This document shows, in pieces, positions 1 through 64,000 of a stretch of 64,000 nucleotides of DNA. The notes below the pieces were generated by a model. The model searched no databases. It was not told the origin of the DNA and saw only the letters and a list, made by a program, of their open reading frames with translations. This stretch comes from Neospora caninum Liverpool. Its lineage: Eukaryota; Apicomplexa; Conoidasida; Eucoccidiorida; Sarcocystidae. Location of the stretch: assembly GCF_000208865.1 (NCBI RefSeq), contig NC_018390.1, positions 62,001 to 126,000 of the forward strand. The letters run 5' to 3'. Each line of letters begins with the position of its first letter. Position 1 is the first letter of the stretch. Position numbers and translations under genes: made by a program.

Positions 1-25
1 TTTGCACACGGCAGAAGTCCCTCAC

Positions 26-3000
26 CTTCTTTGTGCCCGTGGGGAGGAGGAGGAGAGTGAATTTGAACTGGGCTACGAATTCGCCTGGTTTCTCTGTAAA
101 GAGGAAAATCAGACAAAGTTGCGAGAGACTACTGTCAGGAACATGAGGAAACATGGCGGCATGTGCCATCCGACAACGGCGGGCTTTAGATCGAAGAAAA
201 GATTTCTTCCAATATGTGGGAGAACAGATGTGCAGGATGTGCTCTACAGTGGAAAGCAATAGATTCCACATGTTGACCTTTATCACATTTTCGGAAATTT
301 CGCAATCGAGAAGCGATGCTAACGCAACTGCTGTCCAATCTTCCATTCCTCTGCGCACCTGTCATAACGGGGTACGGGTGAAGGAGCTCGTGGCGCATCG
401 CTTCCGCAACGCCAACCTTGCATGCTCTGTCGTCTGAGAAGCCGCGAAGCGAAAATGGCAGTGTCGGGTATTCTGAGACCACACACACACACACACAGAG
501 GGTAACGGGCCTTCATCCAGAACGGGAGGTGGTCCTTTTTTTTATGAACAGCCTTTGCCAACCAGAGCGACGTCAAGCGACACCCGGGAAAAACTTCTTT
601 TCCATTAAACCAAGTCTTCCCTCATGATGGCGGTAACCAGATACATACCCTCGCCACTCTGAAAGTCAGTCACGCGTTATGTGTGAAAACCCACACCCCA
701 ACATTGAGGCCTCGATCCCTTCCACTTCTTTACGGAGGACACTGTATCTTTTCTTTGTACTACACCCTACATTGGGGGTTCAAAAGCCGTTTTCCCCTTC
801 CCGGCTAAGCATGCCTTTTCTGTGGAGCACACTTCCCTTCTCGCCATTAGTATGATCTCAAAGCTACATCATTTTCTCTTGGCCCTACCCCTGCCTTCTG
901 CTACGTGCTCTTCTCACCAGCGTTTGTGCGTCCGGCCTCTTCATCTTCCGGCTACTTCTCACCCGAGCCACGGCTTGGCAAAAAGACATTTCCTCCATGA
1001 AAAAACAGGTGTGACTTACTATTTTGCACTTCACTCATGAAGTGCCGCCCAAGTTGAGACTTGAGGATGTACGTGCGGTCGACAGCCCTCTTGTACACTG
1101 TCGGTTTGATTGCTGCGTCTCTTGCCTTGCCTTCGCCTGCACACATACGTAGCGTGAATCGACAAACCCAACGGTCAACTGTTAGAAACACGTTTATATA
1201 CACCGACACAACAAAGAGAGACTCTACCAGTTCACCAGCCCTGTGCTGTGATGCGGGACTTACCGGATGAGATGACGATGTCGACACCGTACACTTCATT
1301 CGGTTCGAACTCAAACTCTTCCGGCTGAACAGGTGCCACAGCAGGGGTAAGGCAAACACCAGATGTGTGACGAAGCCGAGGGTGTGCCTGCATGGCTGAT
1401 GTATCGGCCAGATGCACGCAGAGAACAAATCTCCGTCAAATAACGGACCACACCGCGTCAATATCGGCCTAATGCGTGGTGAATGCGTGGTGCGGCAAAT
1501 TGGAGGCGCACCCCCTGAGTCCATTTGAGCAAAGGAGTTGCTCGCCAGAGCACATCCTACGTCAAGAATTCGACATCCGCATTGCCTCATTTCACGTGCC
1601 CCGGCGGACGTTGCTGGGGATTGCGTGCCTCGTTTGCTGGGAGATATGCTAAAATCTCATGCTGGCAACCTCAGATTGTCGGGCTTTTACCTGTGACTCA
1701 TTTAACCTTTTCGCGTACAAACACAAGGACACACGTGTACGGACGCATGCACTGTTGTCTCAGCAGATGAAGCCAAACTGTCACTGAGCGTACAGATCTG
1801 GGAGTCTGAGACATGCTGTCTTCAGCCTGTGTCTCACCTCGTCTTCGCCTGGACCCGGCGTTGCGCCGGCAAAGCATTTGCTGCCCTCGATGACATATCG
1901 CTTGAGTTGGTGAGACAGGACACCCTGTGACAAAGCGGACACCACACCGGAGAAGCACCCACGAAATACGCCGACACTCCAATGCCGAGGTTCTTCTGCT
2001 TTATCAGGCACGTATAAAAAGCACATACAGCTCAGTGGGCTACTGCTCTAACGTTCAATGCCCGCGAGGACAGCCGCCTTCCGATTCACACAGATGAAGC
2101 TGGATCGACTCTTCTCCGGTAACGACAGAACGCCAGGGTGCTAAATCCAGCGCAGTCCGCGTCGACACATTGCTTCTCACCTGAAGAGGAGTGCAGCCGT
2201 ATTGTTTCGCTGCGAGTTCGATGGTCTTTGTGAGGTCTGTGCTCTTGTGGCCCGCCTTCACCAGTCGCATGCACGCTTCGGCAGCCGTCCAGCAGGCCTT
2301 GATGACATCTGCTTTTCTGCCGCTAATGCGTCCTTGTTGTGCACCAGGAGTGCCTTCAAAGATTCCGGGCAAGGCTGCGTCGCATACAACTGTGTAGGCG
2401 ACGACGGAAATATAGCCGTCGATGTGACACCCCATATCAATCTTCACAACGTCACCTTCGGTCAAAACTCTGTCTGTTTCCGCGTTCTCCTCAACCGGAG
2501 AGAAATGTCCGCAAATCTCGTTGATGGAGATGCACGTTGGAAAGGCAATGCCTTTCTCCATCTTTTTCCCGTTCTCCTTCTTGTTGTACACCTTGGCGCA
2601 TGCTTCCGAGATGTACGCGTCGCCTGTCTTGCACAAAGCGTAGACGTCCGCTCCCGGAATGCAGCCGCTGATCACCTGGAAGACAGCAGGTTTCAGCAGG
2701 CGTCAGCGTCTGCATGAGGCGACGCCGCATCATTTTTCCACACGTTGACACGAGGAATCCGACAAGCAACGGCCCGAAACGTCTTCACAGGTATCCTACG
2801 CACCGTTGGACAAAACACGGAATCCGGTAAACACGCTGAAGACGCGTTTCGTAAAAGCTCTCTGCGACATCCCCGAATCACAGATTGCAGAGCTTGGAAT
2901 ACCATCGCACCCCAGACGCGACGGGGTTGGAAGCGCTCTTCACTTCAAAGCCTCGGAAGAAATGCATATCACTCCGCCTCGTGTTCAACACGTCTCTCCG

Positions 3001-3859
3001 GGTGTCGTCACCTTCTTTTAGGGCGGATTTTTTGACGCATTCCACTAAACGTCTTCCACTTGGAAAGACGCCCGTCCCAACCTGCGGCGCGCTCCAGCGA
3101 ATAGATGCATACGCGCGCGCCCATATATATCTCAGTACACACGTGTAAAACTGGTCTGACCCCCTGAACCCATGGATGCAGCGCGTCCTCAGCCACACGC
3201 GTTTCCGTGGGGAACAAAACTCCTGGCCGGCACTCAGCTCCGAGAGCAGCTCCACGGACCATGGGGAGTAATCGGCACGATTCTCTCCGCAACCTCTAAC
3301 ACATTCCGGCGCTGTGGGTGGATCTCTCCTGAACCAGCAGCGCGTCACTGACTCATGCTACCAGTCCTCAGGAGTAGGTACACCACAAAACCGAAGGGTG
3401 CTGAATCAGACTCGAGAGAATTTGACGCAACCGGTGACTGCGAGCAGTCTCCTTCCTGCAGGCCTGACCCGGCGAAAATAAAATCCAGCGTATTGGGCCG
3501 AAGAGTGCAGATGAGGCGACTTTTTTTCCCAATCGCCACTAAAGAGACAGCAGTTCGTCTTGGGCCTGTCACTGTACACCAGAAGACGCTGGTTCAGGCG
3601 TGTGCACGTCTAACACAGTTGAACGCAGTAAGGCTTCACATGGTTGTCTGCGTCTGATTTTCAAGGATCTCAGGTTACAACCAATCACAATATTCCCGAT
3701 GTCAATTTTTGGGAGGCTCTCTCACGAAACAGTGAAACTCACCTTCTTGAGCGCGCCGTTTACGATATCTGCCGCAGTGCGGTACTTGGTGACGACGTCA
3801 GGATTGCTCAGATCCTGAACAACCTCCGCCTCAACTTCTGAACCGGTCGCGTCTGCCAT
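26..3859 (-). CDS. PA2G4: PA2G4/EBP1-like protein (catalytically dead methionine aminopeptidase fold), 3' end outside window
   Basis: Seven exons were read on the minus strand: 3743-3859, 2181-2675, 1838-1924, 1264-1324, 1020-1136, 360/359-472 and 26-93. All junctions are GT-AG and keep frame; the C-terminus lies beyond the left edge. The start is the ATG at 3859 (MADATGSEVEAEVVQDLSNP). Family landmarks run in order through the exons: KTGDAYISEACAKVYNKKEN, CISINEICGHFSPVE, KIDMGCHIDGYI, GVLSHQLKRYVIEGSK, EVYGVDIVISSGEGKARD, LPFSLRGF, EFVAQFKFTLLL. This is the pita-bread fold of PA2G4 (growth and ribosome-associated, RNA-binding). The second metal-ligand Asp expected after HIDGYI in true aminopeptidases is absent (SVVAYT), as in PA2G4 proteins generally, so enzymatic activity is not expected. 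The gene is head-to-head with the DUF1749 gene at 7167. Confidence 0.9.
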
Positions 3860-6800
3860 TGTTACTGTGTCCGAGAAGATTGGAGAGGGGAGTTTTTCAG
3901 ACTGTATTCTTCGAGGCTGCTGACGCCCAATCTCCGAGACGCACGTCTAAGGAACTTCCTGCGTAAAGAAGCGCGGGGCGAGAAGTCTGAAAGACGAAAG
4001 GCCGCCAGAGAGACAAGGGAACACACAGCAAAAAAATACAAAAACAACAGTAAACGAGACAAGGCGGTGGGAGAACGAGAATGGCTCGGGACTGATGCGA
4101 AAGCTGACCTCGCAGAATCACCTATGCCGACGGGACGCCCCCCGACTCAAATATCCCATGCAAGAATAGCAGGCTTCAGTTCCCCGCAGGAACCGTTTGA
4201 AAGACTGACTCGTCGTGGCTTGTAACCCTTTTGTTGCTCCCCTTTCTCTCCCCCCCACACGGAAAAAGAGTCGGAGCGCGGCACGGAGGAGGAAGCGGGC
4301 CTTCGTAGAATCTCCGTGAATGCATGTTAGGACACGTTGTTCCACTGTTTCTCGCACCTACAAGAAACTCCTTTTAAAGAAAACAGAAATATGTCGATCC
4401 CCTCTTCCTTTGACAGCGGTTAACCACGCCTACTTTTCGTCACAGGAACACGACAGCGACGACAAAAAAGACCGGCGCAACTTCATTGCCGGCGTCGCTC
4501 AAGTTTTTGATAAAACCACAGAAAGAGGATCAGGAAGGGAGTTTAGTGTTAAAATGATGAGGAGGGGCCGTCAATGGGTCTATTTCTTCGGCGCGCGGAA
4601 TAGCGGGGGACGGGACTGAACGAGGGGAGGGGCAGTGTCTACAGACCCTCCTTCACTGAGGGCACAAAAGTCCACTGTAACGAGAGGAGCGAATCGGAGC
4701 ATCCGAATAACGAAAAAAGTGTTGTGCAATCGAGATGGTTTAAGGTTGCTCAGCGCAAGAGGAAGCGGGACGTGTTTGGACGGACCTTCTCTACGGACAG
4801 TGTATAGCAGGCACACGTCTGAACGTCGAACGGGAAGAAAATCCTCTGAGGGGCAAAACCAACTCACCTTTTTCACACAACTATGCATCCGCCTGCTTCA
4901 GTCAGCTGAAGGCGCACATACAGAAGTTGGTTCGAGATGGAGATAGATGATCGAAAAAAACGGCGAAAATGATCAAGAGGGCGTGTCGCCAAACCCGCAC
5001 AGGCCCACACGCAACGCCAGGAAGAAGCAGAGTCGCATGTTCGCTGCACGCCTGTCATGTCAGTTTCTTCAGCACGGGGTAGGCCGTTCGCCCCACCCTT
5101 GCCCCCTGCCGCGATCGCCACGCGGAGAAGCTCCGTGGAGTCTCTCAGCGTTGGCTTCAAGGCGTTTTGTACCCTTTTAGGTTCCGCGCTATACGCAAGT
5201 GTAGGAATGCATTCATATCTCCCATTACTGTTTTTATCGCCAGACAAGGCATCCTTTGGATCTCTGCAGCTTCTCACGATCGGGATATCTTCGCTTCGCT
5301 GCGATTCCGGGTGCATGTAGCCCGACGCCGTCTCGTCTGCTTTTCCCTTCGCGAGAAAAGCCCAGCTTTCTGGACGGCAAACTGTTATTCGGCACCTTGC
5401 CCCCGAATGTCATTCCAGAAAGCAAGACGCAGAAAGCTCTTTCGACACTCTCTGGACTGTGAGGACAAACTGGACCGCCGCGCTTTTTTTGTGGCCAGGA
5501 AAGCGACTGTTTTCCAAACGCGAGCCTTATCTGGCGTAGCGGACGCGTATACCCACAAGGAGGCTTCATGTGGGGTCGGTGTCTCCGCTGCGGAAACGGA
5601 TTCCGTGCGCAGGTAAGCAATCACGGAAATGTCTCTTTTGCTGGACGCATCCCTTCCCAACTTCGCTGAAAAAAATCACTGTGTTACTTTCTGTAGCACT
5701 TGGGTCGTCTGACACGATAGTTTTTCCGCCAGCTCCGTCTACGGCTCTCCACGCCACGGATTCAGGGTTCGAGTCTCAAGCCGACCGCGCCCCAGCCTTT
5801 CTGTGCAGCCGAGAGCTCCTGCCCGCCTGTCTGGATGTCCGCGTTGCGGAAGAAAAGTCTGGCGGCGTACCTTTGCTGCGAAAGAGCTAAAGTTAGAACA
5901 TTTAAAGTGACGCAGAGCAGACGTGAAGGGATGTCGCTGTCTGTGGTGGAGGCTGCGTTCATTGGAGAAGGCAATCGTCCCAAAACGGGGACGGGAAGTG
6001 CACGGGTCCGAGAAGGCTCTGGACACCGGTTCGTAGCAACACTGGTTAGTTACGCACACGCCAAACGCGATTTGAGCCCTTGGACAAGAATAAAGTTGTT
6101 TTAGTGTTTGGGGGTAGGGGGAGCGCTCTGAGGAAGCCATTGTTGCTGGGCGCATTCGAGTCTATCTGGAGCGCCGGAACGGCCTGCGAGACACCGAGGG
6201 CCTGTGCTGCTCTTTTCGAAAGAACAGAGCGAAGACGTCACAACGCTTCTGCAAGGCCGTCTTAAGACACTGCGCTGGCTGCATATTTCGTCTCTGTTTT
6301 TTCCCGAAAAGAACTCATCAGTATTTACACGTTTGATTCTCTGACGAACAAGGCTTGAATTCGCCTCGCTTTCTCAGCTAGTCTCTTTTCTACCTGCTTC
6401 ACTGTGCTGACGGCGCGCGGCTATCCTTTTTCCTTCGTTGCTTCTTGTTTAGAGCAGTTTCTGGATTCCGTGCGTCTCGTTAAAGGATCTCAAGAAAACT
6501 CTGGAATCGGACCAGACAAAGACTCGGTGATTCTTTTTTGGTTCACACGCAGAAAAGTGTCCGTGTGTATATGTTCTTGTCTTGCGGAAGAAAGCGCGAT
6601 TTGCGCCCGCCAAGGCCCCTGGCCAGCGCCGGACGTCGTGTTGTGCAGCCGTTCTGCCTCTGAGTTGCAAGAACCTTGCCTTTTATCGGTGTGCCCTAAA
6701 TCTAAATTCATCTTTTAACTTTGGGTTTTCAGTTGCATGACCTAGGACGGGGTGTCTAATCCACATCCCAACGGAGAACGGGACATGCCCCCGCGAAAAG

Positions 6801-7166
6801 GGAAACTGAGGAAAACGGTCCGTTCCGGACGCTGGTCCTTTTCTACCACAGTGTGTTTGTGCCAAGTACCTTCACAGAGGCCTGAATGCGTCATTGTACC
6901 TACATCAATCACTTGCCATCTTGCTTTAGGGCACGCGCCACTCTAGTCCAACTCTATATGTCCTTTTGAATGGAGAGTGCATTCTTCGAAGTGTAACTTC
7001 TGTTGAGTTCCCCAGTTCTTCAGGACGTTTTCCCACCTGGACGTGCCGTTCACCGCGAATCTCTCCCGCTCCGCTAGTGACCCCCGCTCCCTTTAAAACG
7101 CCAACGAGCTCGTCGCTGGTTAAACGCGTTGGAAGGCTTACGCACGGAAGACACAATTTTAAAACG
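3860..7166. other. Divergent intergenic region
   Basis: About 3.3 kb separates the PA2G4 start (minus) from the hydrolase start (plus). It should hold both promoters and 5' UTRs. The open frames here are short, overlap on both strands and have no family resemblance I recognise. No repeat, tRNA or organelle-like segment was seen. Confidence 0.5.
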
Positions 7167-10100
7167 ATGGCTTCTTCAGGGTTCTCCCCGTCGCTGCTTA
7201 AATCGATGTCTTCTGTCGACGCTTCAAACGGAGCGATGAATGGCGAAGCCTGTGGGCGAGGCCCCTGCATGCGAGGCGTGCTGGCACAGCCTTGCCGAGG
7301 ACACCCGAATGTCCTTCTCTTTGCATCTTATGCTGACGGGAACGAGTGCGCTTTGGTCTTCATTGCTGGGCTTACCGACGGTACGTACACCTGGGCGCTC
7401 GGTGCGGGCTGAACGCGAATGCGCGGACCGGTAAAACGAAGTCTAACACACATGTTGCCGACAGCCCGTCTGCAGCGTCTGCCCTGTCCAAGTCTAACCA
7501 GCCAAAGTAAATATCTCCCGGAAAACGGAGAAAACACCGCAAGCAGCTTTGCCGGATCTTGAACTGCGTGGTCCACCTTATCTTGAGAAACGCGTCGTCG
7601 TGTGGGAGGTGTATTTCCTTGTGAATGTCACAGTGTAACAGTTTGTGCCTCGTGCGATCGTCTCTCGAAGGCTCTCTCCACTGACGCGGGAGTTCGTGGA
7701 TATCAGAAGGGCTTGTGTCTGAAGTTTTCGCCAAACGAAGTCTGCAACGTACGCGTTGATGTACTGGAGCTTGCCATCGCAACGCTGCCTGGCGGAGAGA
7801 CACGCGAAGAGGCCGTTGCCAACTTTTCACATTGGCCAAGAAGGGCCCCATCGCCGCCGATGAGCGACATCGAAGTTTGCAGTTCCATGCCGTATGCATC
7901 TTTATTGATAGCCCCGGTGCACGGACAGTGCGTGAGCTTCGCTCGGCCACACAAATCGAGCAGATCAGCGGGGAGGCGTCCGGCCAACAGTTTTTTAAAA
8001 GAACATGTGGAAGCTGATCGAATTCGCTCGCTCTTTTGGCTTTTCGGGGTGTATCGCAGGAATGATGTCGTGCCCATGGATACCTCAGCTCGCCCAGGCC
8101 ATCGACCGCGTTGGCTTCGCCACCATCCAGGTAGGTCTCGCAAGGCCCTTTCTTGTTCTTTTCTTGCCGCCGGTCTTGAGCAGGAACGACACACCAGTTA
8201 CGTCTGAATTAAATTTTCCTGACATCCTCCACGCGATCTTGTGGGAGGATCGCGCGGGCAGGAAGCGTACTGAGGCGTGATTTCCCCGAAGGAACAACGA
8301 AGCTGTTGCCGAAGTGTTAGCCATCGATGTGTGCTTCTGTGCTGTTTCAGGTCAACTTGTCCTCTTCCTTCGGATCGTGTGGAATGTCATCTCTTCAACA
8401 GGACGCCCGGGAACTGGAAGTCGTCGTACGTTTTGCATCTCCTTGCCCTATATCTGCTGTCGCAGTTTGGGGGTGTCGGTCCCTCTGCAGCCTTTTAGAC
8501 GGCGCGTGTGTGTGGAATTTCGCCTACCACGGCTCTGTGATCGCAGCTTTTTCCCGAGAAGAGACGACCGCAGCCAGCGTCCTGCCTTTGCGGTAGCGAA
8601 CCGCAAAAAGTGCATGCGCACGCTCCGAGATCGACTGGAGTGGATAGACACACTGGTTCAAACACAAAGTCGGGGAGATTCCAGGGAGGCTGCGTCCACG
8701 GACTCTTGGGAGCACACATTTGCTGAGAGCGAGGCAGTGACGCGTTTAGGCGGTTGCTCGGACGCCACACGTTCCCCAGGCAACCGTGGGTGAACGCCGA
8801 CCTACCAGTGGGTCGAGGAATTTTCTAGTACATACAGAGGGGAATACCTCTAATCCGAAATCCATGTCCATCGTCGCCGCCTGTGTATCTTCCTGCCTGG
8901 TCGGGTACATTCTTTCCCCCGTATGTTTCTTTGTTTCCATTTCGCCCGCGTGAAAAGGACTGTTTGTGGCGCAGGAGATTTCCAAGACGCGACTGAGCGG
9001 TGGGCAGGGCGACCGTGTCCGCACGTAGGACTCTTTTTACGTGTGTAGAAATTTGCTTTCTCTTCATCGAAGGGAATCAGGGTGCCTTTCGTGTTGGTTC
9101 TCATGTGGCCCCGCTTTCAGGTCCGCTACTTGCGGAAGGAAATGCGAATGAAAAAGGTTGTGCTGGCCGGCCATTCGACAGGAGCGCAGGACATTGTGAG
9201 CTACCTGCGTCACGTGAACGCCTCCCCCAGTCCGGAGACGAAGATCGACGGCGCAGTTCTGATTTCGGGCATCAGCGACAGAGAGGCTTTTGTAAGGCAA
9301 ACGACTTCCCCTTAGCTGCTAGGAAACAGAAAAGCGGCGGCACACGGAGGGGCTGCACCAGGCCAAAACCTGGAACGCGCCTGCTGCTAAGAGCGCGGCT
9401 CATCGTTCGGATTTTTGACCCGTCCCCAGTGCGCGATGACTTCTTGCCTCTGTTCAGTCGCTGATGAACGGCGTGGTGGGGAAGCACCTTGTGGAGGAGG
9501 CCCTGCGACTCGTGGAAAAGGGAGAACCCGACGGCGTCTTGGCAGAGCGCGTCATGGGATGCCACTTCACTGCCAAGAGGTGAGGCCGAAAGCCCGGGCC
9601 CACTTCCCTCGCAGAGTCAGACCGCAGACGGGGGGACCAAAACAGCGATACGACCCGAGACTGGCGCACACTTTAAAGCCCTGCGTGCATGCTGGGAAGG
9701 TCGCAAGTAGGTGAAGAGAACGCGGAGGAAAGAACACCGGTCCGAAACGCCTGCCACGGAAGCAGGCGTTCACGTGGCTTCAAACAGATATCCCGCCGCC
9801 AGGTGCGAAGTTCCAAAGTGGGAAGGTCACACGGAACTGCGGAAGCCCCCGTTGTGGAGGAACAAGAGAAGAAGCTCTCCAACATTTCGAATGGAGGAGA
9901 GCCGTGGTCTTTTTTGTGCCGATGTGCAGGCTCCTGAGCTTGACGCAGCGCCTTGGCGACGACGACATGTTCTCCACAGATCTTACCGACGAGGAATTAA
10001 CGCACATTCTCGCGCCCCTCGACGTCCCGTGCCTCTTCATCTACGGGTATGGACATTTTTTCATTATTCGAGCATGTGGCAGCACGAGACATGTTCACTC

Positions 10101-11285
10101 TTCGTTGATTTGATAAATGCGAGAAAAAGCACCCAACACCTCTGTCAAGCATGTACCATGGCACGCCCACCTCGCGCACCTGGGTTCTACCGGCTCTGTG
10201 CTAGGAAAGAAGAGGCGACAAGTTCTTCCGATTTCAGGAATCGGGCGTGGCTCATGCCGACTTAGTCACCCAGGACGAATTTTCGAAGGGACTTATCTCC
10301 GGTACAGTTAGCAGGTCGACGCGTCGGTAGCGTATGAGAAATCGGTAACATGTTTGTGGCCACAGTGTCTGCCAAAAGAACACATGGGTCTCAGAGCCTG
10401 GCCGTGATCCAGTCGCGCTACACCTCGGAAATACGGTTCGTAGGCCGAACCATTGTAGGCACACTGGAGTATCAAACGTGGGATGGACGGCGGCCAAGTG
10501 TACGGAACTGTTACAGAGTGTTAATAAAGAATGGGGACAGCGGGTCTTCGTTCGGCGACGGTCATTTCCTCTTATTTTTTGTTGCTTTCACTGGTTGTGG
10601 TTCTCAGGGAACAGGATGAGTACGTTCCTGACATGCAAAGGCTGCGAAAGTTCGCCGACCTCATGATCACAGTCGTGAAAAAGTAAGTTCGGAAACCAAT
10701 ACGCGACTGTGTCAGCGCATTCGTGTAAATAGATGACGAAACTACGGTCACGTGCAGTCTATGAAGCTACATATATATCCAGTGAATCCAGCAGGAAGGA
10801 CTGACCTGTTGTGCTGATTTTGGCTTCTGCATGTGCATTTTGGTCGGTTGGTGTTTGTGTTCGTATTGCAGGCGAGCTCCCCAGGCAGGTGTCGTTTTCC
10901 TACCAGGTGAGATCTGCCTTGATTTGCTTTCAGGACCCGTCTTTGTACTGAACTGTGGCTCCTGAATAAGCAGAAAGTTGAAATGCGCCTTGATCGTGGA
11001 TGAGACACTGGCACAGTCTTCGTTTCTCAAGCACAGACGCTCCTTGTGAAGGAGACGCTGCGCTGTCATGGCAGTACGGTTTCACTTTAACACAACGATA
11101 GGGATCAGATCCGCACCGTTGTGCCCACATAAATGCTTTGTAGACGGCAGGTCTTGCCTGGCATCGGAAATGCGTGGTGTGTGGTGGAATCTGGCGTTTC
11201 AGGAAACCACGCGTTCGCGGCAGACAGTGACTCCAACGCAATGATTTCCGCGGTTTGCAAGTTCCTCGAGGGCTTTGCTGCCTAG
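7167..11285 (+). CDS. DUF1749 (UPF0613-type) alpha/beta hydrolase, nine exons, about 320 aa
   Basis: Exons: 7167-7380, 8060-8130, 8351-8425, 9121-9291, 9458-9579, 9930-10046, 10608-10682, 10872-10906 and 11203-11285. All introns are GT-AG and phases close to a TAG stop, giving 963 nt. The protein has the early ALVFIAGLTDG strand-loop typical of DUF1749. The nucleophile elbow is GHSTG (Ser about 139), the acid is in GEQDEYVP (Asp about 260) and the catalytic His is in GNHAF (about 296), so the Ser-Asp-His triad is intact. The substrate is unknown; the family is a cytosolic hydrolase/lipase-like group. No signal peptide or TM was seen. The ATG at 7167 begins MASSGFSPSLL; an upstream in-frame stretch lacks similarity. 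Exon 8 is only 35 nt. Confidence 0.85.
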
Positions 11286-14200
11286 ACCCGCCGCGCTCCA
11301 CAAAGGATTTCGTCCGCATTAAATGGCTCTTTATACTAGCTACGAACACCCCCCGATTTTCTGGAGGCAACGCGAGAACAACCGTCTCTGGGTGGTCCTG
11401 TGAACAATGTACACTGAATGGCAGCCTTCGCTTTCAACGGGGAATGAAACTGTGTTCTGGCTCGGGGTTTCGATTTTGTTGGCACGATTTTTGTCAGGTG
11501 CTGCCGTGTTAGCGCATTCATTGGGGGACCTCGTGCGAACACACCGACGATGTCTCGTGTCTGTAGTCGTGTGAAAACGGACAACAGACAGCCGGATATC
11601 GGATAATAAAGGATAACAGCTTCCTGTTCCGGTCCGACTACAACAGGGGATGCTAAAGACGGGAGGTACTTGGATGCAGTGAAGGCCCATTGAATCAGCG
11701 ACTCGCAAGGCGCTTGCTAGCCAGTCCGAATGAAACGTATTACAAGAGCTGCCTTTCGAAGCAGTGGCCCATCTTATTTCCGGTCAGAAGCAGGAAAGGC
11801 AGTTTCTACCCAGTAGCGTCTTGCGTTTCCTTCGAGATTTAGCTCTAGTGACAAGGCTGAAGAGAACGGAAGTTGACACGGATGGGCAGTCATTTATTGT
11901 TTAGTCAGGATTGTTGCTGGGGGCGCCTGGAATGTGCAGGCGTGCCTCGCTGTGCCGTGCGTTACAATGGGGATTGGGAGTATGGTGAGCGCTCATTGCC
12001 TTGGCTCCATGCTTGAAAATGGGTTTGAGCTAGTTCAATTTCGAATAAGCAATGATGCAGCCCCCCCACAAAGGCGCGAGGATGTGACGCCGAATCAGTG
12101 GCCAGACTCGCGGCTCCAGATGCCCACTTTGGCGCCAAAGCCGTTTTCGCTGTACAAGAATGCGAAACCTACAGAGAGAGCTATTTCCTCGACATCTCCG
12201 CTCTCCGTTAGCCAGGTATGGATTAAACGATATATCCTCCAGCTTTTGTGACACATCGCGGATCACCGCCGAGGGTACCCGTTGCACCCGCAATGACCAC
12301 GTTGCCGTTGGAGCCGCAATCGCCAAGTTCCCTCTGGACAAGGCCCTGGTGCTCCACGGCCTGGGCGTACTGCAACTTCAGTCGGGAGACTCTCGGACGA
12401 GGACTGCTTTCCAGATGTCGCCACTCACTTGTCATTAAAAATGTGCCATCTATTCAGCAGACAAGTCAGTCGAATCGCGCCAGTTCATACACACTCGGTA
12501 GAGGCCAGGCACCCCGTTCTTGCAGGCATGTGGTGAGAGAAACGGTCCTGTGCTCTCGACTAAGAAACATTGACAGGGTGAAATTTGCCTCCTGCGCTTT
12601 ACCCGCTAGACCCGAGGGACTGATCCGCGGTTAAATTATAGAACACTCGAGTATTCTCCATTCATACCAAGCGTAAAAAACGTTCATCCGGTACGGATGC
12701 TAAATATCTATCGTCCTCAACTGAATTAATCTCCTGACAGGCGCCTTTCGGGCCGATGGAACTTTCCGACCCAGATAACTCCATACCAGTCAGCAGGTTC
12801 GTAACATCACTTCATATCGTACCTGAATAGTATTTTCTAGCATACCGGAACATTCGACGTTCACGAGTTGTCTCTACTTTTACCGTGTTGCCTTGCCGAG
12901 TGAATTCGCTGGCATGGCGCTGGTTAAACGCGCTGCATGAAAAATCGCGGCGGCGGAACAAGGCTTTATGGATTAACACATGTGAACTGCTTTTTTAGTC
13001 TCCTTGACCTTTCTGTGACAACTGCGTCAGTTGTGCTCCTGGATTTACATGAACTGTGACCACACCCATCGTATTCTGTTCACGATGTACCCGCCCGTGT
13101 GTAGACGAGAGCCCTCTGGAGTGCCGAACGGAACTATCAGGTTCTAGGAATGCTGCGATGAGCAAAACCGGGAGACCAGGAGCAACACAATTCCAAGGGC
13201 GGAATGCAGGTACTGTTTCGTGGGATCGATTTGTTAGGAATGACAACCGAGAATGCGTACCTGCTGTACGTCTGTTTCGCAAGCGTTGCATGTCCACTCT
13301 TCGGCGTGAACAGAACCCGACCGCTGTTGGTTCGTGTTGCGACAGTTCTCACCGCCGCACAACTCCCCCCTTGATTTCGTGGACAGCTGTCAAGCCTGAA
13401 CATTGTGGCTCGTTTAAAACTCGACAGTTTCCCCCCCTTTCCTCGTTTTCCCCCTAATCAGGACGAAAAAGGAGCGCTTCTCCTTCACTTCATAGTCCTG
13501 TTTCTACCCTTCTTTTCTCGACTCGCCTCCCTGTTCGACAGCGTTCTGCTGTTCTCTTATTCACGACATTTTTCCACAGCCAATCAGATATCGACAGCTG
13601 TTTCATGTAGTTCTTTGTCGCTTGGATCCCACCTCCACTTTCTTGGCCGTTGCGTGTGACATTACGTTTTTTATCGCCCGTTCCTGACCCTTCCTGTGCG
13701 TTCCCGTTGTCACTTGACTCTTCGGTCCCAGCTCGTACCGGCCTCTAAAATCTTCCGTTTCCTCCCGAAGCTGTTTCTTCGCCTCCTGTTCGACAGAGGA
13801 CCCGATTCCCGTGTCTTTTCCTGTTCCGGACTCCTCGGAAGCGGAAAGCCCCACATCAGCGTTTCGCTGCCGATTCGGCACTAAACAGAATCCAATTCTG
13901 CCGTCCATCCGAGCAGCGCGTGCTGTCTGCTCGAGGCTAAGCGTTTTCCGTTGCGTAGTGAAGTGTACGCAACAAGGGGAGGTACAATCTTTTAATTGCC
14001 TTGAGTGTGTGTATATACACGAGAACAGTCGAGCGGGGAAGCGAACTTCCCCAATCGAGCAGAGGCTCTGACATTTCTTTACCCAGTCATTTTGTAAAAA
14101 CCTGGCGTCCTGCCGCCGGCAAATACGCCAACCCCCCTGAACTTTGGGGTACGTGGGCTCCGATACGAAGATTTACACCGGCTTCCGCTTTCGGAACTGC

Positions 14201-14723
14201 TCTCGGAAGTTTGACCGTTTGGCCACACAGCCACCGTGGCGGGACCGGGGCGGGTCGTGATTCTTTCTTCTTCGAAGCGAGAAGCCTCGCCGCCCCTTGT
14301 CAGGCCCCTCTGTGGCCTAATTCCTCGTCTCTTGTCCTGCCCACCGATCCGTCTCCTTCCCTGGAGATTTTCCTGTCTTCCTCGTCTTCCCTTCGTTCTA
14401 ATACAGCCTCTGCAGTTCTTGTGCCGTCAGGGGTTTCTCTGCTGCGTTCTGGGTTGCACAGTTTCCCCCCCCCCCCCCCAAAAAAAAATAAATAACCACC
14501 TTCCNNNNNNNNNNNNNNNNNNNNNNNNNNNNNNNNNNNNNNNNNNNNNNNNNNNNNNNNNNNNNNNNNNNNNNNNNNNNNNNNNNNNNNNNNNNNNNNN
14601 NNNNTTCTCTTCGTCTTCATAACCCGTCAAGGCTCCGCCCTCGCTTCTATCGACCGCGTTTGATCCGCTCCTAACAGGGGAAAAAACCTTTGTTTTCCTC
14701 CCCGTTCCGCTCCACTCTTCGGA
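11286..14723. other. Intergenic region with pyrimidine-rich tract and assembly gap
   Basis: This is the 3' flank of the hydrolase and the upstream region of the TMEM41 gene. It holds a strongly pyrimidine-rich stretch around 13430-13800 and, just before the gap, a run of 15 C (14465-14479) followed by 9 A. No supported gene was seen. Short plus-strand ORFs around 13.8-14.5 kb look like composition effects. Confidence 0.5.
14505..14604. other. Assembly gap (100 N)
   Basis: Exactly 100 N bases, a size commonly used for gaps of unknown length. It lies right after a C15-A9 homopolymer run and 119 bases before the TMEM41 ATG, so part of that gene's 5' UTR or promoter may be missing. Confidence 0.99.
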
Positions 14724-17700
14724 ATGGCGAGTTCGGCAGGTCTTCGGAATGCCCAGAAGAAGTCAGCGGCCGCTTCCGACTCGTTTGCGTTGCCAGAAAA
14801 TGGCGGTTCCGCTTCTCCCTCGTCTTCGCGACCGTCCTCGCCTCGTGCGTTGAGGGGGAGAAGTCAGGCCGAATCCGAGGGTTTGCGTGGGGAAGGAAAC
14901 CGAAGAAGAAAAGACCGGTCCACGACGCGATCACGAGCGCGCTCAACTTCCGGAGCTTTGCCTGACAGCGAGATGCCGCGAGCCGAAGAGAGCGCGCCGA
15001 AGACCGCTCGGCGGCGCGACTTGGTCGTGAAATTCCTCATTATGGCGGCTCTCTTCGCGGTCTCTGCTTCAGCCGTCGTCACATTCTACTTTCAGTTGCC
15101 AGGTCCGCGGAGACTGCTGTCGAGCATCTCGCTCAGAGACAAAGTGGATAACCGCATATAAAGGTCTCCTGCGACTCCTGATGGCTGTGTTTGCGTGTTT
15201 CGTCTCTTGGCTTGCTGATGCGCGCCAGCCGGGCTGTTTAGTCAGCCGGTATCTACACAGTGGTGAGAGACTCGTGTCTTTTGTGTTTGCATGCGTGCGT
15301 TGAACTCTACCCCGCAGGCTTGTCTGCGAGCTCGCGGGAAGAACTTCTTCGCTTTCTGCCCTCCTCGCTGAGTGAGGGAAGCAAGCTGCGGCGCATCGAG
15401 AACGTTCGCGGCATTTTTCACGTCTTCGCCCAGTACAAAGAGGAGCACCCCGCGGCCACTCTGCTCTTCCTGTCCTCGTGCTACCTCCTGTACCAGGCCT
15501 TCCCACTCTTCATGATCACCTTCACCGGTACCCTCGCACAAAATCCATTCACACATGTCACTCTGTATTACGAGCATCTGGACTGTCCGCACGCCCACGT
15601 GCGTCCACGTTTTTACGTGCAGACGCACATGCGTTCATTTTGTATCTCGAGAGACATGTCGATGGTCGCCACCCACCGTGTCTCAGTGTTGTCTGGCTCT
15701 TCTGGGCCCTTCCGCCGCGGGATACTCTGATATCGCAGCGTCATCCCGACTTTCCCTTGGCGCGCCTGGCGTTCGGAGTCGCCTTCGCACACGGATCGGA
15801 TACTTTCGCACTGAGCGCTTGTTCGATAAGTGTATCAATGCATCACACTCGCATTTGTTCCAGAACTGTTTTCTTCGCGTACGCCTCTTTCCATCTGTCG
15901 AAGGCCGCGTCTACCTCGAGTGCCTTCTGACGCCGTCGTCTTGCGTCTGAGGCTGTCGATCTGTTGCCGTGTTGGACGTCTCGGGGCGGCAGTGACGGCT
16001 CGAGTGCGTTGGGATTTCTCCGCTCAGGAACTTCCACGCTGGTGACGATCCTCCTCGGCGCGATGTTTTCCCCCCTGGTGGCTTTCTGCACGGCGAACGT
16101 GTTGGCTGCCATCGGCCCCTCTGTGGCGTTCTTCATGTTCCGTTGGGTCGGAAAACCCATCGTGGTGAGCAGGAATTGCAGTGCCGTGAAATCGGTCCAA
16201 GTCGGCGTGTGAACCTTTGGCCGTCTTAACCAAAGTCAAGACAGAGGCTCCGCGCTGTTCGCAGCCGTGGTCCTCGGTTGGCAACGCCACAGGGTCCAGG
16301 GAAAGACGTCGCCCCCCTCGACTGCGCGTCGTCGGGAGACGTAACCCAGCGTAAACATCGAGACGAGCTGAAGAACATATTTGCGGGAAACACGGCGTTC
16401 AGCAACACACACACACTGGAACGAAGCCTCACGTGGTGAACCGACGCGCACCTGCGTTCGCGTTCTGCCACACCGTCTCACTTCTGGGGCACCAGCGACA
16501 AGTAACGTGCGCGGTGGCTTTGGAGAAGTCTTCCGGCATGGTTCCGCGTGTGCACGGCGAATGAAGTTGCTTGTGACCAAATTCGTCTGAGTCGCGGCCA
16601 GTCCGTGGAGACTTGACCGGATTTCGGGCGGTGCCGCGGTTTCGTGCAGCGCCGGTGTGCTCGAGATCAGAGTCGGCCTGCTGTGCCTTTCTCTCTGTGC
16701 GCAGCTTTTCCTCGTTCCCGAGAAGCTCAGGAAACTACAGAAAGTTTTGCATCCCTCTGCACACGCGCGGAGCCCCTCAGCGGGTTTGCGAGACGGGACG
16801 ACCGGACAACACCGCACTGGACCAGGACAACGCCGGCGTTTCGACGTGGATCTCTTCCTGACGGTGCTCTTCTTGCGCGTTTCTCCGGTCTTCCCAAATC
16901 TCTTTATCAACGCAGCAGGTACTCAGTGAAAAAACCCGTTGCGAGAAGAGCAGCAAGAAAGAGCGGAGTTCCTTTCAAAAGAGCTTTCCGTCGCGTTGTG
17001 GACCGGTCGCATTCCGGTTTCTGTTCTCGTCTCCTCGCGGGGCTTTCGTCTCTGCTGGTCCTCGATTCTTGGGACGTCTGCAGCGGAGCAGGACAGCACC
17101 TGTGTTCTTCATTTGCGGAAGAGTCTCAGTCACGCTGTCCTCACAGACAAGACCTTTTACAGCCCATTCAAAGACTATCACCGACCCTTGGTTCGTACGC
17201 AGGGTGGGCTCCGCGTGTACAGACGCAGAGGAGCTGCCTTTTGCCCAGTTGATCCACCTGCACGTTCGCCGCCCTGAATCGGGAAACGAGCGAGTTCCGA
17301 CGCTGTTCGGGGAGAGGGCGGCGACACTCGCTGGTCTGGGAGAAAGAAACGAGACTGAGTATCCGTTTCATGAGTCAGAGCACTTGTCATGTACCGCTGT
17401 TTTGTAGCGTGCAGAGAAACAGAAGTTAAATGCTGCCTGTGGGTCTACAAGGGACTCCGGTTTCCCATTTGTTGACCATGTGCATTCTTTCATGGTCGAC
17501 GCCGGCTGTGATCGTCTCAGTTTTCGAGATCTTCGCTGGCGCCCAGGAGATGGCCACAGTCAGCCGCCGCTGAGTTTGCCAAAGGAAGACTGTGAAAGGA
17601 GGCCAATGTGTCTTTCAATAACTAGCTGACTGCTTGTAAGATAATTAGATCAATGCATCATTCGTACATGCGGGCTATGTACCCAGGGAGAGCGTGAGGA

Positions 17701-19093
17701 AGGACACTTGTCAAGATAAGGTATCACGGCACTTGGGTAGCGGTTAGAATCGTGTGGAGTCCCGTATGCGGCTTTTTGTCTGCCTTTTCAGCACCGCTGC
17801 TCGAGGTTCCGTTTGACGTCTTTTTCACGGCTACCCTCTTCGGTCTGATGCCGAATACGATTCTCTTTGGTACGCCTTCAAAACGAAAAGGCCTTTGAAA
17901 AGCGCTTCTCGGCGGGTTGCTGTGACTCCCGCCGTTTCTGTGACGGGCACGTTCTGTTACACGCGCGGCACCTGATTCAGTCGGACAAAGAGCCAGGGGA
18001 GGGAGAGCAGTGGGGCTGCAATCACAGTGCCTAATGGCAGAGTAGGCGCTCGTATATCCTTGAAAAAGGCAAGTGTCCGTCCGCGAGAATGGGGGGATCA
18101 GACTGTCTATTCATCTGTACATGTATATGCGTGCATCTTGAGACGGAAAGGAGACATACTGAAAGACAGCTTTGCATAGCGCTACCACTACCGGTGCATT
18201 CATAGACATGGATATATACAGACAAAAACTGAGGTATCTGCATGAATGCCTGCGTATATCAGTAAATGGTGCAGTGGGCACTTGCGCATTCATTGCCACC
18301 GCCGTTGTGTTTTTCTGTGTTTGCAGTATCGATGGGGAGCGCTTTGACTTCACTCGACTCTCTGAACAGCAGTAAGGAGTTCCTTGGTTTCTAAGGCGTA
18401 AACACTTTCCGCGAATTCAACGAGTTGAAAAACCCCGATTGTTTTGGCACACCAGTCTGTCTGCAAGAGGCTGGTTCTGACGCAACTGCGTCGTTCGTGA
18501 GGGAGGATAGCCAGTGCACTCTACCCAACATAGGCTCCGACCTTGTTGACGCTAACAGCTGGATGTCTTTTCGACGAGGGATATCGACTATTTGAAACGG
18601 AATCTGGGGTGAAAGGTTCCTCGACGAATGCCTTTCTTCGTAATCCGCCAAAAATTTCAGTAGCACGGGAAGTGCAGACACAAATATTCAGCCTTTACAG
18701 TGCAAGGCGAGGATTTAGATTATATCGACGTATTACGGGAGTGGAGTGGTTGTGCAGTCAACGCCTCCTTTTTTGTCTGTCCGTGTTCTGTGAACTGGAT
18801 GTGCACTGTAGTACTCGATCTCGCTCTCTACGAATAAGAGAACTGCGTTCCGTAGCACATGGGTTTGAGGTAACAATGTGTCTGTCAATGCAGGCTGGCG
18901 GCTGTGGCTCCTGTTGTGTGCAATGGCCGGAGCTGTGATATTGCTGAAGGTGCTGAGAACCCGTTTGAGACCGAAAAACGATGAAGCGATACACGCAGAG
19001 CTAAGCAGTCCAAGTGAAGAAGCCACAGAAGTTCTTCGAAAGGTTGAAAAGCGTGCCACGGCCACCAAAACGCGACAATCCCGCCAAACGTAG
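14724..19093 (+). CDS. TMEM41/VTT (DedA-like) domain multi-pass membrane protein, about 420 aa
   Basis: Exons: 14724-15102, 15318-15527, 16028-16164, 16705-16918, 17792-17869, 18327-18371 and 18894-19093 (TAG), 1263 nt in frame. The N-terminus is Ser/Arg-rich, then a first TM (KFLIMAALFAVSASAVV). The VTT core follows in order: FPLFMITFTGTSTLVTILLG, NVLAAIGPSVAFFMFRWVGK, LFLRVSPVFPNLFINAAG, APLLEVPFDVFFTATLFGLM, then a last TM (LWLLLCAMAGAVILL) and a basic cytosolic tail. The family contains TMEM41B and VMP1, ER lipid scramblases used in lipid mobilisation and autophagosome/lipoprotein formation. The FLRVSP..PN.FIN motif is highly diagnostic. Compared with animal TMEM41 the loop before the FLRVSP motif carries an Arg/Gly-rich insertion. 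The first intron uses a weak donor (GTCCGC); it was chosen because it alone restores frame and alignment. Confidence 0.88.
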
Positions 19094-21302
19094 CGGCAGA
19101 GTCACAAGGAAGCTCCTCATGTTGGGATCAGACTCCATGACATAAGCAACTCGTATGTGCATGCGGGAGGGGAGCAAGACAGAGGAACGCTGCAGATGGA
19201 AACCAATCTGGTTCCTGTGTAAGACTTCATCTACGGTATATCGCTCCTGTCTGTCTACGAGAACCAGCTATCTTGTGAATATGAGCGCAGTCTTGTGCGT
19301 TCCAGGCATCTAGCTCGTCTGGTCTGTACAGGATTTTTTTCTCTTGCTAGTGTAGCTACCTATGCGTTATCTTTTGGCTGTAATTCACTAATAACCACCA
19401 GCTGAGTACAGGAGGCTCTTTCCAAAGTGAAGCCGTTCCTCCAACACTGGGCATGACGCTAGAAAAAAAATTAGGATTCGCCGAGGAATGCAAACTCCGA
19501 GAAGCTGCTTTTTTGAACGGATGCAAGGTCTGGTGAAGTGTTGGACAGAGTGGCGGGCGACAGTCCGTAACATGGCAAGCGGAGGAGGTTTACCTCTTCG
19601 GTGCCGCGTTGCTGTGGCAGAGTGGAAGGCCGATGGCTCACTGCATGTTGTTTTTGTTTCTTTTTCCGCATTGGGCGCCAACTGCTGTCTTAATATCTTG
19701 TCGCCTCGCCGTTACGGGAAGCAACCGCCTATATACTTCGACACCGCCAGGTTCGGCGGTGCTGATGCGAGACTAGCCAGGTGGCCATCCTCCGTGTGCA
19801 CAGAGACTGACGACGCCACCCGATGGCAAAAGGCGTTTCTCGATGTGCGGCTAGTACATCCTAGTTGAGGATCCTCCGTGAACTCCCTTTCGCACCAAGT
19901 TCTAGACCGATGCCAGCTTCGAGTGCCCCAGCAACCTCGCCGGCGGAAAGTCCGCCACACAGCAAGGCATGATAGACACTGGCATGTCCACTCATTTATG
20001 ATCGAAAAAAACTCATCCTCGTCTAACTGAAGCTGCCATGCTACTCGAACATAGCTACTGGATTGGTCAGTCTTCTTTCAGTTTGCCGAGCAGTGTGCTG
20101 AGGACCTGAACTCTGGGTTAGCCAAGTTGCGGGAGAAGCCGTGTTGGAAGCAGCGAAACGCGACCTTCAGAACCCACGACGATCTCGTGGAGACAAAGGG
20201 GGATCACCTTTGAAGCATCCAGTAATGGACAGGGATTGGGTAGAGGTGGAAGGCCCCGCGCACAGCTATTGCTCAGGAGTAACTCAATGGCCACGCGAAA
20301 CGCAGTTAGGTCCGTGCCGCACGTGGAAAATGTAAGCTTCTGTGACGCGAGGAGCCTTCCTGGTCTCTAAAGACACAGTGCTCCCCGGATGGGGGAAGGG
20401 CGATAAAAAGCGAGTGTACAAAGCATTTGTAAATTGCAATTGGCGACGCTGTAAACTAGTACCAAGAACTGCGTTCGGCGGCAAGACACGTCTGCCGCAG
20501 AGTACGACCGCCAGGTAACCACAATACGGGTTCGTGTCTCTAAAACGGGCATTATGCTGCCTTAGCCGTGGATTCTTGACTGCGAGAAATTCGATGGAGC
20601 AAGGCTGCGGCGAAAGAGAGCACTGAGAAATTAGACCGCACGGCATTGTCTGTGGCGCGTCAAAGACACTACTGGACGAAGCGGCGGGTGAGACGCATTT
20701 CATGTCTACTCCGAGCAAAGGATCTGTCGCGCATGCACTCCCGCGTCACTGGACCACGGGCACCAGTGTGCAAAGTGCGTCCTGTTGGGGAAACATCTCT
20801 GTTGCTGAAGACACAGGACACTCTCAACCCATTTTGCTCTTGTGGCGAATACATCGTTACGCGGTTTGGGTTTCCTTGAAACAATGGAGACGTAGTGCCG
20901 CGTCTTCTTCCTTTTCGTGAGGATTCTTGTCTCGCGTCGTGGACGGGGCTGCCGTGACCCCGCGCTTTCGCCGCTCGTCGAGACGGAAAACAATGGATTT
21001 TTCTCGTTTCTTTTCGCGCGTTTCCACACAATTTCCTTCCAGGGCGTGAAAAAACACCAGTAACGTAAAGGCCGCTTCGCCGACTGTACCGACAGTGAGG
21101 ATTTAAACATTGTCCCGTGTCCAAGGACCGGAAGACTCGTCAAGATTCTTGTTCCTGGTTCCGGCTAAGGGATTTGCGGGAGTGTTTACAGTCGTGAGGA
21201 GAGGAGCGACAGTGGAATCTCTGTTTTGAAGCCAGCCGTTCCCGGACGGTGGTAGTTTGGGGAGTTGCCATACCTCTCTCCATATCCCACCCGGTTTCCA
21301 CG
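19094..21302. other. Intergenic region between two co-oriented genes
   Basis: It should contain the 3' UTR of the TMEM41 gene and the promoter/5' UTR of the SNARE gene. The largest ORF (19488-19868, plus) has no recognisable motif. Nothing else stands out. Confidence 0.5.
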
Positions 21303-24109
21303 ATGATCGATCGTCTCCAGGATCTTCACCGCGTTGCGGCCGCAGAGACCAACGTGGCCGAGCGGCCGGAATCAAGCCCACAGAACTTCCTTCCAGGCGA
21401 AACCAGCATCAGGCTGCACCATCCCGTTTCCTGCGAGAACAGTTCGGCACTCTCTGGGTTTCCAGGCAACGCCGCAGCGGCGGCGGCGCTTCGCTATTCC
21501 CAGGCACTCTGTGTCCGGCCGCCCGCGTCTCCCATGGGGTCTTCAAAGAAAACGCCATCTGTCTCTACGGCACCGTCGGAAGCCCCGGCAAAGTCGCCTC
21601 CGATCGCGCCGTCCCCCTTTCCACCTCTGTCCTCGTTTTTCCCGTCTTCCGTCCCGTCTACTGAAGTGCACGCCGCGCCGCAGGACCAGACGACAGACCG
21701 GGAAAGACACGTCGCAGGCGACGCGTGCCCCTTTCCGGTTAACTCGCCAGAGATGTCTTGCTCGTCGGAGACATCAGCGGATTCCCTCTCTGATGCTTCT
21801 GAGTCGGGGCCTGCCTTCGGGCGGAAGCGACTTAAGGACGGGCCACAGCGCGCGCCTTGCCTGGTGGGTTCCGAGGACTCCGGCCTCTCCCCTGACGGAG
21901 GCTCTTCTCTTTTCCCTTTCCTACGGAAAGCGAAAGCCCTAAAGATTGCGATCAATGAGGTCCTTCTCCAGCAACAACAAACAGGATATCTTCTGCTTCT
22001 GCACCCTCCAGGGGCGGCCGCTCCGCTCCAACCCTATTGCTGCTCTGGATGTACACCGAACGGCGGCACTGGTGGAAGCGGCCATGCAACTCGCGACGTA
22101 GGACTCTGCTACAACTGCGAACTCGCGAACAAGGTGCATGCGGCTCAGCAGCTGCTGCAGCGGGCACACAACGCGCTGGGACAGCTCCAACGGCAGTATG
22201 AGGAAGATGAACAGCGACACACGCGTTTCCAGGAGGCGCAACAGAACCAGGCCGGATCCTTCTTGAAACACGTGCACATGCAAAAGACTTCCGCAGCGTG
22301 TGCGGCAGAGCTCCGCATCCGGAGAAGTGTTATTCAGCAGCAACAGCAACAACTTCAAGTGGCTCTGGAACAGCAGCAGCAGCTCGAGCAAGATCTCCGC
22401 GTGCGGTGGGAAGGCGAAGTGTCTGCTGAGATGCGAATTTGTAAGAAATCCAGTACACGTTGAGCCGGGGGACTGTGTTTATCACTGGAGGCCGTGTGCC
22501 GCGTGTCGTACACTGTCCTTAAAGCTTTCGACGTTTTGGTGCTCGCAACGGCGGAGGCTGCACTGGCGTTGGATCCTGAATCATGTGCGACTGTTGTGCA
22601 CCCCAGCTGGTGATAATTTGGAAGTGTTGACGCCTTCTGTGTGCGTGTTGTGACTGCGACTCGCCTACAGTGTATCCGGAAGCGTCTGCCGCGGAGCTGC
22701 AACAGGCAGTCCAGCGGATCGGCGAGAACACCTTCGAGGGGGACCAGACAACCTTAGCAGTTGCTGCAACAGCTGCAGCGGCTGCGGTAAGCAACATAAA
22801 GAGTTGTTTGGGACATTGCGTAACGCTGTTGGCGTCTGGACATGAATGTTTTTTTCCTGTACCGCATACACGTGAAGTCGTGTGCTCGGACGCGAATAGA
22901 GTTCCGCGCGTGAAGCTGGGTGCTGAAAGAAACAGGTTTCATCTGGAACGGAAACTAGCGAGAACTGTCAACTGCACCCTGGTGGTGTTCTTTCCCGTAC
23001 TCTGGTTGGGGCGGTTTTTGCGGAGGGGGTGATATCGCCAGGTGTACGTAAGGAAGTCCCCGGATTTCCCTACGTTGGTGTTGGAGTTTGGCTTGGCTGC
23101 GGGTACACTGCGAACGTACGTGTAAGGGTGTACCCCAGTGCGGCAGACGCGTGCCGTGGTTTCTTTCTTTGTCGATGCAACAGGGTTCCACCGAAGCCGC
23201 GGACGTTCTGGCAGCGAAGTGCCGCCAGCTGCAAAAACTTGGGGCAAGTGAGTGACAAAGTGCTTCACTGCTGTGTGAGCGTTTGGCAAGTACACGCATT
23301 TGCCCGAGCCGTATGCTGACACAGCAGCGTTCATTCGGAAGCGCAGGGGAGACATCGCTGCTCAAAGAGGTGCACTTGCATACCAGCGGCGCAACGCGTG
23401 AGAAAAAAAAGCTTTTGCGTTTCACGCAAGCTTGCTGCGAGGACTCGCGCCTGTTATGGGTATGGCAGATGGTGTCTGTGCTCTGGGACGCGTTTGGCTG
23501 TTGAACGCTTCAGGTCTTATTGAAGTGCAGCGGATGGTAGAAGAAATGCAACGCCAACAGGAGTCGAGACAGCAGCAGTTGTGTTCAATAGCTGAAGCTG
23601 CAGCGTGTAGCAAGCAAAATACGGCGGCTGCAGTCCACGATATGCTTCTGGCGAGGAAGTACCAGAGACGGGCTTACCGGGTAAGCCAGCAGTGGCCTTG
23701 GGGAAAGGTGACGGTACGCCCTAAACCCGTATCGTCGATGGTTTATGTAGGAACACGAGCCAAAGCAAAGCTCGGTTGTTACGTCACGTAAACCGGAGTT
23801 GCAACCGCATGCCTGCCTTTCGGATACTCACAAAGTTGTCTGCTGCAGCCAAAACGCGGTCATCACTGTATAACGCCGTCTTTTCTCTTGTGACTTTGCC
23901 GTGGACACCCGCACAGCTTGTGTTTCTTGCTGTTGGACCTGTGCCTCTTCACTGTTCTGTCATTTCCGTGTTCTCTGCAGCACTCCCTGCTGATGCTCGG
24001 TGCCCTTGTAGCTCTCTTTCTTTTCTTCTTTCTCCCCACGTCGCCGCTGCTACCTATGCTGTTCTGGCTCCACGGCGAGTCCCCACCACCGTCCCCTCCG
24101 ATACCCTAG
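21303..24109 (+). CDS. Tail-anchored SNARE, syntaxin-18-like but with Arg at the predicted zero layer, about 537 aa
   Basis: Exons: 21303-22440, 22671-22786, 23184-23247, 23514-23680 and 23981-24109 (TAG), 1614 nt in frame. Residues 1-210 are Ser/Pro-rich and low complexity. Residues 210-380 contain a Cys-rich patch (YCCSGC, CYNC) and Gln-rich coiled coil. A SNARE helix covers about 434-486. Hydrophobic layers fall in strict 3-4 spacing at L434, L437, L441, V448 (with an adjacent V444), M451, L462, I465, A469, S472, T476, A479, M483 and A486; Arg458 sits at the zero layer. A basic RKYQRRAYR linker precedes the TM (HSLLMLGALVALFLFFF) and a short tail follows. The stretch from IEVQRM to VHDM resembles syntaxin 18/Ufe1 (ER Qa-SNARE), but the Arg makes it an R-SNARE by the layer rule. 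Probable role: vesicle fusion at an ER/Golgi membrane. Confidence 0.75.
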
Positions 24110-25229
24110 TTTGGAGCCCCGAGCCATCCACGCACAAAGAATTGGGGTACCGAGCTCGCTCAGAGCTACACGGCGAGGTGCGAGTCACACGCGTGCAAGG
24201 GGACAGCTTGTCGCGTTGATTCGCCGGCGTGAGAAAGGCGCTAGCAACTCAGATAACAGCTAATGGTGCGTCAGCCGCGTCCTTGTTTCGGCGCCATGTT
24301 TGTAAACCAGTCGGAGTTAAGGGGAGTTCACCCTTGATTCCGGGCTGTGCGGTTGCAGGAGGTTCAATAGGAGGAAACGACAGGCGGTGACCAGCTCCGG
24401 TGGGCAGTTACGTGTTCCGTGATTTTCTACTGAACTGGATTCTCCCAAGCCAGTAATTAAACGGCACAGTATGTCTACATGCAGCTCAGGGTAGCACGCA
24501 TGAATGGCGACTTTCGTATGTGGTTAGAAAGAGTGATGTGCATCGTGATTTTTGAAATTTCGCTACACCCTCTGTTGAGTCGGCGCCGGCAAGGGATACC
24601 GGTGCAGGAGTCTTCGACCTTGTGTTACGTGGTTTATTCTTTCGCATGGCAGGGTTCTGACTGTTTACCCTACCAAGAGAATGGCACCACTCGTCAGCTT
24701 CGGTAGCTTGCTAAAAAATTCTTTTCCAAGCTATGTCTTACGCTCACATGTGGAACCGGTCCGTTCAACTGTCGCTTGCGTGAGGCGTGGTACATACCCA
24801 CCTGGAAAACCAGGGCGCACCAGCTAGCGCGGTGTGCACGAAGGCTAATCCGCAGGTTGTCACGGTACCTGATCTGTTTGAGCGCGGACCCCTTAATCTT
24901 CGTACCGGCGTGAGAGTTGCAAAGACACGGTACTGTATGACATGGCACGCGCCGCGTCCACGGTGGCAGAAACGAACTACTAGCTTGTCGCCTAAACTGC
25001 CATTTGCAGCTGATCAGTTGTAGTCACTCCCAGAAAAGCTAAAACCTATTTGCAGCACTCCTGCAAAAAAGAGTGACGAAAAGATTTGCTCAACGGTTCG
25101 TTTTCCGCCGGGCGCCATGATTGTCTTACAGCCTCTATTTCTCTCTCTGGCCGTCCACGTCAGTCTCCAGTAGACCGCTTGCTCGGCGTGGCGTTGCAGG
25201 TTTGTGAGTCTCTATTTGTGCTAGCGTTT
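24110..25229. other. Convergent intergenic region
   Basis: This separates the 3' ends of the SNARE gene (plus) and the microexon gene (minus). Only small overlapping ORFs are seen and none is supported. Confidence 0.5.
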
Positions 25230-25445
25230 TTACGCTGTGACACGCACTGCGAATAGGAGGTGGAAGCTGAGCCACCGGTGGTTCACTCGTCCAGAGTATT
25301 TTAAGCTGCCATCTCTCGTTACTTCCGGAATCTCCGCAGAGCGCGAGCACCGCAAGATGAGGGACTGCACGACAGCCGCGTTCAACACGGGGTCCAGGCA
25401 TCTGGCTGTCAAATTGACCTGACTGGCCTGCAGATTTTCGGGTTT
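25230..25445 (-). CDS. Probable terminal exon of the microexon gene
   Basis: After the acceptor GGCTGCAACACAG, phase 0 gives 71 codons starting KPENLQASQVNLTARCLDP and ending LLFAVRVTA then TAA at 25230-25232. It contains an amphipathic stretch (LNAAVVQSLILRCSRSAEI). An alternative frame of the same DNA stays open to 25135, but it looks less protein-like and would need a phase change. No polyadenylation signal could be assigned. Confidence 0.45.
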   Translation of the reverse strand, partial: KPENLQASQVNLTARCLDPVLNAAVVQSLILRCSRSAEIPEVTRDGSLKYSGRVNHRWLSFHLLFAVRVTA

Positions 25446-28400
25446 CTGTGTTGCAGCCGCAGAACGCAGGTATCACACTGCCGGGTAGGTAGGTATGCAT
25501 GTTTGCTAGAGCAGGGACGACGATATGCGCTTCTCGAGCGGCTCGGCCAGAATGTGAATTGGCTCTCGTGTGTAATGCGTTAGAAGTGTATTTGTGATAT
25601 CGCTTGCGTTGAAACTTCCCTGCTCCAATACGAGTACTATCAGGTGGGATCAGAGCGGACGGAAGGAGAGTCATGGAGTTTATGACCAGCTGGAACATGT
25701 ATCTGGGGCAGTCCTGTCTCGCCCTCTGCGTCTAAAGGGACTCATGAATCAGAAGGGGGTTGGTCTGCTGCGGGTCTCGCGACGATCCAGCAGGCGCTGT
25801 ATGGCGCCTCAGGTTGGCTATGAGTCGGAGGAGCAAGAATCAAACTATATGGAATGAAAATACACTCGCTGCTATGGACTTAGTATAACGGGTCCTTACG
25901 GAATTGAACCTCTTTGAAGACCAGGCGTATACCTGCTTATCATTTCCGGAAGGTACAAACGTGATCGTTCTACAGTGATCCAATAGTAACGGCGGAGCTG
26001 AGGTTATTCAGACTTCGAGGAAAAGTTATTTGCATAGCGGCAACAGCAAGGCACGTCCGAACTTGGTTTCATACTCTAAACTAAGCAACCCACTCAAAGA
26101 TCCATTCAGTCTCAAAGACCCATCAAACTCAATGTGTCTCGCCGCATTTGAAACTGTCGAACCAGGGTGTACTTGAAAAGACGTACTTTTTGGAACATTG
26201 CTCAGTGTGTTGGCAACTAGCCAAGGCTAAGCTAACCCGGGAAGCAGGGAACGTGGAACACTGCAAACAACTCTCACACAAGAATCGAAGTAATTGCTTT
26301 CACGGCTCCCACACATGTTTCGAAACACCAACATCGGGGCCCTCGCAATCTGTGCAAACTGAGTGAACAGCCCACAAGGGCGGTGGCGTACGAGAAAGCA
26401 TATGGTGTGTGTCCAACACCATAGAGAAACGGAAACTTTCAGGAAAGACACCGGAGCTGAAATCGCTGTACAACACCGAACGAGTCGACGCACTACCAAA
26501 CGACTGCGGTTATCGTCGGACCGCTTCAGCCCTCGTCGCTGTCCGAGTTAATCGGGTAGCTAAAATCGTCGGCTACGTCCCTGCAAACAACATTGCATGT
26601 TGAATGCACTTTTTCGTTGAACACAGAGGGCGTGGTCACACCTACTGCAGCAATTATGACGACTCAAGTTTGCCATCAAACAAGCCCGTCGACATGCCGC
26701 CACACGTCCCGCCCGGTGGTAAGGCGATGACATCAGCAGGAGCAGATGCATACTGATAGTGTTGTTGGCTATGAACTGCAGTGACGCAAAGGACACACGC
26801 CACTAGTCATGCCTAACTTGTAACATGTGATTCATCTCTTTCCGAAAGAGATACAGAAAGCCTCTACCAAGAAGTAATGCACCGTTAACTTCGCTCCGGA
26901 TCTGCTTTTCTATCGTATGTCATCTCTTGTTACGTGATCAGCACGTAACAATCGACTGCATGAAAAAAGTATCAGTCGCACAGCAGGTGCACAACACGCT
27001 CTTCTCACGTCGGCATTTTGGTTGTACGGGACGGGATGTCTAGTGCAGCGAACAGGAATGCTCTGAACAAGACGTACCTGATAGCACGTCGAATTCTTTG
27101 TTGCTGCAGAGTCGTTAAAAGTGGCAGACAACACAAAGCCACTTGCTCACACAGGGAGTGGTGCCTTCATTTTTAACGTCCACCAGCACGCGATCAGCAG
27201 CTTGTGGTCTGCCAATAGCTGTCGCTTGTTCATCGGGGGAGACTACACTGGATGCTCTCTCCTTAATATGTGATCGGATGTTTATCTGTGCAAACCCTGG
27301 CCCAGGTTGACATCGGGTTGCTTTTTAAACACAGTTCGGCAATCAACAAAAGACGGAAATGCAGAATTTGTGCCGCAATATGACAGTGTAGTGTTAATAC
27401 GATGGGCAGAGTTGACGGTATCCACGCGACTCACAAACTCTTCTTTACTCTGGATTATACAAACAGCAACACAATAAGTTTTCTGAATAACCCCTGCAGT
27501 GGCCCAGCTTCCCGTTAAATCCCATTGGATGCCGAATTACCACCTCTGAAGGAAATATGTAAGATGTGCAGGCAGAAACATTCGCAGGCACAGTGCCAGA
27601 GTGCCTGTTGACCCCAGAACACGTTCTACGGGTTGAAGGCTTGGACATTTCGGTGACGTCAGGAGACCCACGGTGCAACTTACAGCGAGCTGATTAGTAT
27701 TCAAAATTTAACATCAATTTGTCTTACGTACAAAATTCAGCACCCCTCCAGGTGTGCTTCACATCTGACAAACAAGGTGCATGTGAAAAGATGATAAGAG
27801 CTCGCAGTGTTTCCGGTAGTCGCGGTTGCTTGATTATGATGGCTCTTACGAAAACAAAATGGAGGCACAAAAACGCCATACTGTCGCCACAGCTGGCTCC
27901 TTACTCTCAACCGTTTGCTCTGGAGAAAAACGAAGCGCACACGCTTCGGGCCACACTTTTCCCTCGAGGAGGAAATAGGTTTCAAGTACAGCAGGGTGCG
28001 AGTATGAGCCAGGTGGCTGCAACTGACTAGAACCCTTATCCGCCTCGTTCCTTTGTTAGGTATTGCAGTGGTGACTTTACCACGCTAATATGTGTCAAAC
28101 GTACTTGCAACTAGAAGCATAACACAATACAAGGTTTTCGTAAAAAATCTTGTACTTCGGGAAGGCCAGGAATTCCTAAAAACCGCCCAAGCCTGTATTT
28201 CTTCGGTACGAAGCCTATGGATCCGGTCAAAAGTTGCCCATCTTCCATCATCCACAGTGACTGGATCCAGGGACACACTCTCTCCATTGACTTCCGCAAT
28301 GTTGCCGCTTTCAGACTGCGTGAGTGCGCATGCCATTGAAATCAGGGTGGACGGCTTGTGCCAGAAAGGATCTGCACACTTTAGACTTCTACTGAGTTAC

Positions 28401-31400
28401 ACTCAATTTGTTCTAAGGCAGCGCGGCACTGTGCGAATTTAACTGACAATGTACTTCAACCAAAGGATCCTCGAGTTCTTAAAGTTAAATACGTGCGAGT
28501 GGCCTGGAGTCCTCAGTGGCATCGGCCTCAAATGATTTCAGTAACCGGAGACGCTGCTCTCTGTATCTCAATCAGGCCACTGCATAGCAAAACTCACACT
28601 CTCGAGTTCTTCCTGGCGGTGCCACACAACACAGTTTCATCTTCATTGATGAAGGAACGACGGTCCAGGGGCCCCAATCCCTCCTGATATGCCCGAAGAT
28701 GGAAGCGAATCTCTCTGCCATCTGACGAAGCTTTCTCTTGCTTTGGACGAACTTTGTTTGTCGTGTCTCGGCTATCCCTCTGAACTCCATCCCAAAAAGA
28801 ATGAGCAACAACATACCTCCAACTGTTACAAAAGAGAGACAGAGAGATACAGCAATCAAATACGATGAACCGACAACCTCCAACACCAGGTGCGTCAAAG
28901 ACTGGGACAGCCACTCACAGTGAGTCGGTGGTTTCGTGCCACTGCCTCACACGTCTTTCCATCCCTGAGATTCAATTGCCACGGAGCGCTTACGTCCAAA
29001 CTACGTTGCTGTCAGGACAAACCAACCGAATGGCAGATTATTGGTTAATTTTATTGAAAAGGTGTGGAGAAGGGCTCAGGCTTAGCGTGTGCTTTGTCTC
29101 TCATCCCATGGCTCAGTGTCTTGCGTGGCCGATCAGGATGGAACGAGTCAATCCTAAACGACGCTGTTTGCCGATCACCGACTCCCACGACATCCACTCT
29201 CTTATCAGGCCTATGACGGCGAGAGCACCTACTATCTTCTGGAGAGCCGAATTCCCACATACCGAACGAATAGCACACCGCCTGCATGCCAACGGAGAGT
29301 CCTTCATTCATGCCACAGAAAGTTCCTTAATGGCCGATGTCTCGGTAATTTTGGAAACGAGCAAAGACTCTTGGAACGGTCATACTGCTTACGGGCCTGA
29401 GGGTCCAAAAAGTAAGACAGTATCGGTAACCGGTAAGATGACGAAACATGCGGAACGCGTTTTGAAAAAAACGTCACACCTAAAGTAGAAAGTGTGACGT
29501 ATATGTTCGAGGCTTGTTACAAGAATCACTTGCGATCGAACACGCAACCCGATTTCGACGCGAACTGTGCTGTTGAGTCAACAGTGCTTAAGCGAACCGC
29601 AATATTCAACCATAATCTCGACTTACACTGAATGCGTGAAGAAGTGAACATGGACAAAACCGCACGATTAGAACCAGCCAGCTGTTGGGGTTCCGAAGTA
29701 ATACGGCATACTATCAATTGGCTCGGCGGGATGGCAGCTTAAAATCGGATATGTATTTCCAGAACTGGCTCCATGGAGATTCCAAGGAGAGGTCAAGCAT
29801 TCGAACCGGGGTTCGTATGCTTGAAGGTAGCAATAATCAAACTTACTCTTCAGTTTGCGGCCCACACAAAAGAAGTGGATGGAAAGTCAACACACGGTAA
29901 GCGTGGAACTCGGCATGTGGCCGTATTGAAGAAGTACCACCCAGTCAGAGTTAAGGGTTCGTTCAGATTGATTCGCGGCAAACCTTTGTTACAGAACCAG
30001 CAAATCACGGGAAAATCCTTCCCCAGACACTAGCCACTCTGACTCTGGATACGACAACCACGACAAGCAGTTATAGTGAAGCTTACAAGCTGAACCGAAA
30101 CAGGTAAGGCGACTGCAGTGTGATGGTTTTGTTTCGATTATGCGGGTGAAGTTACCCATGCTATAAAAAAATGACCCGATTGAAAAAGATTGCACTCGGT
30201 CGGCGACAAGCGGTCCTTCAGAAAGCGATGACGTTAGAATCTGGCGTCAGAAACAAACCTTTTGCCGCACAAAAGCGTTTGTCAGAGAGAATGAAGACGT
30301 TCTTAGATTGCTTGAAGTGGAAGAGACAATGTAACGAACCCCGTGTCCCTGGACAACCAAAAACGGTAACCCTTACCTCCTTCGCATATTTCTGTAAAAA
30401 TTCAAGAAAACAGAGTGTTCGACCACGAAGTTCACAAACATTATAAACAACGAAACGAGTATTGAGTGGTGGGGGGCGGAAGGCGAAAATGCAAAGAGAG
30501 GGCGAAAGAGAAAGAAACAGGGAGCCTTCGCCAAGACTGGAGGCATGCGTTGATGCGTCGGTTACCAGCCCGATCACCTTTCACTCGCTGTACAGCGTTT
30601 CTGGACGAGATTTCATTCACTTGCGGCAGTCTAAGAAGAAGAGAAAATGTGACCATCAGTGATACTCAGTACCTCTCCACAAACTCATACACATCCGGCA
30701 GGGGTGCGGAGAATCGATATTCTCAAGTTTCTCTCCGCTTGAAACTGTGGCAGAGTATCAAAACCCCTAGCTATTGTCTTGACGGCTATACTTCTGGCTC
30801 CTCCTTAGCTCCAAGCGGAATATACACGTGTCTGACTGCTGCAGCACCGCTGACGTATCGCAGTTCTTTCCTCTTTGCTTCGACAGAAACGAGCTAAAAG
30901 GACTTACCCTTTGAGGAGAAGATACACAAAGAAGCAAATCCATGCATTCTTTGTAAATTTGGGGAAGGGTGATAGTACCGGGGTACACGACTGGCGCACG
31001 GACCTCAGCAGAGGTTGTGCCCTACTGTATTCATTGTGGATGGCGACTGCAAAAATACATCCCGTTATGGTTACGCAACCTACTGACGTCCTCTAGAAGT
31101 GATCTACAGAGAATTTTCTACTGGATTCTGTAGGAAATACCGTACGGCAAAACAGTGAAGCCGGTCTTTTGTTATTCTTACAAGTAACGTAGTTAGTGCA
31201 GCACCAGAGAGGGGAAAAACGAGACTTCACGAGGACTCTAGACATGTGTTGATGCATCTGTTACCCTGATAAACACCCAGTCAAATCCTTGTAGTGGCCA
31301 AAAGCGTTTTATGAGCTTCCAGCTATCGGCTCGGATCTAAACCGCTGAACCACAACGGTGTTGCACTTTGAAAGGATGTGAGGCTGCACATAAGATGACT

Positions 31401-34400
31401 TACTCTTTGTTCAAAACAGAAAGAAAGGAGGAACTGAAAATTTTTCAGGGAAGAGCGTCTCCAACAGCTGCTGCGGTCGCCCTCCCCTTGGCACGGCAAA
31501 CCACCCATCCAATAATCTGATACTCAAGACTCACTTGATGCTGTGCCGGAAGATAACCTCACAACAAAGGAATAAGTGTCTTTTCCAACGACAGCGCAAA
31601 TCACGCTGCGAATGCTATGACGATACGCGAACTTAATTGCATCTGTCTCCCACCCAGCGAAGGGAGAACGTCAAAGTCACTGCCCCCTGGTAGTCCTGAA
31701 GTAGCTGCACGCCCAGGATACTTACTCTTTGATAAAAGTAGAGAAAGTGAAAGAAGGACAGTGCCACTCAAACAACCAAGAAGAGCCGGAAAAAGTGTAC
31801 ATTTGTGGCCACCAGTACATTTCAAGGAACTTAGACGAGTACTTTCGTGGCCTCTTATCAGTCAACAACTCCTGGAGTGGTCAGAAGCACCTGAGCTTTC
31901 ATCCCCTATAGTCGCACCAGCTGTCCTGTCCTTCTGGATGAGAACTTGTTCGCCTCAAACAAGCTACACCAGGAGAGCGATGGCAGGTGTTGAACCAGGG
32001 GGGTTGGAGAGAGGCGGCTACATCAACCAGTATATCCAGATGCCACTACATTTGGGACTCACTCGTGTCTGTAGGAATAGACAGCAAAAGATGACGCCCC
32101 TGCAAGACGGGCTGGCGAAACTGAATTGCAGCAAGGGGCTCGGTGCTTCCATACAACCGCAGAAAATTCACCTTCCGCTGAATAATATCTTGACGAGAAA
32201 AATCTTTCTCGAACATTCCGTGGCAGTGAAGATGCCATGTACAGATGCCAAACAATTGTCCCAGCACACACAGCTGTGGCGTTTGCGGCCAAGCGGAATC
32301 CCAAGCTTTTTGTGCCTGACTGCAGAATGATGCTTGGAACAGTCACAGCGTTGCCCTTATGACACCTGGGGCAATGGATCGAATCTCTGAACAACCTTGC
32401 CACTGTTATCTTGGAGACACTTGGTGTTTCGGCGAACTCACTGTCCGAAGGTTTTCCTTTGTGACGACAATCCCACCATACAGAAGAAGAAAAGCTGATG
32501 ACGAATGTAGTCTCTGGCAGAAAGAGCCTTAACACTCAGATTTTTGTCTCTACGACTTCCCTGACTCAGTGGTGCACGGTTCCAGGCGATATCGAGCGCG
32601 TCTCAACAGCATCTGCATTTTTGCTCGTGGCGTGCAGACTCTTAGACTAGGACTTACTCTGAGTAACGATTCACATACACATAGAAACGCAGTGGTGTTG
32701 CATTAGGATCGACGAGGAACAAATGTGCCCTCAAGCACTGTTGCAAACAGTCGACCTGCGTCATCTGACGTTTCTTCAAGCAATCGGATGTAACGACGAT
32801 CCTTCGTTGACCGTACCAAACTGACAACACGCTTACGCCATTCTGAAATCAAGAGACACAAGCAAGGCACAAAGGTGGAAAAGCGACAGTCCAATGGCGG
32901 AGGACTAACCCGCGTTTAGATTACCTTGTACTACGGCGATGAGCCACACCTCATGAACACGATAAGGCACCGCAGTAACTTCAGTATCTCCCTGATGGAG
33001 CTCCATTAACACTGAAGCAACACCACTCACCAGGCGTAAATCGCAGCTCTAGACCGCAACATAGCAACGGAGCATCCCCGCAGACTCACTCGGCCATTGC
33101 TGGGTACAATAGGAGCACAGAAAAGCGGATCCATGATGGGGAGAGCATGAAATCACTGGTTTCCTTGATCCGCTGCCGGCGAATCAAAAAGTAGCTGCTA
33201 AATATGGAGCGAAGCTGTATTGCACGCTAGAGAACAACTTACTGGCCTGTGTTGACGCAACAGCCCAAACTTTACGGCAAACTCAGATCCACACATTGAT
33301 GGCGTTCCGGCGTCAACGACTACAGCTTCCTTTTCGGATTTGCACGCACATCATCACCAACAGTGATGTAGCCTCAATAGGACACTGTGACGAATCTTTG
33401 TGGTTAGGCGGCACAAACGGCCTCTGACTCACTGCCGGGATATGGGTCTGAGAACGTAGACACGAATCAGGCAATCGACGTTCATGCACACGTAGTGAAA
33501 CGCGGATAGCGAAAATCAAAAGTATCTACCCGGGAGAAATGAAAGCTAACACTATCGCGGGGGGAACCGTGGCTCCATTGAAATGTGGCCAGGAAAAACA
33601 GTGGCACACTAATAATAGGTCAAGAAGAGCTCACGGTCTGACGCAAGTAAAGCCACCCGCCACAGAAGTCGACGAGTCATTTTCCTGTCGTTCGCTATCC
33701 GTTGCCAGTCGCCTTTGCACCACAGTTCGTGTCATGACTAGCAAAAAGCAGCCTCGTATCAGAAAACTATCAGGAGCATTCACTGTTGCCAGCTGCGTTT
33801 TTAACGAGGGGTCCCGTAGCGGTTGTAGGTTTACTCACTCTGCAAAATAACCCCACACACAATTAGGAACCCAGCGGGTATCATGAAGAATATCAATGAC
33901 AGTGTCAGCGTGTGGCGCTGCTCGTGTCTGTCGTTTTCAGTCACTAATAAGCGGACAGCATTTCTGAGCAGGAAAAGAGCGGTTGTGCGTTTCTCAGGAA
34001 CGTCAGTCAGTCTGGGCGGCTACAACGATTGCACAACTGATCGGCCATCTACGACTTTGAAAATACGCTCGAGAAGAGGCTGACGATTCAGCCTCTCAGG
34101 TTTAACACGTCGCGCTGGTAATGAATGGACTTACCCTTCTGTGAACAAAGCGCAAACCAAACAGCAACCATAGCTGTCATTCCCTACCGGTCGCTCAAGA
34201 TCTACTGTGCTCACTGCCAGTTGTGGAGCTCTCGAACGACACTATGCAAAACCGACCCAGTGTTATCTGTTGAGTGAGTGGCTGCAGTTCCGAAGGAGAC
34301 GTACGCGTTGCTGTCAGACGATACAAACAAACACACCACATGCCTCCATATACACACTCTCGGAAGGAAAAACATGCCATAGGGTTTTCCGTTCGGCGAG

Positions 34401-37400
34401 GAGAAAGCGAGTGCTTGTTACCCGGCTAAGTGTTGACCTTACCCTTGGAAGGAACAGCAGGAGAAAAAAAAAGACAACAAAACAACTTGTCATAGCCCTG
34501 GTACAACTTATAATAGGTGGATGCTATTCGTTAAAATTCCTTCCATAGAAGAACGATTTGTGATTTATCAAAAGGCCGAGTCTGAGAGCTCAAGTTCCTT
34601 TTAGCAGTGGAACACGCTTTCCACGTATGGGACCATTGAAGACTCTCTACGCCAGGGTTTGCCTTGTGGCGCTGGAACCACTACGGCGCGGTTACTCAAC
34701 ACAGAACTTACGTAGAGCTGGCAGTTGACAAGAAGACATCCGACAACTCAACATCACTGTCACTCGATAACAGAGCTCGCACGCGTTTGTGGAAAAGGAC
34801 TTCCTACCCGTATGCGATCTGGTTTGGCTCCGGAACCGGTAGACCAGAGCAGTGACGCTGAGAGTCAGTCTATGTACGAGATAAGCTGCTTCAAAGTAGA
34901 CAGCTGTAGCAATGAAATCCGTTAAGCGAAGCGTCCTTTCTCCACTCACATTCCACTGTATGGAAAGGCAAAAGCACTTCTCCAAAACGAAATGAACTGC
35001 GGTCTCACGGAGGCTATCACGAAGGGTAATGAGAACACTGTCGAAACAAGACGCGTCTCCGTGGTCATACGCTGTCGTCTTTCAATCGAAGTGGGTCACT
35101 TACTATCAGCTGAAGTCGCGCACAGGGGGGATCGGGTGCACCCAAAAATACATGACGAGAAATCGAACGGATCGCAAGACCTACGCTATGCTTCACCTCT
35201 CTACAAACAAACCGGTGAACAAGACAGGAGGGAGAAACAACATGCCCACGCTACTGTCTCGAGTCGATAGTTGCATTCATGGTGCTGTGGCATAGCAGAA
35301 AGTGGACTTCAGCTCACCCTGTAGACCAACACCAAAAAGTCGAAAAAGAGGTTTTTCAACAATAAATGCCACATGGGTCGTTCGTCGTCGAAACGTGAAC
35401 CGCACATATTAGCTGTATGACGGCATGTACTACACGTTGTCACCCATTGCTGTGCAGACGCTGGACATGACAATATGACAAACGATCTAAAACTCAATTC
35501 TTCCGATGATAACATGGCGGCGGTAAACCTGTAGAAGACAATCCTGTACTACAGCAATACCTAACAAGACTGTGAGCTTTACTGGAAATACACAGGTTAG
35601 AGATCGAGTTGTGGACCGCAAATGACTCACCATTTCGAGACGTCTCTGGGGACACGCGGAAGGATAAACACAAGGTAACGCTGCATACCACCAGAACACA
35701 GTTTGACTGCTCCGGGAGAACTGACAAATAAATTCAACAGCGCTCCTCTGCAACTTAACAGACACGCAAGAAGACGCTAAAAATAACCTAGGTGGCAGAA
35801 ATCATATGTAGAACTCTCTTGCACTGGCGCTCCAACGGTACATGAGGTAGTAGAATAAAACTACCGACAATCAATGGTCCTGAGCAAACCAGAAACTCAC
35901 TCTTCTTTTTTTTAAACAGAAGATAACAGGGAAAACCCCAACAGGGTTACACATAGTCTTACGACTGCTGTATACAAAAAATTTCCCGTACGTCGTATGG
36001 CGATGCCTCAACGAGTTGAAAACTGCATGAGCACTTGCATGAGGTCAACCATCCCAGCAGCACCAGTTCTGTGCCTGATGTCATTCCACTGAAAGACAGC
36101 AGTTTCACCTGCAGCCGTCAGCATGTATCAATCTGAGCATCATTCTCAGTCTATCACTAGATTGACCTACTCTGTAAACCAGAAAAACACACACATTACG
36201 TTTTCCCAGCAGATGATTTTCTTTGTCCGTCTGTACATCTGCTAGATGCCTGTGATGTACAACTCTAGCTGGGTAAGGGGATTAACGACTAGCCGGGATA
36301 TGAGGACAAAGACACATGGAATTTCATTGTCCCTCTTCGGCGAATCACCAACGGTGTTGGCTTATCCCCTCGCTTCACAAGCAAAAGCATCAGACGAAAT
36401 CCGAATTAGATTTCCTTGCAGCTGATGCTGCGTTCACTATCAGCCTTCTCTGCCAATAAGAAGCGGGAACAGAAGAAACAGCTGACAGATTCTCCCCTCT
36501 CAACTTCTAAGGAAGACCTTCCAAGTTGCTACTACGACATAGCTTAGCACAATGCCAACACGATTCACTGAGAACCCTTGTTATAACACGGAGAGGAGGA
36601 AAGAAGATACATGGAGGCAAACACGCCCACAGTGACAATGCCGGCCGTCGGCTTCGGTATGCATGACTCCCTGCACCATTTCCCACCAGGACATAGAGCT
36701 TACCGTCGCAGCGCTGCAGTAATCGGAGGCGATAAGGGATTGGCTGAATATGAGCCGAGTTGATTACCACATCTTTGACACGAAAAGTAACCTTCCTGAT
36801 GGCAAATGCCCGAACAACACTGTGTTTCCCGAATCATAGGTGGTAGACTCAAAAGGCATTCTAGAAGAACTTACATCTCGCCTGGTTTTCCTGGAAGACG
36901 TTTAGATCAACACAAAACGTAATCCAAAAATCGACTTGTTGTTGATGCCTTTCTACGGCTCCAACTATACTGCCCCCACGAAGAACATGCTGTCTTGAGG
37001 CGCCATGCGTCAACATCAACGATGGCTCTGCAGTAGAAGGCACTAAATGGCCGATCATCTCGCCTGACGTCCTCACCTTGCTGTTCCTCTAATTCCGCTG
37101 AGACAAGACCGACACAGAAAACATGACAAAATAATGCGGTGATGGCAACTGAAATCCGGATCTCGTCACCGACCCGAGACTAGTTGGCGCGTAAATCCGG
37201 AAAGTGACCTAACTCCACCAACCAATGCAAGCCTGGATGGGTTGCACTGAACGAGGACCTACCCTGCAGCAGTTGCAAGGACAGAAAGGCCGACAGCCAC
37301 CGATGAAGTATGAGTAAAGAATCATAAAGCCCCAGAATCGTACAAGGCATCCGCGCTGCTTAGGTAAGGAAAGGGTGTACTACTGGAAAATGGTCGCGCA

Positions 37401-39802
37401 CGAAGCGGGAAGAACACATAACTCCTCAGCCGTGAAACGAGGTAAGGAGAACGCGAGATTGATGCAACTGCCAGATGCCTGGAAACTGTCGCCTGAGCAA
37501 CTCATCGCCGCAAAGGGCTTACAATCGCTTTTTCGAACTGCATTCGCACATCGACAGGCACTGCAAGCCGGAAAGCGAAAATCAACAAGAACTGCGTTGA
37601 CGCCGACAGATACACGAATCATGTCTGACTAAAGTGCTGAAAAAGATGACTCTGGCCAAGGAAACCTTATCGAGCAACAACCGTGTGTATGGCTCTGGGT
37701 AGTGCATATTAGCTACGTTGCCACTTACTGCTGCCACGTCTTTCTGGATGTATAAGCACAGAAAAAGGACGAAGGGCTGACACAGGCTTGTGCCAGAAAA
37801 CAGCAGAGCGACGCGGTACCAAGGGAGCCCGTCTCTAACTGATAATAAATCGCCACGCCATATACGTTTGCCGCATCGGAAACACCAGTCTTTCCCCCTG
37901 CCGTGAGGTGAGAGTACGACCAACCCAAATCTGAGGTAAAACAGACTCATCAAGAGTACCACTTGCACTGCTGGAGCGTTGAAAAACTTTTGCACTGTGG
38001 GATTCATTACTTTCGTGTTTCAGTTTTCGCTTTATTGTCTTTGATTAAAGGAGAAATGCTTCCTGCAGCGGAGCGGTTCTCGGTACCCATTCACATAACA
38101 AGTAAACGCTCCCATATTTATACGAGGTATCCAACTAGACTGCACCAGGCATCTCACAAATACGTCAGCCTGGAGCTCCACGTACTTTCAGCTGAAGAAC
38201 CGACACTCGCATTTTCAGAACGAGTATCTGTCGTGCATGCCGACAACACAAAGACCTCGGCATACTTACAAGCAAACACCGCTGTGGCTAGAATCCTCCT
38301 ACTGGCTCCATCTGAGTGCTAATGCGCGAAAACAAATCCTTGGTTTTCGGCGACAAAATTTGTCCCCCTTACTTGTTCTATTCTGGCCTGTTTTGTCACG
38401 GAAAGCACAAGTTGACACCACATACAGTAGGCAGTCGTACTGTGAAAAATCGACTGGGGGTGTTGGCGTTATCGTGCACATGCATTCTTTCGTGTTGCAG
38501 ACCAATTCCAAACGGTGACTGCGACTGGCGGAAACGAGACCCTACGGGCGCTCATGAGCTTGACGGAATGACGCAGCTGGACTGAAAACCGTTATAGGCA
38601 ATGCTTACTTGAGACGCCTGAATATCTTCCTGCACGTTGGAAGCAGAACAACCAGGAGGTCAGCACTAAAATAATCAAAAGTCAGAAACAAGTGAAGAAA
38701 TTGCAAATATCTTGTGTGTATCTCATATACACACTCACGTGCCGGACAATGTTGACACAAGCTGATGTTGGGGCCAGGGAGGCACATATTGTTTGCTGGA
38801 GACTGGAAACGCAGCGCATTGGCCGCGAGGAAAACGAATGCAGAAGCAAGCTAGAAGAGTTTTTCAGAATAATGAAAAGACCATCCAAACATGGATCGGG
38901 AATGAAGGAATGCTGAGCCTGAAATAACTTAATGTTTGTCCTTTACTCCGTTCCACGAAATACCCGTCAGTCGATAAAAAGGCGGCACTCAGCACACTTA
39001 CCAGAGCAACTAAAGCGACGTCACTGTCATCGTCGACTCCGGATTCTAGCAGCGCAGATGAGCCGCCAGAACGACTCACTGCTTCTCGGATATCTCTGAG
39101 GGCCGCAGCATGCTGCTTTTCAAGTTCTGCAGCCTCTTCAAAACGCTCCTTCGGGTTCTGCCGGGCCAGCGCCTCTCGGCGGGCCTGAAGTTCGCGGAGT
39201 TGTTGATCCATCTGCTCAAAACGCGCGTCCCTGAACCTCGTTAGAGATCGATATCCTCCATACGTCAGAGCAGCAGAAACGGCGACAACTACCGCCGACC
39301 AGATGGCAGTATTTTTCAGAGTCCCTGTGAAGACCTTCTTCTTCACATTGTCATAAACGTCTTTCCACCCCGGTGTGGTCACCTTAGCAGGTGTACTGGT
39401 GGCAGATTTGCCCTGCTGTCTCTGTTCTCTTTTCTGTTTGAGAATCACCTTTTGCTTGTTCACTGGAATCGCCCTTGCACCGGGAAGTAGAGGCTTGCCG
39501 GTGTTCCCCAAACCTCCCAGCCACTCACCGGCCCCTCCGCTGTCGTCTTTAACCACCAAACTTGCACCTCGAACAAAACGCAGGCCCCATCCAGTCCGAG
39601 GAGCCCAATCTATCGACCCTGTTTGAGGATTTTCAAGTGTTTGTGGTGAACACATAGCTAGAAGGAATAGGAATAGACATGGACGTCGAGGAGATAAGAG
39701 GAAGAAGTAGCGACGATTCAAAGATGCGTGGTGTTCCATCTGGAGATAACGGTGTCGGCCTCCGTGACAACCGTTTGCCGTGGTGTGTTCCTCTTGCTCC
39801 AT
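25230..39802 (-). CDS. Microexon-rich gene for a probable secreted/membrane coiled-coil protein (whole locus)
   Basis: A 14.6-kb minus-strand locus with a conventional first exon (39002-39802), a conventional last exon (25230-25445) and about 30 predicted exons of 3-21 nt between them; the blocks are listed separately. Each microexon was called from an acceptor (usually pyrimidine-rich then YAG) followed a few bases later by GTRAGT, GTACGT or GTATGT. Comparable pairs were rarely seen on the plus strand of the same region. Most lengths are multiples of 3, the joined frame is open over long blocks, and the joined peptide has coiled-coil spacing. The product would start with a signal peptide/anchor and one TM, then a long amphipathic helix. 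I do not recognise the protein family. A secretory-pathway or dense-granule-like destination is inference from the N-terminus only. Exact exon number and the frame between 37.1 and 35.9 kb are unresolved. Confidence 0.6.
27435..30392 (-). CDS. Microexon block C (nine exons, clear heptad coil)
   Basis: In transcript order: 30378-30392 KYAKE, 30087-30089 L, 28994-29008 QRSLD, 28817-28822 LE, 28598-28612 EELES, 28105-28110 LQ, 27905-27919 SKRLR, 27684-27689 LA, 27435-27449 SKEEF. Every exon is a multiple of three and phase 0. Lengths run 15, 3, 15, 6, 15, 6, 15, 6, 15. Each 15+6 pair spells seven residues, that is one heptad. Acceptors are strong (for example CTCTTTTGTAACAG at 28823, CGTTTTTCTCCAG at 27920, ATAATCCAG at 27450) and donors match consensus. 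Less certain further exons may lie at 27078-27095 (18 nt) and 25900-25911 (12 nt) before the last exon; both are multiples of three. Confidence 0.6.
31535..35645 (-). CDS. Microexon block B (about 15 exons in one frame)
   Basis: In transcript order: 35631-35645 RRLEM, 35104-35109 LI, 34950-34955 WN, 34712-34717 LY, 34305-34310 QR. Then come six exons of 4, 3, 15, 4, 10 and 18 nt (34135-34138, 33635-33637, 33433-33447, 33243-33246, 33090-33099, 33031-33048), which together make 54 nt and 18 open codons. Then 32837-32842 NG, 32442-32456 ENLRT, 32063-32068 TR and 31535-31540 HQ. The acceptors at 34950 (TTTCCATACAG), 34305 (ATCGTCTGACAG), 32837 (TTGATTTCAG) and 32063 (TATTCCTACAG) are especially strong, and donors are GTGAGT, GTAAGT, GTACGT or GTAAGC. 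No stop arises across the block. The 33031 and 32442 acceptors (CTAG, AAAG) are weaker. Confidence 0.5.
35963..37097 (-). CDS. Microexon block with unresolved frame
   Basis: Candidate exons: 37077-37097 (21 nt, or 12 nt if the nearer TTAG is used), 36875-36890 (16 nt; acceptor CGTCTTCCAG, donor GTAAGT), 36704-36713 (10 nt; acceptor TTACTGCAG, donor GTAAGC) and 35963-35967 (5 nt; acceptor TGTATACAG, donor GTAAGA). In phase 0 the 21-nt version stops, so either a 1-nt exon at 37263 precedes it or the 12-nt version is used. With 1-nt exons at 37263 and 36171 the reading is A, ELEEQQ, GKPGE, IAAT, TV. The splice sites look real; the joining does not resolve by eye. Confidence 0.35.
37390..37632 (+). 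CDS. Small plus-strand ORF inside an intron of the microexon gene (80 aa, hypothetical)
   Basis: ATG at 37390 to TAA at 37630-37632. The product begins MVAHEAGRTHNSS and has a basic amphipathic segment (LSPEQLIAAKGLQSLFRTAF) followed by a Lys/Arg-rich tail. Codon choice looks more coding-like than the surrounding DNA. No promoter, partner exon or homologue is recognised, so it may be chance. Confidence 0.22.
   Translation: MVAHEAGRTHNSSAVKRGKENARLMQLPDAWKLSPEQLIAAKGLQSLFRTAFAHRQALQAGKRKSTRTALTPTDTRIMSD
37729..38629 (-). CDS. Microexon block A (four exons continuing the coil)
   Basis: In transcript order: 38609-38629 (21 nt, EDIQASQ; acceptor CAACGTGCAG, donor GTAAGC), 38373-38387 (15 nt, ARIEQ; donor GTAAGG), 38186-38191 (6 nt, LK; acceptor GGTTCTTCAG, donor GTACGT) and 37729-37743 (15 nt, KDVAA; acceptor ATACATCCAG, donor GTAAGT). 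All are multiples of three and phase 0. Read together, I, I, L and V fall at relative positions 3, 10, 13 and 17, an exact a/d heptad pattern continuing from exon 1. Other short candidates in this stretch (around 38303, 38260 and 38158) cannot all coexist because the introns between them would be under 40 bases. Confidence 0.55.
39002..39802 (-). CDS. Exon 1 of the microexon gene: signal anchor, TM, start of coiled coil
   Basis: From the ATG at 39802 the exon encodes 267 residues and ends ...DVALVAL before GTAAGT. A second in-frame ATG at 39739 (MEHHASLNRR) would place the hydrophobic segment PCLFLFLLAM nearer the N-terminus, like a cleavable signal peptide. Residues 52-160 are polar and basic. 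A TM follows at about 166-184 (AIWSAVVVAVSAALTYGGY). Residues 187-243 form a charged coiled coil (RFRDARFEQMDQQLRELQAR onward). Codon use and the long open frame make this the best-supported part of the gene. The exon ends in phase 0. An additional upstream exon cannot be excluded. Confidence 0.75.
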
Positions 39803-42337
39803 TGTGAGCAAGGCTGGTGGGACCGACAATGTTAAAGCGATGATCGGAGCTGTCACGTTGATAAATGACTTTTTTGAGGTTCTGAAACCGCACTTGAAAC
39901 ACCATGTAGTTGACGCTGGTATGCTAGCCGATGCTGTATTACCGTAGGCACCATCGCCGGTTCCTTTTCAGTTCTGAAGGAGACTCAACAAACACCATTT
40001 CACGACATCGATTATGGATGCTGTGAGCCCTACGAGAAGATGGATACAAGATGATACACACTTGCGTATAATCTGAAGCAAAGACGACAGCATTTTGTCA
40101 CGTGGAACATTGCCAGCAAAAAAAGTGTGAGACTTCTAGATGTCTGTGCAGAAGGAACTGGATATGAGAAAATGCGTCACAAAGGCCCAGTTTGATCCCT
40201 CGATTAGTGCCTTACATGAAGGGAGCACCGCCAGTCAGCCACCAACAGCTCGGTGCGGAGAGTGCCCGACTTGTATGGACTGGCTATATATGATTTAAAC
40301 ACGATTGAAGTGTTTCGGGCGTGTATCCGCATTGAGCTCTGCAGCTTTACCTACCACAATGAAGCCGGAATACGTCGCCACAGTCTTGCAAACCGCCGTC
40401 ATTTCCACACACTCAAAACAGTGCGAATCTACGTAGTATACGATCCAAGCCGCGTCGCAAGACGCGTCCGCGACAAAAGTTCATTCTGCACAACCGGAAA
40501 GATTTTTGTGACGTCAGCAGAAAACAAGGGAAACAAACCTGGAGTTTAGAATGACGTCAAAGAAAACAGACATTGAAAGATTCGTAGAGATCGACCGTCG
40601 AACAAGCACAAGCGTCCAGCTGTCCCCACTGTCGTACAGATTGTTGAGCAAGCTCGTCGTGGAAAGTACGGATACGCTTGCAGCTTCGGGAAAAATGGCG
40701 GTTCTACGATAGATGAAGGAGACAATTCAGAAAAACTTTCAGCAATTCAGGCCTTAAGACGCACAGTGTGCGGAGGGGGGGGCCCGAGTACGGTCTCGCG
40801 ACAGGTAGCGCGCATCCATTAAGCAGCTGAAAAAACCCTGCGTCTCTGTTTAGTGAGCCCTGCAAGCGCAGATGTCGGGATCTCGATAGAACGTTCTGGC
40901 ACCAGGATTCAGATCCTCGTTGTTTAAGACCTAGGTAGAAAGCCACAAACGGTTTTCTGAGTTCAGGCGTGAAGTGGGAGTGGCGTCGGGAACAGTAAGT
41001 GCCAATTTCGTGAACACGCGGAACCCCGTTGCCAGCCCCTGAGGAGTCACTTCTTGCGGGGGTGCCTAGGTACGCCTTCATAAACCGGGCCACATTGGCA
41101 AAGCGGAAACGCAGGTGAGCTCACTAACGATCGATCTGTCGTCCACGAAAAGAGAATGCACCAGGCTCCACCACTGCATCACTTCTGACATCCATATATA
41201 TGCGGCAAAAGGTGGAAGGAAAATACCGTGGTCGTATATTTTAACATTCCGGTGAATCAGCAGCTGACCCCGGTGATCTGCAAGCTTCTCCCTGGTGTGC
41301 TGCTCTCGCCAGGCTGTGCCACAGTAACGCATACGACGAAAATAGTTTGTGGCGCGGAGACGTTATCGTTTAACTGTGGAGCAGCTGAATAAACACAGTT
41401 GCGAACAGTAACGGCACTTGCTCATGCAGTAGCTGCGTTCCTGTGTTTCTGAATGCTGTCTCTAAGAGGCAAATTACACAACGTGCCCCGCTACGCTCTG
41501 TATGAATGGGAAATTTCTCCGAGCTCCCGAAGTTCTGTCAGTGTTGCTGTGGCACATCATCGATCACTCCGCCAGGACGAGCAAATCGGGGCACAGGAGG
41601 CGTGCTGCTTCACACAAAAGTGTTGTGAACTCACGTGACCCGCCTTCTGTGGCTTGGCACCTGCTGGTGACGCAGCTCCCAAACTGCCACGGACATAGCC
41701 TCCCAGGCTATTCGGACGTGTCAAGGGCCCGTCCACATCGAGCCTGATAGCTGCGGCTTCGCTTGCAGGGCAGCGAAAGATGAATGCAAGCAGCATCCGA
41801 AGTATGGACACATTACCGAGCTGACAGGCCTGTGTGATCGGATATACACTCTTCCGATGCAGCTGGACATGGGAGAGGTAGATCAGTGGTGTGGGATGAA
41901 CACCACGACGGGCGATAAGTGACACCCCGGGCACGTTCTACCAAGGCGGGGTAGCCAACGACGTGCCAACCGTGTTAACCCCAGAAAGCATGCTGGACCC
42001 CTGTGTCGAGTCTGTTGCAGTCACGAAGGATCTGTTCAGCAGGCTGGCTCTAAGTCGTTTATCTGCTACATGCGGCCTGCTGGCGGACGAGGCTCAGTGG
42101 CGCTGCTGAATGTTACGTCGAAGTCTATTCTGCTTCGCACCAGCCAAGGAAAGACGAGACCAGCTCTTCGCGTGAGGGGTGGTATGTGACATGGTGCAAG
42201 CGCATGCATCCATTTTAAAGTTTATTGTGTAGCCGGATCACTTTGCCGGTAGGGCGAGCGTCCACAGAAAGTTTTGTAGTTAGTGTCCAGTATGAACAGA
42301 AAGACGAAGCAACGTATGCATCCGCGTGTGCGGTCGG
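39803..42337. other. Intergenic region upstream of the microexon gene
   Basis: About 2.5 kb between the microexon gene start and the stop of the four-TM gene, both on the minus strand. It should contain the microexon gene's promoter/5' UTR and the four-TM gene's 3' UTR. Minus-strand ORFs at 40704-41093, 41078-41332 and 41557-41934 have no recognisable motif. Confidence 0.45.
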
Positions 42338-43812
42338 TCATGTAAAGGGAGGTGACACAGAAATGGTTTTCCGTTTGCTATCCTCTTCAGGTTGCTCAGG
42401 TTGGACTTGCTGGTAGAGGAGCTTCTTGAATTTGAAAGAAGCTGCTGAGCAAAAGGCGTACCCTACACCACTCATTGCAGCCACGCTCGCATGAATCACG
42501 CTAGCAACAATCTGACTTTGCAGAACGGAAGGGTAGCCTTGTTGCCCATCTTCTGCGTTCAGCTGGGCCGTAAACAACAACGCGTTGTAGACACCGAAGA
42601 GGATCCACACAATCTGGAGAATGCTCATGCATATTGCGAAAGCACCGAAGACTCCCAATAATATCGGGTCTGCAGTGAACAAGAAACATAACATCCTTCA
42701 GAAAACGATGCACGACCGTCAGGATGCGGCGACGGGGAAGCGCTTTTGAAAGTACCCGAAGTGTTAGTCTTTCTATCCCCCGTTCGCGCCTCTTGTTTTC
42801 TTGCTACAGTGCAATATTATGCTGTTTTTACCACCTGGTTCGAGGGCATCCCATTGGGTAGAAGCAAGACTTGCCCACATGACAGCTAACGTAACGAAAC
42901 GGAAAAATTCACCACACATTGCCATCCTCAGTCCTTCCTGTTATTGCACGTGAACCCGCATAGATGGATACCCATAGAGCCGCAACCGAACGCGTTAACT
43001 ATTCCGCCGGCGTATTACGCTCGCACCGGCGAAACTCTAAGGAATTGACGGGGCTTGTGCAAGCCGTAACCAATAAGTTTTTTGGAGTTTAAGCAAAAGG
43101 CCGCTAGATTTGATAGAAATAGATTTATTTTCCCTTGTCTAATAGGTTCTAGTTCTTTTTTAACATTTTGCGCAAAAATCAGGTCGCCACTGTTATTACT
43201 TAAACATTGTATTAATTAAATTTAATTTTAGTGAATTGAATCGGGTTTGAACCGGTGAAGAATAAATTCTACAGATTTATAGTCTATTTCTATTGACCGC
43301 GTGCAGCGTCGCCGGGCATTCTATTTCTCACGGCCAATGCCCTCCTTAACCAAGCTGTCAAGGCTGTATGGAGGCGGCTCTTAGACAAGGGATCGTCTCT
43401 TGTTTGAAATCTGGGATATGCCGAATGCCTGTAAAGGCATGCTTGAACCACACTCGCTCGCGTGTGTCGTGGGGACCAGGAACAGAGAAGCGAGACGAAC
43501 ATGACTGCACAGATCTCTCAGTCCTCGCCTCCCGTTGTGTGGCCTCTTACCGTTTCTCTGGATGCCGCAGACCCCCAAAGAAAACACTGCAGCTGCCACC
43601 GCGCATTCCAGCATGGAGGCGGCAAAGTTTATGGCTTTCTGTGATGCCGCAAGACTGGCGACGAAGCTGGCGACGGCGAGACAGATCGTGGTGACAATGC
43701 TGATGATGACGGACCTCACAGTCTTCTGTATTTCATTTGGCAAAGACGTGGACACGTCAGAAGGCCTTCTCGCTGAGGCACAGGAGATTTCCGAGAAGGA
43801 ACCGATCGCCAT
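42338..43812 (-). CDS. Four-TM membrane protein of unknown function, two exons, 197 aa
   Basis: Exon 1 is 43551-43812 (ATG at 43812, MAIGSFSEISCASARR; donor GTAAGA) and exon 2 is 42338-42669 (acceptor TTCACTGCAG, TGA stop); phases match (262 + 332 nt). Four hydrophobic segments lie at about 34-56, 61-83, 88-120 and 136-160, with a polar loop (AEDGQQGYPS) between the third and fourth. The cytosolic-looking tail is acidic then basic (QPEQPEEDSKRKTISVS). The layout resembles small tetraspan proteins, but there is no diagnostic motif and I do not recognise a family. The 881-base intron carries organelle-derived DNA (separate entries). Confidence 0.7.
42985..43063 (+). pseudogene. Nuclear insertion of mitochondrial small-subunit rRNA fragment (NUMT)
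   Basis: The stretch contains the nearly universal SSU rRNA core GAAACTCTAAGGAATTGACG (43031-43050), preceded by ACGCGTTAACTATTCCGCC, which matches the region just 5' of that core in bacterial 16S. After GGGG the sequence reads CTTGTGCAAGC instead of the plastid/bacterial CCCGCACAAGCGG, which points to the fragmented apicomplexan mitochondrial rRNA rather than the apicoplast. It lies inside the intron of the four-TM gene. The exact ends are estimates. Confidence 0.7.
43064..43300. pseudogene. AT-rich organelle-like insertion with a 5'-truncated tRNA-Tyr-like sequence
   Basis: This segment is far more AT-rich than its surroundings, suggesting apicoplast origin. On the minus strand 43300-43231 resembles a type II tRNA. 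It has an anticodon-loop-like CTATAAA, a long variable arm, a T-arm (CCGGTTCAAACCCGA) and a 3' acceptor-like end. It looks like plastid tRNA-Tyr with ATA in place of the GTA anticodon. The 5' half is missing and the boundary with GC-rich nuclear DNA is sharp near 43300. Assignment to the apicoplast and to Tyr is tentative. Confidence 0.4.
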
Positions 43813-44467
43813 TGAGCATCTCCTGTTCGCCAAAGCGGTTAGCGACACAATCCCAAATCCGCAGAACAATCTATGTACCCTACCCTCGAAGAGAATGTGT
43901 TAGCCTAAAAAGTACGTCCTTTTTCTACAAACAAAGTTGACAGTGGCTCATATATGGTGTGCTTGAACTCGCGTCAGACACGCAGTGTGTGACGCACCCA
44001 AGCAGGGCATGCTACCAAAACCTTGAGTTGTTCGGGGGCCCGTAAAGCCTAGGTCAACTACAGAGGGCATGACAAATCGACAGGGGTTAACGGTGTAGTA
44101 GAGCAGTGAGGACGACCGCCTCCTTACAAGAATTGGTTAAACCAGTAAGCTGGCGGAGCAAGTGATCCCTCACCGAGCTGCCCACAACTGAGATGAAAAG
44201 CAAACAACCATTCTGAGGCTGTATTTCATCTTGGAACATCGCTGGTACTGGTCATTGCTTTTCACGTCACCAACATGGAAAACATTCGTGTGTTAGAATA
44301 GGCAGACGCTGCTAAGCTCCGAATTTAGACAACATTTCAGACAATTTTTGTGCAGTAAGTTGAACCGCTTTCCTACTAGCCAGTGCTGAAAACCAGCAAC
44401 CCTTTCATCAGTCTTCCTTGCCGACTGTATGGTAAGGCAGCACCCGACCGATTATGTAAAAAGTGGC
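43813..44467. other. Intergenic region
   Basis: About 650 bases between two minus-strand genes: upstream of the four-TM gene and downstream of the unrecognised gene ending at 44468. No ORF, repeat or RNA gene was seen. Confidence 0.5.
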
Positions 44468-45319
44468 CTAAATCTCTTGCAACATTCGCTCAGCGAGAGG
44501 ACTCCATAAACGATTGAGACTGCCCCACAACACCAGCCCCACCCCTTTTGACAGAGCAGAAGTACCTGAGATAGTAGATGAACATCCTATGCTAAAGACT
44601 TTACTTGCATGTAGCAGAAACGACCAAATCGAACTATAATTGGCTTGGTCGTGATGAGAAATGGCTTTCCGTTCTCGGGAAACAGGTGCATATTCTTGGA
44701 CTGGTAACACTACCCCTGTGGTCCCAGAGGAGAAAGCTGTCCTTCTTATTTGACACTAAAGTAGCACGTATATCACGATGCTTGATTTTGAGAACAGTAC
44801 GCCTACTATCCCATCATGCGACGCGCCGAAAAGCCGTGTGCAATTGCCGGGAGATCTGGCTGGTGGGGGAGCCTCGAGTATCCACCGCGAGGCAACTCTC
44901 ACCGTATTCTGGTCAACGTCAAGATGTTTTGGATGGGTGCAACAAGACCAAAAAAATTGTACAGGAATTTGCCATTGACTTAAATGGCAACTCTACAATC
45001 TGTTGTCGCAAAGTACTGCTTCAATAACACCGGCGAGTCAAGACTAAAGTCTGAAGTAGCATCTCTCTGTCAGAAAGTAACTGGGGTGGGTCGTCCCCAT
45101 CGTACTGCTCTGGAAATGTAATCCCAGAGTAGCTTGTGCGACCCACTTACGAGTTACGTATCCAGTTTCGCTGTCACGAACTCTCGAGCTACTGAGTGAA
45201 GTTCTGTCCGGGTGGTCCTGCAATTTTGTTACAGTCGAACCAATGTCGGCTCTGTGGTGCCCACCTGGACTACCTTGATTGCTACGTGCAAGTGTAGATA
45301 CGTCCTTGTTTCTCGTTTG
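44468..45319 (-). CDS. Last two exons of an unrecognised gene (5' part unresolved)
   Basis: Exon 45151-45319 follows a good acceptor (GTGTCTCCTGTTCAG) and ends at GTAAGT in phase 1. Exon 44468-44565 follows TACTATCTCAG and supplies the matching two bases, ending in TAG. The joined C-terminus runs QTRNKDVSTLARSNQG ... DSETGYVTRTSALSKGVGL ... WSPLAERMLQEI. The first part is polar and Ser-rich; the end is amph­ipathic with a hydrophobic patch (GVGLVLWGSL). Upstream exons probably lie between 45320 and 46300, but I could not choose among overlapping frames on both strands. No family recognised. Confidence 0.4.
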
Positions 45320-46565
45320 CTGAACAGGAGACACACCTTTGCAGAAGAAAAGAAATGTGCCAACTGCTCTGCGGGGTGGATGTATGTCCACTGATGCCTT
45401 TGGCAAAGGTGGAATGAAGCGCCTTATATGATACACTGGAAAGTGAGCGGCTGCACGAGGCGAGACATCACAGCCATCAATAGCCTGAAACTGCATCAAT
45501 GTAGAACACGAGAAAAATGTCAGTTCTCATTATCTATCCCCGTGGAATTCTATCGATCTTCATCCACGAAGCCCATATAAATTAACTGTGTGAGGGTCTC
45601 GCCCGGACCGAAGATACACGGACTCTGCCACTCCCAGAACAGGACACCCCGTTTAACCGTGCCGGAACATACGCAACCACTCGAGTATATTCTGCCGCAG
45701 CAGTTGCACCTGAACATGAGCGACATCCATCGCAAAGATAGTCTGGGCGCACCGTCTCCCACAAAAATTCTAAAAACGAACTGCTTCGACGGTGTGCTCT
45801 GTCCTGCGACACGAAGCAAAGCCACTGAACAGTGTGACGCGCTTCCGCTGTATGGGCCTCCGCACGCATCCCTGGCGGAGGAGGGAGAGCTTCAGCCTTT
45901 TAGCGTAAAGAAAAAACTATAGGGTTTAGAGGACCGTCGGTTGTCGACCCTGAAATTTGAAGGAGCTGCTTCTGACCAAGAGGCTGGTTGTCTGTCTTGA
46001 TTCCTCTGCAATGAACGTTTTCACACCAGCACTGCCTTTGGATTGTCGGCAGCCGCGAACTGAGTAGTTGTTCACAAGGAAAGAAGCCGTGAACCACAAT
46101 GTCGGGTTCCCTCTGTCTTACACCGTGCCCAGCAGTTGACGCTTTCTGCATCCTTGACATGTTCTCCATGTTGAAAGGTGACTGCTTGTATGTCCTCACG
46201 GCACTACTGCCGCCAGATTCGCCAATCGAATGTTCAATTATACTACGATAACTCCGTGTTGAGCCCAAATTCTAGACATTAGCGGCGTCATGATTTGAAA
46301 CTGAGTGGGATGTAACGTGATTCATTCCTGCGTAAGAACGAATATGAGTCAAATGAGCTTGGCTTCGAACCGACAACGCAGAGGTTTGCAACTGCAGCTG
46401 TTCGACTTCATCGGACGGCAGCACAAACAACGGGCCTGGCAGCAGCAGCAGATGACCCCCCTGAAAAACACTGCCATGGACCGACACAGACCACAGCTCG
46501 TATAAAATCACAGCGAGTGTTCGGGGTGCCACACGGAGGGTACCCAACGGAGTCATATCTTCACA
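45320..46565. other. Region with unresolved exons
   Basis: It lies between the two resolved exons of the unknown minus-strand gene and the VMA21-like stop. Competing ORFs exist: minus 45900-46268, minus 45550-45825 and plus 45590-45922. None has a decisive start, motif or splice partner. The missing 5' exons of the gene ending at 44468 are expected here. Confidence 0.4.
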
Positions 46566-47111
46566 TTACTTGGTCTTCTTTGTGATAGTGGCCTCGGGAT
46601 CTTTCTGCTCTGCAGCGTCCTCGGACGTCTGCGCTCTACAGACTTCTTCCCAGTCTCTCTTTTCTTCACGATAGGCAAGAAACGCATAGCTGAGCATAAC
46701 GACATTAACCAGCAGGACAGCGGCGATGTTTCCACACATCTTGGCGGTGTCTTCCAGCCCATCTTCATCGGATTGTAGTTGCAGGTTTTTTAAAATGGTG
46801 AAAACAAGTCGAGGAAGAAGAAGAACCGTGCATATCGGAAGAACTGCCATCAAGATTGCAAAGATGAAAAACTTGGTGAGAACAGGGCTGTTCTCCGGAT
46901 TTCGCAGAATTGCGAGCAACACCCGCCCACGAGAAACTGGTCGATTCTTTAACTCCTCTTCTCTTCTCCCTTGCTGTGTATTCGTGGAAGGAACAGAATG
47001 TGATGAGGCACTTGCAGAAGCGGAAGCAGACGACCTCGAGTCTTCATTCACCTGACCCCCACGAGTGGCTCTGGCCCCTCGGGGGGAGGCTCCCCGCAGA
47101 GACGGTTGCAT
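46566..47111 (-). CDS. VMA21: VMA21-like V-ATPase assembly factor, single exon, 181 aa
   Basis: One uninterrupted ORF from ATG at 47111. Residues 1-75 are a basic, Ser-rich extension absent from short VMA21 proteins (about 80-110 aa). The VMA21 core follows: TM1 at about 80-104 (KFFIFAILMAVLPICTVLLL), a loop, and TM2 at about 127-147 (NIAAVLLVNVVMLSYAF). The last four residues are KKTK, a KKxx di-lysine ER-retrieval signal; yeast Vma21p also ends in a di-lysine motif. VMA21 chaperones assembly of the V-ATPase V0 sector in the ER and escorts it to the Golgi. The gene is head-to-head with the DDX47 gene. Confidence 0.82.
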   Translation of the reverse strand: MQPSLRGASPRGARATRGGQVNEDSRSSASASASASSHSVPSTNTQQGRREEELKNRPVSRGRVLLAILRNPENSPVLTKFFIFAILMAVLPICTVLLLPRLVFTILKNLQLQSDEDGLEDTAKMCGNIAAVLLVNVVMLSYAFLAYREEKRDWEEVCRAQTSEDAAEQKDPEATITKKTK

Positions 47112-48253
47112 TGGGATGGAGAACTGTGGAAGATTATTTTACATCCGCAACAAAAGATTGATCGCACGAACGAGCTCTCAACCACACACAACCGGTGGCT
47201 GCGTTTCCCCGCCGCTCCTAACTGACCGGAACACGCGACTGGTCACGAAGTTGCAACACACATGCAGTGTAGGCGATAAAAGACAACACAACCCCTAAAA
47301 AACTGACTCCTTCTCACGCTTTTTCTATTGGAGCCGTCTCTGGGCCTGTGTTTTCGAGACAACAAAACCCGCTTGTACACATGCCGCTACCTCCCGTGAG
47401 CAGCAAAAGACTAAGTTGATGAGGCCGAAAGGTTCGTTCGCCGGGTCCCGTCGGAAAACAATCCGAAAGCTTCTGATTATGGAAACAGACACCTTTACCC
47501 CTTGTTCTTCAGATATCGCCGAGACATCAAAATACGTGAAAACGAGCCTCGGCGGAATGTGAGAGGACTCAGCGCTCTGAAGACACTAGCTGACGCGCCG
47601 ACGCGGCTGCGGTGACACCGCACACATTCGGCGCATGCAGTGTTGCGTCCCATCAGCGTTGAGAATGCATGTCAACTTTGCCGCGGCGCGGCTCAACGCA
47701 AGTTCAGAAAAAACCATTTTGCTGAACCATTTCCTCCACCCCGCCGTCACAACTTCTCTTCTTTTCAGGAGTTTTGCTTTCTTTCCAGCAGAATCGCGCG
47801 TTCAGTTGTGGGGCGCTGCCTTTTTTGTCCGCAGTTTCTTGTTCACTTTTACCCCTCGACGGCGAGATCTAGATCTGGCGCAAAAGCTGTGAAGTCCAGC
47901 TTTGCGCTTTCAACTCGATATACAGTCGGCATCCTCATCCACCGGCTAAGAAGCGATTTAGCTTTGCAAAACCTCGAAAGGCGTCCGGAGCATCTTTCCC
48001 TGGAGAAAAGCCCCTCAACTTGCCGCAGCTCTGCGCAGTGGCGTGGCGACGGCATCGTTGGGGCTGCATGCACACTCGTGGCGACACGCTTCGTGGAATT
48101 TTCCTGGAATAAACGGGTATCCGGCGGAAAGAATGTTCCTTTGAGAACGCACCAAAGGGATCGATTTGCGTGGCCGGCTTGGCAGTGTCAAAGTTGGTGT
48201 ATGGACGCGCTGCTCGGTGAGTCTGGACCTCCCGGCCTCTCTTGGTTACCACG
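47112..48253. promoter_or_regulatory. Divergent intergenic region, probable bidirectional promoter
   Basis: About 1.1 kb separates the VMA21-like ATG (minus) from the DDX47 ATG (plus). An AGAGACG heptamer lies on the minus strand at 47335-47341, about 225 bases upstream of the VMA21-like start; it matches the WGAGACG promoter element described for Toxoplasma genes. No TATA-like box is evident. Short ORFs here are not supported. Confidence 0.4.
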
Positions 48254-51200
48254 ATGGACCGGGTCCCGAGCTCAAAAGAAAACAGGGATGTGGCCACGGG
48301 TCTCTCCGATCAGGAGATGCTTGTGAAGAAGAAGAAAAGGAAGGACGACGCCGCCAAGTCTCGCGACGGTGACGGTTCCTCTGCGCCTCCCTCTTCTGCG
48401 TCTGCCTCTCCTCCCACTTTCTCTTCTCTCGGTCTTTGCGCGGAGCTTTGTGCATCGGTTTCGACTCTCGGCTGGCGCGCGCCAACAGCCATTCAGTCAG
48501 AGGTGCTCCCGTATGCTTTGCAAGGTCGAGACATCATCGCCCTGGCGGAGACAGGAAGTGGAAAGACAGCGGCATTCGGGCTGCCGATTCTGCAACAGCT
48601 CCTTCAGCGGACTCAGAGATTCTACGCTCTCATCCTTGCCCCCACGCGAGAACTTTGCCTCCAGATTTCCCAGCAGATGCTCGCCATGGGCGGCTCTCTA
48701 GGTGTCACCGTCGTCACGCTGGTGGGCGGACTCGATCACAATACTCAAGCCATTGCGCTCGCGAAAAAGCCTCACGTTGTGGTGGGCAGCCCTGGACGCG
48801 TTGTTGACCACCTTCAACAGACAAAAGGCTTCAGCTTGAAGAGCGTCAAAGTAAGACAAGCCGCCGAGAAAACATGCAGCCAGTCTGGCACTCGGGCCGA
48901 GACGCGTGTCTCCAGGCTTCTCTGTCGCGCGTGGGATCCCTGGACCCCCCTGGCCTCTATCTTTTCGTCACCGCCTGCTACGTGGTAAACACACTTACGT
49001 CGCCGCAGGAACTGTGCTGTATCGTGCGCCTTCGCTTCTCCCCTCGTCGCCCATCTCTGCTGTGTGCTCGTTTCCCTTGTCAGGTGCTCGTGTTGGACGA
49101 GGCAGACCGGCTTCTCTCCTTGGACTTCGACGCCGCGCTCCAGGTTCTCCTGGAGCACGTCGGCAGCCCCGCAGAGAGGCAAACGATGCTGTTCAGCGCC
49201 ACCATGACAACCAAAGTCTCAAAGCTGCAGAAGGCCTCTTTGAAGAAGCCTGTGAAGGTAGGATGCACTGGTCGAAACCGAAGACGGCCATGCGAAAAGG
49301 CAGAACGACTGTGGAGCGCCGTCGCGAGGATCTCACAGATGGGCCGCTGCTCACTCCCGTTTATCTTGTTTCTCAGCTAGAGGTGAATAGCAAGTACGAC
49401 GTTGCCTCGCTCTTGCAACAACACTTCCTGCTTGTCCCCTTCAAGCTGAAGCACACCCACCTCGCCGCAGCTCTCCTTCATCTGTCTCCGTCTTCCGTCA
49501 TTGTCTTCACAAACACCTGCGCGAATGCGCGAACCATCGCTCTCTTCCTTCGCCACCTCGGCTTCCAGTCGGTGAGTGCGGCGTCTGCTCCCCTTCACGC
49601 GGGAAACGCTGCCGCTTAGCCCCGTTCCCTGCCGCTCGCACCTCTGTTTGCGGGTGTGGGCCTTCCGCGTCCAGTCCTGCCGCGTTGGCCGCATTCGCCA
49701 TTTTATTCTCCCGCAACTTGCCTTTTCTCTGCTCGCGTAGGTCTGCCTGCACGGGAAGATGACGCAGCCGCAGCGTATCGGCGCGCTGACCAAGTTCCGA
49801 GCTGCCGAGACCAGTTGTTTGGTGGCGACTGAAGTCGGCAGTCGAGGTCTCGATATCCCCCACGTCCAGATGGTTATCAATTTCGATGTGCCTCTCTCTT
49901 CCAAGGAGTACATCCATCGCGTTGGCCGTACGGCTCGGGCGGGAAGGACTGGACGCGCTCTCACCATCGTGACTCAGTAAGCCCAGAGAGTCTCTCGGCT
50001 TTGTCTGCGCGTTTCCTTCTTCCCGCTCTTCGCTTCACCTGGCTGTTCGTGTTCCCCTCACTGCTCTCCTTCCTCTCCCCGCTGTCTTCTTCGTCTCCCC
50101 TTCTCGCTGGGCGGCCCCTCCGTTTTACCTCTCGGCTGCCTTGTGCACTTGACGCTTTCAGAAGGTTCTCCCCGTCTCACCGTGCTCCGTTTCCTTCGCT
50201 GGCGCCCGTATCCCCTGCACGCCTCGGTTCCGCGTTGCGTCCATTCGCTTTTTGTCTCTGACTCTCCACAGATACGACGTCGAGGCTTACCAACGTATCG
50301 AGCACGCGCTGGGACAGAAGCTCGACGAACTGACTGTAGGCGCGGAGGAGAAGGCAGGCAAGAAGCTGCCGCGGCGAGGCAGGAGGATCCGCAGGAGCGC
50401 GAAACGTGATGCGGGCGCGACAGTGGACATGCCTGACGGAAAGGGAGGGTCGCGGCGAGAACTCTACACCGCACGAGCGAACAAGCGGAAAAACAAGGGA
50501 GGCAAGAGAACAGAGAGGCGGGAAACCCGACGCGGTAGCGAGCAAAGACAGGGGGCCGAGACACCAAAGACACAAAACAGAAGAACGGAAAAAGCCCTAG
50601 GCGCGAAGCCTCGGGCGTCTTAGTGTGCTGCTTCCTTTTGCTGCGGTTGAGTACCCCCTTTCAGCTCCTCAGGTGTGTGGTCTTCTCTAGGTTTTTCTCT
50701 GTGAGCAATTCACGTATCTTTCTCATTCTAAGGGCCTCTTTGCCCCCTGTTTCATGGATCCCCTTCAGGAGTTGACGGCGACGGAGAAGGTCATGCCTCT
50801 GCACGAAAAAGTTCTCGAAGCCCTGAGGTGAGTGGATGCGTGCGGAGAAAAAAGGGAACCTCCCGCAAGACACTGCAGAAAATGTCGACACGAAGGGGGA
50901 GTGTTTACGCTGTTTTCCTGGATGAGCGATCGGTTGCCAGGGAGGAATCGAGGTGAAGAGCATTTACGGGCAGAGAGAAGGCGACAAAGGTCGGCAGCAA
51001 GATGCCGGGAGGCTGCGGCCGCAGGTTTGTCGACCACACACGGGAGGGCGGAAATAACCGTTTTTCGGAAGCCGTAACATATCGGCTCCACACACCGGAG
51101 GAGAGAAAGCGGAAGCATTCGGCACTTAAAAGGGAAAGACACATCAAGTCGGATTAGCGAATGAGATCTGGTCAAGTTGTACGTGCGCTGTCGTGGAGAA

Positions 51201-51431
51201 TCGACGCGACAGAAGCGTTGTCTCACTTAGCCAGCGTTGCCCACCAAGACAAGAGAGACGCATGTGTGTGAGGGACGGCGTTGTGACTCGTGTGCGTCTT
51301 TCAGGTCTGCCGAGCTCGAAGCTCGAGAAGCCGACGACGCTGCGCTCGTTCAGAAAGCAGCCAAGAAGAAGCGAGGAGCAGGGAGCAAGAGACCGCCTGG
51401 TGCAGGGGGGAAAAAGAGAAAGCTCGGCTGA
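48254..51431 (+). CDS. DDX47: DEAD-box RNA helicase, DDX47/Rrp3 type, seven exons, about 483 aa
   Basis: Exons: 48254-48850, 49084-49257, 49377-49571, 49741-49976, 50272-50335, 50769-50827 and 51305-51431 (TGA). All are GT-AG and phases close. Motifs in order: Q motif [18 protein letters not shown] (about 98-105), Ia PTREL, GG in LVGGLD, Ib GSPGR, II DEAD (204-207), III SAT (237-239), [37 protein letters not shown]. The segment after DEAD ([20 protein letters not shown]) and [14 protein letters not shown] match the DDX47/Rrp3 subfamily, which acts in nucleolar 18S pre-rRNA processing. The tail is basic ([11 protein letters not shown] ... GGKKRKLG), consistent with nuclear/nucleolar location. 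Motif Ib has Ser where most paralogues have Thr. Confidence 0.9.
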
Positions 51432-51510
51432 GAAGACGAAGAGCGAGTGACGAGACTGGATGCGAACGAACAAGGAAGGTGTCTCCCGGTCGAGAGTCGT
51501 GGGCGTCTGT

Positions 51511-51542
51511 TTCGCGTATACTCTCTTTCGCGTATACTCTCT
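51511..51542 (+). repeat. Perfect 16-base tandem duplication
   Basis: TTTCGCGTATACTCTC occurs twice back to back, 80 bases after the DDX47 stop. It lies in the 3' UTR or flank. Confidence 0.9.
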
Positions 51543-52294
51543 TCGTCCTTCACTTCTTTCCCTTGTCCCCTCGCGTGCACGCGGCTGGAAGTGTCGTTTG
51601 AAAGTGCGGCATGCGTGGCCCGTGACGTGTGCTTCCGGGGTCCCTTGTCAACCTCCTCGTCGCTCTTCCGCGCCTTCCCTGCGCGCCAGACTCTTTCCTG
51701 AACTGACTTGTCCGACGCCCTCTTCTGTCTTCCGTGTAGAGTCGCTGCGAGGGGTGCGGCAGCCGAGTGGTTCCGAGTCGGAACACAGACAGCTCCGTAG
51801 AAGTGCTCGCGTGCGCGGCAGGACGCCCGGAGTGCATCGCGCGTGACAGACACGAACTGTTTCGCTCGCCCTCGAAGGCGCCGGGGCGCCCGCCTCGAAG
51901 TGACCCTCCCCGCTCTTCGCCAACTGCCGCCGAGCAGCGCCCGATTCCGCCGATCCAGGCTCTCGGTCGAGGACTCTGAAGGGTGCCACCAGAGTACTGA
52001 GAGGCGTGAATCTCTGTGCGTGTGTACGTACACCCCACGAGCGACATGGACAAAAAGTGTAGAGCGCGTCGGCTTTACTCGACAAAAACTGGGACAGTGG
52101 CCGCGGGCACCAGGCGCTGAACCAGCCGCACGCCTCCTGAGAACTGATATGGGGGAGAAAAGGTCCCGGCGAGAGCCTGAAAAAAGTGTCAGAGTGGGAG
52201 TGAGAGTCTCACGGATGCCCCTGAGTGAAGGGAAAACGCGAAGCAAGCTGGAGCTCGGGCCTAGGGCCCACAGCAGAGACGAGGAAGACTATAA

Positions 52295-52487
52295 AGAGCT
52301 TTAAACACCCGGATGTTGATTCGTCAACCGTTTATGCCTCGAAATCCATGTGGATGGGTTATTATTTGGAAGTACAGTATGGTCTTGGTGATTATTTGGA
52401 GTGCTAATCCACAAACGACTTACATCTTACAGGGTAGATTAGCAACTATCTTATATATCGTGCTACTGGATTGGTTCTATGCTTACA
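52295..52487 (+). pseudogene. cob: Nuclear copy of the 3' end of mitochondrial cytochrome b (NUMT)
   Basis: A block visibly more AT-rich than its flanks translates as RALNTRMLIRQPFMPRNP, then CGWVIIW, YSMV, PQTTYIL and GRLATILY, which matches the C-terminal part of apicomplexan cytochrome b. The frame then shifts: ATGLVLCL is found in a neighbouring frame, so the copy is decayed. There is no expression signal. Both ends fall in ordinary GC-rich nuclear sequence. Confidence 0.85.
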
Positions 52488-53965
52488 CGAAACCAGCAGT
52501 GTGAATGGCTACAGCTTGGACACAAGCGGAGAGGGACAGGCGCCGGACGGGGTGGATTCCGCTAGCGGAGAGTCGATGGGTTTCGGGGAAGACTGTTTTG
52601 TTTTGTCGCGAAAGAGACGGTCGGGAGTTTCGTCTGGGTTTCTTTTCTTCGGACGGAACAACATGCCGCAAGCACAAAACTACACATATGTTTTTTTTCA
52701 AACCCAGTTTCGCCCACCCTTTGAGATCCTGCATCCACAGCCTCTCGCGACGGTCCGACACGAAACGTCTTGGAGTGCCCTGGCCACATCACACAGTTCG
52801 TTGACGGCTCAGCCTCTTGTACTTGAAAGAGCAAATCTTTCTTGCGCAGGAGAGGTATCTTCTGCTTCGGTTCTGAAAAAAACGCGTTTTCTCAAGTCTC
52901 CCACACACACCTCGAAAAAACCGGCTTCCAGTGGGGTGTTCCAAAACTTAATTTTCTGGAAAAAACGCATGCCACTCTGGCCTCCCGAGAAGCGGGAGAA
53001 AGGCGGGAGCCGGATATCGGTTGCCAAGAGCTCGCCTTTGCTTTTTCCACGAGGCAAAGCCTTCCCGTGTGTGTTTAGAAGCCTCAAGATGGGAACCCCA
53101 CAATCACGCCAGGGAACCAGTGGAGACGGAGAGCGCGAGAAGCTGACAAGGAAGAACCGAGAAACAGAAGACTGCCTGTGCGTCCTCGAGGTGTTTTTGT
53201 TCCAGCAGTAGACAGCGGACACGGAAAACACAGAACGGAACGGAGCTGGGCCTTTAGTTCTTCCGAAGACCCCTGGTGTGCCCTCCGTTTTTCTCGGCGG
53301 TTCACACACGGAAAAAAGAAAAGACGCAACTTTTTTCCGGAGCTAAATCCGATTTTTCGAGTCCCCCTTGTTTTCCATTCACCAAGTCGCACGCAACGTG
53401 CAAACATTCAAAGAGGGACGAGAGTTGACGTGAAACACACTCTAGTGGAAGGACTCGAGACGAAACGCCTCAGCCAGAAAGAGGGAAGGTGTCTGCAATT
53501 TGCAAGGAAAACCTTTCTCTCTCCCTGATCGGCATATCTAGCCTATCCAGACCGCGGGTCTGGGTACAACAGCGACAAAAACGCACATTTTTCACAATCC
53601 CTAAACACAATAGTGTGCGTGTGCTGTCCACATCTAGGGAAACACATCAACCTATCTGTACATCCACCCACAGGCAGCCGACGCGTGCACAGACCTGCCC
53701 CCAGCTTCTCGCTTCTTTTGAACCACGGAAGCGAAAACCGCGTTTCCTCGCCCGAGGAAAAGCTGAGGCACAGACAACGGCCGGTTCCCTTCTGGACATT
53801 CCAGGTGAAAATGACAAGAAAGAGGAGAGTAAACAGACAAGGACACAACAACGGCGGCATGCACCGCCGTCTGCTCGGCCAACGGGCTCTTCACCGAGAG
53901 ACTGTGTGTCACAGTGGGCAGGCTTCTTCTACACAGCACCGAAAATCCATCACGGGTATATCCCC

Positions 53966-53999
53966 CCCGAGGCGACACAACCGCCCGAGGCGACACAAC
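53966..53999 (+). repeat. Short tandem repeat, 18-base period
   Basis: CCCGAGGCGACACAAC occurs twice with an 18-base period. It is in noncoding DNA downstream of the TUTase stop codon. Confidence 0.85.
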
Positions 54000-54196
54000 A
54001 GAGTTCCCCACAGATCTTTTTTACATTCGCACACATTTCACACCTTTCGCATCCACACACATGCAACCCTGCACTCCACACGTTCGCCGCTTCATTCACA
54101 CTTTTCTAGGCTACACCTCCTCCGAGAGTCTCTCTCTCTTCATCCCGCTGTGTCGGGTCGCAGGTTCTTGCTTTTCTCTTCCTTTCCACGCGCCCT

Positions 54197-57100
54197 TCAC
54201 CTTTCTTGGCCCCTCCCGTCGTCATCCGAACCCGAAGCCGCGGAACTCTCGCGGCGTGCGCCCAGGGGCGGGGTCTCCAGGTCCCCCGACGCGGCATTTT
54301 CAAGTCGTCTCTCTCCGCCTGCGCTGGCGTAGCCGCGGCCTCCCCTGCCGGCTTCCGCGTTTCTGCTCGAGAAGTGTCCGACTCCCGCAAACTGCGGCGA
54401 GGAAGCGAAAGGGGACGAGCCGGAGCTTTCCGACCGACCCACCGCGCAGTTCAACGCTGCATGCAGCAACCGCGCCTGGCCGTTCTTCGACATCCCGCTG
54501 CCTGCTGAACCTGGCGTCGCGGTGGCATGGCCATCGTGGGAGTAGCCAGACGCGAAAGGAGACACACCACCCCCCCCGTTGCTGCCCCGACTCGAGTGAC
54601 CACGCCCTGCAGCGCCGAAGCCACTTGGCCCAGGAGTCGCCGTGGACGACGCACCGGGCTGGAAGGACGGAGACGCGACGTGGGACTGGGAGCCTGTCGG
54701 CCTACGGCGGAACGAAGGCAACGACGCGCCCCCTGATGTCGTCCGACTTGGCTCAATGCCACAGGGTATCCGACTTGACTCGCCTCGTCTACAGAAGTGA
54801 GAATTCGCGTACGCGTGTGCCTCGTGGCAACTGCCTCTTCGTCCCGAGTACGGGAAGTCATCTTCGCCTCGGTCGAAGAACGACGAGGGCCCCACGCGAT
54901 CTCTGTCGCGCGGAGACGGATACGTCGCCCCGGCGTCCCTGCGGCTCCGAGGACTCTCGTCCTCGCACATGCTGTCCGGCGTGGGGCTCTGCGGCGGCGA
55001 GCATTCGCCCGCGGGGCCTGGGCCAACCGCTGCAGGCGCACTGGAAGTCACCCACTGTGCCTTGGCCTGTCCTTCTGCGAACGACGAACACGCCTTCTGA
55101 CTCGACAGGTAACCCCCTCCCGTGCTGCTCTGGCCGCTGCCTGCGGCCGATGCCGACTGGCGATCCGAACCGACGGGCGTGGCGGGGGCTCCTGCGAACG
55201 CATGGTCCAAGTTCGCGCTTCCGTGGGCGCTCTCGGAGAGCACCTTCCTGTTGTGGGCGAGCCGCCAGTGGACTTCTTCGACGACTCGGTGCCGCGTCCG
55301 CAGCGCTTCTTTCGGACTCATAAAGCTGTGGTGACTGGGCGGGTACCCAGGGTAGCTCCCAGGGCCTGTCCCTCTCTCGCCGGGGCCGACAGCCCCTGAG
55401 AGTGAGGCGTACCTTGGGCCTTGCGTGCCTTCACCTCGATAGCTCGCGCGCGGGCCTCCCTCGTCGAGGCCCTCACCAGGCCTAAACCGCACAGAAGACG
55501 CCCCACTCGAGCCGCTGGAAGCGCCACTTGCGCGACCGTAGGGCGTGAACCTTTGCTGGTCAGACGCGGACGAGGCGAATGCATGCGCACCGTTGTACGC
55601 GAAGATGCCCTGGGACGGCGGGGGCGGCCCGCGGCCGCCGAGTCTCTCGCCTGCATGCAGTTTCCGGCCCTCTTCGTAGTCGTGCTGGTCTTGGTACGCG
55701 AAGCGTTCGCGCGAGGTGTCTGGACCGGCGCCCTTCCTGTAGTTCCCGCTCCTCGCCCCGGCGAACGTTGCTGGAGCGGACGCAGACGCCACGCTCACGC
55801 CTCGCCCCTCGCTGTCTCGGCTGCTGCTCCGACTGCATGCGTTGCCGCCGTTCCGAGAGGCGTGGTAGCCGCCAAAGAGCCCCGTGACTCCCGCACTGTG
55901 GCTGTGGGGCTCGTGCCGGCTGGCGGGATAGCTCGAGGGAGACGAAGCGAAGCTCGTTCCCGGAGACGTCGCGGCGCTTTCGTGGTAGCTGCTTGTTCGG
56001 GACGAGGCGTAGTTCGGCGTGGTGCTGGAGCCCTGGCCACGGCGCGCGTCTCTGTCGCCCGTGCACGGGGACGCCACATACGAGTGGAAACCTGCGTATG
56101 AAGACGACGCCAAGCTCCCCGAGCCGCGATCCCTGTCGCCGCTGCTCGGAGGCCCGCCGGATGAGCAAGACTGAAGAGACAAGGCGGGAGAGAGAGGCGG
56201 AATCGCCAGGCCTCTGTCCCTGCCTGTCTCCCCCGGAGAGTCGACCGACAACTGACCCATCGAAGACGCACTCCCGGCAATCGGAGCACAGGCCTGGCCG
56301 TCCGCGCGTTGCCCGAGCAGTTTCTGGCGCCTCAGAGCTCCAGGCACATACAGCAGCTTCTCTGCGCGATGCTTCAGGGGAATCCGCTCGCGGGCTACCC
56401 GGCGAGAGGACGTGCTCGAAGTGCTGTCTCCGGTGGCGCCTTGCGCGGCTCCTCTCTCCGACAAGGAAGGAGTCGAGGCTGTCGGCGTGTCTTTGGACGA
56501 AGGCGACGAAGGCACCTGTGGCGCCGAGCTCGTTTCTTCTCGCTCGCCCATCAAGCGAAGAGAGAGCGAGGTATCCCCGTGAAACGACGCCGGACTCACC
56601 AGCTGCGCCCGCTCCTCGGAACCGCCTGCCACGCGCGCCGGAGACGCCACCGACTCGCCATTCATCCTCTCACCCAACCTTGTCTGCTCTCGGCCCTCCT
56701 CGTACTCTGGGCGTCTCCTCCCGATCGCTCCGCCCTCGCCAGTAAAGCAGGCACGGAGGCGAGGCGCGCCGTCGGTCCGCTCCAGCACGTCTGTGGGGGA
56801 TGCAGGCCCGAAAGAACCCACGGACGACGGATCGAAGGGATGCTGGGGAGACGCGGACTGCAGGGAACTCGAGGGACTTGTCAGTCGGGCTACACCTTCG
56901 ACCGACCGCGTCCTCGACGTTCCCTTCTCGAATTGCCCTTCTCTCCCTTCGCTATCGCCATACCCAGCCCCCGTTGCACCCAAATTTCGGTGGCTGTGAA
57001 TGCCAAGTGGCGAACTCGGCCTGTTTCCTCGCTCGTCGTCTTCCTCGCGCCGTCTGTCAGGATCCCCACTGTCTCTTCCCGGACCCCTCCTGGCCCGGCT

Positions 57101-60100
57101 GGACGGGTCGGGTGCACAGCCCTCGCGGAAACTGGATGCAGCAGGCGACAGCCGCCCCGCACTCGGGTAGCTCTCATCGCTCTTCCTCGAGACGGAACTC
57201 GCGGCCTCTGTCTGGCCAGACGAAGGTTCGTCGCTGCTGCCGATAGCGTAGAAACTCACTGGGCTGGCCGGTCGACAAGGCGAGGTGCCAGCTGCCGCCT
57301 GCGACCGCTCGCCGTTCCCGCCACAACGCTGAGAGGCCCACGACTCTTGCCTTTTACCGCCCCGCCCGCTCTTCGTCCACTCGTGATTCCAGTCGTCCAC
57401 ACAGGAAGGCGGAGACTCGCAGGCGACACCCTGGTAGGTCGGCGACTGCCTTCCGTCCCTCGCCTGACCAGTCCCGCGTGCACTCTGCGGTCGTGTGTCT
57501 GTCTTCGGCGACGCGAAAGGCACAGACCCGTGCGGCGCCGCATGGAGGGGCAGAAGAGGCGGCGCACCTGCGAACGGAGACAGCGGAGACGGCGGCAAGG
57601 AGGCGCGCGCGTTGCGTGGATGGAGCGAAGGAGCGCCCGCTGCAGCAGCGGGAGTTAACAGGGGCGAACGCGCCGAGGCAGACGGCGGAGACGCAGGGAT
57701 GTGGGGCGAAGGCGAGGGCTCCACCAGCGCAGCCGCGCAAACCGCGCCGGGAAACGCTGCTGGCCCCGAAGAGACGCCTCCAGTCGGAAGGGAAGCGTGG
57801 GAAGGCGGTTCTGCCGCCTGCCGGTCTGCCTGAGAGGCGGTGAAGGAAGAAGACCGCGGCGGAGGTGAACCCGTCCCGTCGGCGGGCGGTAAGTTGCGTG
57901 GCGGCACAGATGCGTCAGCTGGGACTCGGCCTTTCTTCGCCCTTCCCCCAGCCAGAATGCCTGGTCCCGCAGAAACGGACGGCGACAAAGACGACGGTTT
58001 AAGACCACGCGGGAGACCGTTTCGACCTCTCTGTCCTGCGAAGCCCTCGTCGAAGCGCTCCTCGCCAGCCCCCCCTGCGGCCGGCACGAGAGCGGAGGAC
58101 GAAATCGAGGACAAGCTTGAGCTGCGTTCCCTTCCGGACCCGCTTCCTTTGCCCCTCTCAACGTCTCCACCTCTGTGAACTGGTCCCTCGAACGCGCCTT
58201 CACCCGAGGCCTCGGTCGATCCCCGAACCAGATCTCCCGTGCTTCTGCGGTGCTTCGAAGGCTCAGGGAGTCCGAGACGGCCGTCGCTCCCAGTCCGAGC
58301 GCTCCCATTGGAGCTGCCGACTGCCGCCGGGTCTTCTTCGACTCCCGACACGGACGTGAACTCAGGGAATCCGTCCCCGTCTCGACGCTTCTGACTCAAA
58401 CCGCCCTGAACCTCCTGGTTCACTCGCAGCTCCGCCGGCCGCGCCGCATGCAGCTCCAGGAAGCCAGGACTGCCTCGCTCTTCTCCAGGGCCCCACCTGG
58501 GGACGCCGTCTCCATTCGCCTGGCGACTTCCGCCGTGCGGGCTGCCGCTGCCACCGCAGCTGCCGGTGCTTCTGGTCGGAAACCCGGGATGGTGCCCACC
58601 TCCCGCGGCCGCCTGCGCGCTTCCTGCATGCATCCCGCCGCCCGCGACTCGCCCATTGGATGTGCCTCCACTGCTCCCTGGCACGCCGCCTCGTCCCCAG
58701 TTCTGAGCGTCCGGAGACCCGAGACCTGGGAAGCCGCCGCCTCCAGCGTGGTCTTCACTGTGGAGACTCGAGAGCTGCTGAGAGCCGCGCCTGGAGTCGC
58801 CTGCGCTGCCTGCCGTCGAGACCGCCGCCCCGCGCGTGTTGGATCCAGCACCGCGACCTCCGCTGCCCTCGCTCCTCCCCGGTCCAGCGGGGCTCCCGCC
58901 GTAGTAGAACCCTGCATGCCGAGCCTTCTCGCTCGGCGCTTTCTCCTGGAAGACCAGCTGCTGCGCGCCTCGAAGATCCTCCGCTTCAAAGGGCTGCGAC
59001 GGGGACGCCACCGCGGCGTCACAGTTCTGCGCAGCTCCAGGCTCGCTCGCCGGCGCGTCCGACACGCCTGCGGGCATCCGGGGCGGCGGCCTCGCGCCGG
59101 GATGCTCCACGGGGCGCGGCGGAAGCACTCCAACCCCAGGCGGCCTCGCGCCGTTGAGTGCCGCGACCGCCGCCACGTGCGCGAGCTGCTGCTGGATGAA
59201 GTGCTGCTGCAGCATCTGCTGCTGGAGGAGTTGCTGCTGGTGTTGAACGAGGAGGTGCTGCGGAGTCACCGGCAGGAGCAAGACCACGGGCGGATGAGGC
59301 TGCGCGGAGACCGGCGGAGGCTGCGGAAGAAGATGCGCGGCCGGGGCAGGGACGACGCCTGCGGGTCCCGTCACTGGAGATACGGCAGACCCGCGACCGG
59401 GGACTGCGCCAAGTGCGGACTGACCTGCATGTGCGCCCTCAGCTCCCAAGGGCGACGGAGACAGCAGCGGGTGCTGCGGTCCGCCAACGGGTGCGGACGC
59501 GACCGCGTGGAGGTGCGACGGCGGACGCGGCACAGGCGGCGCAGACGCAGCTGGGTTTTGAACTCCGCCCTTCTTTCCTGGGAGCATCGGCAGATTCGGC
59601 CCGGTCGACGCGCCCAGAGCAGCTCCGAAGCTCGCCGCTTGATGCGCACCCGCAGCCGAGTCATAGGGCGGCGACGGCCGAGTCCCCCAGGCATTGCTTC
59701 CGCCCGCACCTGGAACAGTCGCCGGTGCCCCAGCGCCTCTTCCGGAATCCGTCCCCGCACCCGCACTACTGCCAGGAGCCGGGGTGGGAGCGCTTCGTGC
59801 CGGCCGCACATTCCCTTTTCCACTCTGGTCGTCTGTGCTTCGGTCGGCCTCACACCGCTCCTCGCCTGCAGCGTCTCCGGGGGGCGCCCGGACGGACCCC
59901 GGTCCCGCGTTCGTCCCTGCCTTTGCGCCACTCCGACTGGAAGTCTCCAGGCGCTCCGCAGCGAGCGTTAAGGCGGCCAGCGCCGTCAGAGTTCGTGTCT
60001 CCTCGCGGTCGTTTTTGTTCCCAGATTCGTCCGGCGGCGAAGCCTCAAAGGGACCTTCGCCCGTCTCCCGAGACGCGCGAGGAGGCCCAGCGTCTCCGCT

Positions 60101-63100
60101 CTTCGCGTCACCCACGCGCGCTTCGCTCCGGCCGGCGTGGCCCGCGGAGGCAGAAAACTTTGCGTGCATGGCCTCGCGCAGCTCCTTCTCAGCCTGGTCG
60201 AGGAGACCGCCGACCGCAGCCACGCCCGAAACGCCGCAGTGGCGACACCGAGCCACAGTCGGCTGCAGCGGGGCCCGCATGCCGACGTGGAGAAGCGTCT
60301 GGTGCCTGGGGGCGGCGGTGTGGAACCACGGCGACGTGGCGGCGATGCGGTGGAGAGTCGCGACGCGCGCCATCTCCCAAGACGGCAGCACCCGCAGAGA
60401 CATGGGGGCCTTCGCGCCGGCCTCGGCCCCCTTCGTCTTCCCCGGGACCAGAGACGGGAAGAGAGACAGGAGGGGACGCGCGAGCGAGGAAGGCACTCCA
60501 CACTGGAGAACCGTCAGGCGCGTGACGAAATTGCACGGTGAAAAAAGAACGGGAGGCGTCACGCTCTCTGGATTGACTGGAACCAGCAACGCGGGGAAGT
60601 GACCCTCCGACGAAAAGAACGAGCTCGCCTCTTCCTCTTGACTCGCGTCTTCAGGCGCGTCACCGGCCGAACCGGCCTCACGAGACGATGATGCGCTGTC
60701 TTGCGCGCAGCAAGACAGTGGAAAGACCGAGTCCACGCCGGAGAGAACGTCGACATCTTCCCTATCTCCGCGCCCCCCACTTCCAAGAGTCTCCGCCCCA
60801 CTGGCGTCTTTCCCTATCTCCGGTGGCGTCCCTGCCTCCGGTTGTCCTTCCACTCCGCGTCCCGTTGCAGCCTGCACGCGCGCCGTCTCCCCCGGGTCCG
60901 CCTTCCCATCTGTTGAGGCCGCGCCGTCCGTCTCCGCCGGCCCGTTGGCTGCGGGCCGCCGCCCCTCGCCGCGCGAGCGTCTCTGGCGCGAGAGAAGATA
61001 TCTCTGGAGCGGCTGCAGCCCCACAAGGAGATAGAGGCGCCCGTGAAGCGTGCTGCGGACGTCTCTGCGACTGAGGAACTGCGTACTCCACCAGCCGCCT
61101 TCCTGACAGGTCTTGTTGCTCTCGATGACGCACAATCTGCCCTCGAGAACAGCTAACAGCCAAACCTTCGACGTCAGTGTGGCGGGCCTCATGACGGAGA
61201 TGCGCACGGAATCGGCCAACTCGGAGAGACCTTTACTGGGGGGCATCCCGATTTGCGATCCGCATCCGGTCGCCAAGGCGCTCGACGCGGAGAGCGCCAC
61301 AGCCGCCGCATCGCTTCCTGGCCCTGTCTGCTTCGTCTGGACTGTTTCTGACACAGGCGACGCCTCGGGAGGCGGATCCTCCCGGTCTTCTGCGTCTCCC
61401 GCGCTGAGGAACGCATCAAGCAGAGCTTCGTCCGCGGGTGCGGATTCAGGTTCCTCGTGCTCTTCTTCGTAGGTCGCAGGAAGGAGATACCGGTCGTCTG
61501 AGATCTCGTCGAAGATCGCTGCGACGCCCATCAACAAGTCGCGCCTAAACAGCTGAAGCCCCTGCGTGAAAGGGAAGGTCGGGGACGACCCTGGCGCGCC
61601 GCTGGAGGCCGCGCCTGGAGGTCCCAACTTTGTTTTCTCGTCTCCTTCAGTCTCCAACATCCCCGTCTTCGCGTCGCCCTTCACACGCGCCTCGTGCGCG
61701 TCTGCGCTCGCAGTCTGGTCGTCTCCACCCGCCGCGGACGGCCGCCGCGAAGTCGCGGCAGAGCCCTCCGGCTCTTCCTTGCGCTTCGCCGCACGTTCCT
61801 CTGAAGGCGTCTCGCCGTTCGCAGAGACCGCCGCCCGTCGTTCGATCTGCAGCGTCCGCAAGTGCTGGAGCTGGGTCTGAAGGTGCGAATTCGCGGCTTG
61901 GCTGTGGAGAATCTGCAGGAGGAGGTGAAACCGGTTGACGGCCTTGAGAAAGGAGTTGAGCAGGTGCGCAGCCCTGCCGAGCTCGTAGAGATACACCAGC
62001 CACGTGGCGCTCGAGACCTTCGCCGCGAGGTCGATCGCAGGCTCCTCGCCTGGCCCGCCGCCTGGAGCTGCGCCAGCGTTTCCAGTCGACGTCGAGGCTG
62101 CGGAGCCGCCTGCCTGGAAGCTGCCGCCGGGTCCGACCGTGTGCAGGTACGCGGCGTTCGTCTTGGGGTAGTCGTAGACCGAGAGCAAATCGTCCCAGAC
62201 GCCGCCGTGGCAGAAGGACGAAATGATGCGCTGAGCCGCCTCGGTCCTCGGCTTGGGCACAGAGGACACCAGCAACGGAGACGAAGCCGCACCCACCGGC
62301 AGCGCAGCTCCGCCACTCGCGCTCTGCCGGACACCGTCCCCCCCGGGGCTGCCTCCCGACAAAATCGCCGACGAAGCAAGCGCTTGGTGCAGTTCGGGCG
62401 CGATGACGCCAGACGCGGAAGGCAACTGGCGAAGGCCCCAGTCCTCGCCAGCGGGGGGCGGCGCCACGGAGGGCCGCGGGAACGCCCCTGCAGGCGCGGC
62501 CGCGCCGGACGGCGAGCAGCAGATGAAGATCGACTGCGAGAGACAGGTACGGTTTCGGAGGTGGGCGAAGAACTGGAGCAGCGACAGAAGGAGCGGGAAG
62601 AAGGAGGGAAGAATGGGGGCTGGCAGGCCTACCATGGGCGCGAGAAACCCCAAGGGACTGACGAGGTGTGCAGACGAAGCAGTCCCGTTCCCCGCGCCCC
62701 CGTCAGACGCCTCGGGGCTCTGCGGAGGCTCTGCCTGTCCCGCCCCGTTCTTGGGACTCGAGGCAAGCGAAGCCGACGGGACGCGCCCTACGGCCTTAGG
62801 GCCCGTCTCGCCGTCGCCCTGCGCGGCTTCGGACTCGTCCGCGTCTTTGTCGGATCGTCTTCCGGCCTGCGCGTCGCCTACGCTCTTCTCTTCGTTTCCA
62901 CGCTCCCGCGCGCGCCCCTCACTGGCAGCTGCGCCGAGCAGCCCCGCCGCACGGTCTGCTCGCGAGTTGCATGCGCCCTCGTCGCCAGCGCGGCTCGTTC
63001 GGAGCTGGTGGCGCTGCCCGCCGTGGCAGAAGTAGACCGCGAGAATCATCCAGACGATGCTGGGAAGACCACCCTCCTTCATGGTGGGCAGCTTCCGGTT

Positions 63101-64000
63101 CCGCACCCACACCTTGAGGAGACGCATGAGAGGCCGCAGCTGCGGCCGCTGCTGGAGGACGAAGCTGAAGAACTCCGAATGCCATATGCTGTTGCTCGTG
63201 TTCACGCTGATGTCGCACACGACGGAGGCGTCCGGCGTCCTCAGCGTGAGAATCGGCACGCGCGCCGAGTCGACGAGTTGCAGCTGCACATTCCGCAGCG
63301 GCCAGTCGCTCCCCAAGGCCGACTCGCCTGCATGCGCCAGCTGCTGCTGGACAGCCTCGATCATCGCGCGCAGATGCTGCAGAATGCCCCGGGCGTCGGT
63401 GGCGGGCGCCGACCGGTCCAGCAGGACCACGTCCAAGTCGCTTCCCGCAGCGTCCACGTCGTACGCCGTGCTGCCCGCCAAGTACAGACTCACTTCACTC
63501 CCCAAGATGTTGTGGACAAAGTGCACGAGGGAGTTGTACAGGAGTCGCTTCTCGTCCCGAGCCGAAGCCGTCGGCGTCACGTGGTGCAGCAGCTGCTGCA
63601 GCAGCTGCTCGGAGAGCAACAGAATGCGGCACACTTGGTGCGGAGGCGAAGCATACGAAGACGAGGGAACCGGCGCGGCGCCCACGGGGGCAAGCGCCGG
63701 GACAGGGTTCGCGCTCTGCGAGAGAGGAGCCGCGGGAGGTTGAGAGGCGGACGAAGCTTCCGGCACGGAGACCCCAGAAGGCCCCACGGGGCCCGCCGGG
63801 GAGGAACCCGAGGGACCGGGACTCGCAGCAGACGGAAGAGCAGGCGCACCGGCAGCGGGAGGCGTCGGCTGACGGGACGGGGACGACGAGTCGGGGGAAG
63901 ACGTGGGAGGAGACACCGAAGACGCGCCCGAGCCGTTTTGTGCCCGAGCGCTGGCTGGTGCGGCACCACCGTTTCCAGGAAACACGGCCCCACTGTCAGG
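54197..64000 (-). CDS. Giant Cid1/TUTase-type nucleotidyltransferase, 5' end outside window (3267 codons seen)
   Basis: One uninterrupted frame fills 54197-64000 and is still open at the right edge, so the start lies outside. The pol-beta-type catalytic site is at 63422-63489: AGSTAYDVDAAGSDLDVVL, with GS and the D-x-D pair. The third Asp is in VVCDISVN (63197-63223). The central domain follows (RPLMRLLKVWVRNRKLP, then GGLPSIVWMILAVYFC at about 63.0 kb). This order matches Cid1-like terminal uridylyltransferases and noncanonical poly(A) polymerases, which add U or A to RNA 3' ends. A low-complexity insert of several hundred residues interrupts the domain before a helical region near 61.9-62.0 kb (ATWLVYLYELGRAAHLLNS). 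A further folded part lies near 60.2-61.2 kb. The remaining roughly 2000 residues are Gly/Ser/Pro-rich, with a Gln-rich tract near 59.2-59.3 kb (HQQQLLQQQMLQQHF). Confidence 0.82.
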   Translation of the reverse strand, partial: PDSGAVFPGNGGAAPASARAQNGSGASSVSPPTSSPDSSSPSRQPTPPAAGAPALPSAASPGPSGSSPAGPVGPSGVSVPEASSASQPPAAPLSQSANPVPALAPVGAAPVPSSSYASPPHQVCRILLLSEQLLQQLLHHVTPTASARDEKRLLYNSLVHFVHNILGSEVSLYLAGSTAYDVDAAGSDLDVVLLDRSAPATDARGILQHLRAMIEAVQQQLAHAGESALGSDWPLRNVQLQLVDSARVPILTLRTPDASVVCDISVNTSNSIWHSEFFSFVLQQRPQLRPLMRLLKVWVRNRKLPTMKEGGLPSIVWMILAVYFCHGGQRHQLRTSRAGDEGACNSRADRAAGLLGAAASEGRARERGNEEKSVGDAQAGRRSDKDADESEAAQGDGETGPKAVGRVPSASLASSPKNGAGQAEPPQSPEASDGGAGNGTASSAHLVSPLGFLAPMVGLPAPILPSFFPLLLSLLQFFAHLRNRTCLSQSIFICCSPSGAAAPAGAFPRPSVAPPPAGEDWGLRQLPSASGVIAPELHQALASSAILSGGSPGGDGVRQSASGGAALPVGAASSPLLVSSVPKPRTEAAQRIISSFCHGGVWDDLLSVYDYPKTNAAYLHTVGPGGSFQAGGSAASTSTGNAGAAPGGGPGEEPAIDLAAKVSSATWLVYLYELGRAAHLLNSFLKAVNRFHLLLQILHSQAANSHLQTQLQHLRTLQIERRAAVSANGETPSEERAAKRKEEPEGSAATSRRPSAAGGDDQTASADAHEARVKGDAKTGMLETEGDEKTKLGPPGAASSGAPGSSPTFPFTQGLQLFRRDLLMGVAAIFDEISDDRYLLPATYEEEHEEPESAPADEALLDAFLSAGDAEDREDPPPEASPVSETVQTKQTGPGSDAAAVALSASSALATGCGSQIGMPPSKGLSELADSVRISVMRPATLTSKVWLLAVLEGRLCVIESNKTCQEGGWWSTQFLSRRDVRSTLHGRLYLLVGLQPLQRYLLSRQRRSRGEGRRPAANGPAETDGAASTDGKADPGETARVQAATGRGVEGQPEAGTPPEIGKDASGAETLGSGGRGDREDVDVLSGVDSVFPLSCCAQDSASSSREAGSAGDAPEDASQEEEASSFFSSEGHFPALLVPVNPESVTPPVLFSPCNFVTRLTVLQCGVPSSLARPLLSLFPSLVPGKTKGAEAGAKAPMSLRVLPSWEMARVATLHRIAATSPWFHTAAPRHQTLLHVGMRAPLQPTVARCRHCGVSGVAAVGGLLDQAEKELREAMHAKFSASAGHAGRSEARVGDAKSGDAGPPRASRETGEGPFEASPPDESGNKNDREETRTLTALAALTLAAERLETSSRSGAKAGTNAGPGSVRAPPGDAAGEERCEADRSTDDQSGKGNVRPARSAPTPAPGSSAGAGTDSGRGAGAPATVPGAGGSNAWGTRPSPPYDSAAGAHQAASFGAALGASTGPNLPMLPGKKGGVQNPAASAPPVPRPPSHLHAVASAPVGGPQHPLLSPSPLGAEGAHAGQSALGAVPGRGSAVSPVTGPAGVVPAPAAHLLPQPPPVSAQPHPPVVLLLPVTPQHLLVQHQQQLLQQQMLQQHFIQQQLAHVAAVAALNGARPPGVGVLPPRPVEHPGARPPPRMPAGVSDAPASEPGAAQNCDAAVASPSQPFEAEDLRGAQQLVFQEKAPSEKARHAGFYYGGSPAGPGRSEGSGGRGAGSNTRGAAVSTAGSAGDSRRGSQQLSSLHSEDHAGGGGFPGLGSPDAQNWGRGGVPGSSGGTSNGRVAGGGMHAGSAQAAAGGGHHPGFPTRSTGSCGGSGSPHGGSRQANGDGVPRWGPGEERGSPGFLELHAARPAELRVNQEVQGGLSQKRRDGDGFPEFTSVSGVEEDPAAVGSSNGSARTGSDGRLGLPEPSKHRRSTGDLVRGSTEASGEGAFEGPVHRGGDVERGKGSGSGRERSSSLSSISSSALVPAAGGAGEERFDEGFAGQRGRNGLPRGLKPSSLSPSVSAGPGILAGGRAKKGRVPADASVPPRNLPPADGTGSPPPRSSSFTASQADRQAAEPPSHASLPTGGVSSGPAAFPGAVCAAALVEPSPSPHIPASPPSASARSPLLTPAAAAGAPSLHPRNARASLPPSPLSPFAGAPPLLPLHAAPHGSVPFASPKTDTRPQSARGTGQARDGRQSPTYQGVACESPPSCVDDWNHEWTKSGRGGKRQESWASQRCGGNGERSQAAAGTSPCRPASPVSFYAIGSSDEPSSGQTEAASSVSRKSDESYPSAGRLSPAASSFREGCAPDPSSRARRGPGRDSGDPDRRREEDDERGNRPSSPLGIHSHRNLGATGAGYGDSEGREGQFEKGTSRTRSVEGVARLTSPSSSLQSASPQHPFDPSSVGSFGPASPTDVLERTDGAPRLRACFTGEGGAIGRRRPEYEEGREQTRLGERMNGESVASPARVAGGSEERAQLVSPASFHGDTSLSLRLMGEREETSSAPQVPSSPSSKDTPTASTPSLSERGAAQGATGDSTSSTSSRRVARERIPLKHRAEKLLYVPGALRRQKLLGQRADGQACAPIAGSASSMGQLSVDSPGETGRDRGLAIPPLSPALSLQSCSSGGPPSSGDRDRGSGSLASSSYAGFHSYVASPCTGDRDARRGQGSSTTPNYASSRTSSYHESAATSPGTSFASSPSSYPASRHEPHSHSAGVTGLFGGYHASRNGGNACSRSSSRDSEGRGVSVASASAPATFAGARSGNYRKGAGPDTSRERFAYQDQHDYEEGRKLHAGERLGGRGPPPPSQGIFAYNGAHAFASSASDQQRFTPYGRASGASSGSSGASSVRFRPGEGLDEGGPRASYRGEGTQGPRYASLSGAVGPGERGTGPGSYPGYPPSHHSFMSPKEALRTRHRVVEEVHWRLAHNRKVLSESAHGSANLDHAFAGAPATPVGSDRQSASAAGSGQSSTGGGYLSSQKACSSFAEGQAKAQWVTSSAPAAVGPGPAGECSPPQSPTPDSMCEDESPRSRRDAGATYPSPRDRDRVGPSSFFDRGEDDFPYSGRRGSCHEAHAYANSHFCRRGESSRIPCGIEPSRTTSGGASLPSFRRRPTGSQSHVASPSFQPGASSTATPGPSGFGAAGRGHSSRGSNGGGGVSPFASGYSHDGHATATPGSAGSGMSKNGQARLLHAALNCAVGRSESSGSSPFASSPQFAGVGHFSSRNAEAGRGGRGYASAGGERRLENAASGDLETPPLGARRESSAASGSDDDGRGQER

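Follow-up and report, generated by a model that had tools for sequence, protein, structure and literature searches.

The proposed gene at the locus

On the minus strand of the window (the whole stretch of DNA analysed, 64,000 nt from Neospora caninum Liverpool), positions 39802-26910 are probably occupied by a protein-coding gene in which a normal first exon is followed by a coding sequence split into 43 microexons. The hand model (Table 1) has 45 exons, namely the first (801 nt), 43 microexons of 1-26 nt (362 nt in all) and a last coding exon of 46 nt, separated by 44 introns of 122-532 nt (median 225.5), and its frame is open until the TAG at 26910. The initial annotation had placed about 30 microexons of 3-21 nt here; the dense run stands, while the number in the model is 43 and the minimum size 1 nt. 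The open chain it described from 35645 down to 27435 is likewise present, but as 31 microexons totalling 211 nt rather than 24 totalling 222 nt. The last exon of that annotation, at 25.2 kb, is left out of the model, since an acceptor closer by, at 26955, yields an in-frame stop. The coding end is most likely at 26910, so the 25.2-kb exon is unneeded, though not disproved.

Table 1. Exons of the hand model and hydrophobic stretches of the predicted protein, with presence of each microexon in the list produced by a frame-blind pairing rule.
Feature	Coordinates	Strand	Length (nt)	Frame-blind list	Remarks
Exon 1	39002..39802	-	801		Residues 1-267; ATG at 39802; donor gtaagt; open frame; P0001 starts and splices here
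Hydrophobic stretch	39647..39709	-			Residues 32-52; signal-sequence-like (simple hydropathy)
Hydrophobic stretch	39251..39310	-			Residues 165-184; possible membrane span (simple hydropathy)
Microexon 2	38609..38629	-	21	Yes	EDIQASQ; joined in P0001
Microexon 3	38373..38387	-	15	Yes	ARIEQ; joined in P0001, which then enters next intron
Microexon 4	38186..38191	-	6	Yes	
Microexon 5	37729..37743	-	15	Yes	
Microexon 6	37523..37537	-	15	No	Weak acceptor; selected on frame and heptad
Microexon 7	37263..37263	-	1	Yes	G; needed for frame of microexon 8
Microexon 8	37077..37097	-	21	Yes	
Microexon 9	36875..36890	-	16	Yes	
Microexon 10	36704..36713	-	10	Yes	
Microexon 11	36171..36171	-	1	Yes	A
Microexon 12	35901..35904	-	4	Yes	Alternatively 1 nt, at 35901, on a weaker acceptor
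Microexon 13	35631..35645	-	15	Yes	
Microexon 14	35318..35318	-	1	Yes	G
Microexon 15	35104..35109	-	6	Yes	
Microexon 16	34950..34955	-	6	Yes	
Microexon 17	34712..34717	-	6	Yes	
Microexon 18	34443..34443	-	1	Yes	G
Microexon 19	34305..34310	-	6	Yes	
Microexon 20	34135..34138	-	4	Yes	Or 1 nt at 34135
Microexon 21	33839..33839	-	1	Yes	A
Microexon 22	33433..33447	-	15	Yes	
Microexon 23	33243..33246	-	4	Yes	
Microexon 24	33090..33099	-	10	Yes	
Microexon 25	32837..32842	-	6	Yes	
Microexon 26	32658..32658	-	1	Yes	A
Microexon 27	32442..32456	-	15	No	Weak acceptor
Microexon 28	32063..32068	-	6	Yes	
Microexon 29	31726..31726	-	1	Yes	A
Microexon 30	31535..31540	-	6	No	Rule pairs donor with acceptor 31557 instead
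Microexon 31	31404..31404	-	1	Yes	A
Microexon 32	30908..30908	-	1	Yes	G
Microexon 33	30377..30391	-	15	Yes	
Microexon 34	29847..29847	-	1	No	A; acceptor score -1.8; least certain
Microexon 35	29627..29627	-	1	Yes	T
Microexon 36	29393..29396	-	4	Yes	
Microexon 37	28994..29008	-	15	Yes	
Microexon 38	28817..28822	-	6	Yes	
Microexon 39	28598..28612	-	15	Yes	
Microexon 40	28105..28110	-	6	Yes	
Microexon 41	27905..27919	-	15	Yes	
Microexon 42	27684..27689	-	6	Yes	
Microexon 43	27435..27449	-	15	Yes	
Microexon 44	27078..27103	-	26	Yes	
Last coding exon	26910..26955	-	46		Includes TAG; acceptor score 8.2; boundary inferred

The only database match is a stored protein, P0001, which joins exon 1 and microexons 2 and 3 exactly as predicted and then reads into the third intron. 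It comes from a 3443-nt contig and is taken as cDNA-derived (its source is labelled "lgn") because two introns are missing and the third is kept, although it may instead be a spliced prediction made from genomic sequence. The joins beyond these first two microexons are predicted; for microexons 4-44 (41 microexons), database searches found no transcript or protein. Searches of the protein database found neither a set of isoforms nor a relative in another species; none from Toxoplasma was found either, in a database that may lack Toxoplasma proteins. Against Pfam, the joined protein gave five weak rows, none at the cut-off (best E 0.035), and against PDB a best E of 0.34, with no family match. 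In its own genome, no match other than itself was found for the 367-aa frame around exon 1 (E<=0.01, three candidates scored). No RNA families at gathering score and no tRNAs were found.

Paired splice sites and the reading frame

Between 38700 and 27070, the minus strand has 65 good donors, 52 of them with an acceptor at most 26 nt upstream. The plus strand of the same region has 17 and two, and random stretches of the organism's own genome predict 21.3 and 7.4 by the same rule. The splice matrices were hand-made from consensus sequences; two donor forms, GTAYGT and GTAGGT, and the limit of 26 nt were adopted after viewing the locus, with the control (400 kb of genome) scored identically. Counts of GTRAGT in 24001-40000 are 31 for the minus strand and four for the plus strand. 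The minus-strand recurrence of closely spaced acceptor-donor pairs described in the initial annotation is confirmed: between 27.4 and 39 kb, pairs 1-21 nt apart with a summed score of at least 15 number 22 on the minus strand and two on the plus strand; 60 order-2 random sequences average 2.7, with 7 the highest count. With the 26-nt limit there are 22 pairs in 11.63 kb, compared with an average of 1.25 and at most 7 in 40 control strand-stretches, each 10 kb long. A chance origin of the paired sites was rejected on the basis of the plus strand, the shuffles and the genome control. Pair lengths peak at 1, 15 and 6 nt, with no such peaks in the control. That at least 25 truly spliced microexons lie here in one run is very likely. 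Since nearly every predicted intron has its own good donor and acceptor, splicing would proceed intron by intron (intron definition).

The frame-blind rule picks 39 of the 43 model microexons, leaving four outside its list, and 13 of its pairs are left out of the model; joined alone, the 39 hit a stop. Frame was among the aids used in building the hand model. Lengths of 15 and 6 nt, which together make 21 nt, or one heptad, are common among the microexons. Coil-type residues account for 71.7% of the model frame versus 49.2% and 48.3% of the remaining two, a content reached in none of 20000 nucleotide shuffles and in 0.13% of 20000 exon-order shuffles. The evidence is good for a dense microexon gene whose product is coil-like. 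The joined product is predicted to be a protein probably anchored in the membrane, which would carry a long amphipathic, heptad-like helix at its C-terminus. A codon-usage score, which cannot reliably separate frames even in known genes, was given no weight.

Twenty-four of the microexons are multiples of three, each removable with the frame kept; the other 19 are not, so omitting any one of them singly gives a premature stop. Of 20000 trials in which these 19 were included or omitted at random, 11.7% kept the frame open and 7.6% did so with at least equal coil content, so the frame does not fix which set is correct. Scripts maximising splice score, with or without frame, chose other chains, having 20-36 exons in common with the hand model in one run and 30-37 in another; they settled on no single chain, and weak donors are common among the exons they add. 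Because several other chains are also open, the exact chain is unproven, and it is doubtful that all 45 exons are correct in every detail.

Predicted single-nucleotide exons

Eleven model exons, seven of them with GTRAGT, are predicted to be a single nucleotide each, a feature missed by the initial annotation. Such sites scoring at least 14 number 10 in 11.63 kb here versus four in the 400-kb control (0.12 expected), an enrichment of about 85-fold. If the 21-nt exon at 37097 is kept and the G at 37263 left out, the frame runs into a stop after 26 residues. On balance, several of these predicted exons are likely to be true; the stronger proposal, that 11-13 constitutive single-nucleotide exons lie among the 43 microexons, with the frame depending on the splicing of individual letters and the coil made mostly of 15-, 6- and 1-nt pieces, could equally well be right or wrong. 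A genome-wide pattern for 1-nt sites found 15 places, none within this locus, and was therefore too strict for finding other such genes.

Passages in two papers describe a one-nucleotide coding exon between two introns in plant APC11 and VPS55, the latter with GTRAGT donors (PMC4674806, PMC8831610). The exons predicted here have the same arrangement, but each plant gene is described there with one such exon, conserved and verified, and here there are 11 in one gene, predicted only.

A version of the same gene without 15 of the 1-, 4- and 10-nt "exons", which would be decoy or regulatory sites, overlaps partly with the preferred reading and is possible but unlikely. Its protein (model B), made of the multiple-of-three microexons and the first set of the others, has 123 aa after exon 1 and is near the chain of the initial annotation. 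From exon 1 to the last exon its transcript would have 326 nt in between, versus 362 nt for the hand model, or 372 and 408 nt when the last exon is counted. Model B is open, reaches the same stop as the hand model (model A) and is richer in coil-type residues (75.9% versus 71.7%), but its 3.5-residue hydrophobic periodicity is weaker (shuffle fraction 0.25 versus 0.036), it too retains the G at 37263, and 1-nt sites so far above expectation demand a function.

Other readings and related systems

The microexons of schistosome micro-exon genes (MEGs) are typically symmetric, in multiples of three, unlike 19 of the 43 here. Passages in two papers give MEG exons of 3-36 bp making up as much as 75% of the gene, most with a signal peptide (PMC10399815, PMC4015677). 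The gene at this locus resembles MEGs in being a parasite gene with a long run of very small exons, a possibly signal-like N-terminus (here by hydropathy only) and no homologs found. The range of 1-26 nt takes in 43 of its 45 exons, but it differs in that the organism is unrelated, 11 exons are below 3 nt, microexons form 30% of the coding length (362/1209 nt), and one copy was found rather than several genomic members; its product is coil-like, and variation by exon skipping is a candidate only. A MEG-like generator of variation, which would diversify a secreted or surface coil by leaving out microexons in many different combinations, is compatible with the preferred reading but improbable. 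The 24 omissible microexons and the N-terminal hydrophobic stretch would suit it, but the premature stops caused by the other 19, the single match of exon 1 in its own genome and the failure of protein database searches to find isoforms all count against it. No description of a microexon gene in Apicomplexa was found in one open-access library, judged by title and abstract opening.

It is less probable still that the gene is broken or poorly spliced, with the short P0001 protein (exon 1, two microexons and read-through of intron 3) as its main product and the rest unspliced or decaying. P0001 is the sole database match and keeps intron 3, and no product of the 3' part was found in databases. 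Counting against this reading, intron-retaining transcripts of T. gondii and P. falciparum are described as prevalent and, for the most part, nonproductive (PMC8561664). The paired sites and the coil-like frame also continue over the next 11 kb, where decay would be expected to erase both.

A plus-strand gene was rejected: neither of two open frames on that strand (257 and 227 aa) matches Pfam or shows a codon signal, the latter score being weak in general. A repeat origin was also rejected, none being strong among 20 of 42 short direct-repeat families listed. Another rejected reading, and a very improbable one, has a few long introns removed by recursive (ratchet) splicing through paired sites that contribute nothing to the mRNA: acceptors closely followed by donors, many one nucleotide apart, recall ratchet points, but these leave zero nucleotides, and zero-length AG/GT junctions make up none of 41 pairs scored here versus 54 of 240 in the control (about 1.6 expected here by sequence length), so there is no excess of them, and P0001 keeps two microexons.

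With about 45 exons, most of 1-21 letters, the gene would be an extreme test of the precision of RNA splicing. If the chain is right, the spliceosome of an apicomplexan joins exons that leave no room for any exon-bound factor, dozens of times per transcript and with the frame kept. If true, such genes can escape gene finders and short-read mappers, and the locus would test the minimum size of an exon, intron definition in these parasites and the origin of such structures.

Paired splice sites on the minus strand

The whole window has 44 GTRAGT donors on the minus strand vs. 12 on the plus strand; at 24001-40000 the counts are 31 vs. four. With donor and acceptor matrices set by hand from consensus sequences, 22 acceptor-donor pairs 1-21 nt apart score at least 15 on the minus strand between 27.4 and 39 kb, and two on the plus strand; 60 order-2 random sequences gave a mean of 2.7 by the same criterion (maximum 7). 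The genome has 14 contigs and 57,546,354 bases; for N. caninum, pseudochromosomes were based on the 14 chromosomes of T. gondii (Reid et al., PMC3310773). Twenty random 10-kb stretches of the genome, taken on both strands, served as a control (40 strand-stretches, 400 kb, 800 N over both strands). At a limit of 26 nt there are 22 pairs at the locus, compared to a control mean of 1.25 and maximum of 7.

A second, “blind” rule ignores reading frame and joins each GTRAG, GTAYGT, or GTAGGT donor to the best acceptor (score at least 3) no more than 26 nt upstream. Between 38700 and 27070 it finds 65 donors and 52 pairs on the minus strand and 17 donors and two pairs on the plus strand; the control, scored identically, has 734 donors and 253 pairs, or 21.3 and 7.4 per 11.63 kb. 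Donor forms and limit were picked after the locus was viewed. By our count, 26 of the 52 pairs have lengths of 3n, 20 of 3n+1, and six of 3n+2. Forty-one pairs of 0-30 nt at the locus score at least 13, among them ten of 1 nt, nine of 15 nt, six of 6 nt, and none of 0 nt; the control has 240, with 54 of 0 nt and then 2 to 15 at every length from 1 to 30.

Two long stop-free plus-strand frames also lie over this region (see table), where shuffled sequence is expected to give 0.16 frames of at least 225 aa; neither has a Pfam match.

Features of the locus and neighboring frames (window coordinates)
Feature	Position	Strand	Remark
Exon 1	39802-39002	-	model
Last coding exon	26955-26910	-	model
Stop-free frame	31557-32330	+	257 aa
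Stop-free frame	28805-29488	+	227 aa
VMA21-like frame	46566-47138	-	neighbor, usable for synteny
DEAD-box helicase frame	48221-48988	+	neighbor, usable for synteny
M24 peptidase frame	2055-2702	-	neighbor, usable for synteny

Gene model and a stored protein

The listed paired sites were assembled by hand into a minus-strand chain, with reading frame as a guide. It joins exon 1, 43 microexons, and the last coding exon into 1209 nt (402 residues plus a stop), with 44 introns of 122-532 nt (median 225.5). The microexons total 362 nt: 11 each of 15, 6, and 1 nt, four of 4 nt, two each of 21 and 10 nt, and one each of 16 and 26 nt. By length class 24 are 3n, 18 are 3n+1, and one is 3n+2 (27078-38629, minus strand). 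Thirty-nine of the 52 blind pairs are model exons and 13 lie outside the model, while four of the 43 microexons (37537, 32456, 31540, and 29847) are absent from the blind list; when the 39 are joined without these four, a stop is present. The chain is not unique. Scripts optimizing splice score, whether or not frame and codon score were included, did not converge on a single solution, sharing 20-36 exons with the model in one set of runs and 30-37 in another; a third set also differed.

The model leaves GTRAGT donors unused at 38269, 38738, 33030, and 28918 (minus strand), the first and last of which have no acceptor within 26 nt under the blind rule. Three blind pairs with good donors, at 33635-33637, 30087-30089, and 33031-33048 (minus strand; 3, 3, and 18 nt, all 3n), could be optional exons.

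When exon 1 and the first predicted pieces were used as the query, a single protein was found (6884 candidates): P0001, of 296 aa, which consists of exon 1, EDIQASQ, and ARIEQ, followed by read-through of the next intron to a stop. It may derive from cDNA or from a gene prediction. Because P0001 is a stored sequence, its join is independent of the model, although the query held predicted pieces. Further GTGAGT donors inside exon 1, at 39528 and 39079 (minus strand), are unused in P0001. The C-terminal 207 residues of the model returned P0001 alone, and the last 95 returned no match up to E 10. Searched against its own genome at E≤0.01, the frame around exon 1 matched only itself.

Predicted single-nucleotide exons

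The boldest part of the model is its series of single-nucleotide exons, for which the evidence is site statistics and a single constraint from the frame. The model holds 11, and two exons of 4 nt (35904 and 34138) could alternatively be read as single nucleotides. At a score of at least 14 there are ten 1-nt sites at the locus vs. four in the 400-kb control, none of the four with GTRAGT (0.12 expected; Poisson, 1e-16). The acceptor of the 1-nt exon at 29847 is poor (score -1.8). In three cases (30902-30937, 31398-31433, and 31720-31755) the acceptor-donor stretches show 69-72% similarity across 36 nt, which may hint at duplication. Single-nucleotide exons have been verified in plants (PMC4674806, PMC8831610).

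As to frame, the 21-nt exon at 37097 needs a nucleotide ahead of it to avoid a stop, and without the G at 37263 the frame halts after 26 residues. Omitting any one of the 19 non-3n exons brings a premature stop; omitting any one of the 24 3n exons is tolerated. The 18 exons of 3n+1 length form six consecutive sets of three. A reduced model (model B) lacking five whole sets, 15 exons of 1, 4, and 10 nt, stays open, and its coil content is a little higher (75.9%). The reading frame therefore favors the first set, and the case for the others lies in site strength and excess.

Coding character and predicted product

Since frame guided the hand assembly, an open frame alone is weak evidence; chains with identical exon lengths, taken from sequence 30-100 nt away, were open in 1.4% of 20000 trials. 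In the model frame 71.7% of microexon-coded residues are E, K, Q, A, R, L, D, or I, compared to 49.2 and 48.3% in the other two frames, which have five and three stops. This residue set was chosen after the peptide was viewed, which makes the shuffle figures optimistic: none of 20000 nucleotide shuffles reached the coil content, and of 20000 exon-order shuffles 0.13% reached it, 2.3% were open, and ten did both. With the 19 non-3n exons randomly in or out (20000 trials), 11.7% of chains were open and 7.6% were open with at least the model's coil content; the frame thus backs the microexons as a body without fixing the choice among the non-3n ones.

Hydrophobic periodicity with a period of 3.5 residues is only mildly above that of shuffled peptides (fraction 0.036 overall, 0.049 over the first 31 residues, and 0.14 over the last 50; 0.064 at 3.6 residues). 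On visual inspection, the 31 residues that follow exon 1 can be read as heptads spanning seven exons, of which one is a single G. Simple hydropathy gives hydrophobic stretches at residues 32-52 and 165-184, which suggest a protein that would be membrane-anchored, followed by a long helix. A Pfam search of the joined protein gave five weak rows, none at cut-off, and the best PDB match had E 0.34. The product is putatively a membrane-tethered coiled-coil protein.

Gene models of T. gondii and N. caninum have been curated (PMC4395442). Judged by titles, abstract openings, and PMC4015677, searches of one open-access library yielded no microexon gene of this kind in Apicomplexa, and the word “microexon” does not occur in a nanopore analysis of T. 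gondii and P. falciparum (PMC8561664). The nearest analogue is the micro-exon genes of schistosomes (PMC10399815, PMC4015677). The best reading of the locus is a real, very unusual microexon gene.
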